This document shows, piece by piece, positions 1 through 64,000 of a stretch of 64,000 nt of DNA. Each line of letters begins with the position of its first letter. Within the stretch, counting starts at the first letter, position 1. This DNA comes from Macrocystis pyrifera (lineage: Eukaryota > Sar > Phaeophyceae > Laminariales > Laminariaceae), in assembly GCA_031763025.1 (NCBI GenBank), contig JASSKH010000001.1, forward strand, positions 7,993,024 to 8,057,023, written 5' to 3'. A model generated the notes under the pieces. That model saw only the letters and a list, made by a program, of their open reading frames with translations. It was not told the DNA's origin and did no database searches. The position numbers and the translations under genes were made by a program.

Positions 1-3000
1 TTGCTGCTGCTCCTCGCCGTGGTATTTCTCATCGGAGGACTTGACGCCATCGACATCGTGCGCCAAACATTGACCCAAACCCTCTCTACATCAGGCCACA
101 GGATAGACGCATCCGATGCCCCCTCTGTTCCTGCATTCGGTTTTGTATTGACACGAAAACCATACAAGATAGGCCCCAGACTTGATTCGTTGATTAAAAC
201 TACCATTCTTCCAATTTCGTTGGACTCGGGCGAGGGCGGTGTTCGCACCGGTGACGTGCTCTCGACGAATGAGTGTGGACGGGATACTTCCGACCGGGTG
301 CACATCGGGCCTCTCGGTGCTGTTGTCGGGACCGATGCCGGGACGTCAGACGTGGCGAGCAAGAGCGATCCAAGAAACGCGGACGTGTCTACAAGGCGAG
401 TGGATCGGCTCTCGAGTGTCGGTAGCATTGCTGTAGGCGATCCACGCCAACAGAGGAGAGTAAGCATGGAACCCGCCGCTAGCGGGAAGCCAAGGTGCTG
501 CGGATTTGGAGACAAGGTCAAGCGCTGGCTGTCGAGGTTGCCACTCGACAAGCTCAAGATCCTGGTGGTGGTGTGGCAGATTCTCACGGTTGGCTCGAGC
601 ATTACGGGGGTCGAGTTCCCCGCTTCATACTCGTGGTTCTTGTCGTGGATCAACATTGTCAATCTCGACATAGGAAACATCTTCTCGGCCTCGTGCGTCT
701 TGCCACCTGTAAACTTTTACGTGAGGCTCCTGGTTTCGACGGTGACACCTTTGGTGGTGGCGGCTTTGCTGTTTTTGACGTACCACTTGGCCAAGCTTAG
801 GGCGGGGATTGGGCGCGCTGGAGTGGTCGCTAGACGTGCTGCGTGGTCGAGGCATGTGGCGGCTGGATTGCTTCTCACGTTCTTGGTAAGGTTTGGATGT
901 GCATTATTCGTTGTCAATTAGCGAGGAGACGGGTGTAGCGTGGACGCGAAGATGCGAGAGAGCGTGGAGTTTGAACGTAGCCCATGCTGCATGTGTCGAA
1001 TGTCGATGTCGGCGGTTGTCGTAGTATTTAGGACGCCACGACCAACGCCTCCGGTTACACTATACTACCCTGTACTCGTTTTGTCCATTGTGGAAGGACG
1101 TTCCGAGGTGAAATACAGAGTTGCGAGGGCTAACGTGCCATCGACCGTAGCGTAGCACCGTTCAGACCCAACAGTTTCTATGCTCACATATGTCTTCATG
1201 CAAGCGCGTGAGTGTTGTTCTTTCAAGGGGAAAGTACACTCATCGTTTGTTGTTTCTGTTCTTGCTCTGCTTCTTGCAAAGTGTCTCTTCCTAACTGTGT
1301 TCGTCAACCACCACACCAAACAACTCTGTAAAGTCTCGTAAGGTGACCGATTCAATCGGTGTGCAACTGAGACCATCTGGCGGATGCCATATCCTACTCC
1401 TGCGGCACCGTGTCCAACGGTAGTGGGAAATAATCGAATGTCCGTCGTCATGTGCTTCGAATGACGTCTGGTCGTATATATTACCTGTGATAGCATCCTT
1501 GGTCTCTTCTTTCTCTCAAAACTGCAGGTATTCACTTCGACCTCGACGCTTGTGTTCAAGACATTCGCTTGCGACCACGAGGTTATCGACGGGGAGAAGT
1601 ATCTCAGGGAGGATTATAGCCTGTCATGTGAAACTCGGTTGCACACGTTTTTCGAAGTCTACGCGGGGTTCATGATCCTGGTGAGCAGGCCGGTGTGTCT
1701 ATCGCCTGTAGTATATCGATCGTTGTGTTTGCAGAATAACACATTTTTGTCATGTAAGCAAGGTGGGTTGGAGGTTGAATCCAGTTGCCTGGGTTTGACC
1801 CGTCTTGAGTTGTGTCCGTTCTGCTGAGTTGTCCAATCATGTGTTTAACGCTGCGCAGGTGTATCCGATTGGCATCCCAGTCTTGTACGCCGCCATTCTC
1901 TGGCAAAATCGGTTTTGCTCAACCCTCGCGTCAGTGCCGAGTTTTCTCGTGTCGACGATGTCGACACGATCCCCGGACCAGCGGAAGGAGACGACATCGC
2001 CTCATCTATAATCTCTACGACGACCAATAACTTCCATTCCTTTCAAGAGTTGCAAAAGCTCGATGAAAAAGTGAAAGCACGGAGAGAGCATCCGGAGCTG
2101 CTACCCTCGATGTTTCTGTGGAAGGATTTCGGTGAGCCTTGCAAAGGGACAAGATACACATGTAGGATGGTAACTTCACGTTTGTGCAGACCATATTCGT
2201 TTGTCTCTTTGTAGCGCCGAAAATGATACAGATGGTGTCCAGAGGAGGCAATTCCCGAATGATTGTCCTAGTTTAGCAGGTGCAGTCAGTACAATAGTCT
2301 AGATGTTCATTTATCGCCATTCTAGTGCAATCTCATTGTTAGTGGATAGTCATTGACCCCCAACAACTTCTAATTCGTGCCCAGGGCCCGACTTGTACTA
2401 CTACGAGGTGATGCGAGTGCGGCCGGAGGACGCTTTTGACCGGAGTGCTCATTTTCATCGCGCCGCACACCGCTTCACAAGCGGCTATGGCGTGTATTTT
2501 TGCCTTCGTGAGCCTGGTGGGATTCGAGATCATGCGGCCCCACATGGATCCGGCTGACTCGTGGCTCTACCGCCTGGTGAGTGGTAATGCAGACCCGATA
2601 AGTTACGTTCATACGAGGTACGTCGTATAGGATGAGCTTGTGCCCGCAGGGGGCTTCGGGTAGGCTTCTTCGGAGATAGAGTATCGTAGTATGGTAGAGC
2701 TGGAGTGCCGGATGTCTATCGTTGTGACTTGGGTGCTTCGCGAAAGGAGGTTCGCCGGGAGTTCGCGGCGTGGTGCAGATTTTCAGGGCGTTGTAACGCA
2801 TGTCAAGCAACGCTATTGAAAAACTTTGCGGTGAACGCCCGAGCCGTCGAGGGCGTTACCGACGATCCGTAAGCGACCTCTGTATAAGCCCCTTTCCAAT
2901 CGCAACTCTTACACCGCTTATTCAACCATCCCCAGGGTGGCGTGGTCATATTCTTGAGCAACTTCCTGGCGCTGTTAATCAAGGTCGACGCCGGAGAACA

Positions 3001-3442
3001 GGGTGATCGCGCAGTGTTTGGAGGCGTTTTGGTCGCTATTAACGTGCTGTTGATACTGGCGATAATCATAACCTCCTGGTTCGCGGTGCAGCAGTCTGTG
3101 GACGACTTTCGAGGGGAGCACAACTCTCTCACCATAGCGACGGCCATGCTGACTGCAGAGCAATATGCCGCAAATAGCGCCCGGCTCACACGCAGCGGGA
3201 GGGCTCAGATACCGCCGGCCTTCTTCTCTGTCGAACCCGATGTCTCACCGTCTGATAACAACATGGGTAAGGACGCTTCGCCGGTATCGAAAGGGTGCCA
3301 CTCAAGCGGCGCAACTGTCAAAGCTACGAGCGAAAGTTCCGTGTCGGAATTCGTGCGCAGTGGAGGCTTGAACACTTCAACTCTGGACATGTTGCAAAAC
3401 TGCATCCATGATCGGGGTGGTCCAGGGTCAGAAGAGAGTTAA
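1..3442 (+). pseudogene. Paralog A: 3' part of a Cys-rich/multi-TM membrane protein, frameshifted
   Basis: This is the C-terminal half of the same family as the gene at 30640-41354; its 5' part lies outside the window. Exons read from alignment to the two other copies: <1-885, 1528-1680, 1859-2131, 2385-2576, 2936-3442, all with GT-AG borders and intron phases 0, 0, 1, 0. The product would be a polytopic membrane region with conserved stretches such as LPLDKLKILVVVWQIL, YAGFMIL, VYPIGIPVLYAAILW, MFLWKDFG, YYYEV and FLSNFLALLIKVD. Two lesions are visible. One base is missing near 1909-1914, just before the LLNPR-equivalent codons, and sends the frame into a stop at 2009-2011. One extra G sits at 2413 (gatGcgag against gatcgag in B). 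Together they restore the frame, so the last exon reads to the stop at 3440-3442. It is either a recent pseudogene or carries assembly errors. Function is not established; a receptor- or channel-like role is inference. Confidence 0.75.
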
Positions 3443-4080
3443 AAGTACATGGATTTACTACCGGCAATTATTCTCGAACGTGTTATTGGCATCATTGATT
3501 CTGCGGAGGGCTACGGTTACCATGACTGCGGTGATAGATGTGCGTTGGGCCCATCCAGGTGTTGCCGTTAGCATTGAAAATGGCACGTCGGCGTGTTCAT
3601 GTTCATTGCCTTGCGATGCCTTCTTGACACCCTTCTTGGTGAATATAGAGGTGTCTATGGCTCTTGTAACGCTCGATTAACAGCGCTTATAAGTTCACCA
3701 ATTGGCTAATCCTGTGCTGGTAGACGTGTCAACTTTGCTTGTTCGTTAGTGGTTTGGGCGATAGGTTTACACATGTGCTTTGAGAGACGACGGGTTGTAT
3801 TTGGGGCTTCTTCTCACACTCGGCGAGCAGCGGACAAGGTTTCCTGGTAGCGTTTATTAACCGGTGCAAGTTTTCGTGTCCCCTGGTTTGAGGGAGTATC
3901 TATCCCAACACGCGACTGATCTTTTCGTAAAGCGCGACGAATAATAGCTGTCCTCACCAAGTCTTGATGATCGTCGACAAACATCACGCGTTGACGGGTT
4001 CAGTGTGCCGGGTTTGGAGTAGCTCATTGTGAAGCAGCACTCATACGCCCGAGGGCGTTGTTTCACCAGACCTAAAATCT

Positions 4081-4096
4081 GGGGGGGGGGGGGGGG
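4081..4096. repeat. Poly-G tract (16)
   Basis: Uninterrupted run of 16 G, read directly. Such runs are prone to slippage and sequencing error. Confidence 0.95.
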
Positions 4097-5695
4097 TGTA
4101 CTCATTACTTTGCATGGCTGTAGTCGTATGACCATAGACCCTCGCATCCCCATATTGCCGGGACAGAGGACATCGGATTCCCACCGGCCAGGCGTTCATT
4201 CCAAGCACCAAGCCCGAAGCGCCGTGAGGTGTTGGTCGAGTCGAATGAAGATGGACTTGACTCTGTTGAGAACTCCTCTTGAGGCGGAGGTTCTTGCTTT
4301 TGGATGACAGAGTCAATTAATTGATTTGTTAGCTGGTGTAGACACTTCCAGAGACAGAAACGGGCTCACTATGCAACTGCCTCGTGGGTACCCTATCGTA
4401 TACTTTACACACTACGTGATTCGATCATCCCCGTTGTGCGGAGTTGAGGTTCCCCTCGCATAGAAATGATATAACTCGGCCGCCAGCCATCATAGCCGCG
4501 GGAAAAAGACAACAGCCACATCAACGATGCTACCCCGGCTCTCTTGCTAACACAGTGAGAGGCGTGTTTAACAGCGTCGTCGCCTATTGACGCCAATCCC
4601 GCCAATATATACCAGGTATATAGTATAGCGGGAGGTCTGCGGACGGGTGTGGTGGAGGTTGGCAGAAATTTGTTCGTTGTCCATTCTGCGCCCGTTACAG
4701 GTGAACGACCCCAGCGTTGATGGTGCGAAGTACGCCGCAATGCGGTGTAGTCCTGACACTCTGCGGGAGGGTTTGCTTGTAGATAGGATCCTGTCTGGTC
4801 ACGGTCACCAACGGCGGCACTTGTTGCGGGCACCCACAAGTCACTGCTGATCTTTTATCTTGTGTCTGGGTTTCTGTCCAGCACGTTTCTGGATACCTAT
4901 GAGGTGCTATCGCAGTGCTTTGTGGCGGAATCTCAATTATTCTTGGTGAGTAAATCCTTCGACCCAGAACATCTTAGCATGGGGAGTCCCAGGAATTTAA
5001 CTAGCGATGGGTCGATACATTGGTGTGGACTCCGGCATAGGCTTGCCTGGTCATTAGTCACCGGCACCACATTATTGCATGTGATAGTCGGAACATCGTT
5101 GTTCACGTTCTTCAAGGATGAGGGGGTTATCCCGAGCACTGTTTCAGTTATATGTTCCATTAGATTACAATTGGTTTAAAAATCGGTTAAATTCGTCCGG
5201 CGTTTATATGTGAAGTTGTTATTTCTCTAGTATAGCAACCCTGTACCCAAGCTCTGACATATTTGGAAAAACAATGTTCAGGATCTGCGAATCACTACGG
5301 CGCGGGACATTGTTTCTTTTGCATATAATGTTCGTGGTTGTATTTGGTAGCAGAAACAAGGGCGGTGGCAGAGTTGAGGTAGCCTTCCGTACTGTGACTA
5401 CGAACACCCCTACTGAATGTCTGTGATGTTAGTTTGTGTTCGGTGGCGCAGGGTCCCAAGTTACGTTTTCCGGCTGGACTTCTGATCGTAGAGCTTCTCT
5501 ACCTTCTACGCGGGATAAGGAATGCAGTTGTAGATCCGGGGGTGTCGTCCATGGTATCCAAGCACGATATCGAACATCTACCAGGTGGTTGTGGAAGCGA
5601 CGAGTTGGTTTATGGTGAAGTGGCCGAGTTAATTGGTCGAGACACGATGACTAATTCATCTATAAGACCACGTCCAAGGTCGTGGCATAACGTTT

Positions 5696-5720
5696 GGGGG
5701 GGGGGGGGGGGGGGGGGGGG
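5696..5720. repeat. Poly-G tract (25)
   Basis: Uninterrupted run of about 25 G. The true length is uncertain because long homopolymers are poorly resolved by sequencing. Confidence 0.95.
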
Positions 5721-7258
5721 TACCGTAGTGATGCCATCGTCTGAGGAGAACAGGCACAAAAACGAGCACAATATGGGGGAGGCCCTTGTTTACTTCTGAG
5801 ATGAACGTACTATATGACTGCCCCGAACTGGAGCGTTAGAACGGGCACTCCACATTGCTGTATTTGAGAGTATGTTGTCTTCGAGAGGAAGGAGGATAAG
5901 GTAAGCCGTTGAAAGGGTCTCGATTATATTAGGTGAAACGGATATCAACGTCAATGCCCCCTCGATTCCCGTAGTTTACGTGTTTAGCCGTATCTTTTCC
6001 TTGATTATTTACATCGTTGGTTTTTATTATATCTTAAAGAGTGCACGCTTTCCAGCGTTTCTCTCATTGTCGATGTCGCCTTCTGCTTGCGGCAGCTATT
6101 ATTACTGCGCTTTCATTATGTTCATCATTGTTTTGGGAAGGGGGTTGTTTTATTTGGTATCTTATCATCGCGGTCGTTTTCTCCTCAGCAATTTGGGTGC
6201 CGATCCTGGTCTACAGTTTTTTTTTTTAATTTTCTTTGCTTGTGCCTCGACCTATTTCGTCGTTCGTCAGATGCTAGTTTCTTCAACCCACCATTTTTAA
6301 TGCATGTCGGTGTTATCCGTCTCAGAGCCTGGAACACATAACTTCTTTACGAATGGTGAATAGTCAAACGGGTACTGGGCGTGCTGGATACCTTTGGGCA
6401 GAAATGACTCTGTATTTTGAAGATACTGTGTACCGAGTCGGGCGGAAACTACAAGGTTTCCCAATACAGGGATCTCCAGCCCTTCAAGTTTTCGCGGAAT
6501 GTTGAGTAATAGTAATGTGATGGAGTGTAATACCGTCGCTGCATTGGGTCGAACCGCCTGCACACCCCACATGCCACACATGCTGATCGCTTGCTTACTT
6601 CAGGAGGGGTGTGGACAGAAGAAGTGATACATGAGTATTAAGGTACCGCCCGCAGCAGACGTGTAGGCAGGAGGCGTTACAGACGCGTTCTACGATAGAG
6701 GTAGCGCATTTCCGCTATTTGGTTTTCCAATGACGGTTTCTTAACCCATAATCGTCCGGATGTCAATCTTGTTTCGAAAAAAAAGGACGTTCTTGTATAC
6801 TCGGTCCATAGGACTATTCATCGCAGCGCGATTTGATTTTTGCTGAAGTCAGTCTTCGGGATAAATATATGGAGCGCCTTACGTGAGGAGCCTCAGAAAC
6901 GTATGGGTACCTCTACCGTAGAATGCCTCCACGGTTGGCACAATAAGTACAAACTCCGCCAGCTCTTCTCGAGTGACGTTTGACTCCTTCAGTCGCAACA
7001 TGCCCGGCATGAAACTTGTATTCGTGAGCATGAGTTTCCTCGAGGCGCCTCGAAGAGAAGCGGCAGCGACTCACGCGCTTCTCCTGACCAGTACAATCGT
7101 GTCCGACTGTTGCAGAAGGACGGCTGCGCTGATACTCTGTAGCTATCTCGTGTTGTGGCCTTGAGCTGTGTGGTACCGTGCGGTGATCAGCAGTATTGTA
7201 CGACCGCTGCGTCTCGCGGTTTTTACGATAGGAGTATCTGGTTAGTTTGACTGTCATT

Positions 7259-7374
7259 GCTATTATGGGGGACCATAGCAAATATGACCCAATATTGTTC
7301 GCAAAAAAATATATATACCTGGTTTACCTTTTTTTGCATACCGTAGGTCCTATTTACTATGGACCCTGTAATAG
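7259..7374. mobile_element. Short TIR element (MITE-like), copy 1
   Basis: Ends are inverted repeats: CTATTATGGGGGACCATAG on the left and the complement, ending CCTGTAATAG, on the right. The centre is AT-rich (Caaaaaaatatatata type) and there is no coding potential. It is one of six related copies in the window (also near 8.1, 16.1, 23.6, 30.1 and 48.5 kb). The family consensus end is close to GGGGGACCATAGTAAATAG followed by GACC. A non-autonomous DNA transposon is the simplest reading. Confidence 0.75.
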
Positions 7375-8098
7375 CTCTCCGATTCGCCAAGAACGGCGGA
7401 TACAGTGCCTCGCAAGCTACTCCGTACCAAGCCAAGAGTATCTAGACGATGGCCGCGTTTATCTGTCGTTCCAATTGAGGTGTTGTCGGGATTGAGATTT
7501 GGCGTAACTGTCGCGAGCGGTCGGAACCTGCGATGAGAATTTTGCTCTCCGGCGAACTGCTTTGAATATATTGACGACACCGCGCTGGAGACAAAAAAGA
7601 AGTGAAACTACCATGTCAGACGAGTGGATAGAAGAACTGCAGCTGAATTTCCTAACCGGACACTCAACATATTACCTCCAAATCAGATACAGCAATACTA
7701 ACCCCCAAGTTGTTGTTTGTCCGAGGCAGGCATCATTGCAATCGGTTGAATGTTGATCGTAAACCGGGGCAAAAGTGGCGGTTTGTCGGCTCGTTTATAC
7801 ACTCCGAACAAAAACAATGTACCAGGTATATAGACTGGCATCCCCAGCTCACCGATCAATTGGTATGGGTGCGACTGCCTGTTTTTTAACCATTTTATAT
7901 ATCGACGTCTGCCGAAGAAAATCGGTGGTGCTGAACATAACGCCGCAGCCGGCGAAACACAAGCCATGATACCACACGCGAAACCCGGTGGTATAGTACG
8001 TTCCTGAGAGTTTCCGACGGCATCTATCGCCGCGATGGGTGTAGGGCTGCCACCGACGATCGCTCGCTGTCCGATAATCAGACATGTTCGTGTCCTAA
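7375..8098. other. Intergenic, no recognisable gene
   Basis: Open frames on both strands overlap each other and match no family I know. A copy of TACCAGGTA lies at 7820-7828. Confidence 0.4.
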
Positions 8099-8212
8099 CT
8101 GTTACGGGGGGCAATAATTAATGGGACCAAATTTTGTTAGTAAAAATACGGAAATATATATGTTTTTTTGTGTGCCGTAGGTGCTATCTTTACTATGGTC
8201 CTCCATGATAAT
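8099..8212. mobile_element. Short TIR element (MITE-like), copy 2
   Basis: Diverged copy of the 7.3-kb element. It retains the GTTACGGGGGG start, the GGGACCAA...TTGTTAGTAAAAATA core, GTGTGCCGTAGGTGCTA, and ends in TTTACTATGGTCCTCC. The left inner TIR has decayed (caataattaat). Confidence 0.65.
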
Positions 8213-9194
8213 CACGATATCTTCAACCTTGTTTTATATACCGGTATATGCTCAGTGCCTCCTAAAACAAAAAGTGTGAAGCGCACTAGCACCGCGACGG
8301 AAATGTATTGCATCTGCCCGTGGGTGTTGTCTATGCCTACCATTCATAAGTTTAATTATGTAGTTCTTAAGTAGTTCTTGCTATCAAGATTATATTTTTG
8401 TACGTTGTGGAGGAGTTTGATGGTCGCATACTTCTGTTACAGGGGGGGCTACTCCAGTTTTGTATTCAAAGAAATGACGAAATCAGCAGAGAATTGGGGG
8501 GGGGTCGAATGTCAGTAATTCGGGCGGTTGCCAGTCCTATCCTACCACAATACAAATTTATCGTTACGTATGCTGCAGTGTACCAGAAATGGCAGCAGTA
8601 CCGTCGTCCCCCGTGCATGATGGATGCTTCTCTAAAAGTGATACTGTAGTTCAAACGCTCGTGGTGGGAGTAATACGTCGTTGATGGTGGGATCGAATTT
8701 CAGTGATTTCTTGCTCAGGAGCATGTGGAAGATGATGGAGTGGAGTAATCGTAGGCCTGTGTACTGCTCCACGGGTACCTCTATGTGGTTGCACACTTGA
8801 ATTAGTGTCGCTTTTAACAACACAAGACAATTGGAAGCACCTTGCTATTTAGGCAGCACCAAACAGGGTAAGTCTTGCCAATATCGCGCGCGTACATTGT
8901 TTTCCATCGACACGCACAATGAATATATAAAACCGTAGCAAGCAACGACATGTTTGAGCGCGTGGCATCCTCATATTCAAATCAAGCCCCCTGTAGCAGA
9001 GCCAATAGGTAGGGACACTTTCTGTCGACAGAATGGGCGACCTGGAGTGGAATCCTGGCAAAGCGTGTAGACATCAGAGGTCGACGGGCTTTCCAGCGCG
9101 CCTCTAGTTGATGAAGTTATCACAGCATGTGTATCATTTCTCTGCTTTTGTTGATATTGCCATCCTGGAGGCATTTGCCCACGATCATATTTCG
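8213..9194. other. Intergenic, no recognisable gene
   Basis: The ORF at 8398-8649 (83 aa) has no family resemblance that I can see. Short G runs occur at about 8442 and 8498. No other structure seen. Confidence 0.4.
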
Positions 9195-9530
9195 GCGTCC
9201 CCGGTGGCTTGGCAGGTGGTCCGCGTGCCTGTCAAGATCAATTTCGTGGGTTCAAGTCTCACCGAGTGCATGCTCGTAGGGACTTTTTCTTGCATAAATA
9301 TTTGATTAGCGTAAAGCGCGAGAGCGTGAGTTAGCTACATTCGATGAAAATCGACGAGCAGTGAGAATGCTGAACCCTATGCGCGACAAAGAATAAAGGC
9401 ACGTACCGGGGGGGAGAACGGACGACATCTGTGACCACGGCTTGTCCAGCATATCGCTGAGGGTAAAACCTCCAACGAGTTAGGCTCGAAAGAAAAAGCG
9501 ATAATTAAAAAAAACAAAACAAAACAAATC
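9195..9530 (+). mobile_element. tRNA-derived SINE, copy 1
   Basis: The head (9195-9270) resembles a tRNA gene. It has an A-box-like GGTGGCTTGGCAGGTGG and a B-box-like GGGTTCAAGTCTC. The T arm can fold (GTGGG against CTCAC) and CGGTG can pair with CACCG like an acceptor stem. The body runs through GCGAGAGCGTGAGTTAGC, CCTATGCGCGACAAAGAATA and GACCACGGCTTGTCCAG and ends in an A-rich tail (AAAACAAAACAAAAC). Two other copies at 20871 and 22794 share head, body and tail. Structure fits a Pol III SINE mobilised by a LINE, but its partner is not known. Confidence 0.7.
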
Positions 9531-9618
9531 CACTCCGGAGCTATTGGAGGCTGTCCTGTGACGAAGGATTGCATGGTGGCGATGAATTAGTGTGACAATC
9601 ATAACAATAGCAACGCCG

Positions 9619-9619
9619 G

Positions 9620-9697
<78 letters not shown>

Positions 9698-9698
9698 A
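9619..9698. repeat. (AAC)n microsatellite
   Basis: About 27 AAC units with two ATC interruptions near the start. Its complement gives a poly-Cys frame that should not be read as protein. Confidence 0.95.
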
Positions 9699-12600
9699 TT
9701 CCTTTATATATACCTGGTACGCTCAATGTACCAATTATATTCTGAATCTGATTTTCTAGAACTTGACATCGTTGCAAGGGAGAAGAGTCCATGGTAACGA
9801 CTGTCTTGAGTGGCGTACATTCAGCTGGTACCTTTGTGCCGTCGTCCACGGTCGTGCAAAGCCTTCATGGTGCTACGTTGTCATGCTCGGCATCGAAGTA
9901 GACGGTATCTGGTTATAAAAATACCGAATTAATCGGTAGGCCCTAAATCGTTGTTGTCTTGGACTAGAGTGGCACTCGTGAGCGCGCCAATTTGAGGCGT
10001 TTCGGCCCCAGATATCAAAGTGGGCATCAAAACTGGGATGCACGCAGGACGAAACCGGCCGCCTCCCGCCCCGACTGCGCTTTGTCGTCGAAGCACGAGG
10101 GAAGCACGGGTGGGGCCATGGGTGAGCTTCTGATGTGCGGTCTAACCTACATAGATGCGATATAAGAGCCGTTTCGATGTTAAAACGAACATTCACTCGG
10201 GCATGATATTGGCGGAACATAGACGATGTACGATCAGCGATGTTCAAGGCATGAAGGCGACAACTGTCGTCAGGTGGGCGGACCAGCTCCACCTTGAGCC
10301 CGTGGTCTATCGCCAGGCAGGCCGTGGATTCCACTGGGTCAAAGAGAGAGGAAGGTTTTGCGCGGACCAAACCGGTTCAACGGTCGCCGAGAGAGGGGTG
10401 GAGGGCGTAGCGGCGTCAATATCCCCGCTGGCTTCAGAGTTTGGTGCCATGGGTAGGGATGAAATATATCACTTTATGTATTTTCGTTTGTAAGAACATG
10501 TTTAAAGTGTGTGCCTAATTCCTGGTTGGCTGCCGTTTGTGGAGCCAGAGCTGTCTGGAACGCTTGGAGTTCGGGCAGTTTTGTTTTCCACGGTTTTGGT
10601 CGTTTTCCTAGCGTTCTTGTTGACATTTAGTGCTTCGTTTCTCCTCTTCTCTCTTACATTTCGTTGTGATTACTCGGTTCTCTCGGATATAGTTCGGTTT
10701 GTTTTTCGGTTCTGATTCAAGTTTCGGAATTCAGTTATTTTCTGCATTCATTATTTCTATTACTTTTTCCCCTTGGCATTAACGTGGGTGCGAACGACCC
10801 AGCGGCCGAGGACGGGCGATCCACGACTAGCTCGTTAATTCACTCCCTCGACCGTCGAGCGCCTTCGTTGATCGCCCAACGTCGCTCGTGCTACTACGGC
10901 TATTGTACTGGCTGTGCACAGCTGTACTGTGCAGCTGCTGTATGCCGCGGGCGCGCCGACAGGGGTCGTTTTGGGCCCGGGTTTCGCCGTGGGCATGGGA
11001 GCAGGGGTCTGCTCTGGGCAGAACCGACCCTCTCCCAGCCCGTGGTTGCTGTGGTGTGTTGCACTTCGCCGACAATGAGCCATGTTGTTCACATCTCTCC
11101 GCGCGCAGGAAGACATCATTCAGTTAAACGGTTTGGGGGCTTCATCGACGTTCGATCTCACCGTTGCCAGATGTCGAGGTGAGCCTAAGCATCCTCACAG
11201 CTCCACGCGGCACCGCGTGTGACACACACCGCGGCCTACGGGACTCTCGGGGCCGGCGAGGGAGACATGCTTCATCGGGACGGAGTCGATGACGATATAT
11301 TTAGTAGAGATACACTTGAGGGACTAGTGAGTGCTGAGAGCAGAGACCCGCTTATAACAAAAAAGCAAGCGAAAGGAGATGATAACTCGAAATTCTGTTA
11401 AAAAGAGCCGATATATTAGGGTATATTTTTCAAAAACATTTACTCGTTCATAGATTGTCTTCTTTCCGAATTGTCGTACGTACGATATTTAACCGCTGCG
11501 AGGGTGAGGGCGATCTAGCGAGCGAATCAGGATAAAAAAAAACGACTCAGTGTTGAACTGTACACCAAATCCTATATAATAGTCTATGCTCAAGGTTGTT
11601 TGGAGATGGCGCCCGAATACAAATCTCTAGCTTACCCAGATTAGGTGTTTGTTGTAAGTGGGCCCATACTGTACTGCAGTATATCGCGGTTGCCTTGTAT
11701 GAAGTTACTTATTTTATCCTGGGACTGAAATTTGTTATCTCGCCCAGACATTTAATTGTGTGCCCCCGCATTTTACGTACACCTTACCCTAGTAGTCAAT
11801 GAGTGGTGGGTATGTCCCCGCTGTGTTTTTCTGTGCATCAGTAGTACATCAGCTATCGTACAGCAGCTGAGTGTTTAAACCTGCTTATGATACTGCTATT
11901 CTACCGAGAGTATCTTGGAGCCCAACGGCTGCTCTTCTGCGGCTACCACATCGACGAGCGCTTGACAGCTACTGTCGTACCTATACAGCAGCGGAGCGAA
12001 AAGCCGAAATTGTAAAATTGTGGGTGTCTATCGTCCTGCGCGGCTAGGCGAGGCGGATCGCAATCTATGTCAATATTTATATGTATATTCCGTACAACGC
12101 TGGACACCCAAAACACCCCTGCCGAGCCCGCTCGAGACCTAGGTGCAGGCCCCGACGGACGTACGTTCTTCATGAGTAGCTTTAGTCTAAAGCGGGAGGA
12201 GAACGGCGCCGCCTCCGAGGAAGAAGTTCGACGTCTGCAAATACGCGTAATGCATACAGTATACATTATACAGTAGGGTAAATATGTTGAACTAACAGTT
12301 TAGTAGATACTGTACCGTGTTCCTGATCATTAACACGGTTTCTGCGCCAGGCGCTTCTATGACAGAAAGTTCTTGAATATACTGTAGTGCGTTCAGGTCG
12401 AATCTTGTTCGAGGGTATGCCGTGCTGTGCTGATACCCTGTTGTTTGCGAACCAAGCTTGAGTGAAACTAGCCGACACGAGCGACGAAGAACTCGTGTGA
12501 TGGTTTAGTGTTGAGATCGCGGGTCAATTTACACAGAGTCACCCCACTGTAGGGGCTGCACGTTTTGAGTTCCTTGAGTGAGGAATTACCAGTAAGGATG

Positions 12601-13238
12601 AAAAATTTACTCGAATGTTCGTTTTAGGACAAGTACATACAAGTGCCGGTCGGATGGCCCGAACGAATTTCTTCCAAGTATTGTATCGGGTGAGATATTG
12701 AGTTCCTAACGTGGTGGGCTCAGAAACGTCGGGAACACCCCTGCTGTGGGATGGCTCCACAGCAGGACCTCATCGTATGTTACAGCACAGTCATCATTCA
12801 TAAACAACGTATTCCAGGGGGTTACTCGATTCAAACAAGTCCTCCGCCAAGGAGCACATGGTCCAAGCTGCAAACATTCGTACTATGATGCACCACATAT
12901 TAAGCCCTTTCTTTGCTCGAATGGGTGAATGTATTTCGGGATTCGAGCTCACGACTCGTAGGCTTCAAACTCACAAACCAAGTAGTCGTTGGGGCGACGA
13001 TCGCCAAGGCAACCGGCCGGAATCCAATGATTTTGCATCGCCGAAGAGTATGGTGGATTTATTCGAGATGGTCTGCGTATCTGCGTACGGTGAATTCATG
13101 AACCAATCTGCGCAAATATGTCGTGACGACGGAGTGTCATTCAACATTTACGTCGACGGCTGTTGATATTCTCGTTCCGCACTAAACAATATCATCCCCA
13201 GCGGAGCATGGAGCACAACACACACAGCTGCGGCAGTA
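9699..13238. other. Intergenic, no recognisable gene
   Basis: Overlapping ORFs on opposite strands at 9873-10493 and 10784-11182 show no motifs I can name. TACCTGGTA occurs at 9711-9719. Nothing here supports a spliced gene. Confidence 0.4.
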
Positions 13239-13273
13239 AACAGCTCGCCAAACGCCCACCTGGGCGAGCTGTT
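13239..13273. other. 11-bp perfect hairpin
   Basis: AACAGCTCGCC (13239-13249) pairs with GGCGAGCTGTT (13263-13273) across a 13-base loop. It lies just past the 3' side of the minus-strand RT remnant and could mark an element end; that link is inference. Confidence 0.6.
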
Positions 13274-13299
13274 GGGTATATCGTAATGCTCAACTCAGC

Positions 13300-15960
13300 G
13301 AGCTGATGGATTTGTTGTAGTAAAGTCTGGCTCGAGGCCAAACCTTGCTGTGCTGCTGCCTTGTTGTTTACTTACCATTGCCGCCTGCACTTCCCTTCTG
13401 CCTTCGTCGATATTTTTGTCTACATTTTCGACCGACGCCTCGTTGGTTCCAGGTACCGGGGGCCCTCTTTGCGCGGGGTATTTGTATGACTGACAGTACG
13501 TGTAAGAGCCTACATTAATTCTCTGAAACTCGGTGCATAGCACTCGCGGAACGAAGTCGGCCGCCCGAGTAGCCCCGTATGGGAGTGTCCCACCGCTTTC
13601 TCCTCTTACCGCTAGGGTGACGATGAAACAGCCGCGAAACGCGGGAAGAGAGTGGAGGGGGGGTGGGGGGAGGGGTCGTCCTGCCAACTTACGCCACCCG
13701 CTTCGGAAGTCTACCTCGACTGCACGCATTCTGGGCCGCCTGTACACGAAATCACGCACTCCTTCCTGGTGATGGGGGAAGCCGAAAGTTCCTGTTGGTG
13801 GGAGTTCAAGAGTGGCCGCGGTCGCACGGCTGACCTGTGGGATTCAGTACGCTTTCACGTCAGGAAGAACATCCACGGCGTGTGGTTTACTATTGACCAT
13901 GGGGTGTGCCTCGTGTCCTACCACTACTGAGGGCGGGGTCACAAAAACCGAACGCCCCTGTCATCCCCCCCGGCGTAACTGATACGTTTGGATGGAAGGT
14001 ATCGACCTTCACTGACCCCTTACATCCGTACCACGAGAAGAACGGCAGCCTCGGTGTGTCGCCCGTCCTCGTGGTGGGACTCTCCTGCATGTGTTCGGAC
14101 GATGCCATGAGATCGATGGTGAATGCCCCCAAGAACGACCGTGACCGTTGGAACACCGCCGGCGGAAAACGGAAGATCTAGGCCGACTCGGGTCTCGTAG
14201 TGGCGTCGGTCGACTGGTTGTCTGTCGTCGGCACCCATGCCAGGGACAGCCAGACACCCTGGGCCACCTAAAGCTCGAACAAGCCGACCTGAAAAATCAT
14301 GGTTGATCGGGTTTCTCGACCGCCCTTTGTTGAACGTGTCTACCATTGAGGGGATGTCTACGTCCACTACTACTTGCGCCCGCCGGAGCTGTCCCGGGTG
14401 CGCTCGACAGCTCTCTATCAAGACGTCCTGCAGCGCGAACATCTATTCCCATTGAAATGACGTAGACGCCACTCATGGGGGAACCCCCCGCCCGCGGAGA
14501 ACTCGCTAGCCGGCATCGATACCACGCCCCCCCACTGGTTGGACAACGCGTCACAGGGGGCGACGGCGGCCTACGAGGAAAAACGACGTGGCTTGTACCA
14601 TGGCTCCTCCTGCGATGCCGCCGATATACCGAATCCTATGTGTAGCTTCGCTCGTGGGTCAGGCTCAGCTCCATTTCCCACCCCTTCGCTTTCGCGATTG
14701 CCGCGAACATGTAGTGCGTCCGAACCCACGCTGGGCGGATCGCGACGAACATGCTGACGCACGTTTCCGCAATCTCCTCCAACATCTTCACGGAAAGCGC
14801 CCTTGGCTCCAAAACAGCGCGGATCAAGCAGTGAAGTTCCCGGAGATTGTCTTCCGGGACTCGGAACGAGGTGGTGCTTCAGTCTCACAGGATGCCAAGG
14901 TATCGTTGTACCCTCGACGGCTTCAGGTCGCACTTTGTAGACGACATAAAGTAGCCGTAAACGTACGAGGCCAACATCCCCTCGTAGATGGCCTCCACGG
15001 CAGACAACCATTGGGTCTCGCCGGAGAGACGAAGCGTGGAAGAACAGTTCAAGTAACAAGCATCTGCAACATTGGCCAGGACCGGAACTCCGCGTGAGCG
15101 CAGATACGCGCTTGTTTTGCCTCGCTGTGTGAATGGCAACATACCGGACTGTCCTTTCAACCGTAGGGGATGGTAGTGCACACAAAGTCCGTGCCGGCGT
15201 ACGTTCTCCCGAAAAGCGGCCAGCTCGCTGGCTGCAAGGTCAGACGGTGGAAGCCAGAGCGGTCGTCCAAGCTCCCCATAAAGATACTCTCCCGCGCGAC
15301 CTCTCTACACTCGCCATCGTGTCCATTTTGAAGGGAACGTGACGGCACCACTAGCTGAGCACCCTTGCGTTGATGACTGGTCGCGGCTTCGAAGGTTCGA
15401 TCGACAGCGGCAGCACCACCCGGGGTCGCGTCGGGCCTGCCGGACTCCTGATGTCGGCCCACTTCACCAGGCATACTCGTTTTACGAGGACTGCGTCTTC
15501 CGACCGTACGAACTCGATCTGGTCCTTCGGGTTGCGGTCAGGGAGTAACGCCCCCGGAAATGCGTGCTGCCGGTACGGGGACGCACGCGATGTGCCCCGA
15601 TAGTTTGAGGTAAGGAACTTAAACACGGCCCCTCTTTCTAAGAGATGCGCGAGCAGTTGCGGTTTCTGTGGGTGGCCCCGCAGCCCGACGTCTCCCCAGA
15701 ACTCATAGCGGTAGTTCAGACCCCTCGAGACGATGTCCACCCAATTCGTTCGCGCGTCGTGCATGGATGCTTGCCATGGCATGCGGGCAGCATGTAATCA
15801 ACGTTTTGCTTTTCGCGCGTTCCCGCCCAGCTTTGTTTCCCGGCTGACAGACTTGGGGTGGCGGGGAACGCAACTCCTACTTCTTGGTGTATCTGCGTTA
15901 GGTTTGCGCGTCATACGTCAGCGGACACCTTTTGAGGGCGATATGGCATAAGGTGCACGC
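13300..15960 (-). pseudogene. Decayed RT-RNase H polyprotein, DIRS/Ngaro-like retroelement
   Basis: Read on the minus strand, segments in several frames line up in the order expected for a reverse transcriptase. KPRPVINARVLS is at about 15355-15385. SLDDRSGFHRLTLQPASW and FVCTTIPYG follow at about 15160-15260. The palm region PVLANVADACYLN is at 15047-15080, then KCDLKPSRVQRYLGIL at about 14885-14935. RNase H-like pieces follow: IRPAWVRTHYMFAAIAKA at about 14690-14745 and QVVVDVDIPSMVDTFNKGRS at about 14325-14385. A downstream block has FTIDLMASS and LPFFSWYGCKGSVKVDTF at about 14000-14120. The family normally has (Y/F)xDD in the palm; here 15059-15070 reads VADA, so it is inactive. At least three frame changes separate the pieces. 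Assignment to DIRS-like rather than Ty3-like elements is by resemblance; I found no tyrosine recombinase. Confidence 0.7.
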
Positions 15961-16090
15961 ATTTTGTCGCTGTTTTTGTATAGATTACAGCACCGAGTTC
16001 ACTTGGTGTGCTGCTTAATGCAAGTACATTAGTAGGCGCTGACTTAAAGCGAGCATAGTTACGATGCGACTGTAACCAGACGCACCCACC

Positions 16091-16202
16091 TATTTCGGGG
16101 GACCATCGTAAATGGGACCAAATGTTGTCAGTAAAAAATTGAAAATATTTCGGTTTTTGTGCGTACCGTAGGTCCTAGTTAAATATGATCCCCCGTAACA
16201 GA
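16091..16202. mobile_element. Short TIR element (MITE-like), copy 3
   Basis: The left end CCTATTTCGGGGGACCAT is matched by the right end GATCCCCCGTAACAG. The core has GGGACCAAATGTTGTCAG and GCGTACCGTAGGTCCTAG. Same family as the 7.3-kb element. Confidence 0.7.
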
Positions 16203-17900
16203 GCCAAGGCGGACGTAAGAGCAATCAATTGCAACGACATTTCGAGCGGATCCTCTATCCATAACATATGTAAGTATATCTACCTGTGGGTACTACCTCT
16301 GTGGTACACAGAACAGTTGTCGATAGAGTGAACATATTGTCTTGGTGGAAGCGGAATTGTCGTTGATGCAAAATCGTGGTACGTGTCGCCCGCGTACACC
16401 TACGGGTGGCGTTGTGTATACGCGGTTCGACCCCCCCTCTGCATGCCTTGTCGTCGCATTAGCACTCGTGCGATGTGCGTGTGTACTTAAGGAAACGCTT
16501 GGACTAGCACGTACGTATATATGTGTGTACATGTATTTTCTGGCTAAATTTGTTTATGTTCTTTCTTTTCCCATTTTATTGACTTACTTTTCACTTTCGG
16601 ATTAGCAATACTTTCTTCATGCGATTTGATTCGTGATTCAATGATTCTGCTTGGGCGTTTGCTTTGAGAGCGTACGAGCCCTCAGGAGATACGAAACGAA
16701 ATAAGTTAATAAAATCAACCAAAATTAAGATGAGTGCTTTCTACATCAGCATATAGGCGCAAAAACAAAAAAAGGGGCGGAGATGAGATAAACGTCACGT
16801 AGAAAGCAAAATGGAAGTATGTCGAGTGACATTAACGTATTTAGAAAATACGCACTAAAAAAATATACACGACAGGAAAACAATTTTATGGAATAGATGC
16901 AATCGAACAGGATCCGTACATCCAGTGCAGTTTGATAACATGTGTCGGGATTATCGCATCTCACCGACCAGGACGTAGAAGCGGCTTCCCGAGTGAGATA
17001 CTGGAAATCCACATACCCCCGACGTTAATACCGTACGTAGTCAGCCACACGCTCGCCGCACGAATCGTCCTCGCCCTGGGGGCGCCCTGCCCCCCGATCT
17101 GCCGCCCCCACCCGTTAAAGTGCCTGCCCCTGTGACGAGTGGGCCTAGCCTTGTCGTTTGGGTTGTTGCGGACTAAGCGTCGTGTCAGTGAGCTCCCCGT
17201 AGTGTACTTCACGTTTCAGTTCGCCCACTGGCCCTACTTTCCTCCCGACACCCTTGTACTGAACTACGATTTCTACTCAAATCACCCTTCCCCCCCCCCC
17301 GCGCCTAGGACCGCCGCCGATGATGCCTCTAATGGGCTGTCTTTCGGGGACACCGCCAGGGCAGGGTCTGTTCTCTTCTCATTGCTACTGGCACGTCGCC
17401 GAGCATGTCATGCGCAGATATTCTGCGACTGCGCTTCACCCTTCCGCCATGGCAAACATTGATCGTTGCCCTCGCCGCCTCGATAACCGCCTTTCCCCCC
17501 CACTGCCTCTTTTCGCGATTGTTTTCAAATTATCTCATTTACCCCCCGGTGATGTACCCGTTCCTTGCGACTTCCCGCCGCCACACTTAACACGCCCCGG
17601 CCGTCGCTACTGTAGCGTCGTGGAGCATTTCATGCACAAAGCATCTGCCCCTACCCCTCACTACCCCCCACGGCTATCGCTGGCGCTTTTAACGAGACGC
17701 TCTTCGTCAGGATTACCTTCGTCCTTGCCCCGTATACCGTCGTAGAACATTCCTGTACGAACAGTTCCCACCGCAAGCAAGGCAAGCCAAAGAAACAACG
17801 AAATATATCCGTGTCGATCGCCGGCACCGTCTCTACGCGCTACCACTCGACGCCCCCCCCCCCCTACCCGACCGCAGTCCCTTGAAATCTCCGGCCCGAA
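16203..17900. other. Between retroelement pieces, no recognisable domain
   Basis: The stretch is AT-rich to about 16900 and then GC- and C-rich. It lies between the gag-like and RT-like remnants and may be decayed retroelement, but no tyrosine-recombinase or protease motif is visible on either strand. Confidence 0.35.
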
Positions 17901-18846
17901 CGGGTTGGTGCACGCGGCCTTCCTGTGGCCCACTATTTTGCAGTTGATGCAGATCTGCCACGCGCGCGGCCTTCCTTTGGCCCACTATTTTGCAGTTGAT
18001 GTAGATCTGCCACGCGCACCTTAGGTGAGATTGAAAGGGTTCGCACCTCGCACGCGGCAGCTAGGGCACAGCTCCCCCAGACCGCATTTTGCTGTGGCGC
18101 CGGCTTGGCACAGGTGACTGCGATAGCGGCGGATGAAAGCGTCGTTGCTCCCACCCCCCCCCCCGTTTCCGCCCCCGGGCTCCTCTCGCTCCCAGTCGAC
18201 CCCGGTGTGGGCCGGATGCGGTCTGTAGTGGCCAGGGGCGGCCGCTGCTCCAACCTGAGGTATCTTCCGTTGGCCGACGGCGTGTGCGGGGGTCTACGGC
18301 GCCGGGAAAGGGTTTCAGTGCCGCGCGGTGACGGCCGCCTGCGAGGCCCGCTGACGACGCGCCCGTCTTCTCGTCGGAACAACCGGACTCCCTAGTCGCG
18401 CCGGTGTGTCCGAGCATAAGGGAGGCGGGGTCTCCGATCCCCATCTCGGCCGTGCTGGTGAAGTGCTTCTTCGTGAATTAATGGACATTATGCAGCTTAA
18501 CACGGTCCGCCTCATGTAACTCTTGAGGCACTCCTTGCACGGAGACGAGCATCTTCGAGGATACACCGAGGACGATTTTTGGGTTGTCACACGCCGCCAC
18601 CATGCGTCCCCCCAGCGCAACGGTATCACTGAGAATCTTCGTCGCGTCCTGGAGGTTCAGGTCTGTCGCTATTTTCATGACCGTCTGAAGGGACGGCACC
18701 AAGTCGTAGCAGTTAAACATAGCGTCCACGCCGCCCATCACGTCAAGCGCAGGATCGAGCCTGAGGCGCAACTGTGACCGTCGGTACGCGGGTCGGGTCG
18801 GAATAGGCAGGAGGGGGGGGGGGACACCGCCGGTTCGTGTCAGCAC
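17860..18846 (-). pseudogene. Gag-like remnant with CCHC zinc knuckle
   Basis: On the minus strand the unit at 17914-17965 encodes CINCKIVGHRKAAC, a perfect C-x2-C-x4-H-x4-C zinc knuckle typical of retroelement Gag proteins. The neighbouring 52-bp copy encodes YINCKIVGQRKAAR, where three of the four zinc ligands are lost, and the 52-bp step also shifts the frame. Upstream on the same strand, 18478-18846 is open for 122 codons with a helix-rich look (ATDLNLQDATKILSDTVALG). Between them (18061-18450) is GC-rich, Arg/Pro/Gly-rich sequence broken across frames. The order gag then RT on one strand suggests one decayed retroelement of about 5.5 kb. This is inference because 2 kb between them is unassigned. 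Confidence 0.5.
17914..18017. repeat. 52-bp tandem duplication across a zinc knuckle
   Basis: Two near-identical 52-bp units (17914-17965 and 17966-18017) share CCCACTATTTTGCAGTTGAT. Differences between units include GTGG/TTGG and GCAG/GTAG. The period is not a multiple of three. Confidence 0.85.
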
Positions 18847-18924
18847 GGTTTCGTTCGTCTATTCACCATGCGTGGTTTACAGCCGGGGTTGCACCGTTAA
18901 CAAACCGTGTACGTAAGAACCGCG

Positions 18925-19560
18925 CGTGGTTGAGGATTCAACCCAGCTCGCTCATGGTGGCCGTAATACCGCGCCCTGAGCTCGAGCGTGTCTGGGACTT
19001 GAACTTAGTTTTCTTGATCGGGGTTTCAACCCAGGAATGAACGCGTGTATGACTTGACGTGGCGGCTGGCGTCGAATCGCTAGCAGATTGGGGGTGTAAC
19101 CCAATGTGCTCGCTCGTGCGTGTTGGGGATTGAACTCAGCGTGCCTACTATGGCCGAAAAAAACAAAAGATCTATGCCACCCCTACCCAAACTGGGATGG
19201 AGACCCTTGTGCCCGTACTAGAGTAGAGGCGTTGTCCCCTTCACTCTCCGTACTATCGTATTGTTGTTAGTGCATCTACCGGCGTACACACCCTTACGTG
19301 CCACGGTGCCGACTCCCTACTATCTACTAGTCGCGCTCCGGGGATTTAACTCGTTGTACTCATCCGCGTTCGTCGGGGTTTAAGCCCTGTTTGCCTACCG
19401 TGGCCGTAATGCCAACCAGATGTCGCTCGTTTGTCGCTTTGGGGGTTAAACCCTCTGGGCGCGCCCGGGCTGTTACGCCCGGCGGCCGCTATCCGACTAG
19501 TTGGAGTTGTATGCCTCAGATCGTCATGCACAGACACTGAGGTGGGCACTGGTCTGCTCT
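18925..19560. repeat. Array of diverged GGGGTTNAACCC-type motifs
   Basis: At least eight variants of a short motif recur at irregular 25-110 bp steps: GAGGATTCAACCCA, GGGACTTGAACTTAG, GGGGTTTCAACCCA, GGGGGTGTAACCCA, GGGGATTGAACTCAG, GGGGATTTAACTCG, GGGGTTTAAGCCCT, GGGGGTTAAACCCT. Several are followed by CTATGGCCG-like sequence. The motifs are near-palindromic and also resemble the complement of a tRNA T arm. No coding frame seen. Confidence 0.6.
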
Positions 19561-20870
19561 AAATGCTGAAGTATATACGCGTAAGTTTTGTTAGATACCG
19601 GGTGTGTTTACCACCCACTAAGTGTGTGAGGAGCTAACACGGCGCTCGGGGTTCTTTTCGGGCAGAATGTATTGTCGAGCGGCCCGTACTATCGTACGTA
19701 CGTATCCGACACAGCGCTACGACAGCTATGATCCAGCATTCCCCGCTTTCAGCGCAATAATTTGATACACTAACACCCGACTGTGGTCGAATTTTCGGAT
19801 ACTATTTCCTGTCCCACGGCCCCTACTGCTGTAGCTGAAAATACGATCCGATCTCATGATGGTTGAGTTCTGTTTGCTGGAATTTTGACGTGCTTGGCCT
19901 CACTTCGCTCACGACTACGGCAGCGCGCCGAGCCCACGACTACCGAACAGCAGCAACGTCGTGTTTCTACTACTCAAGCCACCTCTGTACCAAGCGCGTA
20001 GGGCTTGTCTTGTCTTGAGTCTTGTGGCCTACCCAACTCGGGGCTTATGGAAAATTGCTGCGAGCTCAACAATTTTGCTGTCCTGTGAAGCACAATCAAA
20101 ACGCTAATTTTTAAGAGGTTAATTCACACCACTTACGATTACAAAAGCTGCCGGGCTCGGAACAAGCAGCGTGGTGCCCCTATCATACAACTTATGTCGC
20201 TGGTGTACCAAGCGGGTAAGGGCTGTCTGGTATTGTGTGGCGTGATCTAGGCACAGTGTGGTGTTTTCAGCACCAACTTGGTATGCACGTTTCGCGTACG
20301 TATGTCTCTCTGCCGCGGCGTGTTGGTTTCGGGGGTTTGCGAAGGGCCTGCAACGGCGGTGTTTGAATCCGAGCGACGGTGTGTATAAAGTTCAGTTATC
20401 GGATGAAAATATAGGGGGAACCATGTACCATACTGCTGCTGTTTTTGCTCTGGTTCTGACATGAACTCTTCGACAATAATTTTTGTGTGCTCGTAGTATA
20501 TTTCTGTAGTGGCAATCCGTGGTCACAGGACTGGCTCTGAAATACTCTGGAATGGAACAACACCTCAGGAAAAACAAAAATAACTAACTAAATCCAAAAA
20601 CTATCACGATACACATTATAACAAAGCGCATAGTACACCTCAAGCAAGAACAAAGTGAAACCAGTCCGAAAACAAAAGGAAATGGGAGAAAAAATAAACG
20701 ACAAAGTGACAAAAAACACGGAGAACCAAAAAACGAGAAAGGCAGGGAAGCACGACAATATGTCTGAGAGAACACACAAGCGAAGACGCGAGCGGAAGAC
20801 GCAAGTGAATACACAGACGTGCATTCTCTGGTACAATATAGACCCATCAAAGTGAATCAAGCATGAGCCA
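19561..20870. other. Intergenic with a diverged direct repeat
   Basis: GTACCAAGCGCGTAGGGCTT at 19987 recurs in diverged form (GTACCAAGCGGGTAAGGGCT) at 20204, 217 bp on. The end (20560-20860) is A-rich. No gene recognised. Confidence 0.45.
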
Positions 20871-21191
20871 GCGTCCCCGGTGGCTTGGTAGGTGGCCCGC
20901 ATGCCTATCAAGATCAATTTCGTGGGTTCAAGTCTCACCGAGGACTTTTTCTTGCATAAAAAAATTATTAGCGGAAAGCCCTAGAGCGTGAGTTAGCTAC
21001 ATTCCATGAAAATCGACGAGCAGTGAGAATGCTGAACCCTATGCGCGACAAAAAATAAAAGGCACGTACCGGGGGGGAGAAGGGACGACACCTGTGACCA
21101 CGGCTTGTCCAGAAGATCGCTGAGGGTAGAACCTCCTACGAGTTAAGCTGGAAAGTAAAAGTGATGATGAAAACAAAAAAAAAAACAAAAA
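20871..21191 (+). mobile_element. tRNA-derived SINE, copy 2
   Basis: Starts GCGTCCCCGGTGGCTTGG like the 9195 copy. It keeps the B box GGGTTCAAGTCTC, lacks about 14 bp after the head (TGCATGCTC... in copy 1), and continues through the same body to an A-rich tail at about 21165-21191. Confidence 0.7.
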
Positions 21192-22793
21192 ATATTCAAT
21201 CGTCTCGCCTGCCGCTACAACTCGTACGTTCTTTGTACAAAATGGAGGCTGCAGTCATGAGTATCGCGAAAACAAATCGTATACTCCGAGATGTTGGCAG
21301 GCATGGATCCCCTAATGTAAACTAATGTCTTGCGGGTTTCCTGGATCCGGTTTCGGCCAAGGGTTTCCACATATTGTCATTTTCGGTTATTAACGGAGAC
21401 GTTTCTTTTTCTATTTGTGGTTTCGCAAAGTGTACATTCCTGGCTTCGACGCTGAGGAAAATTGTCATGCGGTCGGAATGAAAAGGTCGATAAACCGGGT
21501 CCCGATCCACTATGTAGCACATCAGACGGGGTATGTCTGGATGACTTCCCCATCTTCTGTATTGTCAAATTTACTGTTAGCTTTCGTTGTCGTTGGAGTG
21601 TTACAGGCGAAAGTATTCTTGAAGCTGATCCGAGCACTGCTCGCGGGCTCTAGGGAGTGATGGGCCTTAAGCAGCAGCAGCAGCAAATCAGTCAACCCGG
21701 GGTCGGAGAGGTGCAAAGATCCGTGACGTGTGACCGTGTGTTTCGATGGGTGGAGAGAGACGAGTTGGGCTTCGAAAATAGAAACATGCATTCGATCGAG
21801 AAATCCTATCCACGCATTCCGTCGAAAACTCGACTTTCTCGACGTGATGGGTAGATAGGATTGCCCGATCGAAAACATGGCAATCCAAAAGTCTCTATTT
21901 CACGAGTGCCATATGGAAGAAGAAAGCCGGGTGTTGTGTCCGATCAGAAACCGGATTTTCGACCCAAGCATCCAACGGCATAAGAGTCACAGTAGCCCAA
22001 AGCGACACCAGCCACGTAGACTAAAAATTTGAAGTATTCCCAGAAAGGTTGGAAGGGGGGGCTGAAGGGGTCCGGAACTCCCGTCCGATATTTGCGATAC
22101 TATTGTATACCTGGGACGAGGTATTGCTGAAATTATAAGTCTTTCGATTCTAGAAGGAAGTTTCGAAGGATCGTATGTTGATCGGTGTTTCTTCTATTGG
22201 ATGGTACTACGTACGACGGGTACAAGCAGAGTGAAAAGGCACACGAGGCATCTATTGTCGAGTGGTCCATATCTTACAAATGCAACACCATCACACCAGC
22301 ACAGAGGGTAAGGTCGCGCAGGTCAAATTGTTATTTGTCAGTCAATTATGTTTCTGGCTTTTCCGATGTATGCAACACATGTCAGGTTTATATATATACA
22401 TGTGCGAAAAAATCGTATGGGTTTTGGTGTGTTTTTTTTTTCGTGACAGCACTGGGCAGCAGCCGTACTATTAACAACAACGGGGGTAAGAAAAAACTCA
22501 GAGTAACATCGATCGTCACCCCCTAACCATGCACCCTTCGAGTATTACATCACGAACAGGGAGGTTAAAGGGGGAGCGGGGAGGGAGGGGCAGCAGAACT
22601 GGTACAAGATAGGTGTGCTCACCTGTGTTGCTTGCCTTGAACATTGTATCATCGACCACACATCCATCCCTTTGGAGACGAAGCACCCTTTCTGTTGCCA
22701 ATAGAGACACATTTAAGAAGGGGGGGGGACAAAGGCGGGAATAGCGCTATTATAGGGGTTTACTTGGATGCTATTTCGGGGGACCAACTGCCG
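21192..22793. other. Intergenic, no recognisable gene
   Basis: ORFs at 21415-21660 (+) and 21522-21878 (-) overlap antisense and show no known motif. No other repeat of the window's families seen. Confidence 0.4.
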
Positions 22794-22927
22794 GCGTCCC
22801 CGGTGGCTTGGAAGGTGGTCCGCGTGCCTGTCAAGATCAATTTCGTTGGTTCAAGTCTCACCGAGTGCATGCTCATGGGGACTTTTTCTTGCATAAAAAA
22901 TTGATTAGCGGAAAGCGCGAGAGCGTG
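22794..22927 (+). mobile_element. SINE copy 3, 5' part
   Basis: tRNA-like head identical in layout to copy 1, including GTGCATGCTC and ACTTTTTCTTGCATAAAAA. It is interrupted after GAGAGCGTG at 22927; the rest resumes at 23428. Confidence 0.7.
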
Positions 22928-23427
22928 TGATGTGAGTAGAGCACTCATGGGCTATAGATATAGAATATACGTTGCAGTCTTGTAGTCTCACGAATACGAG
23001 AATAATCCAAAGAATGGATTAACCCGGCGGATATTCCGTTAGTTGAGAGTAACGCTCTCTTATGAATGTTCCCTAGGGCGGAAAACCCCTTAGATGAGAG
23101 TAATGTTCCTTAACGCAGATAGGACCACGAAGTGAGAAAATCTTGTATTAGCAGAAGAACGATCGGTAGCCATAGGAAAGTTATGTAGGCGTACATCAGA
23201 TAAGAGGAATTTAGGAGAGCTTGTGGCTTGGGGTGGGACGAGTATATCTGGGCGTCGAGTCCCGCCCTCCTACCTCTAACTTCTCTACCAGAGCACCTCC
23301 TCAGCTCTCGCCATCAATAAGAAGATCTAAATCAGAAGAAGCGAAGCACTGCTTTCCAGCTGCCAGAACTACCTGCGTCCCATACCACTACCCTTACCAC
23401 TACTCTAGAGCGGCCACCGCATCAATA
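22928..23427. mobile_element. 500-bp insertion in SINE copy 3, possible solo LTR
   Basis: Begins TGATG and ends GCATCAATA. It is bordered by the 5-bp direct repeat GCGTG (22923-22927 and 23428-23432; six bases match if the preceding A is counted). TGATG/CATCA is a short inverted end. Length, TG start and target duplication fit a solo LTR, but no partner LTR or internal region is in the window. Confidence 0.6.
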
Positions 23428-23569
23428 GCGTGAGTTAGCTACATACGTACCGGGGGGGAGAAGGGACGACACCTGTGACCACGGCTTGTCCAGGAGATCG
23501 TCGAGGGTAAAACCTCCTACGAGTGGGCTGGAAAGTAGATGTGATGAAGAAAAAAAATAAATAAATAAA
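23428..23569 (+). mobile_element. SINE copy 3, 3' part
   Basis: Resumes with GCGTGAGTTAGCTACAT, then skips about 60 bp present in copies 1 and 2 and rejoins at ACGTACCGGGGGGGAGAA. It ends in the tail AAAAAAAATAAATAAATAAA. Confidence 0.7.
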
Positions 23570-23570
23570 A

Positions 23571-23680
23571 TAGTACGCGTAAATCGGACCAAAAAAAATA
23601 TTGTTGGTAAAAATAAGGAAACATATTGTAGGTTTTAGTTTGCAACGCCATTCCTAATAACTATAGTCCCCCCGGAATAC
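23571..23680. mobile_element. Short TIR element (MITE-like), copy 4, degenerate
   Basis: Abuts the A-tail of SINE copy 3. It keeps AAATCGGACCAAAAAAAATA, TTGTTGGTAAAAATAAGGAA and the end AACTATAGTCCCCCCGG. The outer left TIR has mostly decayed. Confidence 0.5.
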
Positions 23681-25248
23681 GGGGATTTCAAATATTGTTT
23701 GTATAAACAATATTCGACGGGAGAGAGTTCCGGCTTTTTGGTTGCCCGTCCGAGTGGGGGGCAAATCAACTATTATTACGTGCTATAATATATAAAAGCT
23801 AGAATAGAAGACCGGGGAGGAAGGGCAGGGAGGAAATAGACGCAAGCGACCCGTCACAGTTTCACCTACTTCCCACATGCGCGCAGGCCGAAGAAACGCC
23901 TTGATACTATATTCTGTCATGAACAATCTTTTTCGAGAAGAAGAGTAGACCAAAATGTAAACTAAGTGCGTACTACAGCAGTAGTTGTGGTGGTTTCCAA
24001 CCTGGACGACAACTAACTCAAATTCTATGCTCAACCGGGTGCCACACCAGCAACATGGATAACAACGCTATTTTTTTTTATGAAAAGGCTGGCGGTCGGG
24101 GATTCGGAAGATCTGTCAGCTGTTGGCATCGCTAGGAACGGATAAGTTTCTTGTTCAGGAGGAAATTCTGGGAAACTTACCCGTAGCAATTTTGCTTCAA
24201 ATTGGTGGCACTCAAGGAAAAAAACACAACAACATGAGGCGCATATTGTAAGGTACGGCGCAGGCCAGACTTTTATATCCTACTTGGAGTCAACTCTTCC
24301 CGTCTGTCTACGTCAACCTGTCTAGAATCGTATGGGTTTTGGAAGGGGTCATGTTCGCCCGCTCCCCTCTTCTTGATGTTCCAATTTGTCGAATAGGTCC
24401 GTTCTTGATGCTGGCACAGCTATATGTAGACGAGTGAGTTTTGTGTTTGAAAACTGACCTCTCTGTGGAGGGAATGCCTATGCCGCGCAAGAAATGAGTT
24501 TCCCTCTTTTTCATGCTACGTTGTTGTGAACTACAGCAGTAGTACGAACCATTGTGGAGCTCGAAGTCGTCGGTTTTTGGCAGCAAATAATATGCGGAAA
24601 AGACAAAGAACCAATAAACAATCCGAGCAGCAAGCCGTGTTTGAAACGACTTGATGAACATTTGGATACAACAGTGTTAATTGTACTAGTGGATGTCGTC
24701 CGTGATGCCTTTATCAAGGTTTTAAGGAGGATGTTGCGTTGCTGTGTGAAAGTTGAGGGAAGGGATGCAACGGCATAAAGATTATGATGTTCGAATCGTA
24801 CGTCATCGGTTTACAGAAGTAACAAGCTTTATCGAATCCCTGCTAACCACACTTAGTTTTGGTGTCTGGTGGTCGGGAATACATCTTGTCTGGACTCGAA
24901 AACGCCAGGACGTCGAAAGCCACAATTGTAACACTATACTGCTGTGACTAAACACTGCAGGCCATACCCAAGCACCGTTCGAGAGACCTGTGGCTCCTGA
25001 TCTCCGGGAAACAAGCAGGTAGGCGCAAGCCTTGGTCAACTGGCGGTGTAGTGGTGCATAACATGTATATAGTATACACATCACCAGCGGAGCAGCGTCG
25101 GGTACGTCGCAAACATGTCGAGTTATAGGTATAGCAACCCGACGTTACTACAATTCTGACACACCCTGACAGCTACTATTAATACCTGGTACACCGCAGT
25201 CGTAGTATAACTGGTACTAGATACACGACACGTGATATCCTATGAATA
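23681..25248. other. Intergenic, no recognisable gene
   Basis: ORFs at 24308-24661 (-) and 24554-24778 (+) are antisense to each other and unrecognised. TACCTGGTA lies at 25183-25191. Confidence 0.4.
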
Positions 25249-25297
25249 TAGTATATACAAGGCTTTCCTTCGGAGTGGGTATTCCGTCGTTTCTTGT

Positions 25298-25495
25298 ACA
25301 AATACATTTAGTTTGGTTGGCTTTGGGCCATGACGCCAATACGTTTTGGTTGGCTTTCGGCTTTGACGCCAATTGCAGTTATATTGCAATTGGGGTAATA
25401 GCCCAAAGCCAACCAAACTAAATGTTATGACGCCAATTTCAGTTATATTGCAATTGGGGCAATACCCAAAGCCAACCAAACTAAATGTATTTGTG
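25298..25495. repeat. Hairpin-forming triplicated unit in left arm
   Basis: ACAAATACATTTAGTTTGG... at 25298 pairs over about 30 bases with its complement ending at 25495. Inner copies of AAAGCCAACCAAACTAAAT at 25405 and 25469 show that a roughly 65-bp unit was repeated in both orientations. The right arm has a single short version near 47270-47320. Confidence 0.7.
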
Positions 25496-25639
25496 TAAGA
25501 AACGGTGAAGGATGTAATAATCGCGTTTTTTGTGAATGTAATGTGAAACGTAAGATCGGGTGACGCAAGAGTAAGAATGACATTCGTCTAATAATAAGGA
25601 TAACATCTTTCATCAGTGCCGGGAGAGAGTGGAGTAGTG

Positions 25640-25905
25640 CATTACATGTGGATGATATACAACATACAGGCTGTTGTTTCAAGGAAGGTTCGGGACAGAG
25701 GGGAAAGCAGCAGTGCCGGCAACGACAACGGTTATGGAAATGTTGTATAGTTGCTGGGCGGCCGCGATTTCGATTTAGCCAGCATAGGAGTTTGGATGAG
25801 ACATGATATGTAAATAGTCTTCCAGGCTGCTGTAGTAACGAGGCGGGAGGCCCAGAATGTGGATCTGTCAGGGATGTACATGGCCCGGGAGTGGCGTGCA
25901 GGGAA
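25640..25905 (-). pseudogene. OTU-like 3' exon, left-arm copy, with stops
   Basis: On the minus strand this matches the better-preserved right-arm exon: ILGLPPRYYSSLEDYLHIM, then HPNSYAG. It has an in-frame TAA where the right arm has GGC TAC, and a TGA before the final NNSLYVVYHP block. The upstream Zn-type exon seen in the right arm (KCYNC) is missing here, replaced by sequence next to the poly-G tract. Confidence 0.5.
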
Positions 25906-26039
25906 TGGCGGGGGGGGGGGAAGGGGGGGGGGGGGGGGGGGGCAGAATTCATTGTTTTTGTACTGCTCTACAGCGGCACAACAGCAGTACGTAATCGCTT
26001 GCTATACGACGGCAGCAGCAGCAGCAGAAGCAGCAAGTA

Positions 26040-27065
26040 TATGCGTAAAACGCAGCAGGAAAACGGCCAAAATATTTTTTTAACGTACCCAAACGACCAT
26101 TTGGGTGCAAAAACGACCAAGAAAAACAGTAATCCGAATACATAGAACAATCAGTGGATATTGAGCCAGCATTAGCAGTATCAGCCGCAGCAGTCGCAGC
26201 AGCAGCAGCAGCCGCAACGGCTTCGAGCGGTGGTTGCGGCGGCATTAGCAACTTTAGCAGCAGCAGAAGCAGCAATGGATCGCCGCAGCGTTGGCAGCAG
26301 TAGCGGCATAGCAAAGATATGATAAAAAAGAGGAAACAAAGTATGTACCCTGGTATGCCGCGACCGCAAAAACTACGAAATTTCATTGGCGAAACAAAAA
26401 TATGTACACACAAATGACCAGCATGATGTACGACGTACAACGCAGCAGCAGCACCACAGCAGCGTAGCAGTGATATGGAAAGAACGAAGCCCAAAACGAG
26501 AAAAAGCAGCACGTACGCAAAATGCAGCAGCAAAATGTCCAAAATATTTTTTCCAGGTACCCAAACGACCATTTAGGTACAAAAACGATCAAGAAAAACA
26601 ATAATCCGAGTACATGCGAACATCCAGTGAATATTGCGGGAGCATTATTATTAGCATTAGCAGCATTAGCAGCAGCAGCAGCAACGGATCGCCGCAACGT
26701 TGGCTGCTGCGGCAGCAGCAGAGCAACGATATGAAAAGAAGGAAGAAAAAAACTACGTACCCTGGTCTGCCGCAATCGCAAAAACGTACGGTAATTATTG
26801 ACGATACAGAATATGTACACACACATGAGTGTAATACACACACAAATCACGTCCAGCATGATGTACGGCAACAACGTAGCAACACCACAAAAAAAATCGT
26901 TGACGATAAAGAAATATGTACACACGCACAAGTGTAATAGGCACACAAATCATGTCCAGCATGATGTGTACGGGAACAGCGCAGCAGCGCCACAAAACGA
27001 CAAAACGACCAAGAAACACAATTATCCGAGTACATACGAACATTCAGTGAAATTGCGGCACCACT

Positions 27066-27105
<40 letters not shown>

Positions 27106-27920
27106 GCAACGGATCGCCACAGCGTTGGCAGCAGCAGCAGCATAGCAACGATATGAATAGAAGGAAGAAAAAAAGTATGTACCCCGAGTCCGTCCGAAAA
27201 GTATTTTTGGTACCTCACTATACATAGACCCACCCCCGCATGCTGTACGGCAACAACGCAGCAGCAGCAGCATAGCAACAATACGAAAAGAACCAAGCCA
27301 AAATACGAGAAAAAGTAGTTCTTACGCAAAATGCAGGAGCAAAACGACCAAAATATTTTTTTTACGTATAAAAAAAAACATTTGGGTACGAAAACGGCCA
27401 ACAAAAACAATAATCCGCGTTGGCAGCAGCAACATAGCAACGATATGAAAATAAGAAAGAAGAAAAGTATGTACCCTGGTATGCCGCGATCGCAAAACCT
27501 ACGGAAATTCAGTGACGATACAGAAATATGTACACACACAAGTGCAGCATGATGTACGGCAACAACGCAGCAGCACCACAGCAGCAGCAAGCAGCAGCAT
27601 AGCAACGATAGGCTAAAAAATCAAACCAAAAACGAGAAAAAGCAGTACGTACGCAAAATGCAGGAGCAAAACGACAAAAATATTTTTCACGTATCAAAAG
27701 AACCATTTGGGTACAAAATCGACCAATAAAAACAATAATCCGAGTACATACGAACATTCAGTGGATATTGCGGCAGCATTAGGAGCAGAAGAAGCTACAG
27801 CAGTAGCAGGAGCAGAAGCTGCAATGAATCGCCGCAGAGTTGGCAGCAGCAGCGTTGGCAGCAGCAGCAGCAGCAGCATAGCAACGATATGAAAATATGG
27901 AAGAAAAAAAGCATGATGTA
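26040..27920. repeat. CAG-rich composite satellite, left arm
   Basis: At least five diverged higher-order units are spaced about 330-470 bp. Marker CAAAATATTTTTT is at about 26070, 26539, 27349 and 27676, with a partial unit at about 27000. Each unit combines CCATTTGGGTAC, AATAATCCGAGTACAT, a CAG run, CAACGATATGAAAA, TATGTACCCTGG and CAGCATGATGTACGGCAAC. Long poly-Cys/Leu or poly-Gln frames through it are composition artefacts. Confidence 0.8.
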
Positions 27921-28104
27921 CCCTATTAATAGTATGCCGCCATCGCGAAACCTACGGAATTTTATTGACGATCCGAAAATATGTACACTTCCAGCATGAT
28001 GCACGGCAACAACGCAGCAGCACTACAGCAGCAGCAAGTGCACAGCAGCAGCAAGTGCACAGGAGCAGCAGGTGCACGGCAGCAGCACTCATGGCGTGGC
28101 GCTG

Positions 28105-28105
<1 letters not shown>

Positions 28106-28169
<64 letters not shown>
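28106..28169. repeat. (CAG)n, about 21 units
   Basis: Pure run of about 21 CAG triplets. The corresponding site in the right arm (about 45118-45137) has only about 6 CTG triplets. Confidence 0.95.
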
Positions 28170-28170
<1 letters not shown>

Positions 28171-28529
28171 GAAAACGAGCAAAGGGGGTACGTAGGGTCA
28201 CCAAAACATGTACACATAGAAATCGTGTGCACCGAAAATGCACCACAGTAGCAGCAGCACTCACATCGTTCGGTGCAGCGGTGACGGCGACAGCTGAATC
28301 CTCCGTTCCTTCGTTCACGTCCCGCAAACAGTTGTGCATGTGCGCGTTCGCGTGCACTGTGTAAGAGGAGCCGACGCGACGCACGAAGGGGAAAGAACGA
28401 GCATGGATGAGTCCAAAAAATAATAAACGCTTTGAGGTAGGTTTGTATGCAAAAAGGCAATTGAAAACCCCCAAAAAACGTACTGGCAACAGACAGCATT
28501 CAACAATAGACCCAAGACACTCACCACTG

Positions 28530-28990
28530 TCAGCAGTCTCGAGGGAGTACGAGACAGTCCCTTCCTTGTTCGGGCGAGCACAGAACTCGCAGTTGGTTGC
28601 CCAATACAGGATGATCCCGCCATCATCGCACATGAGATCCTCGCAGGTGGCGAAGGCCACGTTTTTGCCACCAGGCGCGGAGTTCTTGGGCAAGTAAGTA
28701 AGTGCTGGTCCGTGCACCGGTCGCAAACAACAGTCGGCACCAGGTCGGTCTTTGTCGTTGCCGCTCTCTTGCCAGAGGGCGAGGACCACGCGCCTGTCGA
28801 CGAGGGGGGGGTGAACTTAGGGGGCGTGGGGAAGGGAGAGGCGGGGGTTGCAGCACCAGCAGGTTCGCCACCGACAGCAGCAAGCAGGTTGGCCGCCTAC
28901 AGCTGCATCTAGACGCCGTTCGTCGAAGGCGAGACACCTCTTCTAGGCGTTGTGCGAAGAGCTGTCTATTGGTTGCAGTTTTTTTTTTAT
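28530..28990 (-). pseudogene. Cys-rich exon of the inverted-repeat gene, left-arm copy
   Basis: The minus strand encodes a Pro/Arg-rich lead (LLVLQPPPLPSPRPLSSPPP) and then, across a frame change caused by a duplicated ACTT near 28690, a block with paired cysteines: VVCDRCTDQH, GGKNVAFATCEDLMC, ATNCEFCARP, ending ETADS at a good donor (GTGAGTG). Three Cx2-4C pairs suggest a zinc-binding module. It is the first part of the gene whose 3' exon is OTU-like. I do not recognise the family. Confidence 0.4.
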
Positions 28991-29207
28991 AAATTTTGAA
29001 ATACGTCAGCTGTGAGTTCGACTGATTAAATAGTTGAGTTTGCGAAGAAGAAAGAAGAAAAGTTGTTCGGCTGTTTGGCTGTTCGGCTGTTTCAAAGAGG
29101 AAGGGCTGGTTGCGAAGAGCTGTCTATCAGTCGGTCTGTCTCCCAAGAGCTAGCAAGTGACAACGACCTCAAAAATCGTAATTATAGTTGTATTTATAGT
29201 TGTATTT

Positions 29208-29918
29208 AGGCCAGATCTTATGCAATATTTTTTGAGTGATTGAAAAAGGCAGCAAGTCGGATTTTCCTGCGGCAAAAAGCCACACCAGATCGGTGCGCCA
29301 TGTGCCATCTTATGGTGTTTTTGGTTTTATTTCATGGGAGAACAAAAAGAAAAGAACAGAACCGAGATCTTGAAGTTTCCTTGAACTCTACGTACGTGGA
29401 CTGCTTGCGGCCGTCGTAGTCAGAAAAGAAGAACGTTAGATTGTTTTGATACTGCTGTAGTCTCGTCCTATTCGTATCCAAAGTTGTTTTGCCTAGAGCA
29501 GCTGCAGTTGGGCGGCCGCAAGGGACGCGATGGTGGCCAAGGTATTGATGCCCTCTCTCTCCGTAGTGGCCGATGCACAAGTGCTGGAGCCCAGCTGTGT
29601 ACAAGAGTAACCAAGCATGTAGCGTCGTGACCCATCATGAGCCCTGTCTGTAACCTATACAAAATTGTACAATGCCTCCGAGGTCTTGTGCAAAAGCAAA
29701 TTTTATCACTTTCAGAGTTGATCAGAAAAGGCTGTAAAAAAAAATCACTTCCTGGAATTTCATGAGTGATAAAATCTCGGAGGAACATTTTTTCCACCAA
29801 ACAGGCCCCATAAGGCGTGATTTTGATAAAATCTGATCAGAAACGGGACTAGATACCCCGAAGCCTCCGTAAACAGCCATATAATCACCTCAAAAAAAAT
29901 TGCATAAGATCTGGCCTT
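29208..29918. mobile_element. 711-bp element with about 28-bp terminal inverted repeats
   Basis: The left end AGGCCAGATCTTATGCAAT then ATTTTTTGAG is inverted at the right end (CTCAAAAAAAAT then TGCATAAGATCTGGCCT). No intact transposase frame lies inside; the ORF at 29468-29800 (-) is unrecognised. It begins exactly where the left inverted-repeat arm stops matching the right arm. Likely a non-autonomous DNA transposon. Confidence 0.7.
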
Positions 29919-30109
29919 ATAACACATCTAAAATATACCCTGGTCTAAACAATTAGTTTGTCCTGTGCAACTATCAATACTGTTCTAGGCACGAGCGCGG
30001 TACAGAAAGCTATTGACAATACTACAAAGTAGGAAACCCGTAAGTCAAATGATCAAATTGAAATCGTCAAGGATCAAGTTGAAGTCGGGAAACTGTCCGA
30101 ATGAAACTT

Positions 30110-30220
30110 ACTATTAGGGGGGACCATAGTAAATAGGACCTACGGTATACACAAAAAACTATATTTTCCGATATTTTTAGTAACAATATTGGTCCTATTT
30201 ACTATGGTACCCACTAATAT
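30110..30220. mobile_element. Short TIR element (MITE-like), copy 5
   Basis: Well-preserved copy in the opposite orientation: left GGGGGGACCATAGTAAATAG, then GACCTACGGTATACACAAAA; right TTGGTCCTATTTACTATGG. Flanked by ACTATTA and CTAATAT. Confidence 0.75.
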
Positions 30221-30639
30221 AAAGTTTTAAGCCACTGGATATCCCTCCTTCTCTCCGCGGTTTGGCGACACCCACAGACCTATAATAGTAATAGGTCAAT
30301 ATGTACGTACGGTGTGTTCACGGTTGTGTGGGTGAAGGCGGGTACGCTTTCACGTCTTGTACGCATCATTCGAAATTCTACGTTTCTGGACTCGGGTGTG
30401 TAGTGGCACACCTGCGAGATCGTTAACATTGTACGTCTATGCTTTGTATGTAACCTTGCCCTCTTGTTCGTTGACGCGTGGTGCGTCCGTTGTTGTGGTT
30501 TGGAACGACTGGATGGAAAAGCTTGTTTTTTTCCAGCACATCACGGCTACTGCTGTAGTCTGCAGTAGCTCGCAGGACAGGAGCAAAAGCTGAGGGCGAG
30601 CCATATACTTCTCAACTCCGGGTCGACTCGTCCTTCCCG

Positions 30640-33600
30640 ATGAACATGATAACCCTTCGTCTCCACCAAGCACGACCTAGCGGAGCTACAGCATCAGTAT
30701 TGTTGCTGTGTGTGTTTCTGCTGCTGGCAATAAGCTCGTCCCGGACGTCGGCCCAAACTTTATGTGGAGTAGCGCAAACTACGCCAATTCGAGTCGAAAA
30801 CGCAGCTGGAGTGGACATCCTAAGGGCGGCTCTCAACTGCACCGGCGGCGGTAGGGTGGAGGCTAAATGGGCTGGCTATGTCCCACTTAGCGCTCCGCTT
30901 GCGGTTGCGGAGGGCGCCTTCTTGTCCGTGACGGGGGAGGATGATCTCGCCGAGGTTCACGGCGACGGCTCTCAGAGTAACGGGACCCGTCTGTTCGTCG
31001 TTTCTCCGGGTGGTGGTCTAACTCTGAGTGGGCTGAAGCTGTCAGGAGGTTCGGCGGAGGCTGGCGGTGCGGTATTTTCGCGTGCCGCAAGCGTGACGCT
31101 GGATAACTGCGTGTTCGAAGGGAATGTTGCCACCGGCGGCAACGGGGGTGCAGTGTTGGTCGAGGGGGGGAACTTGACTATAGTCGGGGGAGAGTTCTTG
31201 TCCAACAACGCGACTCGATACGGTGGCGCCGTGCATGCTGCCAGCAGCTTGTTGAAAGTTCGAGGAGGATCGAGATTCAAGCGCAACGAGGGGATCGGGG
31301 GCGGTGGGCTGTTCTGTGGAATAGGCGAGACGGCATCAGATGAACAGGCCGCTTATTGCTCCATCGTAGACGCGGAGTTCGTGTCCAACAATGCTTCCCG
31401 CAAGAGCGAAGATTCTATTCCTGGTTTTTCAAACCTCGATGGAGGAGGAGCTACCATGTTCCTGGCGGCCAGTGCCGAAGTAATCAATTCTACGTTCAGC
31501 CGGAACCACGCCCGGCTTTCGGGTGGGGCCCTGCATGGAGGGCTCGACACCAAAGTCTTGGTGAACAGATGCAGGTTTGATAACAATACGTCGGGTAAAT
31601 ACGGTGGCGCGATCTCCGCTGCTTCCATGACCCTGGGAGGAGGCACACAACTCACAAACAACAAGGCGGAAGAAGACGGCGGCGCGGTGAGTGCTACCAT
31701 ATACCGGTGCTGTTGTTTCTTTTTCACGGGTGCATGGTACTACATACGGCAGTAGTCCTCATTCATTGGACAACGTCCTCTTCTTTTTGTACGCACTGCC
31801 GTGTAACAGGAGTCGTTGCAAAACAACCAACATACTCACACATGTATGGTGTATACTTCTCGCAAGTATTTCTACGCCCACATGTACGTGTATACTGCTG
31901 TATATAGTCTATATCGTACCTGGTACAGTGTAAGCCCACGAATAAAACATGGCTTCATAAAAATGACCCACGTTTTGGGAAACGCCAAGAAAACTGAAAC
32001 TAAGGAATTGTTATCAGCGACGAACGCCACACTATACTCAAGGTGGTTCAAGCATGGTGTCAGAACGAAGTTGTATGGTTTGGTCAGGTTGGGCGTTTCT
32101 TGTCGACGTGCCCACACTGAAATCAAGCACATATATATTATGATAGTATTATTCTTAGTCGCTGCTCCTTTCATGGTTATGGACGGTGGAAGAAAGCGCT
32201 AATCTGTTCTAGCGATAAAATGTCAAGACACGCGCCGTTCGTAGTTTGGATGATGGAGAAGAGCTTGCTTAGCCACCCAGGATGAGAGGTACATCACGAC
32301 GTCACGAGCGACATCTTCAAATCTTGTTTTTAACGTGCGTCATTTTGGGTCAAAACTGCAAAAATATTCCGAAACATCTCAGAATGCGTCCCTACCAATC
32401 AAAACGTCTAAAAGTCCCGCCGTTCGGCGGTAAGGTGTTCTTGTCGTCATATATAATCCCTGTCTAAAATGTCTCCTTCAGACCGCACACACCATTGTGG
32501 ACAAGTGACGCTCGTCGCTCGAACCTGCTGTACCCACAAATTTGCATCGGGTACATCGCAGCACATACGTATTGATCCTTCGACATTCAGTGCATGGAGA
32601 CCCTTCATCGGTCGGCCACGTCGACATCCTTGGACCCGCCGCCTGCTTAGGGCGCTCGGCGCTCAGACATGAGCCTGTATGCAGATTTCACATTAATTGA
32701 TGTGACTACTGCAGCTATCCCATCGTATTGTTTCTTACATGTTGTCAATCGATTTATGTAATAATTAGTGTTTACGGTGAATAGCATGCATTCCTAGCAT
32801 GGAGTACTACAGCACAAAATGTACTAAAAAAACATCCAGCGTTGACTATTGTATAGCCCAGTAATGCGGGTGCATCAATATCAAACAACAATTGCAAGTT
32901 GGTAGTTGTTCCCTGGAGATTCTGGGGTTGCACACGTACACACGTTTGAGTCTTGGGTGCACGACGTACACGTGATCCTTTGTGGCAAAAATAGCGCCGT
33001 GATACCGTTTGTACACGCAATGCTGACTAAAGGGATTGCCTCTAATCGGCGAGTCCGACAATCCGGCTCAACGGCCAGACGGACCTCAGGTGGTGCTTCA
33101 GTTAGATATGAATTATTATTATAAGGCAAAACGTCACCGCTGATTGCCAGCCTTCTCTACCAGTAATGCACGCTACCGAGCTTACACTGGATAGGCTACT
33201 GCACTACAATCGCTACGAAACGATGATTGCGACAATTAAGTCATTTTGATCATATTACGGGGACGTTGGTACGTTCAAGAATGCGTCAAGTACCCGCGCG
33301 TAGGTATTTCATCAACATATGTATACGGCTTGGAACTAGAGCAGAGGATTGGCAACCAAGGTCCGTATTTCGTGGTTGCAGAATGGTTGATGCAAATGAA
33401 CGAGAATCCTGAGCTGTTTAGCCCATTCTTGCACTTCTTTGGCCCCAACCACTTACTACCCGACATGGGAACGTAGTTTTGCGCCCAGCAGCTTGTATAC
33501 GGCTTGGAACTAGAGCAGAGGATTGGCAACCAAGGTCCGTATTTCGTGGTTGCAGAATGGTTGATGCAAATGAACGAGAATCCTGAGCTGTTTAGCCCAT

Positions 33601-36600
33601 TCTTGCACTTCTTTGGCCCCAACCACTTACTACCCGACATGGGAACGTAGTTTTGCGCCCAGCAGCGTCTTTGACGACCACTCCCGCACACATATACCAT
33701 CCGCCTGGAGAACAACAGTCTTCTAGTGAAGGCCAGTTCTTCTTCGGGAATGCAGCCATTGTGATATGCTCCCTGGCGTGAAAGTAAACACTTCAGCGTT
33801 TGTTAGAGTTTTTGTGTTGCTCGCTCGCAACTTCGAATACACGAAAACACATCGTGAGTCGTTTCTCGCTGCCTACGACTGCCGTCTGGCGCACCCGACG
33901 CCCTCACACACCCCATCTGGAGCATCCTCTCAATTTTGCGGGCTGTAGTTTCGTGTGAAGAGCTGTAGCTGTTCGCAAATGAAGAGCAAACGTTCAGGTG
34001 GGGGGAGGGGGGGTTGTCTCATTTTGTGCACCCCAATTTTCGACCAATTTCGACAACAGGATCGCCTCTTAGCCGAGGTGTAGGCCTCTGTTGAGAACCT
34101 GCGGGGGGTCAATTTCGAGAAAAACACAAGGTGCCCTGATGAACTTCTGACAAGTCGCCGTCGTTCTAGGGTTAGCACCAACCAACCTTGGTTCTAAACG
34201 GAACGAGTTGAGATAGCGATGTGTTTTTTCTGTTCCGATAAAACGTATAGATATTAGAGTGGCCGGAAACCCGTGGACGAAGAGACGCTTGGGTGCCAGC
34301 GTGCCCGTAACCAACACTCTCGTCAGTAAAAGTTGCAAGCAAAACCAACTGTTTCCTGGAAATCACACCCCGGGGCTATGTTCTAACATGAAGCTTGTCC
34401 CGTGAAATAACTGTGCACACTGTTTCCTCCGTCACTTGGAAGCCTGTTAGGTCACTCGAATGCACCATTTCGTAGCTTAAAGCTCGTGCAATGACCCATC
34501 CTTGCCACTCACGGGTTTCCTGATTCGCAGTTGCGCTTTCAAGATAGAATGGTCATGGGGTAGGAAATTCCAAACAATAAACATTCGGGACGGTAACTTT
34601 ATTTGCAGACGCGATTGCCATGGACGGGGGTGTTGAGAAATGGGCATCAACAGCTTATTGTCATGATCGTTTGTAGCCGCTGTAGTTCGACAGCTTCTCT
34701 CCCCAGCTCTCAGTAGCATAGAACACTTCCATAGCGAACGCCCAACAGGAAGCGCAGACTGTTAACTCAAGAGTTATGTTTTTCGCATATATCTCAAGCT
34801 ACCTGATATATGGGGGTCAGTGCCAAGCAAGACTGAAATGTTCTTGACGATGTCACGTCACCTCTCAACGCCTTCTCGACTTAGTGACCGCCGATACATC
34901 TGGTTTTATATGTAGGAAATTTGACATATCGCGGAAACGGGCGACTGTTATCCACGTATGAAATAGGCCACGTACTCGTGACCACATAGCTTCTATATCT
35001 ACTGGGTATATTGCTGGTTCAGCACGAAGATTAGTTGTGCTCGACGTCGATGGGTAGAAGTGACACTTTCGTATGAAGAACACGCACACCAATTCGTTAC
35101 AGGTGTCATATGCAAGTGGTGAATACTCAAACGCTCAAACCAAAATTAAGGCCCAGTTGATAATATTTTTGCGATGCTGTATTTCTCCAGCCTAGACCGT
35201 CCGCAACTCCGTTGTGCAGGTGCTGGGGTGGAATGCGAATGGTACGATCATCTTTAACGATGTCCTCTGCGCAGGAAATTTGGCTGAATTCGAAGGAGGC
35301 TGTTTCTATGGCGTCGGTACGGGTATCATCAATGATGGAACGGTTATGATTGACAATTCGGGAGACAGCGGCGGTGCTATATGTGAGCGCAAAAAATGTC
35401 AATCTGGATCCCTTAGGGGGGTTACTGCTGCTGCTACCCGGACTGGTATGACAATTTCAAACATATATTGGGGCACCGAAATGCCAGACGCAAACATCTC
35501 CTTAAGCAATGTTGTTGTCATATCGTGTGCTGGTGACTCATGCGATAAACGGGTTGCTCGGGCGGCGCAAGGGAGTTGGTTTAGCCATGAATAGGTCGTG
35601 CACATTTTTGTACAAAATGAAACCTCGGTATGTGTATACGTTCGACGTATGTCATGAGCCAGAAACCTGATCGCGGTATTTCGCCGACATTGCAATGGCT
35701 ATGGTCAAAGCGACCTAGGTAAGTTGGCCCAAAGGCGTGCTGTGCGCCAACGAGGATTGTGACAATCCCCATGGAGGACGACCCCTCCGACCTTACATCC
35801 CAGATATATATCAGTACTTGATGCACCGTCAGCGAGGTTGATTCACGTTCCGTTGCGTGTAATTGTTCCCACCATACACCTCCCAGTTGCGGATGACGGC
35901 AGCGACATCAGCGTCAGCGGTGGTAATTTCTCGGGCGGATCCACCACAAGAGGCGGGTTCCTCTTCGCTGATTTCAAGACCCGTGTGAAGATCAGCGGGG
36001 GGGTGATGGAAGACAACGTTGCGACATTAAAAGGTGGAGCGATCTATTGCAACGGGGACGAGGCATCAAATATTTCGATCGAAGGAGGAAGCTTCCGAAA
36101 TAACAAGGCACTGGAATCGGGCGGGGCGATCGCATTGTGGGGAGCTACTACCCTAGTGACAATCACGGGAGGCACTTTCGAGGACAATGAAGCAACGTGA
36201 GCCTGCTACAGTAACTACCAATAGATCCCTTGAGTCGATAGAGTGGCGTGTGTGGCTTGTGGGGTCTTGGTTTGGGCCGCATGATCTAGTGCAGGTATAC
36301 CGAAGCACTGAATCCCGCTGCTTGATGCCGAAATCCCTACGCCTTGACACATAAGAAACGTCCTGGCATGTGTATGTACGCGTTCCCCTCTCCTTCTCGT
36401 CGGAGAGTGTCTATGCGCGCTGGGTTTGCTTTTGATATATCTTCCCGTGCTAAGACCTGGTTGCCCTGTCTTTTATTGCCGCCCACCACCCACTTCCAGA
36501 CAATTCGGCGGTTTCGTTCTCGTGGAGGAAGAAGCTAGTATTTCTTGCGCGGGGGCTACCGTCAGAGGAAACTCCGCCGGCGACCAAGGCGGTGGGATCT

Positions 36601-39600
36601 ATGCCCAAGACGCCACGTCGGTGAACTCTAGCTGTGACTTGATCGCAAACGAGTCGCCCCAAGGAGCGGCAATCCACCTGACAAGCGTGAAGAGCGCAAC
36701 GTTCGTAAACCACGACGTCCACAATAACCTCGCCTTGGGTGGCAGCGTCATGTATGTGTCCGCGAGCCCCGTCGTTGCGAGAGGCGTCGTGTTCAAGTCG
36801 AGTGTCGGCCTCTATGGATATTCCACTGAACGCGCGGTACAGACGGACGACAACACTACGCTTCACGCCGAGAGATGCGTGTTTGATGGTTGGCTAGGTG
36901 ACACCATTATATTCAACACAAACGCGGCGGTCGGCTCTCTTGTCCTCGACAGTTGTGATTTTAGCAGGAGCTCCGCAACCATGCCGGTGTTATCACCTAA
37001 CTCGAACGCCGAGATCCGTAACGCCGTCATAAGTAGCCACACGTTCGGCAGCGGCACCGAGAGCACTCTGAATGGTTCGTTAGCGCTTGTGGACCGAGCT
37101 TTGGACTGCAGTTCCAACCCGTGCGGGGCCGGGGAATGCGATAACACCACACTTGGAGTACTGTGCGAGTGCCTTGAAAACGGCGATTGTCTACATGACG
37201 GCGGAGAGCTATTTTTGCATATCAAAAGATCTCCGGCTGCAGAGACCTTTGATCCAAACCCGGTGACGTTCGAACTGGTGATCGCATCCGGAAACGGGAC
37301 GACGTATACCATATGGGACCTGGACTTCGAGGCCGAAGGGCTTTACTTGGACGTAATACCGTCCCGAGGTGTTCTTCCTCCTGGCCATAACATCACCGTC
37401 GCAGTCACCGGAACTCCTGCCACGCAGGACGTGGGAGGGAAGCTCTCGATCAGGTTCACCTTGACATCAGTAGGCAGTTCTAGTCCGGCCTCAACCACTA
37501 ACACCAGCCTGGAGATGTCCGCGACCTTTTACCTTTGCCCAGCGAACGAATACGCCAGTCCACAGAACGACGACACCATGTTGATCTCGTGCAAAACGTG
37601 TGATACCATCAAGGGCGATGAAGGTGTGGATTGCACGAATCCTGGGCCGACGTTGGCCTCGCTCCCGATCCGGCCGGGTTACTGGCGGTCGAGCCAGGCC
37701 TCGTCGGTCGTGTTGGAATGCTTGCACCTGGAAGCGTGCAAAGGCGCGACGAAAATATCGCGTTCCGACGACTACTGCGAAGATGGTTATACGGGCCCAT
37801 GTGAGTCCATGTTCAGCTGAGCTGTACGTATCGACTGCCCCGCATTGTCTTTCACGAAGACGTCTGCTCACTGTGTTCCGCTCGTCTATTGTGTCCAGCA
37901 ACGACCTTCGTATTGCAAGCTAGTGCTGCTTCTGATGGTGATTGTGGCCTTTCATCTCATCTGCTACTAAGATACCACGATAGTGTTCGACGCAAAATGC
38001 GCTTCGTTTGGAACTTCTTATCTTGCAACTGAAACGCTGAATGTCTCCGCGTATTGGTGTAAACATTTGTTCGATTTCGTCTGGAGGAAGCGTTTGTGCT
38101 ATGTATTTCACATTTATCCTGGTCATCTCTCAGTATCCACTCTTATCTCTCTCGGTATTGCTATTCTGTCAGACTGTGCCGTTTGCACGGAAGGGTACTG
38201 GAGTGGAGTCAGCAACACTTGCCACGAATGCGACGACACGACGGTCCACGTGCACATTGCGGTGTGCGCACTTTTCGCAGTGGTAGGTATTGTACTGCTG
38301 CTCCCCGCAGTAGTGTACCTCATCGGAGGGCTGGGAGCCATGGACATTTTCCGTCTGGCTGCTGTTCGACAGCGGTCAGTGCAGAGCACGACGTCCATCG
38401 TTCCGGAACAAATCCATTTAGAACCATGTCCAAAAATGAACCCTTTCAACACAACAGTTCCTCTTGTCCATCCTTTGGCGTCCAAGGATAAGTGCTGCGG
38501 TGGTAACCGTGGTTCGGAAGGCATTACAGCGTTCTCCAACAACTGCTCGGAACCGGAAAGTTTTAATCGGGCGCATGCTGGGCGTTTCGGCCATGTTGTT
38601 GGGGTTGCCGTCAAGGTGCCGGCCGTCACCAGCGGAAAAGCTCCTACGCACGCCGTGGTGTCTGCCTCTCGAACTGTGAGGCCTTCGGCCGTTACTACGA
38701 CGACTGTAGGCGAACCACATGAAAACAGGGAATTAGAAACTGAAGCCGACAATGGTGGGATGCCAACGTGTTGTGCGTTTAGTGACAAAGTAAAGCGCTC
38801 GGTGTCGAGATTGCCACTCGACAAGTTAAAGATTTTGGTGGTGGTATGGCAGATTCTAGCTGGATTCTCGAGCATCACGGGGGTGGAATTCCCCGCTTCC
38901 TACTCGCGGTTCCTGTCGTGGATCAGTGTCGTCAACCTCGACATAGGGGACCTTTTATCGGCCTCGTGTGTTCTGCCATCTCTAACCTTCTACGCGAGGC
39001 TGCTGGCTTCGACGCTGGCGCCATTGCTGTTGACGGCTGTGTTGGTATTGACGTACCACATGGCGAAGCGTAGGGCTGGCCTTGGGCGCGCCGGGGTAAT
39101 TGCAAGAAGGGATGCGTGGTCGAGGCACGTGACGGCGGGATTACTTCTAACATTTGTGGTGAGCTTGACGTATTCGGTTCTACTGCAGATGTCGGAAGCG
39201 CCGGGCGGGATGTTGAGAAGCAGGTTAAGCACGGGGATGATGTAGCTTATGCGTGCCACTCGTATCGGCATGCCGGTGCTGAAGTTGACGGTAAGACGTC
39301 GACCACGCCCACGTACTGGAAACGCGTGGAGCCGTCTTCCGTCGACCGTCTCTTTTACGTCGCAATATGTACATTTTGTTTTATTATGAACTACAAATTA
39401 AGCTGTTGATGCCGTATACATTACACGACCTCAGGCGACAGCGGCCAAGTCATCGCTCAGGCTGGACTCGGTATCAATCACGATAGAATGTGTATTGTTG
39501 CCGTGCAGATAGTGTTGAATGCTGACACGTTCCAAAGCCCCACTTGTCTCATTTCAGTAGGTCGTGGCCACCCGCTGTGTACCTCGATACTTCAGCCTGG

Positions 39601-41354
39601 GATTCCAAATGTTTTCTTGTATCGCCGGTTGCAGGTGTTTACATCGGTGTCCACCGTGGTGTTCAACACCTTCGCCTGCGACGACGGTGTTGTCGATGGA
39701 GAGAGCTACCTCAGGGTCGACTACAGCATTTCGTGCAAATCCAACTTGCACATGTTCTTTCAAATCTACGCGGGGCTCATGATCCTGGTGAGCTGGCCAA
39801 CCCGTCTACTGAGAGTCTGTTGAAACTGGATGTATCGATAGAAGTTGGCACAGTGCAACACGCATGTCATGGGGGCAAAGTAGTGTAAGTAATGGTGCTT
39901 GCTTTCTATAACATACGTTTTTAGCCTGTCTTCACTGGTTCCCTTCGACCGCATGGTTCCGACGTTTTTGCCGGTGCCCAGGTGTATCCGATTGGAATTC
40001 CTGCGCTGTACGCCGCCATCCTCTGGACCAATAGAGCGTTGCTCAATCCACGCGTCCCAGCTGACCTGATGTAGTCAATGAATCAGCCACTGGAGCCGAC
40101 GCAGAAAGAAGGGCCGACATCCCCTCTTTAGTACTCAGCACCAAGCAAAACGACCGTACCGAAACCGGCTGGCCCTCTCTGAAGTCGCGGCAGTTGGACA
40201 ACTTAGTGAAAGCACGAACGAGTCATCCGGAGCTGGTCCCCTCCATGTTTCTTTGGAAGGATTTCGGTGAGAGTTAAATATGGAACCTGGCACTGCCCAA
40301 CGGTTATATGCAGTTCGGGCGCACGAACTAACGAACGAAACAGTGTATAGTACAGTAGGCTTTCACATTGTTTTGTGGTTGTTGGTGAGGCGCTGAGGCC
40401 ATTTTATTTGGACTAACCTGGGGTCCTATTGGTGATTGTTGATGCTGTTCCGGCCGGCGCAGGCGGATTTCACAGAGTGCAATGATATTGGACAGCGTGT
40501 CACGTAGCGCCAGTGGTCTGCTACCTTGTTGTGTACCCCTTGGCATTCATCGTTAGAAGCGCGTCACATCCTGTAACATCACCGACCTCCGTTAAACCGT
40601 ACGCAGCTCCCGCCATGTACTACTACGAGGTGATCGAGTGCGGCCGGAGGATGATTTTGACGGGGGTGCTTATTTTCGTCGCGCCTCGCACCGCCTCACA
40701 AGCAGCCGTGTCTAGCATATTTGCCTTCGGAAGTATAATGGGGTTCGAGCTTATGCGGCCCCATACGGATCCAACGAACTCGTGGCTCTACCGCCTGGTG
40801 AGTCGTGGTGCCATGCTGAAATCTTACGATATCCAATAGGGTTGTGTTTGGGGATGCGCTTGCGGAGGTATAAGTGTGCTCGTATCATGAAAGATCGTGC
40901 AACGCATCGCTACCGACACAGTCAATTTACACACATCCTTGCTAGGGTTCGTCTTGTATGCTACGGGCACGCCGCATGTCGGCAGCATGGAAAGCGTGTT
41001 CATTTTGGTTTGCCAAGAAACACGTAGAATTGCCACATCTGAGTTGCCAAGGGCACGGTCGACCAACATAACTAAACTTATACTCCCCCCCCCCCCCCCC
41101 CCCCCCCCCCCGCTTGCGTACAACACTTACGCCATGTTCCCAACCGTCTACAGGGCTGTGTGATAATCTTTTTGAGTAACTTTCTGGCGTTATTGATCAA
41201 AGTGGACGTTGGAGAAGATGGCGACCGTGCACTGTTTGGGGGAATTATGGTGACGGTCAATGTCTTGCTGGTCATCGCTGTTGTGGCAAGCTCCTGGTTC
41301 ACGGTGCAGCAGTCGGTGGACGACTCTCGCGAGGAATATGATCCTTCGCCATGA
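30640..41354 (+). CDS. Paralog B: beta-helix / Cys-rich / multi-TM surface protein, 3' end disrupted
   Basis: Nine exons with GT-AG borders: 30640-31686, 35220-35382, 35887-36196, 36500-37800, 38173-39158, 39635-39787, 39982-40266, 40607-40797, 41154-41354. Frames join correctly through exon 6. ATG at 30640 precedes a signal peptide (ASVLLLCVFLLLAISSS). Residues ~110-650 form a right-handed beta-helix with repeated GGAV/GGAI and FxxN motifs (GGAVFSR, FEGNVA, GGALHGG, FDNNTS), as in chlamydial Pmp repeats. An EGF-like unit (CSSNPCGAGECDN) follows, then a Cys-rich module joined across intron 4 (GYTGP+YCAVCTEGYW), then about eight TM segments with LPLDKLKILVVVWQIL and VYPIGIPALYAAILW. Exon 7 is one base short and stops at TAG 40072-40074 (1350 aa). 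A second one-base loss lies near 41340-41352. Likely at the cell surface; a receptor- or channel-like role is inference. Not seen: any enzyme active site. Confidence 0.8.
33321..33665. repeat. Exact tandem duplication of a 174-bp unit in intron 1 of B
   Basis: 33321-33494 is repeated from 33495 to about 33665 with no mismatch that I can find, so the copy is recent. Because 174 is divisible by three, frames stay open through it on both strands (58-residue repeat). Confidence 0.95.
41085..41111. repeat. Poly-C tract (27) in last intron of B
   Basis: Run of 27 C ending about 42 bases before the acceptor AG of the last exon (41154), inside what would be the polypyrimidine and branch region. Confidence 0.95.
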
Positions 41355-44195
41355 CGACGACCATGTTCATAGCCGAACAATACACCGCAAAAACACTCAG
41401 TGAAACAAACCTGGTGTGCTCGAAATCTGTCTCTGTCAGACCCGAAAAACCGCCAGTCGGCATAGGTGCAGCTTGATATGGCCCAGCCTCATCGCTCGAG
41501 GGCGATGGATGGAATACACGCACCATCGAGCATGTCTGAGTACAGTTAGCGGGCGGGGGGATAGTCACTGGCGCAGGGTGTCGTGATAGCATGTAAAATA
41601 TCGTGGCGTCCAGGCGCAGAGGAGTTTTTATATCAGATATTTGTCGCGAGTGTTGTTGGGCACCATGATTCGAAGCAAGGCCAATAAATCGAAGGTTGGC
41701 GCGAGGGAACAGCGTTAGCCGCTATCGTGAGCGGTGGGCTTAACCGGTACCTGGTAAGTCGTATGGCTTGCTGCTTGAATGACTGCGCAGTTTTCGGCTT
41801 GTCTCACGAGGATCCCTTGATTATCGTCTGCTGCGATACTCTAATCGTGTCAATATGTTCAAATTTCCTTGACCTGACACACAGTAGGATCTCTTTTTGA
41901 AAAGGAAAAATGAATTGTGTTTCATTGGTAGACCTCGAGCGAGAGTGTTCAAAAACGCGGAGTTGTATCGATTGTGAGGTACATAGCTTGCGTTCAGTAA
42001 TCGATTCGCGGTCTGGTGTTGCAAAATTGTTGAAAACTGGTCAAAACGTTTTTTTTGGCGACCAGCAACGCGGGGGACCTGGAGCTGTTTCCAACGCCAA
42101 ACATGAAAGCAGGGATGACTTCGCGATAGCCCTTATCGACCCGGGAAACGTAGGCTCCCCCTGGTCTGCACGAGGTAGTTAGTACAACTGGCGACGTGTG
42201 CAGGATGTACCAATTAATAGGTTGCCCCCAACCCATCTCAACGAAATTCCACAAATCGAAGCGTTTGGCTGAATGCGTGTGCTTCTTTGGCCCGAGGGGT
42301 GTGTCTCGAGCTGTGAGGCGATGGATGGATGGATAAACGAGTAAATGGGCATGGCAGGGGTCGTATCAAATGGTTGGCCAGGGTAGTTATGGCTTGTTCG
42401 ACAATTTTGCGTCTAGCCGTTGGTTGTCGACGGCCAGGGGTCGTAAGCCTGTGCCGTCACGACATTCCCCAGCATTGGTGTTTTTTTCTAACTGTTTTGT
42501 GTTTCCCCTCAAAAGCGTATTTTTAAAGGAAACAGTTTCGAGGGCGACTGTCGTATCATACAGTGTACTACATCGACATTATGTGTGTGGTTTCAATGTA
42601 CCATGTTCTTGGGGAACTCCTCTGATTCTGGCTTTATTTAGGTTTACATGTCAACATTCAGTAGTATATTGGCATAAGGGCATGTGCATGGTGGTTTCCA
42701 TGCGTTTTTTTTAGCATTTCACAGCGTGAACATAGACATATACTAGGTATAGATGTGTATTTCGTATCTGTTCGCGTGTTGGAACCCGAACTATAGAGTG
42801 TTGTATTCTGCACATTAAACGATTTATAGCGCTTGTCTGGATTTGTGAATTTCGGTGACAATGTGTTTTCGGGCACATGACATGGTGGTCGTAGTGGAAG
42901 CGTAGGTAAGTCGTGGAAGTAAGCACAATAACTTTATCAACCGAAGCCTGGGGGGTCAAGCCAGCACTGGTTCAGCGTCACAGACATAGTAACGAAGCCC
43001 ATATGGCGGCGGCAAGCCCAGCCTCTGGGTTTGAATCAATCGACCCAGGCCGTGACTCTCCGCTCCTTCCCTGGCTAGGTTCATCAGAAGACCACACCAG
43101 AGGGGTGAATGTTTGGAAACCTGTGGAACGTTACAGCCGGAATTCCGTAAATTACTCTGTGGCCCTTCTAGAACCAATGCTGCTTCCTTAGCTGTCTACT
43201 AGAATATGTATGTGTACATATATATATCGTGTGCCTCGGAGATGCAAAAATAGTAAAATATGTTTAATTACTGTGTACAGGTAGTTTGAAGCAATGCTTT
43301 TTTTGGCGTTGTATCGTATAGGCTCGTGAATGTGCTGAGTTGGAGCGGAGTCCGAAAATAATAACACAGTGTAGAGATTAACAACAAAGCAAAACCATTG
43401 TGTCGTCACAAAAATGAAAATTAAAAATCGCGTATGCCTAGTTCGAAACGGCGGCCGAGCGACCTTTGCTCTGATATAAATTTCCATGTGGGTTGTGTAT
43501 TATCTCACACTACATCGTCCTTTCTACCGAGCTTCATAAGTACACCCAGTGTCCGTCCTGATTCTTTATCTTAGAGAGAAACAATATATGTGGTCACATA
43601 CTTCGACACAGAGGAATACCAATAACAATGTTACTCGCAAAACCATGGGTCAAGCGAGCGCAAAGCCAGCGTACCGGGTACGAGATACACCAACGCAAGC
43701 AAGACCAGAAATTAATAACGAAATGGCAGCCAAACGAAAATAAATTATGAAATGAAACATAATACAAATGACGGAAGGAGGTTAGAAAGACTGCTATTAA
43801 TAGACGGAAAGCACACGTACTCAGGAAGGACAAATAGCTGCTGCAGGGACGAAGAAACTCGAAGGAAAGGAAGATATCTGCATGTGGACGGCGGCGAGGG
43901 TAAAGGAAACAACAAAAAAGACAAGGCAAAATGCAAGAAAGCAACGAGAAGGGGAAAAAAAGAGAACATCGTACTCCAGGCGGTGATGGTAACATTGGTG
44001 CCCGTATCACATAGAAAGTCGACCCGGGAACTATTAATATCTCCCTTTATCGTTTCCTTCCTACTTTCGTCATTAGCGGTGTCAAGGGTCAGTACTGCCG
44101 CCGTCGCGCGCCCCCCCCATTGAACAATCCAACACGAAACCAACTAAAACCTGCTAGACTTCAAGAGCTTGTCGAACCGATGCCTAGCCACCATA
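41355..44195. other. 3' flank of B, no recognisable gene
   Basis: 41355-41600 is the frameshifted remnant of B's C-terminal tail (frame ACC ATG TTC ATA GCC GAA CAA aligns with copy A). The rest has short ORFs only. A TACCTGGTA lies at 41748-41756 and 43740-43980 is A-rich. Confidence 0.45.
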
Positions 44196-44467
44196 TATAA
44201 ATACAACTATAATTACGATTTTTGAGGTCGCTGTCACTTGCTAGCTCTTCGCAAACAGCCCTTCTTCTTTGCAGCCGAACAGCCAAACAACCTTTCTTCC
44301 TTCTTTGAAACAGCCGAACAGCCAAACAACCTTTCTTTCTTCTTTCTTCCTCGTTAAACAGCCAAACAACCTTTCTTCTTTCTTCTTCCGCAAACTGCCA
44401 ACCAATAGACAGCTCTTCGTACGGCGCCTAAAAGAGGCGTCTCGCCTTCGACGAACGGCATAGATAG

Positions 44468-44850
44468 GTGCAGCTGTCGGCGGCCAAGCTGCTGCTGTCG
44501 GTGGCGAACCTGCTGGTGCTGCAACCCCCGCCTCTCCCTTCTCCACGCCCCCTAAGCTCACCTCCCCCTCGTCGAGAGGCGCGTGGTCCTCGCCCCCTGG
44601 CAAGAGAGCGGCAACGACAAAGACCGACCTGGTGCCGGCTGTTGTTTGCGACTAGTGCACGGACCAGCACTTGGTCAAGAACTCCGCGCCTGGTGGCAAA
44701 AACGTGGCCTTCGCCACCCGCAAGGATCTCACGTGCGTGGTGGCGGGATCATCCTGACAGGGCAACCGATTGCGAGTTCTGTGTTCGCCCGATCAAGGAA
44801 GGAACTGTCTCGTACTCCCTCGAGACTGCTGACAGTGGTGAGTGTCTTGG
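44468..44850 (+). pseudogene. Cys-rich exon of the inverted-repeat gene, right-arm copy
   Basis: Same Pro-rich lead and Cys-rich block as the left-arm copy. Here the first Cys pair reads VVCD*CTDQH (in-frame TAG), and a later deletion destroys the CDDGG segment. The CTDQHLVKNSAPGGKN join is intact here but broken in the left arm, so the ancestor can be inferred by comparing the arms. Confidence 0.4.
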
Positions 44851-45099
44851 GTCTATTGTGCATGCTGTATGTTGCCAGTACGTTTTTTCGGGGTTTTCAA
44901 TTGCCTTTTTGCATACAAACCCACGTCAAAGCGTTTATTTTTTTTTCTTCTCATCCATGCTCGTTCTTTCCCCTTCGTGCGTTGGGTTGGCTCCTCTTAC
45001 ACACATAGTGCACGCGAACGCGCACATGCACAACTGTTTGCGGGACGTGAAGCACACGATTTCTGTGTGTACATGTTTTGGTGACCCCACGTACTCATT

Positions 45100-46152
45100 T
45101 TGCTCGTTTTCGGCTGCCGCTGCTGCTGCTGCTGCTGTCAGCGCCACGCCATGAGTGCTGCTGCTGCTGTGCACCTGCTTCTCCTGTGCACTCGCTGCTG
45201 CTGTAGTGCTGCTGCGTTGTTGCCGTGCTGTGCACCTGCTGCTCCTGTGCACTTGCTGCTGCTGTATGTAGTGCTGCTGCGTTGTTGCCGTGCATCATGC
45301 TGGAAGCGTACATATTTTCGGATCGTCAATTCCGTAGGTTTTGCGATGGCGGCATACCAGGGTACATGCTTTTTTTCTTCCCTATTTTCATATCGTTGCT
45401 CTGCTGCTGCTGCTGGCTGCTGCTGCTGCTGCTGCCAACGCTGCGGCGATTCGTTGCAGCTTCTGCTGCTGCTAATGTTGTAGCTGCTTCTGCTGCTGTT
45501 GCTGCTAATGCTGCCGCAATATCCACTGAATGTTCGTATGTACTCGGATTACTGTTTTCTTGGTCGTTTTTGTACCCAAATGGTTCCTTTTGATACGTGA
45601 AAATATATTTTTGTCGTTTTGCTCCTGCATTTTGCGTACGTACTGCAATTTCTCGTTTTTGGCTTCGTTATTTTCATATATATCGTTGCTATGCTGCTGT
45701 TGTGGTGCTGCTGTGTTGTTGCCGTACATCATGCTGCACTTGTGTTTGTACATATTTCGGTATCGTCAACGAAATTCCGTAGGTTTTGCGATTGCGGCAT
45801 ACCAGGGTACATGCTTTTTTTCTTCCTTATTTTCATGTCGTTGCTATGCTGCTGCCAACGCGGATTATTGATTTATTGGCCGTTTTTGTACCCAAATGGT
45901 TTTTTTGATACGTAAAAAAAATTTTTGGTCGTTTTGCTCCTGCATTTTGCGTACGTACTACTTTTTCTCGTATTTCGTATTGTTGCTATGCTGCTGCTGC
46001 GTTGTTGCCGTACAGCATGCGGAGGTGGGTCTATAGTGAGGTACCAAAAAAACTTTTCGGACGGCCTCGGGGTACATACTTTTTTTCTCCCTTATTTTCA
46101 TATCGTTGCTATGCTGCTACTGCCAACGCTGTGGCGATCCGTTGCCGCTTCT

Positions 46153-46193
<41 letters not shown>

Positions 46194-46479
46194 GCTTTTA
46201 GTGCTGCCGCAATATTCACTGAATGTTTGTATGTACTCCTGGTCGTTTTGTGGCGCTGCTGCGTTGTTGCCGTACATCATGCTGGACATGATTTGTGTGT
46301 CTATTACACTTAAACTTGTGCGTGTGTACATATTTCTGTATCGTCAATGATTTTTTTTGTGGTGCTGCTGCGTTGTTGCCGTACATCATGCTGCACGTGA
46401 TTTGTGTGTGTACTGTACTACACTTGTGTGTGTACATATTTCTGTATCGTCAAGGAAATTACGTACTTGCTGCTTCTGC

Positions 46480-46516
<37 letters not shown>

Positions 46517-46520
46517 GTCG
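45100..46520. repeat. CTG-rich composite satellite, right arm
   Basis: Same higher-order unit as 26040-27920 in inverted orientation, with about four units. Markers GGTACATGCTTTTTTTCTTCC (at about 45361 and 45806) and GTACATCATGCTG recur. Confidence 0.8.
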
Positions 46521-46664
46521 TATAGCAAGCGATTACGTACTGCTGTTGTGCCGCTGTAGAGTAGTACAAATGATGAACTCTGCCCCCCCCCCCCCTTCCC
46601 CCTCCCCCGCCATTCCCTGCACGCCACTCCCGCCCCGCGTACCCTATATGTTTACTTCGACCAG

Positions 46665-47145
46665 GTCCGTGGCAAGTGCTACAACTGCCGCCTGACGGAC
46701 TCCACCATCAAAGACGGAGACATCATACCCCCTTCCATTTCGCCTGCTCCAGGGCTTCGCGGAATTCCGAAGCAGTACGCCAAGCAGATTGTCGCCATCC
46801 AGGACGAACGAAAGGAAACAAATTGTTTCCCACATTTCCCAAAATCACGATTATTTCTTCCTACACATATCCAACGGGTTCAACAGCAAACAGATCCACA
46901 TTCTGGGCCTCCCGCCCCGTTACTACAGCATCCTGGAAGACTATTTACATATCATGTCTCATCCAAACTCCTATGCTGGCTACATCGAAATCGCGGCCGC
47001 CCAGCAACTATACAACATTTCCATAACCGTTGTCGTTGCCAGCGCTGCTGCTTTCTCTCCTGTCCCAAACCTTGCTTTAAACAACAGCCTGTATGTTGTA
47101 TATCATCCACATGCCAAGCACTACTCCACTCTCTCCCCACACTGA
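46665..47145 (+). CDS. OTU-like cysteine protease domain, 3' exon, right-arm copy
   Basis: An acceptor (ACCAG) precedes 46665. The first frame gives a Zn-like GKCYNCRLTDSTIKDGD and KQYAKQIVAIQDERKE. A frame change near 46790-46830 (one base lost, or a missed intron) leads to an open frame to the stop at 47143-47145. That frame has features of the C-terminal OTU fold: QIVSHISQNHDYF, RYYSILEDYLHIM, AGYIEIAAAQQLYNISITVV, and a final NNSLYVVYHP followed by HYSTL with the expected catalytic His. The OTU catalytic Asp-Gly-x-Cys segment was not found in either arm. OTU domains occur in several transposons, which fits the repeated setting. The family call is by pattern only. Confidence 0.5.
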
Positions 47146-47299
47146 TGAAATATGTTATTCTTAGTATTAAACGAATGTCATTCTTACTCTTGCGTCACCC
47201 GATCTTACCTTTCACATTACATTCATAAATAAACGCGATTATTACATCCTTCACCGTTTCTTACACAAATACATGTATTAATAGTTTGGTTGGCTTTGG

Positions 47300-47800
47300 G
47301 CTATGTCGCCAATGAATTGCAGTTATATGTACACGAAACGACGAAATACCCACTCCGAAGGAAAGCCTTGTATATATATTTATATTCGTTTCTGTATTCG
47401 TCAACAGCTGTATACGTATGGCGGCCCCCCTCCGACACCTTGTCGCCGCTCTTGGCGTCCTCAGCTGCGTGGCGCAGCCGGCTTCTCTGCTCCTTGTCCT
47501 GGTGCCACCTCACATGAAACAGTCCCCCGCTTCGACAACCTGCCAGTACCACTTTCCGCTCTTCTTAGCCGACATCGGCCAGAACACCGTCTCTACTCGG
47601 AACAGCCAAAGGGAGCTTTCCGTGGACCCTTCGGTGGCTTGGAAAACCCTGAGGTCGTTTGCCAGACATTGAGCCTAGTTATTGTCTGGTCGACCTGGTC
47701 CTGGGTTCTTCCCACCAGCCAATCGTCCCAAACATCACACGGCGGATGCTCGTAGTTTAACACAATGTACGCCCTGGTACACGCTTTTGTGGAGTGCTCA
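47300..47800 (-). pseudogene. LINE 3'-end fragment
   Basis: The minus strand resembles the C-terminal tail of the LINE at 51106-52860: VMFGTIGWWEEPRTRSTRQ at about 47680-47740, then FHVRWHQDKEQRSRLRHAAE near 47455-47515 and AEDAKSGDKV. There are stops and frame changes between pieces. The match covers only the region after the RT. Confidence 0.4.
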
Positions 47801-48501
47801 ACAGTGGGCATGGTCCATGTGAAAAATGTTTGCCATACTATCAGTGCACAATTCAACTTTTTCGTCCAAACACATTCGCGCAATTGGGGCAAGAACGGTG
47901 GCAAGAAGGAGCGTGACAGGCGCCTTGCAGTGGTCAGATTCCCAGCCGCATTACGCCACTGCTTTGCCGGTTCTTTTATTTTTCCAACCATCGTCTTGGG
48001 ATCGGGTCACTATTAAGCGATACGCTTCAGCTCAAACACCTTGTATAGCGGCTGGGGTGCATGGGTGTGAGGTAGGTGGGTTGCTGTCTGCGTCGGTTAG
48101 CGCGTGGACTGGTTGATCTCGCCGTCCCCGACACCACGCACGACCTACGCCACAGAGATACTACATTGTTATGCAGTGAGCAGAGTAGACAATGAAGTGA
48201 CATGGCATCGTACTGGATGCGACATACACAATATATGAAAGAGAAAACAAAACGGAACGTGAATGCATTTTAAGGAAAAATCAAAGATAAAAGATTAAAG
48301 TGTCGTGCCGCCACGTGGGAGATGTGGCAGACAATACTGAATACAGAACGATACCACTACACGTGAACAGAGTAAGACCAAGAACCAAGGACTATAACAG
48401 GCAGACTGGAGCACAAGAAATATAAAACAACTAAAGACCAAATGTACCTACAGGCAGCCGCATTAGTTTGTGGTACGAGTCAGTATAGATATAATCTACC
48501 T
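47801..48501. other. Intergenic, no recognisable gene
   Basis: May include further decayed LINE sequence. ORFs at 47765-48116 (+) are antisense to it and unrecognised. 48220-48430 is A-rich. Confidence 0.35.
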
Positions 48502-48616
48502 ACTATTACGGTGGACCATACTAAATACGACCTACGGTACACACAAAAACATATATATTTCCCTATTTTTGCCAACTATATCTGGTCCTATTTACTATGC
48601 CCCCCCGTATTAGTAG
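48502..48616. mobile_element. Short TIR element (MITE-like), copy 6
   Basis: TACTATTACGGTGGACCATA on the left and TTTACTATGCCCCCCCGTAT then TAGTA on the right form extended inverted ends. Same family and orientation as the 30.1-kb copy. Confidence 0.75.
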
Positions 48617-48709
48617 TCGGTCTGGCATCTTCTTACCCTGTCGGCCGTATCCTCCATGCTTTCATCCATCGCGATTTCCCGTGTACTCCCTCTGTTGTCC
48701 CCCCGGTAG

Positions 48710-48960
48710 CGAGTTAGGGGATCCCTTCGGTCTTACGGGATCCCCATTTGCCTTAGGGGACCTTCTCTCTCCTTAGGAGATGTCCACTCACGTCAGGGGA
48801 TCCCCACCCACCTTAGGGGATCCCCACTCACCTGAGGGGGTGCCCCGAACCTTCAGCGTATCCACAATAGGCTTAAGAGTTCACCTCCCGCCCTAGAGGC
48901 TTCCCAACAGGCTTAGGGGAGCTCCAAGGGCCTTAGGGGACCCGCACAATGTGCGTATTG
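48710..48960. repeat. GGGGATCCCC minisatellite, left arm of foldback
   Basis: Degenerate units near 22 bp of the form CCTTAGGGGATCCCCACTCA, read in the opposite sense to the right-arm array. Confidence 0.75.
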
Positions 48961-50619
48961 TATGTGCTCCCAACATTGTACAAATAGTACATGATATAGC
49001 GTTTCTATTCAATTTCTTCTTCTAAAATTATAGTGAGGACTGGGAGATCCCCCAACACCATGCGAGTGATATTGAATATCACCCAAATGTGATATTGGAT
49101 ATCATGTTGTTAAACTGTTATAAACTTGAGGCGAGAGGGGATCTCCCCCAAGCTCGTTGGGGATCCCGCAAGCCAAATAAGATCCCGCTATTAAAACTTA
49201 CATGGACAGGGACCCGAATTTGATGCTGAATACCATCCCGTTAGTATGCAATGCACCTAGTTGCGAGTTGGGGACCGCAAGTCAAGGCGGGAGGAGGCGC
49301 TCTAACCAGCTGCCCGTGTACAGTACCTCCGCCACTCATTGCTCCCTTCCCTGTCTCCCCGTCCACAGGAACGACCGACCCACTCGCTCCCCTTCCTGAA
49401 CAATGCCGACGTTGGGGATTTCTGCAGTGAAAACTCAACCCAATATTTAGGTTGTAATACCTCGCTCTCGCCGGACCCCTACGAGCTGCCCATGTCCAAG
49501 CCCTCCGCCATTCATTGCTACCTGCGCCTGTCTTCCCGACCACAGGAAAAACCAACCCACCCACTCCCCCTACTGAACAATACACATTTTGCGAAATGCT
49601 GCAATGAGAATCTCGCAGAATATCTAGGTTGGAATACCCCACCCACTCCCGACCCGGGTGGGTTGGTTGTTCCTGGTGTCGGGAAGACGAGAAAGGGACT
49701 AATCGGTGGCGGGGGTACTGGACACGGACAACTCGTAGGGGTCAAGCGAGAGTGGGGTATTACAACCTAGAAATTATGCTGTGTCAGCAACCCGACAAAA
49801 TCGCAATGTTCAAGAAAGGGAACGGGCGGGTTGGTTGTTCCTGTGGTCGGAAAGACAAGGAAGGGAGCAATGAGTGGCGGATGTGCTGGACACGGGCAAC
49901 GCGCAGAGGTCGGGCGTGGGTGGGGCATTCCCACCAAGAAATTCTGCGAGATTCTCATTGCAGCATTCCGCAAAATTAGCATTTTTAAGAAGGAGTGGGG
50001 GCGGATTGGTGTTTCCTGTGGTCGGGAGGACAGGCGAAGGTAGCAATGAATGGCGGAGGGTAAAACATGAGCAGCTCGTAGGGGTCGGGCGAGGGCGGGG
50101 TAACACAAGCTAGAACTACAAATTATGCTGGCTTTCATGGCAGAAATAACCAAATTGGCATTGTTCAGGAAGGGGAGCGGGTGGGTTCGTTGTTCCTGCG
50201 GTAGGGTAGACTGGGAAGGGGCCAACGAGTGTCGGAGGTACCGTACACGGGCAGCTGGTTGGGGCATCTCCTCCCGCCTTGGCTTGAGTCCCTCACCTTG
50301 CACTTAGGTGCATTACAAAATAAGAAGATGGTATTCAGCATCAAATTTGGGCCCAAGTCCTCAACATAATGAGGGGATCCTGTTTAGCTTGCGGGATCCC
50401 CAACAGGCTTAGGGAAGATCCCCTCTCGCCTTACGTTTAGAACAGTTTAACATGATATCAAATATCACGTTTGGGTTATATTCAATATCACTTGCATGGT
50501 GTTGGGCGCTCCCCCAGCGGTCAATATAATTTCAAAAGAAGAAATTGAACGGAAACGCTATATCACATACTACTCGTACATGTTGGGGGCACATACAATA
50601 CTTACATTGTGGGGGTCCT

Positions 50620-50975
50620 CCATAGCCAATGGGGATCCGCTAAGTCTGTTGGGGATCCCCTAAGGCCAGAGGGAACCTCTAAGCCTGTTGTGGGTCCGCT
50701 AAGCTCGTGGGGGATCTCCTCAGGTGCGTGGGGATCCCCTAAGGTGAGTGGGGATCCCCTGACGCGAGTTGAGACCTCCTAACGCGAGAAGGGATCCCCT
50801 AAGGCTGTTAGAGATCCCCTAAGGCGAGAGGGGACCCCCTAAGGCGAGAGGGAATCGCCTAAGGCGATCAGGGATCCCTTTCGGCGAGAGGGGACACCCT
50901 AAGGTGAGAGGGGGTCCCCTAAGGAAAATGAGGACCCCGTAAGACAAAAGCGGTCACCTAAGTAGGGGGATCCCC
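50620..50975. repeat. GGGGATCCCC minisatellite, right arm of foldback
   Basis: About 15 units of roughly 22 bp, form GGGGATCCCCTAAGGCGAGA. Each unit contains its own short palindrome around GGATCC. Confidence 0.8.
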
Positions 50976-51105
50976 TCACTCGTGACACACCCTCTCACCA
51001 TTTACTGGGCCGGGTTTATTCCAACTCATCATTTAGCCCCCCTTCCGCCCATTCCCTTGGGGACCGCCCACGGTGGATGCCCGGCGCTGCCTACTCAGAT
51101 GTGCC

Positions 51106-52860
51106 TCATTCTCGTACCAGTACACCACGAACCGTTCCGTTGCTTAAGGAGCCCTCGGTACCACTTCCCGCCTGTTTTGCTGCAGTAGACCATAGCGCGG
51201 TCTCAACTCCACACAACAAAGGGGAGTGTTTGGTTGGTCGTTTAATGTAAAACAAATCCCTAAGGTCTTCGACAATGCATCTATGCCAAGTCTTGACCTG
51301 TCCGCCACGTCTCGGGTTCTCCCCGCCAGTCATCGTCTTAGACCACTCCCGACTGAGTAATTTATGTTTGCTTTGCCGTGCCACGCCCCCCGCAGCAACT
51401 AGCAGCTATTTACGGATGGTGGTTTGGATGTTCTCGCTGTGTCATCTTGAGGGCCTCCGCGGACGATAGGGTGGCGTGGTCTGCACGAAGTCGTCGCTGG
51501 AAGCCAATGACACGCTAAATGCTTGGTTATGAACCACTCGAAGCTTGGCAAAGTGTTCCGCTCTGAGGTTTGACGTCAGAGGCCTTCTACGATACAGGTT
51601 TACCCTAGCTAATGTTTCTAAGGCTCCTCAGTTAACCCTAGAGAGCTCCATACCTCACCCGAAAACTGACGTCAGTAAAAATCAAATTGCATCCCGATGA
51701 AAAATACCATGGCCCGAGTATGCTAAAACGTCATTTTTCGAACCAAGATTGGCATCATTCCGACGATTTTGGTTTAAGGGACCCCGTCGTTCAGAAATGA
51801 TTTTGGCGGGGATGCGCTACCTCCCCCTATCGTAGAACGCGTCGCCACACACTTGTACATCAGGGTTTCGAACATCTCCGCCTTCAGCTTCCAGACTTTC
51901 AGACTAAGCGGGCCGGTCGCCCTATCGAATAACTCTGAGCCGAACCGTTTGATGCATGCCTGCATGAGACGGATTCGTCGGTCGATTTCGAGCGAGAAGT
52001 CAGCGTCTTCGTTGATGATGCTGCCTTGGTATACGAGTTGGGCCGTCTGTTTATACCTCTCGCCTGCTGCTCCAATAACGAGCGGTGGGGCGAGGGTTGT
52101 CTGGTCGGGTTTTCGTTGGAGCTAGTTTCTGTCCTATTTTCCGATATCATGAGGCCTGCTCCTTCGAAGACAGTCACGATGACGCCATCAGTTTAGCGAT
52201 ATTTCGAGTCGACTCCGGGGTCATCGGCGTACAACATGCTCCGTACAGCGCTTCGCACGCACGCCAACGGCTCCTGCTCTTCTGTTGCAACTACTCCAGC
52301 ATCCTTGGGTTGAACTAAATCCCGTACGATGTCTTCGTCTTAGCTGAAGCGCGCCAGTACTACGAGTAACGCAGCAGCGTATAACAAGTTAATCAGTGAC
52401 GGTGATTGCCTTGCCACACCCTCTGCGTGACATCCAACCATTCCGAGTGCTCATCATCATTCGCACGCACGCGAGCCCGCATACCTTCGTCGAAGTTGCG
52501 GATAATTATGAGCATCTTAATTGGTACGCTAGAGCGTGTGAGTACCTCCCACAGCAGCTCTTGGTCGAAACATTCCCTAAGCTTTCTGCAGATCGATGAA
52601 GCACACCTACAGAGGGGTTTCCTCTGTCGTTCGCGCTCTTGGAACCGGTGCACGATGAACAGCATATCGATCGTTGATCGTGCGGGGCGGAAGCCGCACT
52701 GTTCCTCCGGGAGCAATCACTCGGTGTCGTAGTAGTTGCGACTGGAGGGGAGTGGCAGCGATTGCAAGTGCGAGCACCCGGCCGATTCTGCTTGAGCGAT
52801 GAAGCGGCCATGAAGGACGACAGCAGGACGGCACACGGTGACCCACGACCGGCGCTCACA
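51106..52860 (-). pseudogene. Non-LTR retrotransposon (LINE) reverse transcriptase, frameshifted
   Basis: Minus-strand pieces in order: LLPEEQCGFRPARSTIDMLF at about 52650-52715, ELLWEVLTRSSVPIKML at about 52520-52570 and EHSEWLDVTQ at about 52430. The catalytic motif MLYADDPGVDSK is at 52200-52235 (YADD at 52220-52231), then IDRRIRLMQACIKRFGSEL, LSLKVWKLKAEMFETLMY at about 51845-51900, and GGENPRRGGQVKTWHRCIVE at about 51275-51335. At least four frame changes and several stops make it non-functional, although the YADD residues survive. This is the family with ..GFRP.RST.D.. and YADD. The endonuclease domain expected upstream (beyond 52860) was not found, so the copy is 5'-truncated, as is common for LINEs. 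Confidence 0.85.
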
Positions 52861-55299
52861 CCATCACCAGAGGAACAGTCACCGTTTTGTTTCTTGTTTT
52901 TTGTTCTCGAGTCAATAGGATGAACCTGTTTTTTATTTCACAGGTATTTGTAGTGTTGGCGAGTTGTACAGCCTTGATGGAGAATTATCGCCGCAATTGT
53001 CAGAGACGTGGTATCGTAGTTGTGCTGCACGTTTTATCTTACAGTCCGGGAACACGTGTTAATCGTTGATGTTTGTATGGTGGTTTTTGGTTCGGTTGCT
53101 GTTTTTTCACTGCGTGTCCACGAGTCGTCACTCTGACAGCGCCTCAGACAGCGGGCGTGTTCCTCTCTGTTTTCACGACTATTAATACCGTGCGTTTTGT
53201 ATGGCGCAGGTAGCGCTCCAAACCGTAGCCGCTGTAATCAGTGGCCACGAGTTGGTTAGTTGTGGGGCCGGGGGGAAAAAATCTTAGCGGGCCATGTTAC
53301 AGTTGTACAGTTTGAACAATGATATCATTTCATGTGCGCGCCCCATTCGTTTCGTGTACATTTAGGTGGGAGGTGTCGTGCCTCCCAGCCAAATTTTTAT
53401 TGTTTGTGGTTTTTTCGGATATTTCTAGGGCTCCAGCACCTTTGTGATACCCCGGACTCTTTCACTTGAGAGTTAAGGTGAAAACAACAATACCGTCGTG
53501 TTCTCGCACGAAAGAATGGCGACGCGCTCTTTTGGCCTGCAAGTGACAAACACAGGAATAGCACCACCTACAGAACCCAGCAAACTCTACACTCCGATGT
53601 GTCGGTCATATTTTTCAGTGTGGCTGGGAGACTCTGCGCCTGTGATATCGGAGGACATATTCGTTACTGGGGTTCTCGAAGCGCAACACCAGTCCTATAC
53701 TGCTGCTGCTGACACTGTGCTCTCTGGTGGGTACCTGTGGTGCAGCCTTCAATTCTCAGTTGTTTGCAGTTACGACCGAGACCCTCGCTGTTTGCAAGAG
53801 CATCTAACACGACAAAGCTCAAAGACCTCAACCCGGCTTTCGCCGCGACCAGAGGACGATGGAGGTGCGAAGCAGGGGCCTGCATAGACCCCGTCGGTGT
53901 CGAAATCGATTGTGCTCTCGTCTCGCGCGAGGGACAAAACATGAATTGCGCGCACTCACGGGGTCACTCACACGGGAAGAGAATCAATTCTCAAGACATA
54001 GTGGCTCCCTCCACCCGAGTTTTCCGATGACTTTCTTCGCCTCTCACGGCCTCCGAAGCCACACAATACCCCTTACTTTACGGAGTAGAGGGAAACCCTC
54101 AGTCTCCTCATGGTAACCGTGTCCAGTCCATATCGTGGGCCCCGGAGGTAAAAACTACTACGAATATTAATGCATGCCTCCAATTAGTACCGGCATGAAT
54201 TAGTTAATATCACACTGACTACGGTAACTCAAGCCAATAATAAAAAGAGTTTTTAATAGTTCACGCTCTTCGATTTTAAAGCAGTTCAAAACATCGATAT
54301 CGATCGTCTCCAACAACCAACATAATTAAATTGTTTCGGACTTTGCTGCTGTAAAAATATAAAAAACACAACAACTACAGCAGTTAGTAAATTCCACCGA
54401 CTTTAACATACCTGTCAATGGCATATCGCTGCTTTCTCAATCAGTACTACTGTAGTAAGAATAGTATAATCCTTCAAGCACACGCTTCGCAAACGTATCA
54501 TTTTTGTTGGAGCAAACGATCCCTCACAACTGGCCCTGAAGTAGTTCGGCTAGAAGCAACGATAGCCGGCACGGAGACGGTCAAACTGCGGCAATTCCCA
54601 CCGTTAGGGGGGGTGCTGCTTTGCACATACTTTGTGCTGAGCTCCTTCATTTATCGGAACGACGGTCTGCCCAGGCACCCATCCCTTGCCTAACTCGCAC
54701 CCGTGTGCACCCATTGTCTTGTATTGGTCTGCATCCCACACCGATTTGTTCAGCTGCCATGCCTATCCCTTACCAGGTAGCATGTTTGTTTTGTGGGGTT
54801 GGGCGAAAAAGGTGAAGACGATCCTGTATGTGCGACCGTATTTATCGTCGATGCAACGGGCAACAGCAAACAACGAGGCGAGGCGGCCGAAGTGTGCAGA
54901 ACCCACACTGAGTTCGGAATGCAACAACAACAACAGCAGGAGCATTGCCGCATGGTTTGTCCCCGTTGACGTTCGTGGTGGCGGGTGGGAAATTTGTTGT
55001 AAGCAGGAAACACGGCGAGTGACGAAAAGTAAAGGGATACATGTGTTGTACCCAGGATGCATTCCGGAACAAAGCCGGACGAAACCAGGGGGTGGAGGTG
55101 TGACAGTGTACGCCAGGACAGGACTCACAGTTTTCTACAATTCTTCCCTCGACGCCACCCAAACGGTAGAAAAACATGCCTTTCCGTACTCTTGCTTGGT
55201 CTTGTGTACAAGGCACAAACTGCTGCAGCACAGTCCGCTGTTCGTCGCGTTTCTGCGAAATAACGTTTCTGCGAATATTTCGCTGGGTGACCACTTTAG
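52861..55299. other. Unassigned; two longer ORFs without recognisable domains
   Basis: 53498-53887 (+, 129 codons) and 54686-55306 (+, 206 codons) are open but show no motif, signal peptide or splice support. 54686-55306 overlaps open minus-strand frames. They may be chance ORFs or decayed mobile DNA. Confidence 0.35.
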
Positions 55300-55960
55300 A
55301 TGCTGATGATAGCGCAATGCAGTTGGCCAGAGTGTAGAGTCGGACATATGCCGGAAGAGCGGCGGGTGGAGATTCAACTAAACGAGGCGTGTGCCACGGC
55401 TAGGTGGTCTCGAGTGCTCCTCACGGAATGTACGACAGACGATACGAAACAGAGGAGAAAAAACAAAGCCCTGCTGTACTTGAGGAACAATTTTCGTTTT
55501 ATTTTCGTAGGGTTGGGGCTTCTGTGTGCAAGCGAACACGTACATACACATAATTTGAGCGCGGGACGACACAGTTTAATGAAATCCAATGAGTATGAGC
55601 CTGGTTATTTATTGGTGCAGTAGTTTCTAGGGGAGACTCACGTGGCGTGTGTTTGGGTATGAAGTTCGCCCAGGCACAATACGATTAGCCTTGGGTGTCC
55701 CCCGAAGGGTATGCGGCAGACAACAGGACACAAGGGAATATATGACAAGAATGAAAGAAGCAAAACCTGCTGTACGTAATCTACACTGTTTCCTATTTCG
55801 TAGGTTGGGAGATTCTGTGCACAAGCGGACACGTATACCCTAACTTTCCGCTGGCCCGAGGACGCATTACATTGAAATCCCGTGAGTGCTATTGCTGCTT
55901 TAGTCTGCTTTCGTACTGCTTGTTTCTTGGGTAGGCTCACGAAGCGTTTGTTTGAGCCTT
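55300..55960. repeat. Diverged tandem duplication, period about 300 bp
   Basis: The segment around 55450-55620 (CCCTGCTGTACTTGAGG, GTAGGGTTGGGGCTTCTGTG, TGAAATCCAATGAG) recurs at about 55750-55890 (ACCTGCTGTACGTAATC, GTAGGTTGGGAGATTCTGTG, TGAAATCCCGTGAG). A partial third copy starts at about 55930 (GTAGGCTCACG). No gene recognised. Confidence 0.6.
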
Positions 55961-57440
55961 GCCCAGCTCCAAATATTTTACTCGTGTCTCACACCTATAC
56001 CAATATTATCACGCGAAGTATGTGACGTTTTATATACCCACCGTCATGCGAATTATGTGAGGTTTCATATACTCATTTTGGTTCCGTTCGAATTCTGAAC
56101 GTATTCCGGATCTGGGCACGAATTATCGAACTCCCATGTAAATAACCAACATGATTTATTTTGGTTTTGTGCATCTGCTGGCCGGGGTTGTTATTGTTAT
56201 TTCTTCCTTATGTCCGCCATCTCGTACGCACGACCGGGGTGCCGGCACGAGCCGTAAGAGCCAAGAATTTCATACGAGTTGTGATGTGTGCGTGTTTCAT
56301 TACCCCCGTATCTCTACCAGGAGCTTTCCACGAGCTTGCTGTACTGTAAAAATATGCTGCCTTCCTAAAATACACCATTCCCTGGAGTATCTTGCTGCTC
56401 GTCATTCTTTGGGGTACGAGTACGAACGTTTAGTCCGTATTGGTTGTGTTCATGTCCGGTGCCAGTGTGCGGCTTCCCCGCTTAGCACCAGTCTGTCTCT
56501 AAGGAGCGGATGTGCTCGCTTTGGGCGTAGACACCGTTACTATTGGTCCAATACGATTGGCAGTTTGCTGCCGACGTGTATGTCCTCGCACTGTTCTTTT
56601 TCGCTGCTCCACTTCCCGACAGAAGTGTCCGGTGCGACTCCGGTTCCACGTCTCGTCTATTAATACGTGTCTCTGGCTTCAATATCAACTGTCGACCTAC
56701 CCGGGAGTATTAGGTACTCACTTGCAGTCTGCGATAAGTTGCCGACTGCCAGCGATGCTTCGAATCTCACTCTCTGCTCCTTCTAGCTCTTTCCGCCCCG
56801 TTCCCCGTGCTCGCGTCGCCCACTCGGCAATTGGGTTAGTCTCAGGGGGTAGTACGATAGAGACTTACATACCTGCCCCGTGTACCAAAACCTCGCAGCG
56901 GTCGTGTTACTTGAAAGGCTCTTCGTTCTAGACCTATCTTTCCTGTGTAATCGATCCATGTACATCTGTTAGTCTTCTTGTGGGCAGAGAGTTCGTACTG
57001 CTGTTTTTAGAGTTTAAGGGGAACCTTCGGTCAAGACAAAATAAAAAACAGTTCTTGAAGCTTTTGAAAAAAAAAAACATATTCCTTACGGCACTAATAC
57101 TGTTCTTGCTGGTCCAAAACGCTATATCATGCGAAGACGGCATACCTCCAGTTCTAATGCCCAGACCATATCCGGACCAATGTATAGGGTGTCCGCTATG
57201 ATCTCTACATTATCAGGTGTAGGAACCCTTGGAAATGCAAGAGAGGGCGGACATTGCTATGTATGCATCACGAAAATATCTGCACAGCAGCAAGAAATTC
57301 TATAATGTCGGAGCTCTTGCTTGGTACCATCACTCGACCGCCACCGCGTAGGACGCTACGGACGGTCGAACGAGAGGCCGAGGTAGGCTATCATACTCGT
57401 GGTCGGCGTTGTCGTAGAAAACCTGACTTGACATCAGGGT
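55961..57440. other. Intergenic, no recognisable gene
   Basis: An ORF at 56151-56663 (+, 170 codons) has a hydrophobic start but no family resemblance. 57060-57201 (+) has a signal-peptide-like KKKNIFLTALILFLLVQNAI but no ATG upstream in frame. Confidence 0.35.
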
Positions 57441-57660
57441 TTGTCATGGGCCGATCTGGAGAACTTGATGGGCCGGGCCGGGCCGCGGCCCAGCATTGTA
57501 GACGGTTGGTGGGCCCGGCCGGGCCGCGCCCCAACATCTCGAGGTTTGATGGGCTGTGGCCCATGAGTTGTGGGTTTTATCGTAGGCCGCCCTAATCTAC
57601 CCATGATGTGACCCACCTGTTTTCGCGGGCCGGTCCGGGCCGCTCCTTATGAAGTATGGT
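57441..57660. repeat. GGCCC-rich repeat block 1
   Basis: Recurring GATGGGCCGGGCCGGGCC, GGCCGCGGCCCAGC and TTTGATGGGCTGTGGCCCA at about 35-45 bp spacing. Strongly palindromic. Confidence 0.7.
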
Positions 57661-58330
57661 GCACTACCTGATGCCTCGACGAGCTCCTCTTTGCGCGGAC
57701 TCTTCGCCTAGCTTAAACTTCGCTTCGTGGTCCTTGTGCAGACTCTGATTCAACCCTAAGTGCCGTTGTTGGTGTACAGAGGACGAAGGGCATTCCTTGT
57801 CGTCTCCGCGGCGAAGGCAGCAGTTGGCGTTCTTACCGTGGTTCGGCCTGGATGGCAACGCTGGTGACAACTTCGTGAAGGAGCCCCAGACAGAGGATAT
57901 CTTCTGACCGAAAGCATGAGCGACATTCACCTTCGTGTGTGTCGTTGTCGGACCTAGAATTAGTACGGTTGCTGTACAGTGGATGAGAAGCACCTGCCAA
58001 AAGATCTCTAGTGTTAGTTTTACTCTCCGCGGATTGCAGCTGCAGATCGATAGCAGGTGTAGTTACAGCAGCTGGTATTTCAGCAGCAGGTAGGTGTTGC
58101 GACAGTAGATAGGTGCTGCTGCGGGCTTTGCAGCAGTAGCAGGAGTGGTGGTGGTCTATCACCCGGCAGAATCCATTCGATTGGGCCGTTAGTGGAGATA
58201 GGTGTGTGCGCAATGGGTATGCATACCTCACGGGACAGGAAGAGCTGGCCCAAGAGGATCAGAACGAGACATCAAACGGAAAACAAACACAAAATACAGA
58301 AGAAGACGTCAGCCCACACGTTTTGATACA
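57661..58330. other. Between GGCCC-rich blocks, no recognisable gene
   Basis: Short antisense-overlapping ORFs only. Scattered GCAGCAG near 58060-58140. Confidence 0.35.
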
Positions 58331-58650
58331 GGGCGAGAAAAGGGCCAGCCGGGTGGTCGGCCCGTCAAATCCACGGGCCGTAGCTTCAAACCCACGTGCC
58401 GGCCTTCGGAAATGGCGAGCCGACCCGGGCTCGCACCAATGCCATGGTCCAGAGCGGTGGCGGGCCTGGCCGTGAAGGTTTGAAAATATGATGGGCTGGC
58501 CCAAGCGGCGGACCATACTCTGACGAACCTGATGCGCCGGGTGGGGCCGCGGCTTATATTATGATAATTTGATGGGCCGGGCCTGACCTCGGCCCAACAA
58601 ATATAAATTTGATATACCGGCCCATCAGCGCCGGCCCATAAGATCCCCTT
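58331..58650. repeat. GGCCC-rich repeat block 2
   Basis: Same motif family as 57441-57660: ATGATGGGCTGGCCCAAG, TTTGATGGGCCGGGCCTGAC, CGGCCCATCAGCGCCGGCCC. Units are separated by AT-rich ATAAATTTGAT spacers. Confidence 0.7.
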
Positions 58651-61287
58651 GTTAAAACGGTATCAACAGCCTGATAAACGTCCGTTTTTCGAATTAGCCT
58701 ATGGATAGCAGAGGTATGAGATATTCGGGTTAAAAGGCCCTGTTCAATATGATGAAGGCGTCCGATCGATCCGGCGCCTGGCACCAAAAAAGCTTCGTAT
58801 CGCCTGCGCCCTCAAAAGCTGCTAAGCGGTCGATAGCTCGAGCATTCGAACTGGAGAAATGTTCTATTTTCAGTAAAAAGTGAGGAAGGTCGAAATCATC
58901 CCAGAAATAGTACTGTAAGTGAAAAAACCAACGCATTAGTTTTCCTAAAAGACTGCAGTGGTCTTACATATTGTGCCCTAAGCGGCCTCCAACCACGTAT
59001 CATCATTGTGCTCGCTTTGCGTTTTTCAGTTCGTCCTCGGAGATCGTATCTAATGGCCGTGAGGAAGGTTGTGTTCGACGCGGGAGCACGACGACAGAAT
59101 TTCATCGTACAGGCGGCGTCAACGATCTGAAATCTGGCGAGGGTGGGTAACAGGATCAGCGATGGCAACGGTTAGGTGGTGGGATTGGGGAGAGTTGGTC
59201 AGACATCGTGCGGGGGCGCGGGGGAGTCGCAGGCATGCAGCGTATGCGCGCGAGTAGAAACGCGCACACGCTGCTGAATTGTCGGCTTGAGAAGCCTTTA
59301 GGAGATACGATTCTACAGAAGCGTGTTTGTATTTTTTCATCGAGACGTTTTTTATGGAGCCTATGTTGTTACGATGCCACGGACATTAGGTCAAATCAAT
59401 AGTTTTAGCCTTCAAACCAACCAACAGCAGTCGTTCCAATCACCGATGGAGTTGCACCATCGCGCACCGATGCCCGTAACATTTTCACAAACTGGCGGAG
59501 CTCCCAATCACAATCAGGCAGTCACGGGCCATGAATGCAAGAATACTGTGTAGTTGGCACTATATGCAGCCGCTCCGTTCCGCCCACGTTAAAAAGAAGG
59601 ACGGCCGAGTGGACAGGGAAACTCACATCAAGATATATATCCTCTAAGCGCACGAGCACTGGTCATGTCACACATCCGAAAATATATTTTTGTAACCGCA
59701 CACCGGTGCGCGTAGACCAGGGGGGGCTGTCGAATGGGGTCTCGTTCCCCCTCTTCCTGTGCGTATTCTTCTACGTTGGTAGGGAATCGTGTTCATTAAA
59801 TACGAGGTAGTCGTAACGAAAGCGTTTCTCTTCTTGGAGACGGCGAATCTTACTCCTCATTGCTTACGCTTGAAAATGCCGTGTTACCCGCCTTATCTGC
59901 GAAGATAGAGTGGGACTCCTCTCAGACGATACTTGAACCGCGGCCCCCGACCGCCACTCCCCGTCTGCATCATAGTGCCAGTACTTAGCTAGTCCCACCT
60001 CGGACAACTAGCCGGGGCTTGAACTAAAAAGCAGTCTCCGACAACCAAGACGCCCGAGGGTAGTAAACCCTCAACATATTGGAGTTCCAAGTGGTCTCAA
60101 ACCACTGCAATATGTATGACCCCGCTACCCTCACCTACCTGTCTCTGCTGATGCGCGTGCGCTATACTCGCGTTCTCTGTACGTGAGCCGGCGTAAGAAA
60201 CAGAAACGAAGAGTCTTGTCCAATCGTGCTACTAATAGAACCCATTCCTTTTTGGTGTCGCGGCTTTTTGGGGCTTGTTTATTGTACAATTATAACGTGT
60301 TTGGCAAACGTTGTTAAGCACAGCAAGATATGTGTAAATCGGCATGTCGACCCAGGTTTGCGGAAAAACGCCGAGCCGCGACAGCTCAGTAGACACGGTG
60401 CAAGGGTGCGTGTGCTTCCACACCCGGTCTCCCAGAGAGGTAAAGAAATCAAGCCCGCCATATTGTCGAACACCGGCAATATAGCTATCGCCCAAGCTAA
60501 GTCTTCAAGTTTGCGTCTAGCGAAGAGACGATGGTAGCACTCTGCGGTGTGAGACGTCGAACACGATTCAGTGTACCAGATGTATCATTACGTACGAAGT
60601 ATATGAAAGAGACAGCAAGGTCGAACAAAGAGACGAAATCTGGCGAACCCTACCCCATTCTGGAGCCTTCTTCACCCTATCCCTAACCGTGACCCCGATC
60701 CTATTTCCTAGCCAACGACAACAAAGCGTCACTCACGCTCGATACTGATGAGCAGCGTAGCGCAGGGTTGGTAGAAAGCTGCCATCAAAAACCTCACCGC
60801 CCTGGTTTGCTCGGTCTGACTGGCTCACACTCCATTCAAGATGGGGGGTGATGGACACGACGGCGTACGGTTAACCTGTGTTAACCAAAGTTTGACTCTC
60901 ACACTGTACGGCAACAACTGTGTCGACGTACTTACGTGGACCAAGGTCATGCCAGGGTACGTTAAGCTAACGGAGATCTCGCCTACGGCTGCAGCCCTTG
61001 CCCCCGTCGAACGAACGTCTGCCCGGTTGACATCACAACATTACGCCTTAGAGACTGTGGGACCCGCAAATAGAGACGGAAACAATAAAGAACACGATGT
61101 CGCCAATTGTATATAGGCGTGCAAACGCGCAGCAGTTAGGATAGTACTGTGCACCGCGCGTGTCGTCTATGTCATCTTCGACAATAGACGTGATGTCCTC
61201 AAACTCATCAGCACGAGCCGCTTCGTGTCGCCGATCCAGTCACCGCCGTTGGATCAAAGAGCATTTCGTTTGACGCTCCCAAGAGGG
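58651..61287. other. Intergenic 3' of copy C, no recognisable gene
   Basis: Short ORFs only (longest 60226-60537 and 60841-61116, both +), without motifs. No member of the repeat families above was noticed. Confidence 0.35.
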
Positions 61288-64000
61288 CTAGCGTGGGGTG
61301 TTGACACCTATTCGCGTCCCAACCACCGCCAGCATTGCGCTGGCGCAACTATCTACAAAGGTGACGGTAACAATATCTCGCGGCACAGTATCGCTTGCAC
61401 TGCCTCGTTGACGCCCAGTCGAATATTCACTACGCCCAGCTGGCCGCAGAGACACGCGCCTAGCAGACAGCAAGCCCGGCGAGATTATTTGGACGCGCCT
61501 CGGCGTGTGAGTCGGTGACTGTGCTTTTGTCCTCACTCTGTTGTTAAAAAGGATACTCGCCCACGTAGAGGTGCTGCCTTCATCATCAGAGTCGCTAACC
61601 ATCTGTCGAATGGCAAACCACGAGAGCCAGAGGACGGAGAGAGCCAGCACCACGTTTACGGTGACCAGACATTTTCCCAGAGTCTCGAGGTGTGAATCTT
61701 CCGCGATATCTAGCTTTATCATCAGCGCCAGGAAATAGCTCAAGAATATCACCACGCACCCCTGTAGATGAATCAAACACAAAACAAAGTGGGTCACGTG
61801 CGAGGGGGCCAAAGAAACACGAATTGGGTGCTGATAGCGCGTATCAATATTGGTGCTGCACTCAGCCACTGGGCATTGCATGTTGAGTGCATTACACTGC
61901 GTGTACTAATGTGTCTTCGAGAATATCTGCAGTAGATTTTACTTATTGGAACATGCGCTAATCATGAGGCGCACTTCCAACGGGCGATTGCCCATTACGC
62001 GAATACTAATAGCACAGCCGCAGCATACAAAACGATTGAACTGACTAGCATTCGTGCACTGAAAAATATCCTAAATCTATACGTCTACCGCAGTACAAAT
62101 ACAGCTTCACGTCTCACCAGGCGATAGAGCGACGAGTCCACGGGGTCCACGTGGGGCCGAACGAGCTCGAAGGCCAGCAGACTAACAAAGGCGAAGATGC
62201 AAGCCGTGGCCGCTTGTATAGCGCTGTGAGGCGCATTGCAAATTAGAACCTCTGTCAGAAGGATCCTCCGGCCGCACTCAACCACTTCGTAGTAGTAAAC
62301 GTTGGACCCTGCGTACGATGGTGGTCAAGCAAATGAAGTGTTCAACCCAATATTTAGCGTGCTCAGGCTACCAACCAAGCTACCAAAACAATTTAGGCAC
62401 GCCGAAATCCTATCGAGATGATATTGCAGATATGGTGAAAAAAAACTTCATCGCTCAATCACAAACCACGTACGACGTTTGCAATTTTGTCTCCATACCC
62501 CGCTAACCCTCACCAAAGTCCTTCCATAAGAATATCAAAGGGACCAGCTCTGGATGCTCCATCCGTGCCTTCATTTTTTCGTCCAGCTCTTGCAACTCTT
62601 GACGGGACCAATACGCCTTGGTCTGGCCATTTGATGCTGTTAGTAGTATCACAGAAGCTGTATCGTTCCCTTCATCAACGCCTGTCCCCGTAGTATCGTC
62701 TCTGGCGCTATAGCCCTCGTCTTCCCCGGCGGAGTAGATACGAGGGTTGAGCAGTTTCCGTTTTCTCCAGAGAATGAGGTAGTACAAAACGGGGATGCCG
62801 ATCGGATACACCTTCACGACCACCGGACGTTGATCGGGACAGGTTGTATGAAAGGACACATATCTAGAAGGAGACGCATGGCGCCTCCCGAACGCGACCA
62901 ATATCGTGCAAGTACATACCGCCAAGCACGCCGCGCAGTTTGTAGTGGACGGTACATCATGCTAGGCATGCAGCAACACACCAGTGTGTGCTCTTGGTAA
63001 CACTATCGGCACCCCGACTGACTCACCAAGATCATGAGCCCTGCGTATAAAATATATAGCTTATGCGTGTGTGTACCACACGATATGCTGTAATCTGCCC
63101 TGAGGTAGCTCTCGCCCTCCACAACATCGTGGTCGCAAGCGAAGGTCTTGAACACCACAGAAGAGGCAGAGGTGAACATCTGCACTTGAAACGACGGAAA
63201 GAGAACTACAGCTGTAGACTTGCCGGAATGACTACTTGCCCGCAAGCGGAAATAGAATGGTGGCCACGTGACGATGAAAGCAAGGTTTGGCGACAATATA
63301 GCCGTTTGAAATTGCAGCTGCAAGGCAAAACGCCGACCAGTCACTACTACTGGGCCCCACAAACTCAACTAGTAGACTCTGATAGGTTAAGCTCGTGATA
63401 TCGTTTATCATTCACGAAGCATGCCGACCGTTACGTCATGTGCCCATTGATAGCAATGAATAGTGCTGTGTTGTGCAGTACATATGCCATAGGAGCATCT
63501 CCGGCTCGACCAGCCCGTGCCGGAGAGCACGTCGGGAAAAACACCACATCCTGATGCGCACGCTAAAATCGGCTCGGAGCCGGAACCGATCCTAACCTCA
63601 ACTTGTTTCTTACCAGTGTACATTACTTCGTCTGACGGTTACATTTGCTGAAGACACAAATTATCACTGTGTACAGAATACTTACCAAGAATGTTAGAAG
63701 CAAGCCGGCCGTCACATGCCTCGACCACGCAGCTCGCTTTGCCCTCACCCCGGCCGATCCAATACCCGCCCGGAGCTTTGACATGTGGTACGTTACCACC
63801 AGCCCGGCAGCCACCACAAGCGGCGTGATCGTCGTAGCCAGTAGTTGTCGATAGAAATTCAAGGGCGGTAGAACGCACGACGCCGATAAGATGTACCCCA
63901 GGTCGAAGTTGAAGACGTTGACCCACGACAAGAACACCGAGTAGTAAACCGGGAACTCGACTCCCGTGATACTCGAAAACACGGTGAGGACCTGCCACAC
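61288..64000 (-). CDS. Paralog C: 3' part of the multi-TM membrane protein, intact
   Basis: Minus-strand exons: 63686->64000, 63027-63179, 62514-62811, 62118-62308, 61288-61761, all GT-AG (the 62811 acceptor is AAG instead of CAG). Phases 0, 0, 1, 0 match A and B, and the frame is continuous for 476 codons to the stop at 61288. Conserved blocks: SITGVEFPVYYSVFLSW, LSASCVLPPLNFY, WSRHVTAGLLLTFL, VYPIGIPVLYYLILW, ELVPLIFLWKDFG, YYYEVVECGRR, CVVIFLSYFLALMIKLD. About seven TM segments are visible. The C-terminal tail after WFAIRQMV is about 100 residues, polar and variable between copies, probably cytosolic. The 5' exons (beta-helix, Cys-rich module expected from B) lie beyond the right edge. It is the only copy of the three with no break in the visible part, so it is the best candidate for function. 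Confidence 0.8.

Follow-up and report, generated by a model that had tools for sequence, protein, structure and literature searches.

The window, by which we mean the whole 64,000-nucleotide stretch of Macrocystis pyrifera DNA analysed here, carries on its forward strand ten coding blocks between 30640 and 41354, which join into one protein of 1522 aa without an internal stop. The nine introns are all GT-AG with agreeing phases, and the frame runs from an ATG at 30640 to a stop codon ending at 41354. Also present are the 3' parts of two paralogues, delimited by tblastn and exon-by-exon reading: copy A (1-3133, forward strand), a gene beginning 16.2 kb before the window, and copy B (61576-64000, reverse strand), a gene beginning near 75222, beyond the window. 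Scanning the same 64,000 nucleotides for Rfam families and tRNAs gave no match.

Exon 1 (30640-31686; 56% identical to copy A, 60% to copy B), placed by its open frame, hydrophobic N-terminus and GT donor at 31687, would encode a signal peptide and the first part of a Pmp-like beta-helix. The beta-helix continues through exon 2 (35220-35382; phase 0 in, phase 1 out), the acceptor of which is conserved in A and B, and exon 3 (35887-36196), bounded by GT-AG sites of agreeing phases. An acceptor for exon 2 at 35196 was dropped, since in A and B alike the acceptor is the homologue of 35220. Exon 4 (36500-37800; 57% identity with A and 61% with B) comprises the rest of the beta-helix, a stretch of EGF-like Cys spacing, a linker, and the first half of a Cys module (PGYWR...GYTGP).

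Exon 5 (38173-39158), for which hydropathy formed part of the basis, holds the second half of the Cys module (CAVC...C..C, after a split Y codon), TM1, a variable loop and the following helices. Exon 6 (39635-39787; 69% identical to A, 67% to B) covers the end of one helix, a Cys loop (TFACDDG..YLRVDYSISC) and the start of the next helix, and is followed by the VYPIGIPALYAAILW helix of exon 7 (39982-40070), the FLWKDF segment of exon 8 (40139-40266), the YYYEVIECGRR sequence and two helices of exon 9 (40607-40797), and the last two helices, C-terminus and stop of exon 10 (41154-41354; 65% identical to A, 52% to B). For exon 9, a start at 40508 was dropped in favour of 40607. An earlier note on this DNA had counted nine exons, and the discrepancy with our ten coding blocks probably lies within 39982-40266. 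This exon plan is common to the window gene, A and B, except that exon 3 corresponds to two exons in A and B, the division falling at the counterpart of residue 464 (in the numbering of an earlier model, with exon 2 from 35196).

Ectodomain and Cys module

The signal peptide and Pmp-like beta-helix proposed in the earlier note were borne out by the hydrophobic N-terminus and by two profile matches above their cut-offs. Pfam PF02415 (Pmp repeat) matched four stretches with 39.4 bits (cut-off 20.6) and was the sole Pfam match at E <= 1 in the whole protein, while NCBIfam TIGR01376 scored 47.2 bits in exon 1 and 20.5 bits in exon 4 (cut-off 15). Within residues 37-760, GGA[VILM] occurs eight times; 2000 shuffles gave 0.39 occurrences on average and never more than 4. 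The repeats are thus of the same type, over curated cut-offs, as those of the chlamydial polymorphic membrane proteins. In contrast to those proteins, no C-terminal autotransporter beta-barrel was matched at E <= 1 in the whole protein, hydrophobic helices being found there instead, and the kelp repeats are attached to a helical membrane core within an intron-rich algal nuclear gene.

Between beta-helix and core, the Cys spacing fits the EGF-like stretch that had been suggested, but no HMM matched it; an 'Ig-like' label for the linker is likewise without HMM support and is not claimed. The proposed GYxGPYCxVC module is present as GYTGPYCAVC, with its Y codon split between exons 4 and 5. When joined across these exons, the module matched DUF7630 (PF24633) at 15.7 bits, below the cut-off of 27. 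Among 30 loci, the CxVC start of exon 5, preceded by AG and the split codon, was found in 27, including three that are the window's own copies; the exon 4 end pattern was matched in 11 of 30, the loci carrying only 1.5 kb of flanking sequence.

One gene and its relatives across the genome

A search of the genome with the PF02415 profile gave no match at E <= 0.001 and was uninformative because the profile also misses the window locus. Ectodomain places were therefore identified with the exon 1 protein, which matched 48 places in the genome, and 46 of these had a core downstream on the same strand, no more than 30 kb away. By comparison, a core lay upstream on the same strand at 6 of the 48 places, and on the other strand downstream at 4 and upstream at none; outside contig C189, the tally was 26 of 26 ectodomain places paired with a downstream core versus 0. 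The core itself was found at 150 places on 60 contigs among the matches listed, comprising 24 close and 126 distant places. An exon 1 match lay upstream within 45 kb for 22 of the 24 close cores, whereas only 21 of the 126 distant cores were paired with one, leaving about 105 without an assigned ectodomain. At most of the distant places (87/126), a single frame covers almost the full length of the 315-aa query, in two cases with a stop. Scans of viral contigs returned no relative, and a viral origin is therefore without support. The earlier note foresaw neither the size of this family nor its cluster, and likewise neither the exchangeability of the ectodomain nor the broken frame of the window copy.

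The earlier note had described a single spliced gene for a polytopic core carrying an ectodomain exposed at the surface, to be abandoned if the two halves proved to belong to separate transcripts. The alternative is a pair of adjacent genes, one for a secreted beta-helix protein and the other for a membrane protein, to be weighed against a one-gene model built by sequence comparison. Against such a pair stand the pairing of ectodomain and core at 46 of 48 places, the codon and Cys module divided across the exon 4/5 join with its recurrent exon 5 start, and equal dN/dS in both halves: among the three copies, values were 0.277, 0.294 and 0.271 for the ectodomain and 0.284, 0.279 and 0.276 for the core (dS 0.97 to 1.50), which indicates purifying selection on both. 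Together with the shared exon plans of the paralogues, these comparisons largely answer the objection and strongly support ectodomain and polytopic core as one gene, and we regard the two-gene arrangement as exceedingly improbable.

Within this single gene, the stretch at 40071-40138 (forward strand) may be read either as a 68-nt GT-AG intron, which keeps the frame, or as coding sequence in which the frame is broken near 40068. In A and B, what corresponds to exons 7 and 8 is read as one coding stretch, with peptide similarity running on through 40071-40138, so that a short frame break in the window copy or in the assembly is more likely than an intron. Copy A has three frame breaks of its own, in the homologues of exons 3, 7 and 9; none was seen in copy B by exon-by-exon reading. 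The window copy may consequently be non-functional, and could be a pseudogene of recent origin in a functional family, as the probable break near 40068, the three breaks in A and the coding reading of the stretch in A and B would suggest. However, PMC10498591 describes an assembly from PacBio reads by Canu and Racon, and one-base errors are to be expected from PacBio data polished in this way; further, a GT-AG pair keeps the frame at the disputed stretch, and dN/dS indicates long constraint. On balance we consider decay of the window copy unlikely, though worth serious attention, and it would be compatible with a sensor role for the family.

Membrane core and its possible kinship to PF06011

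By our reading of the hydropathy profile, the membrane block contains eight or nine TM helices. The earlier 'eight-TM core' thus stands as a polytopic core, with nine helices better suited to an N-out topology that places basic loops inside and the Cys loop outside. Both motifs named for this core, VYPIGIPALYAAILW and FLWKDF, are present in the protein. Across 27 core sequences, F, both C and one D of the Cys loop (exon 6) are invariant, and its DG, YLR and Y nearly so; Y and G of YPxG (exon 7) and W of the FLWKDF segment (exon 8) are nearly invariant, and in YYYEVIECGRR (exon 9) both E and both R are invariant. No pore residue was identified in the core. Structure predictions for exon 4 alone (pLDDT 38.9) and for exon 5 with its two window paralogues (pLDDT 38.3) were unusable, and sequence searches of the PDB returned no relative, a match to Psa28 (E 1.2 and 0.95 in separate searches) being taken as chance.

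A scan of prokaryote genome contigs identified one relative, on the alga-like contig NHBY01000041.1 (L045), which supports the earlier mention of related architectures in algae. The same Cys module and core follow one another there as in the kelp protein, with 38% identity over 72 aa for the module and 32% over 355 aa for the core, but the place of the beta-helix is taken by repeats of the FG-GAP (7 stretches) and ephrin-receptor-like type (11 stretches). The coding sequence of this relative needs no intron, and a single in-frame stop lies between its two parts; DUF7630 scored 15.5 bits on its Cys module, as against 15.7 in the window gene and likewise below the cut-off of 27, and PF06011 scored 14.6 bits. 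By these alignments, Cys module and core recur as a constant unit joined to a different ectodomain in another organism.

PF06011 (fungal TRP-like channels; curated cut-off 28.5 bits) gave eight matches in the whole genome, every one inside the kelp family and below the cut-off (best 27.2 bits), five of them copies with an identical score, and none in 14 control genomes. These matches lie within profile positions 227-411, corresponding to the C-terminal half only, and at seven of the eight a beta-helix match was found 4.5-5.3 kb upstream. Family members matched PF06011 in 5 of 5 cases scanned at E <= 10 and in 8 of 27 at E <= 1, and a majority consensus of cores scored 21.9 bits (E 8.7e-5); reversed sequences gave no match (0/6). 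The window protein itself gave none at E <= 1 when whole, nor at E <= 10 with the loop trimmed. Competing weak matches included a short one to DUF7129 in 13 of 27 members and one to DUF6338 in three of the 27, the latter also given by the consensus (E 0.0018), while EI24 (L040, E 0.005) and SfLAP (L043, E 0.071) each outrank PF06011 in one member. As the best genomic score remains under 28.5 bits, the gene is not filed as a PF06011 member. The recurrence of the same profile part nevertheless supports, at sub-threshold level, the core as a distant relative of the channels grouped there (S. pombe Pkd2, A. nidulans TrpR, Flc).

The overall layout, with eight or nine predicted helices in the kelp protein, may also be comparable: in PMC11277609, Pkd2 is described as an extracellular domain followed by a nine-helix domain, with force-activated passage of Ca2+. 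Unlike the fungal channels, the kelp members all fall under the cut-off, exist in very high copy number, and bear a long beta-helix and Cys module in place of an ML-type domain; this N-terminal lipid-binding domain was not found by the Pfam search of the whole protein at E <= 1.

Proposed function

We propose that members of this large kelp family, the window gene among them, act as single-chain sensors at the cell surface, with exchangeable ectodomains and probably a Pkd2-like cation-channel core; of the readings considered this is the most likely, and the balance of evidence leaves it about evenly poised. The beta-helix arm would bind a wall polysaccharide or other surface ligand, the Cys module would relay the pull or binding event, and the core would let in cations such as Ca2+, such that many copies with diverged ectodomains could provide many binding specificities with one kind of output. 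The earlier label of 'receptor or mechanosensory channel' was in this respect a reasonable one, in that the core points to PF06011, albeit below threshold; channel activity and force sensing are what we infer from there.

A receptor or adhesion protein would also fit ectodomains that are large and exchangeable and a Cys module next to the membrane; its polytopic core would then signal through cytoplasmic partners with no ion conduction, following an adhesion-GPCR-like logic, and the core does fall under every channel threshold. Yet GPCR models were absent from the matches of the whole protein at E <= 1 and from the best 25 families listed for the 27 cores, and PF06011 is the sole named channel or receptor family to recur; we therefore consider such a receptor doubtful. 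An Flc-type transporter or trafficking protein (a flavin or other carrier, or a secretion factor) with an enlarged ectodomain might be suggested by the Pkd2 homologues of some fungi, which, according to PMC8618638, have been proposed as FAD transporters that also show calcium channel activity. A carrier would have no obvious need for some 150 places and exchangeable ectodomains of ligand-binding type, and although this is an argument only, it leaves us regarding the transporter as improbable.

Under the sensor reading, it is conceivable, if rather a long way from probable, that brown algae have greatly expanded a family of Pkd2-like force-gated calcium channels. The lipid-binding ectodomain would have been replaced by exchangeable wall-binding arms (a beta-helix here, an FG-GAP propeller in another alga), providing wall-tension and self/non-self sensing independently of plant receptor kinases and animal integrins.

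No description of the kelp beta-helix/core family was found among the literature matches listed (titles and starts of abstracts, with most subscription papers outside this scope), nor was any literature found on PF06011 in algae or on the right-handed beta-helix in brown algae; the available portion of PMC11085791 makes no mention of PF06011 or Pkd2.

To our knowledge, the sensing of wall, neighbours and microbes by brown algae is largely open. A family of about 150 places, combining a constant, possibly channel-forming core with differing ectodomains, represents a concrete and testable candidate for such sensing; it would also connect a domain known chiefly from fungi with an independent origin of complex multicellularity.

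Exon plan and protein layout of the window gene

The window corresponds to C189:7993024-8057023. The window gene (30640-41354, forward strand) comprises ten coding blocks encoding 1522 aa, separated by nine GT-AG introns of agreeing phase; the single spliced gene proposed in the earlier note is retained, with ten blocks in this model where the note counts nine exons. From N- to C-terminus, the protein consists of a signal peptide, a Pmp-type beta-helix, EGF-like spacing, a linker, a Cys module (PGYWR...GYTGPYCAVC...C..C) and a hydrophobic core. The previously noted Pmp-like beta-helix was corroborated by matches to the Pmp repeat models PF02415 (39.4 bits, cut-off 20.6) and TIGR01376 (47.2 bits in exon 1), and by eight occurrences of GGA[VILM] against a shuffled mean of 0.39. 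For the proposed EGF-like module, the Cys spacing was recovered but HMM support was not, while the Cys module resembles DUF7630 below cut-off (15.7 bits). The core is a polytopic membrane domain as claimed, but hydropathy, which gives eight or nine helices, is fitted best by a predicted nine; this reading places the N-terminus and the conserved Cys pair (in TFACDDG..YLRVDYSISC) outside the cell and basic loops inside.

Near 40068, between VYPIGIP... and FLWKDF, the reading frame of the window gene shifts. Splicing out a 68-nt GT-AG stretch would restore the frame; however, the homologous region is coding in the paralogues at the left and right window ends (copies A and B), and peptide similarity continues through the supposed intron. 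A short frame break, real or assembly-made, is considered more likely than an intron. Copy A carries three frame breaks, in the homologues of exons 3, 7 and 9, and none was seen in an exon-by-exon reading of copy B. According to an extract of PMC10498591, the kelp assembly was built from PacBio reads using Canu with Racon polishing, so single-base errors are to be expected.

Ectodomain-core pairing and family size

Both paralogues, read from flanking sequence (copy A, on the forward strand, starting 16.2 kb ahead of the window and ending at 3133; copy B, on the reverse strand, 75222 to 61576), have the exon plan of the window gene apart from exons 3, 7 and 8: exon 3 corresponds to two exons in each, and exons 7 and 8 to one. 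NG86 estimates of dN/dS, from in-frame pieces only, were similar for the ectodomain (window copy versus A, 0.277; versus B, 0.294; A versus B, 0.271) and the core (0.284, 0.279 and 0.276, respectively), with dS ranging from 0.97 to 1.50. Searching the genome with the exon 1 protein, with 127 of 224 candidates scored, yielded at least 48 places with E no higher than 1e-10, a number in which four genes figure twice through split matches. Among the 48 listed, 46 are followed on the same strand by a core place at most 30 kb away, compared with control counts of 6 upstream on the same strand, 4 downstream on the opposite strand and 0 upstream on the opposite strand; outside contig C189, a core lies downstream of 26/26 and upstream of 0/26. 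The unpaired places comprise C189:7902277, which contains five stops, and C189:8127743, with a core 43 kb downstream. Conversely, an exon 1 match lies no more than 45 kb upstream of 22 of the 24 close core places, whereas this pairing is weaker for the 126 distant core places, to which only 21 ectodomain places belong; in the remaining approximately 105, the ectodomain is too diverged to detect or lies outside the comparison. At 27 of 30 loci, exon 5 opens with the split-codon pattern (AG, two bases, CxVC); these loci include the window's own three copies and all 6 distant loci, with TT replacing A[CT] at L043. The common exon plan, similar dN/dS and genomic pairing bear out the claim that one gene joins ectodomain and membrane core and, at the level of sequence comparison, show a gene family with a one-gene structure and purifying selection on both halves of the gene.

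The finding is also larger than first noted, extending to a family. A core search in which 111 of 387 candidates were scored returned at least 198 matches with E no higher than 1e-5. The 24 best represent close loci, among them the window gene with its paralogues A and B, at 65-95% identity over the core's first part; 18 fall within 1.02 Mb in the C189 cluster. A search with a distant member, scoring 126 of 338 candidates, found at least 126 places with E no higher than 1e-10, of which 87 match a near-full 315-aa query in one frame by our count. Close and distant places together number at least 150 on 60 contigs, a figure to be taken neither as the number of genes nor as a ceiling, as a few represent separate exons of the same gene, others are nearly identical to one another, some contain stops, and the search listings are lower bounds. 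A further distant member on C202 (from 7857000, ~36 kb) keeps the family's order of beta-helix, linker and Cys module followed by core exons, two weak core pieces (E 0.14 and 0.033) being assigned by position. Three loci, L029 (C189:8170952), L030 (C189:8105280) and L032 (C189:8224392), share 97-99% identity across 3.4 kb of exons and introns, indicating that the C189 cluster was recently enlarged or homogenised. Five core copies on three contigs (C192:160868, C192:209720, C209:63504, C223:15775758 and C223:15911971) share the same score and identity, reflecting either recent duplication or unresolved assembly copies.

Probable relation of the core to PF06011 and its combination with another ectodomain

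A Pfam search of the window core gave no match. PF06011, the fungal TRP-like channel model (Pkd2/Flc), was detected in 5/5 relatives read in one frame (E 0.0015, 0.075, 0.11, 0.049 and 2), two of which scored better against other families (EI24, 0.005, in L040; SfLAP, 0.071, in L043). Across 27 aligned cores, PF06011 reached E 1 or lower in 8 (lowest 9.3e-5), less commonly than a short DUF7129 match at LW..Y.P..YYYE (13 cores, best 0.013), with the next families found in 3 each. The majority consensus of the cores matched PF06011 best (21.9 bits, E 8.7e-5), followed by DUF6338 (E 0.0018), and none of six reversed sequences matched PF06011. The strongest test, being unbiased, was a whole-genome PF06011 scan (E threshold 0.01, 23/23 candidates scored): all 8 matches fell within independently found distant core places, 7 of them with a beta-helix match 4.5-5.3 kb upstream. 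Five share one score and are probably copies, leaving four different sequences. Since no genome match reached the 28.5-bit cut-off (best 27.2) and the match is confined to the profile's C-terminal half, the family is not filed under PF06011; a distant relationship is nonetheless what we consider probable.

NHBY01000041.1 (L045), a contig of 10 kb assigned to a Synechococcus MAG, carries both a Cys module (38% identity to the kelp family over 72 aa) and a core, the latter with 32% identity across 355 aa (E 1e-36) and a PF06011 score of 14.6 bits. Unlike the beta-helix of the kelp gene, its upstream part, in the same frame past one stop, comprises 7 stretches of FG-GAP repeats (8.9e-119) and 11 of ephrin-receptor-like repeats (1.2e-47). 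From this one contig outside kelp, the different ectodomain indicates that the ectodomain is exchangeable and that Cys module and core form the constant unit. The contig's content resembles that of an alga, and its assignment to a Synechococcus bin is probably mistaken. The intervening stop codon (3334-3336) is an error, a true stop or a reassigned codon.

Pkd2 of S. pombe has an extracellular domain ahead of nine helices and passes Ca2+ when activated by force (PMC11277609). According to an extract of PMC8618638, channels of this type were detected in Aspergillus with the PF06011 model, and FAD transport has also been proposed as a role of Pkd2 homologues in fungi. Channel kinship of the core is supported, and ion conduction, a force response and a ligand are inferred for the family. 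By analogy, the beta-helix arm might attach to the wall or another cell and, once bound, pull on or switch the core by way of the Cys module. The mechanism is putative; the family's size, constant-plus-variable build and channel-like core uncalled by Pfam are features that specialists would not expect and that lend themselves to direct tests.

Repeats within and around the window gene

A large inverted repeat lies on either side of the gene (25453-29198 and 44196-47313), its main pieces sharing 84-92% identity around a CAG-rich interior, possibly representing two mobile-element copies or a duplication relict. The 3.5-kb first intron contains a perfect 174-bp tandem duplication (33320-33666), either recent or an assembly error. 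Reverse-strand open frames at 14574-15797 include a KPRPVINAR stretch and, by eye, look like a candidate reverse transcriptase of a retroelement. At 48714-50924 lie inverted as well as tandem repeats, built on a 20-bp unit of the GGGGATCCCCTAAG type.
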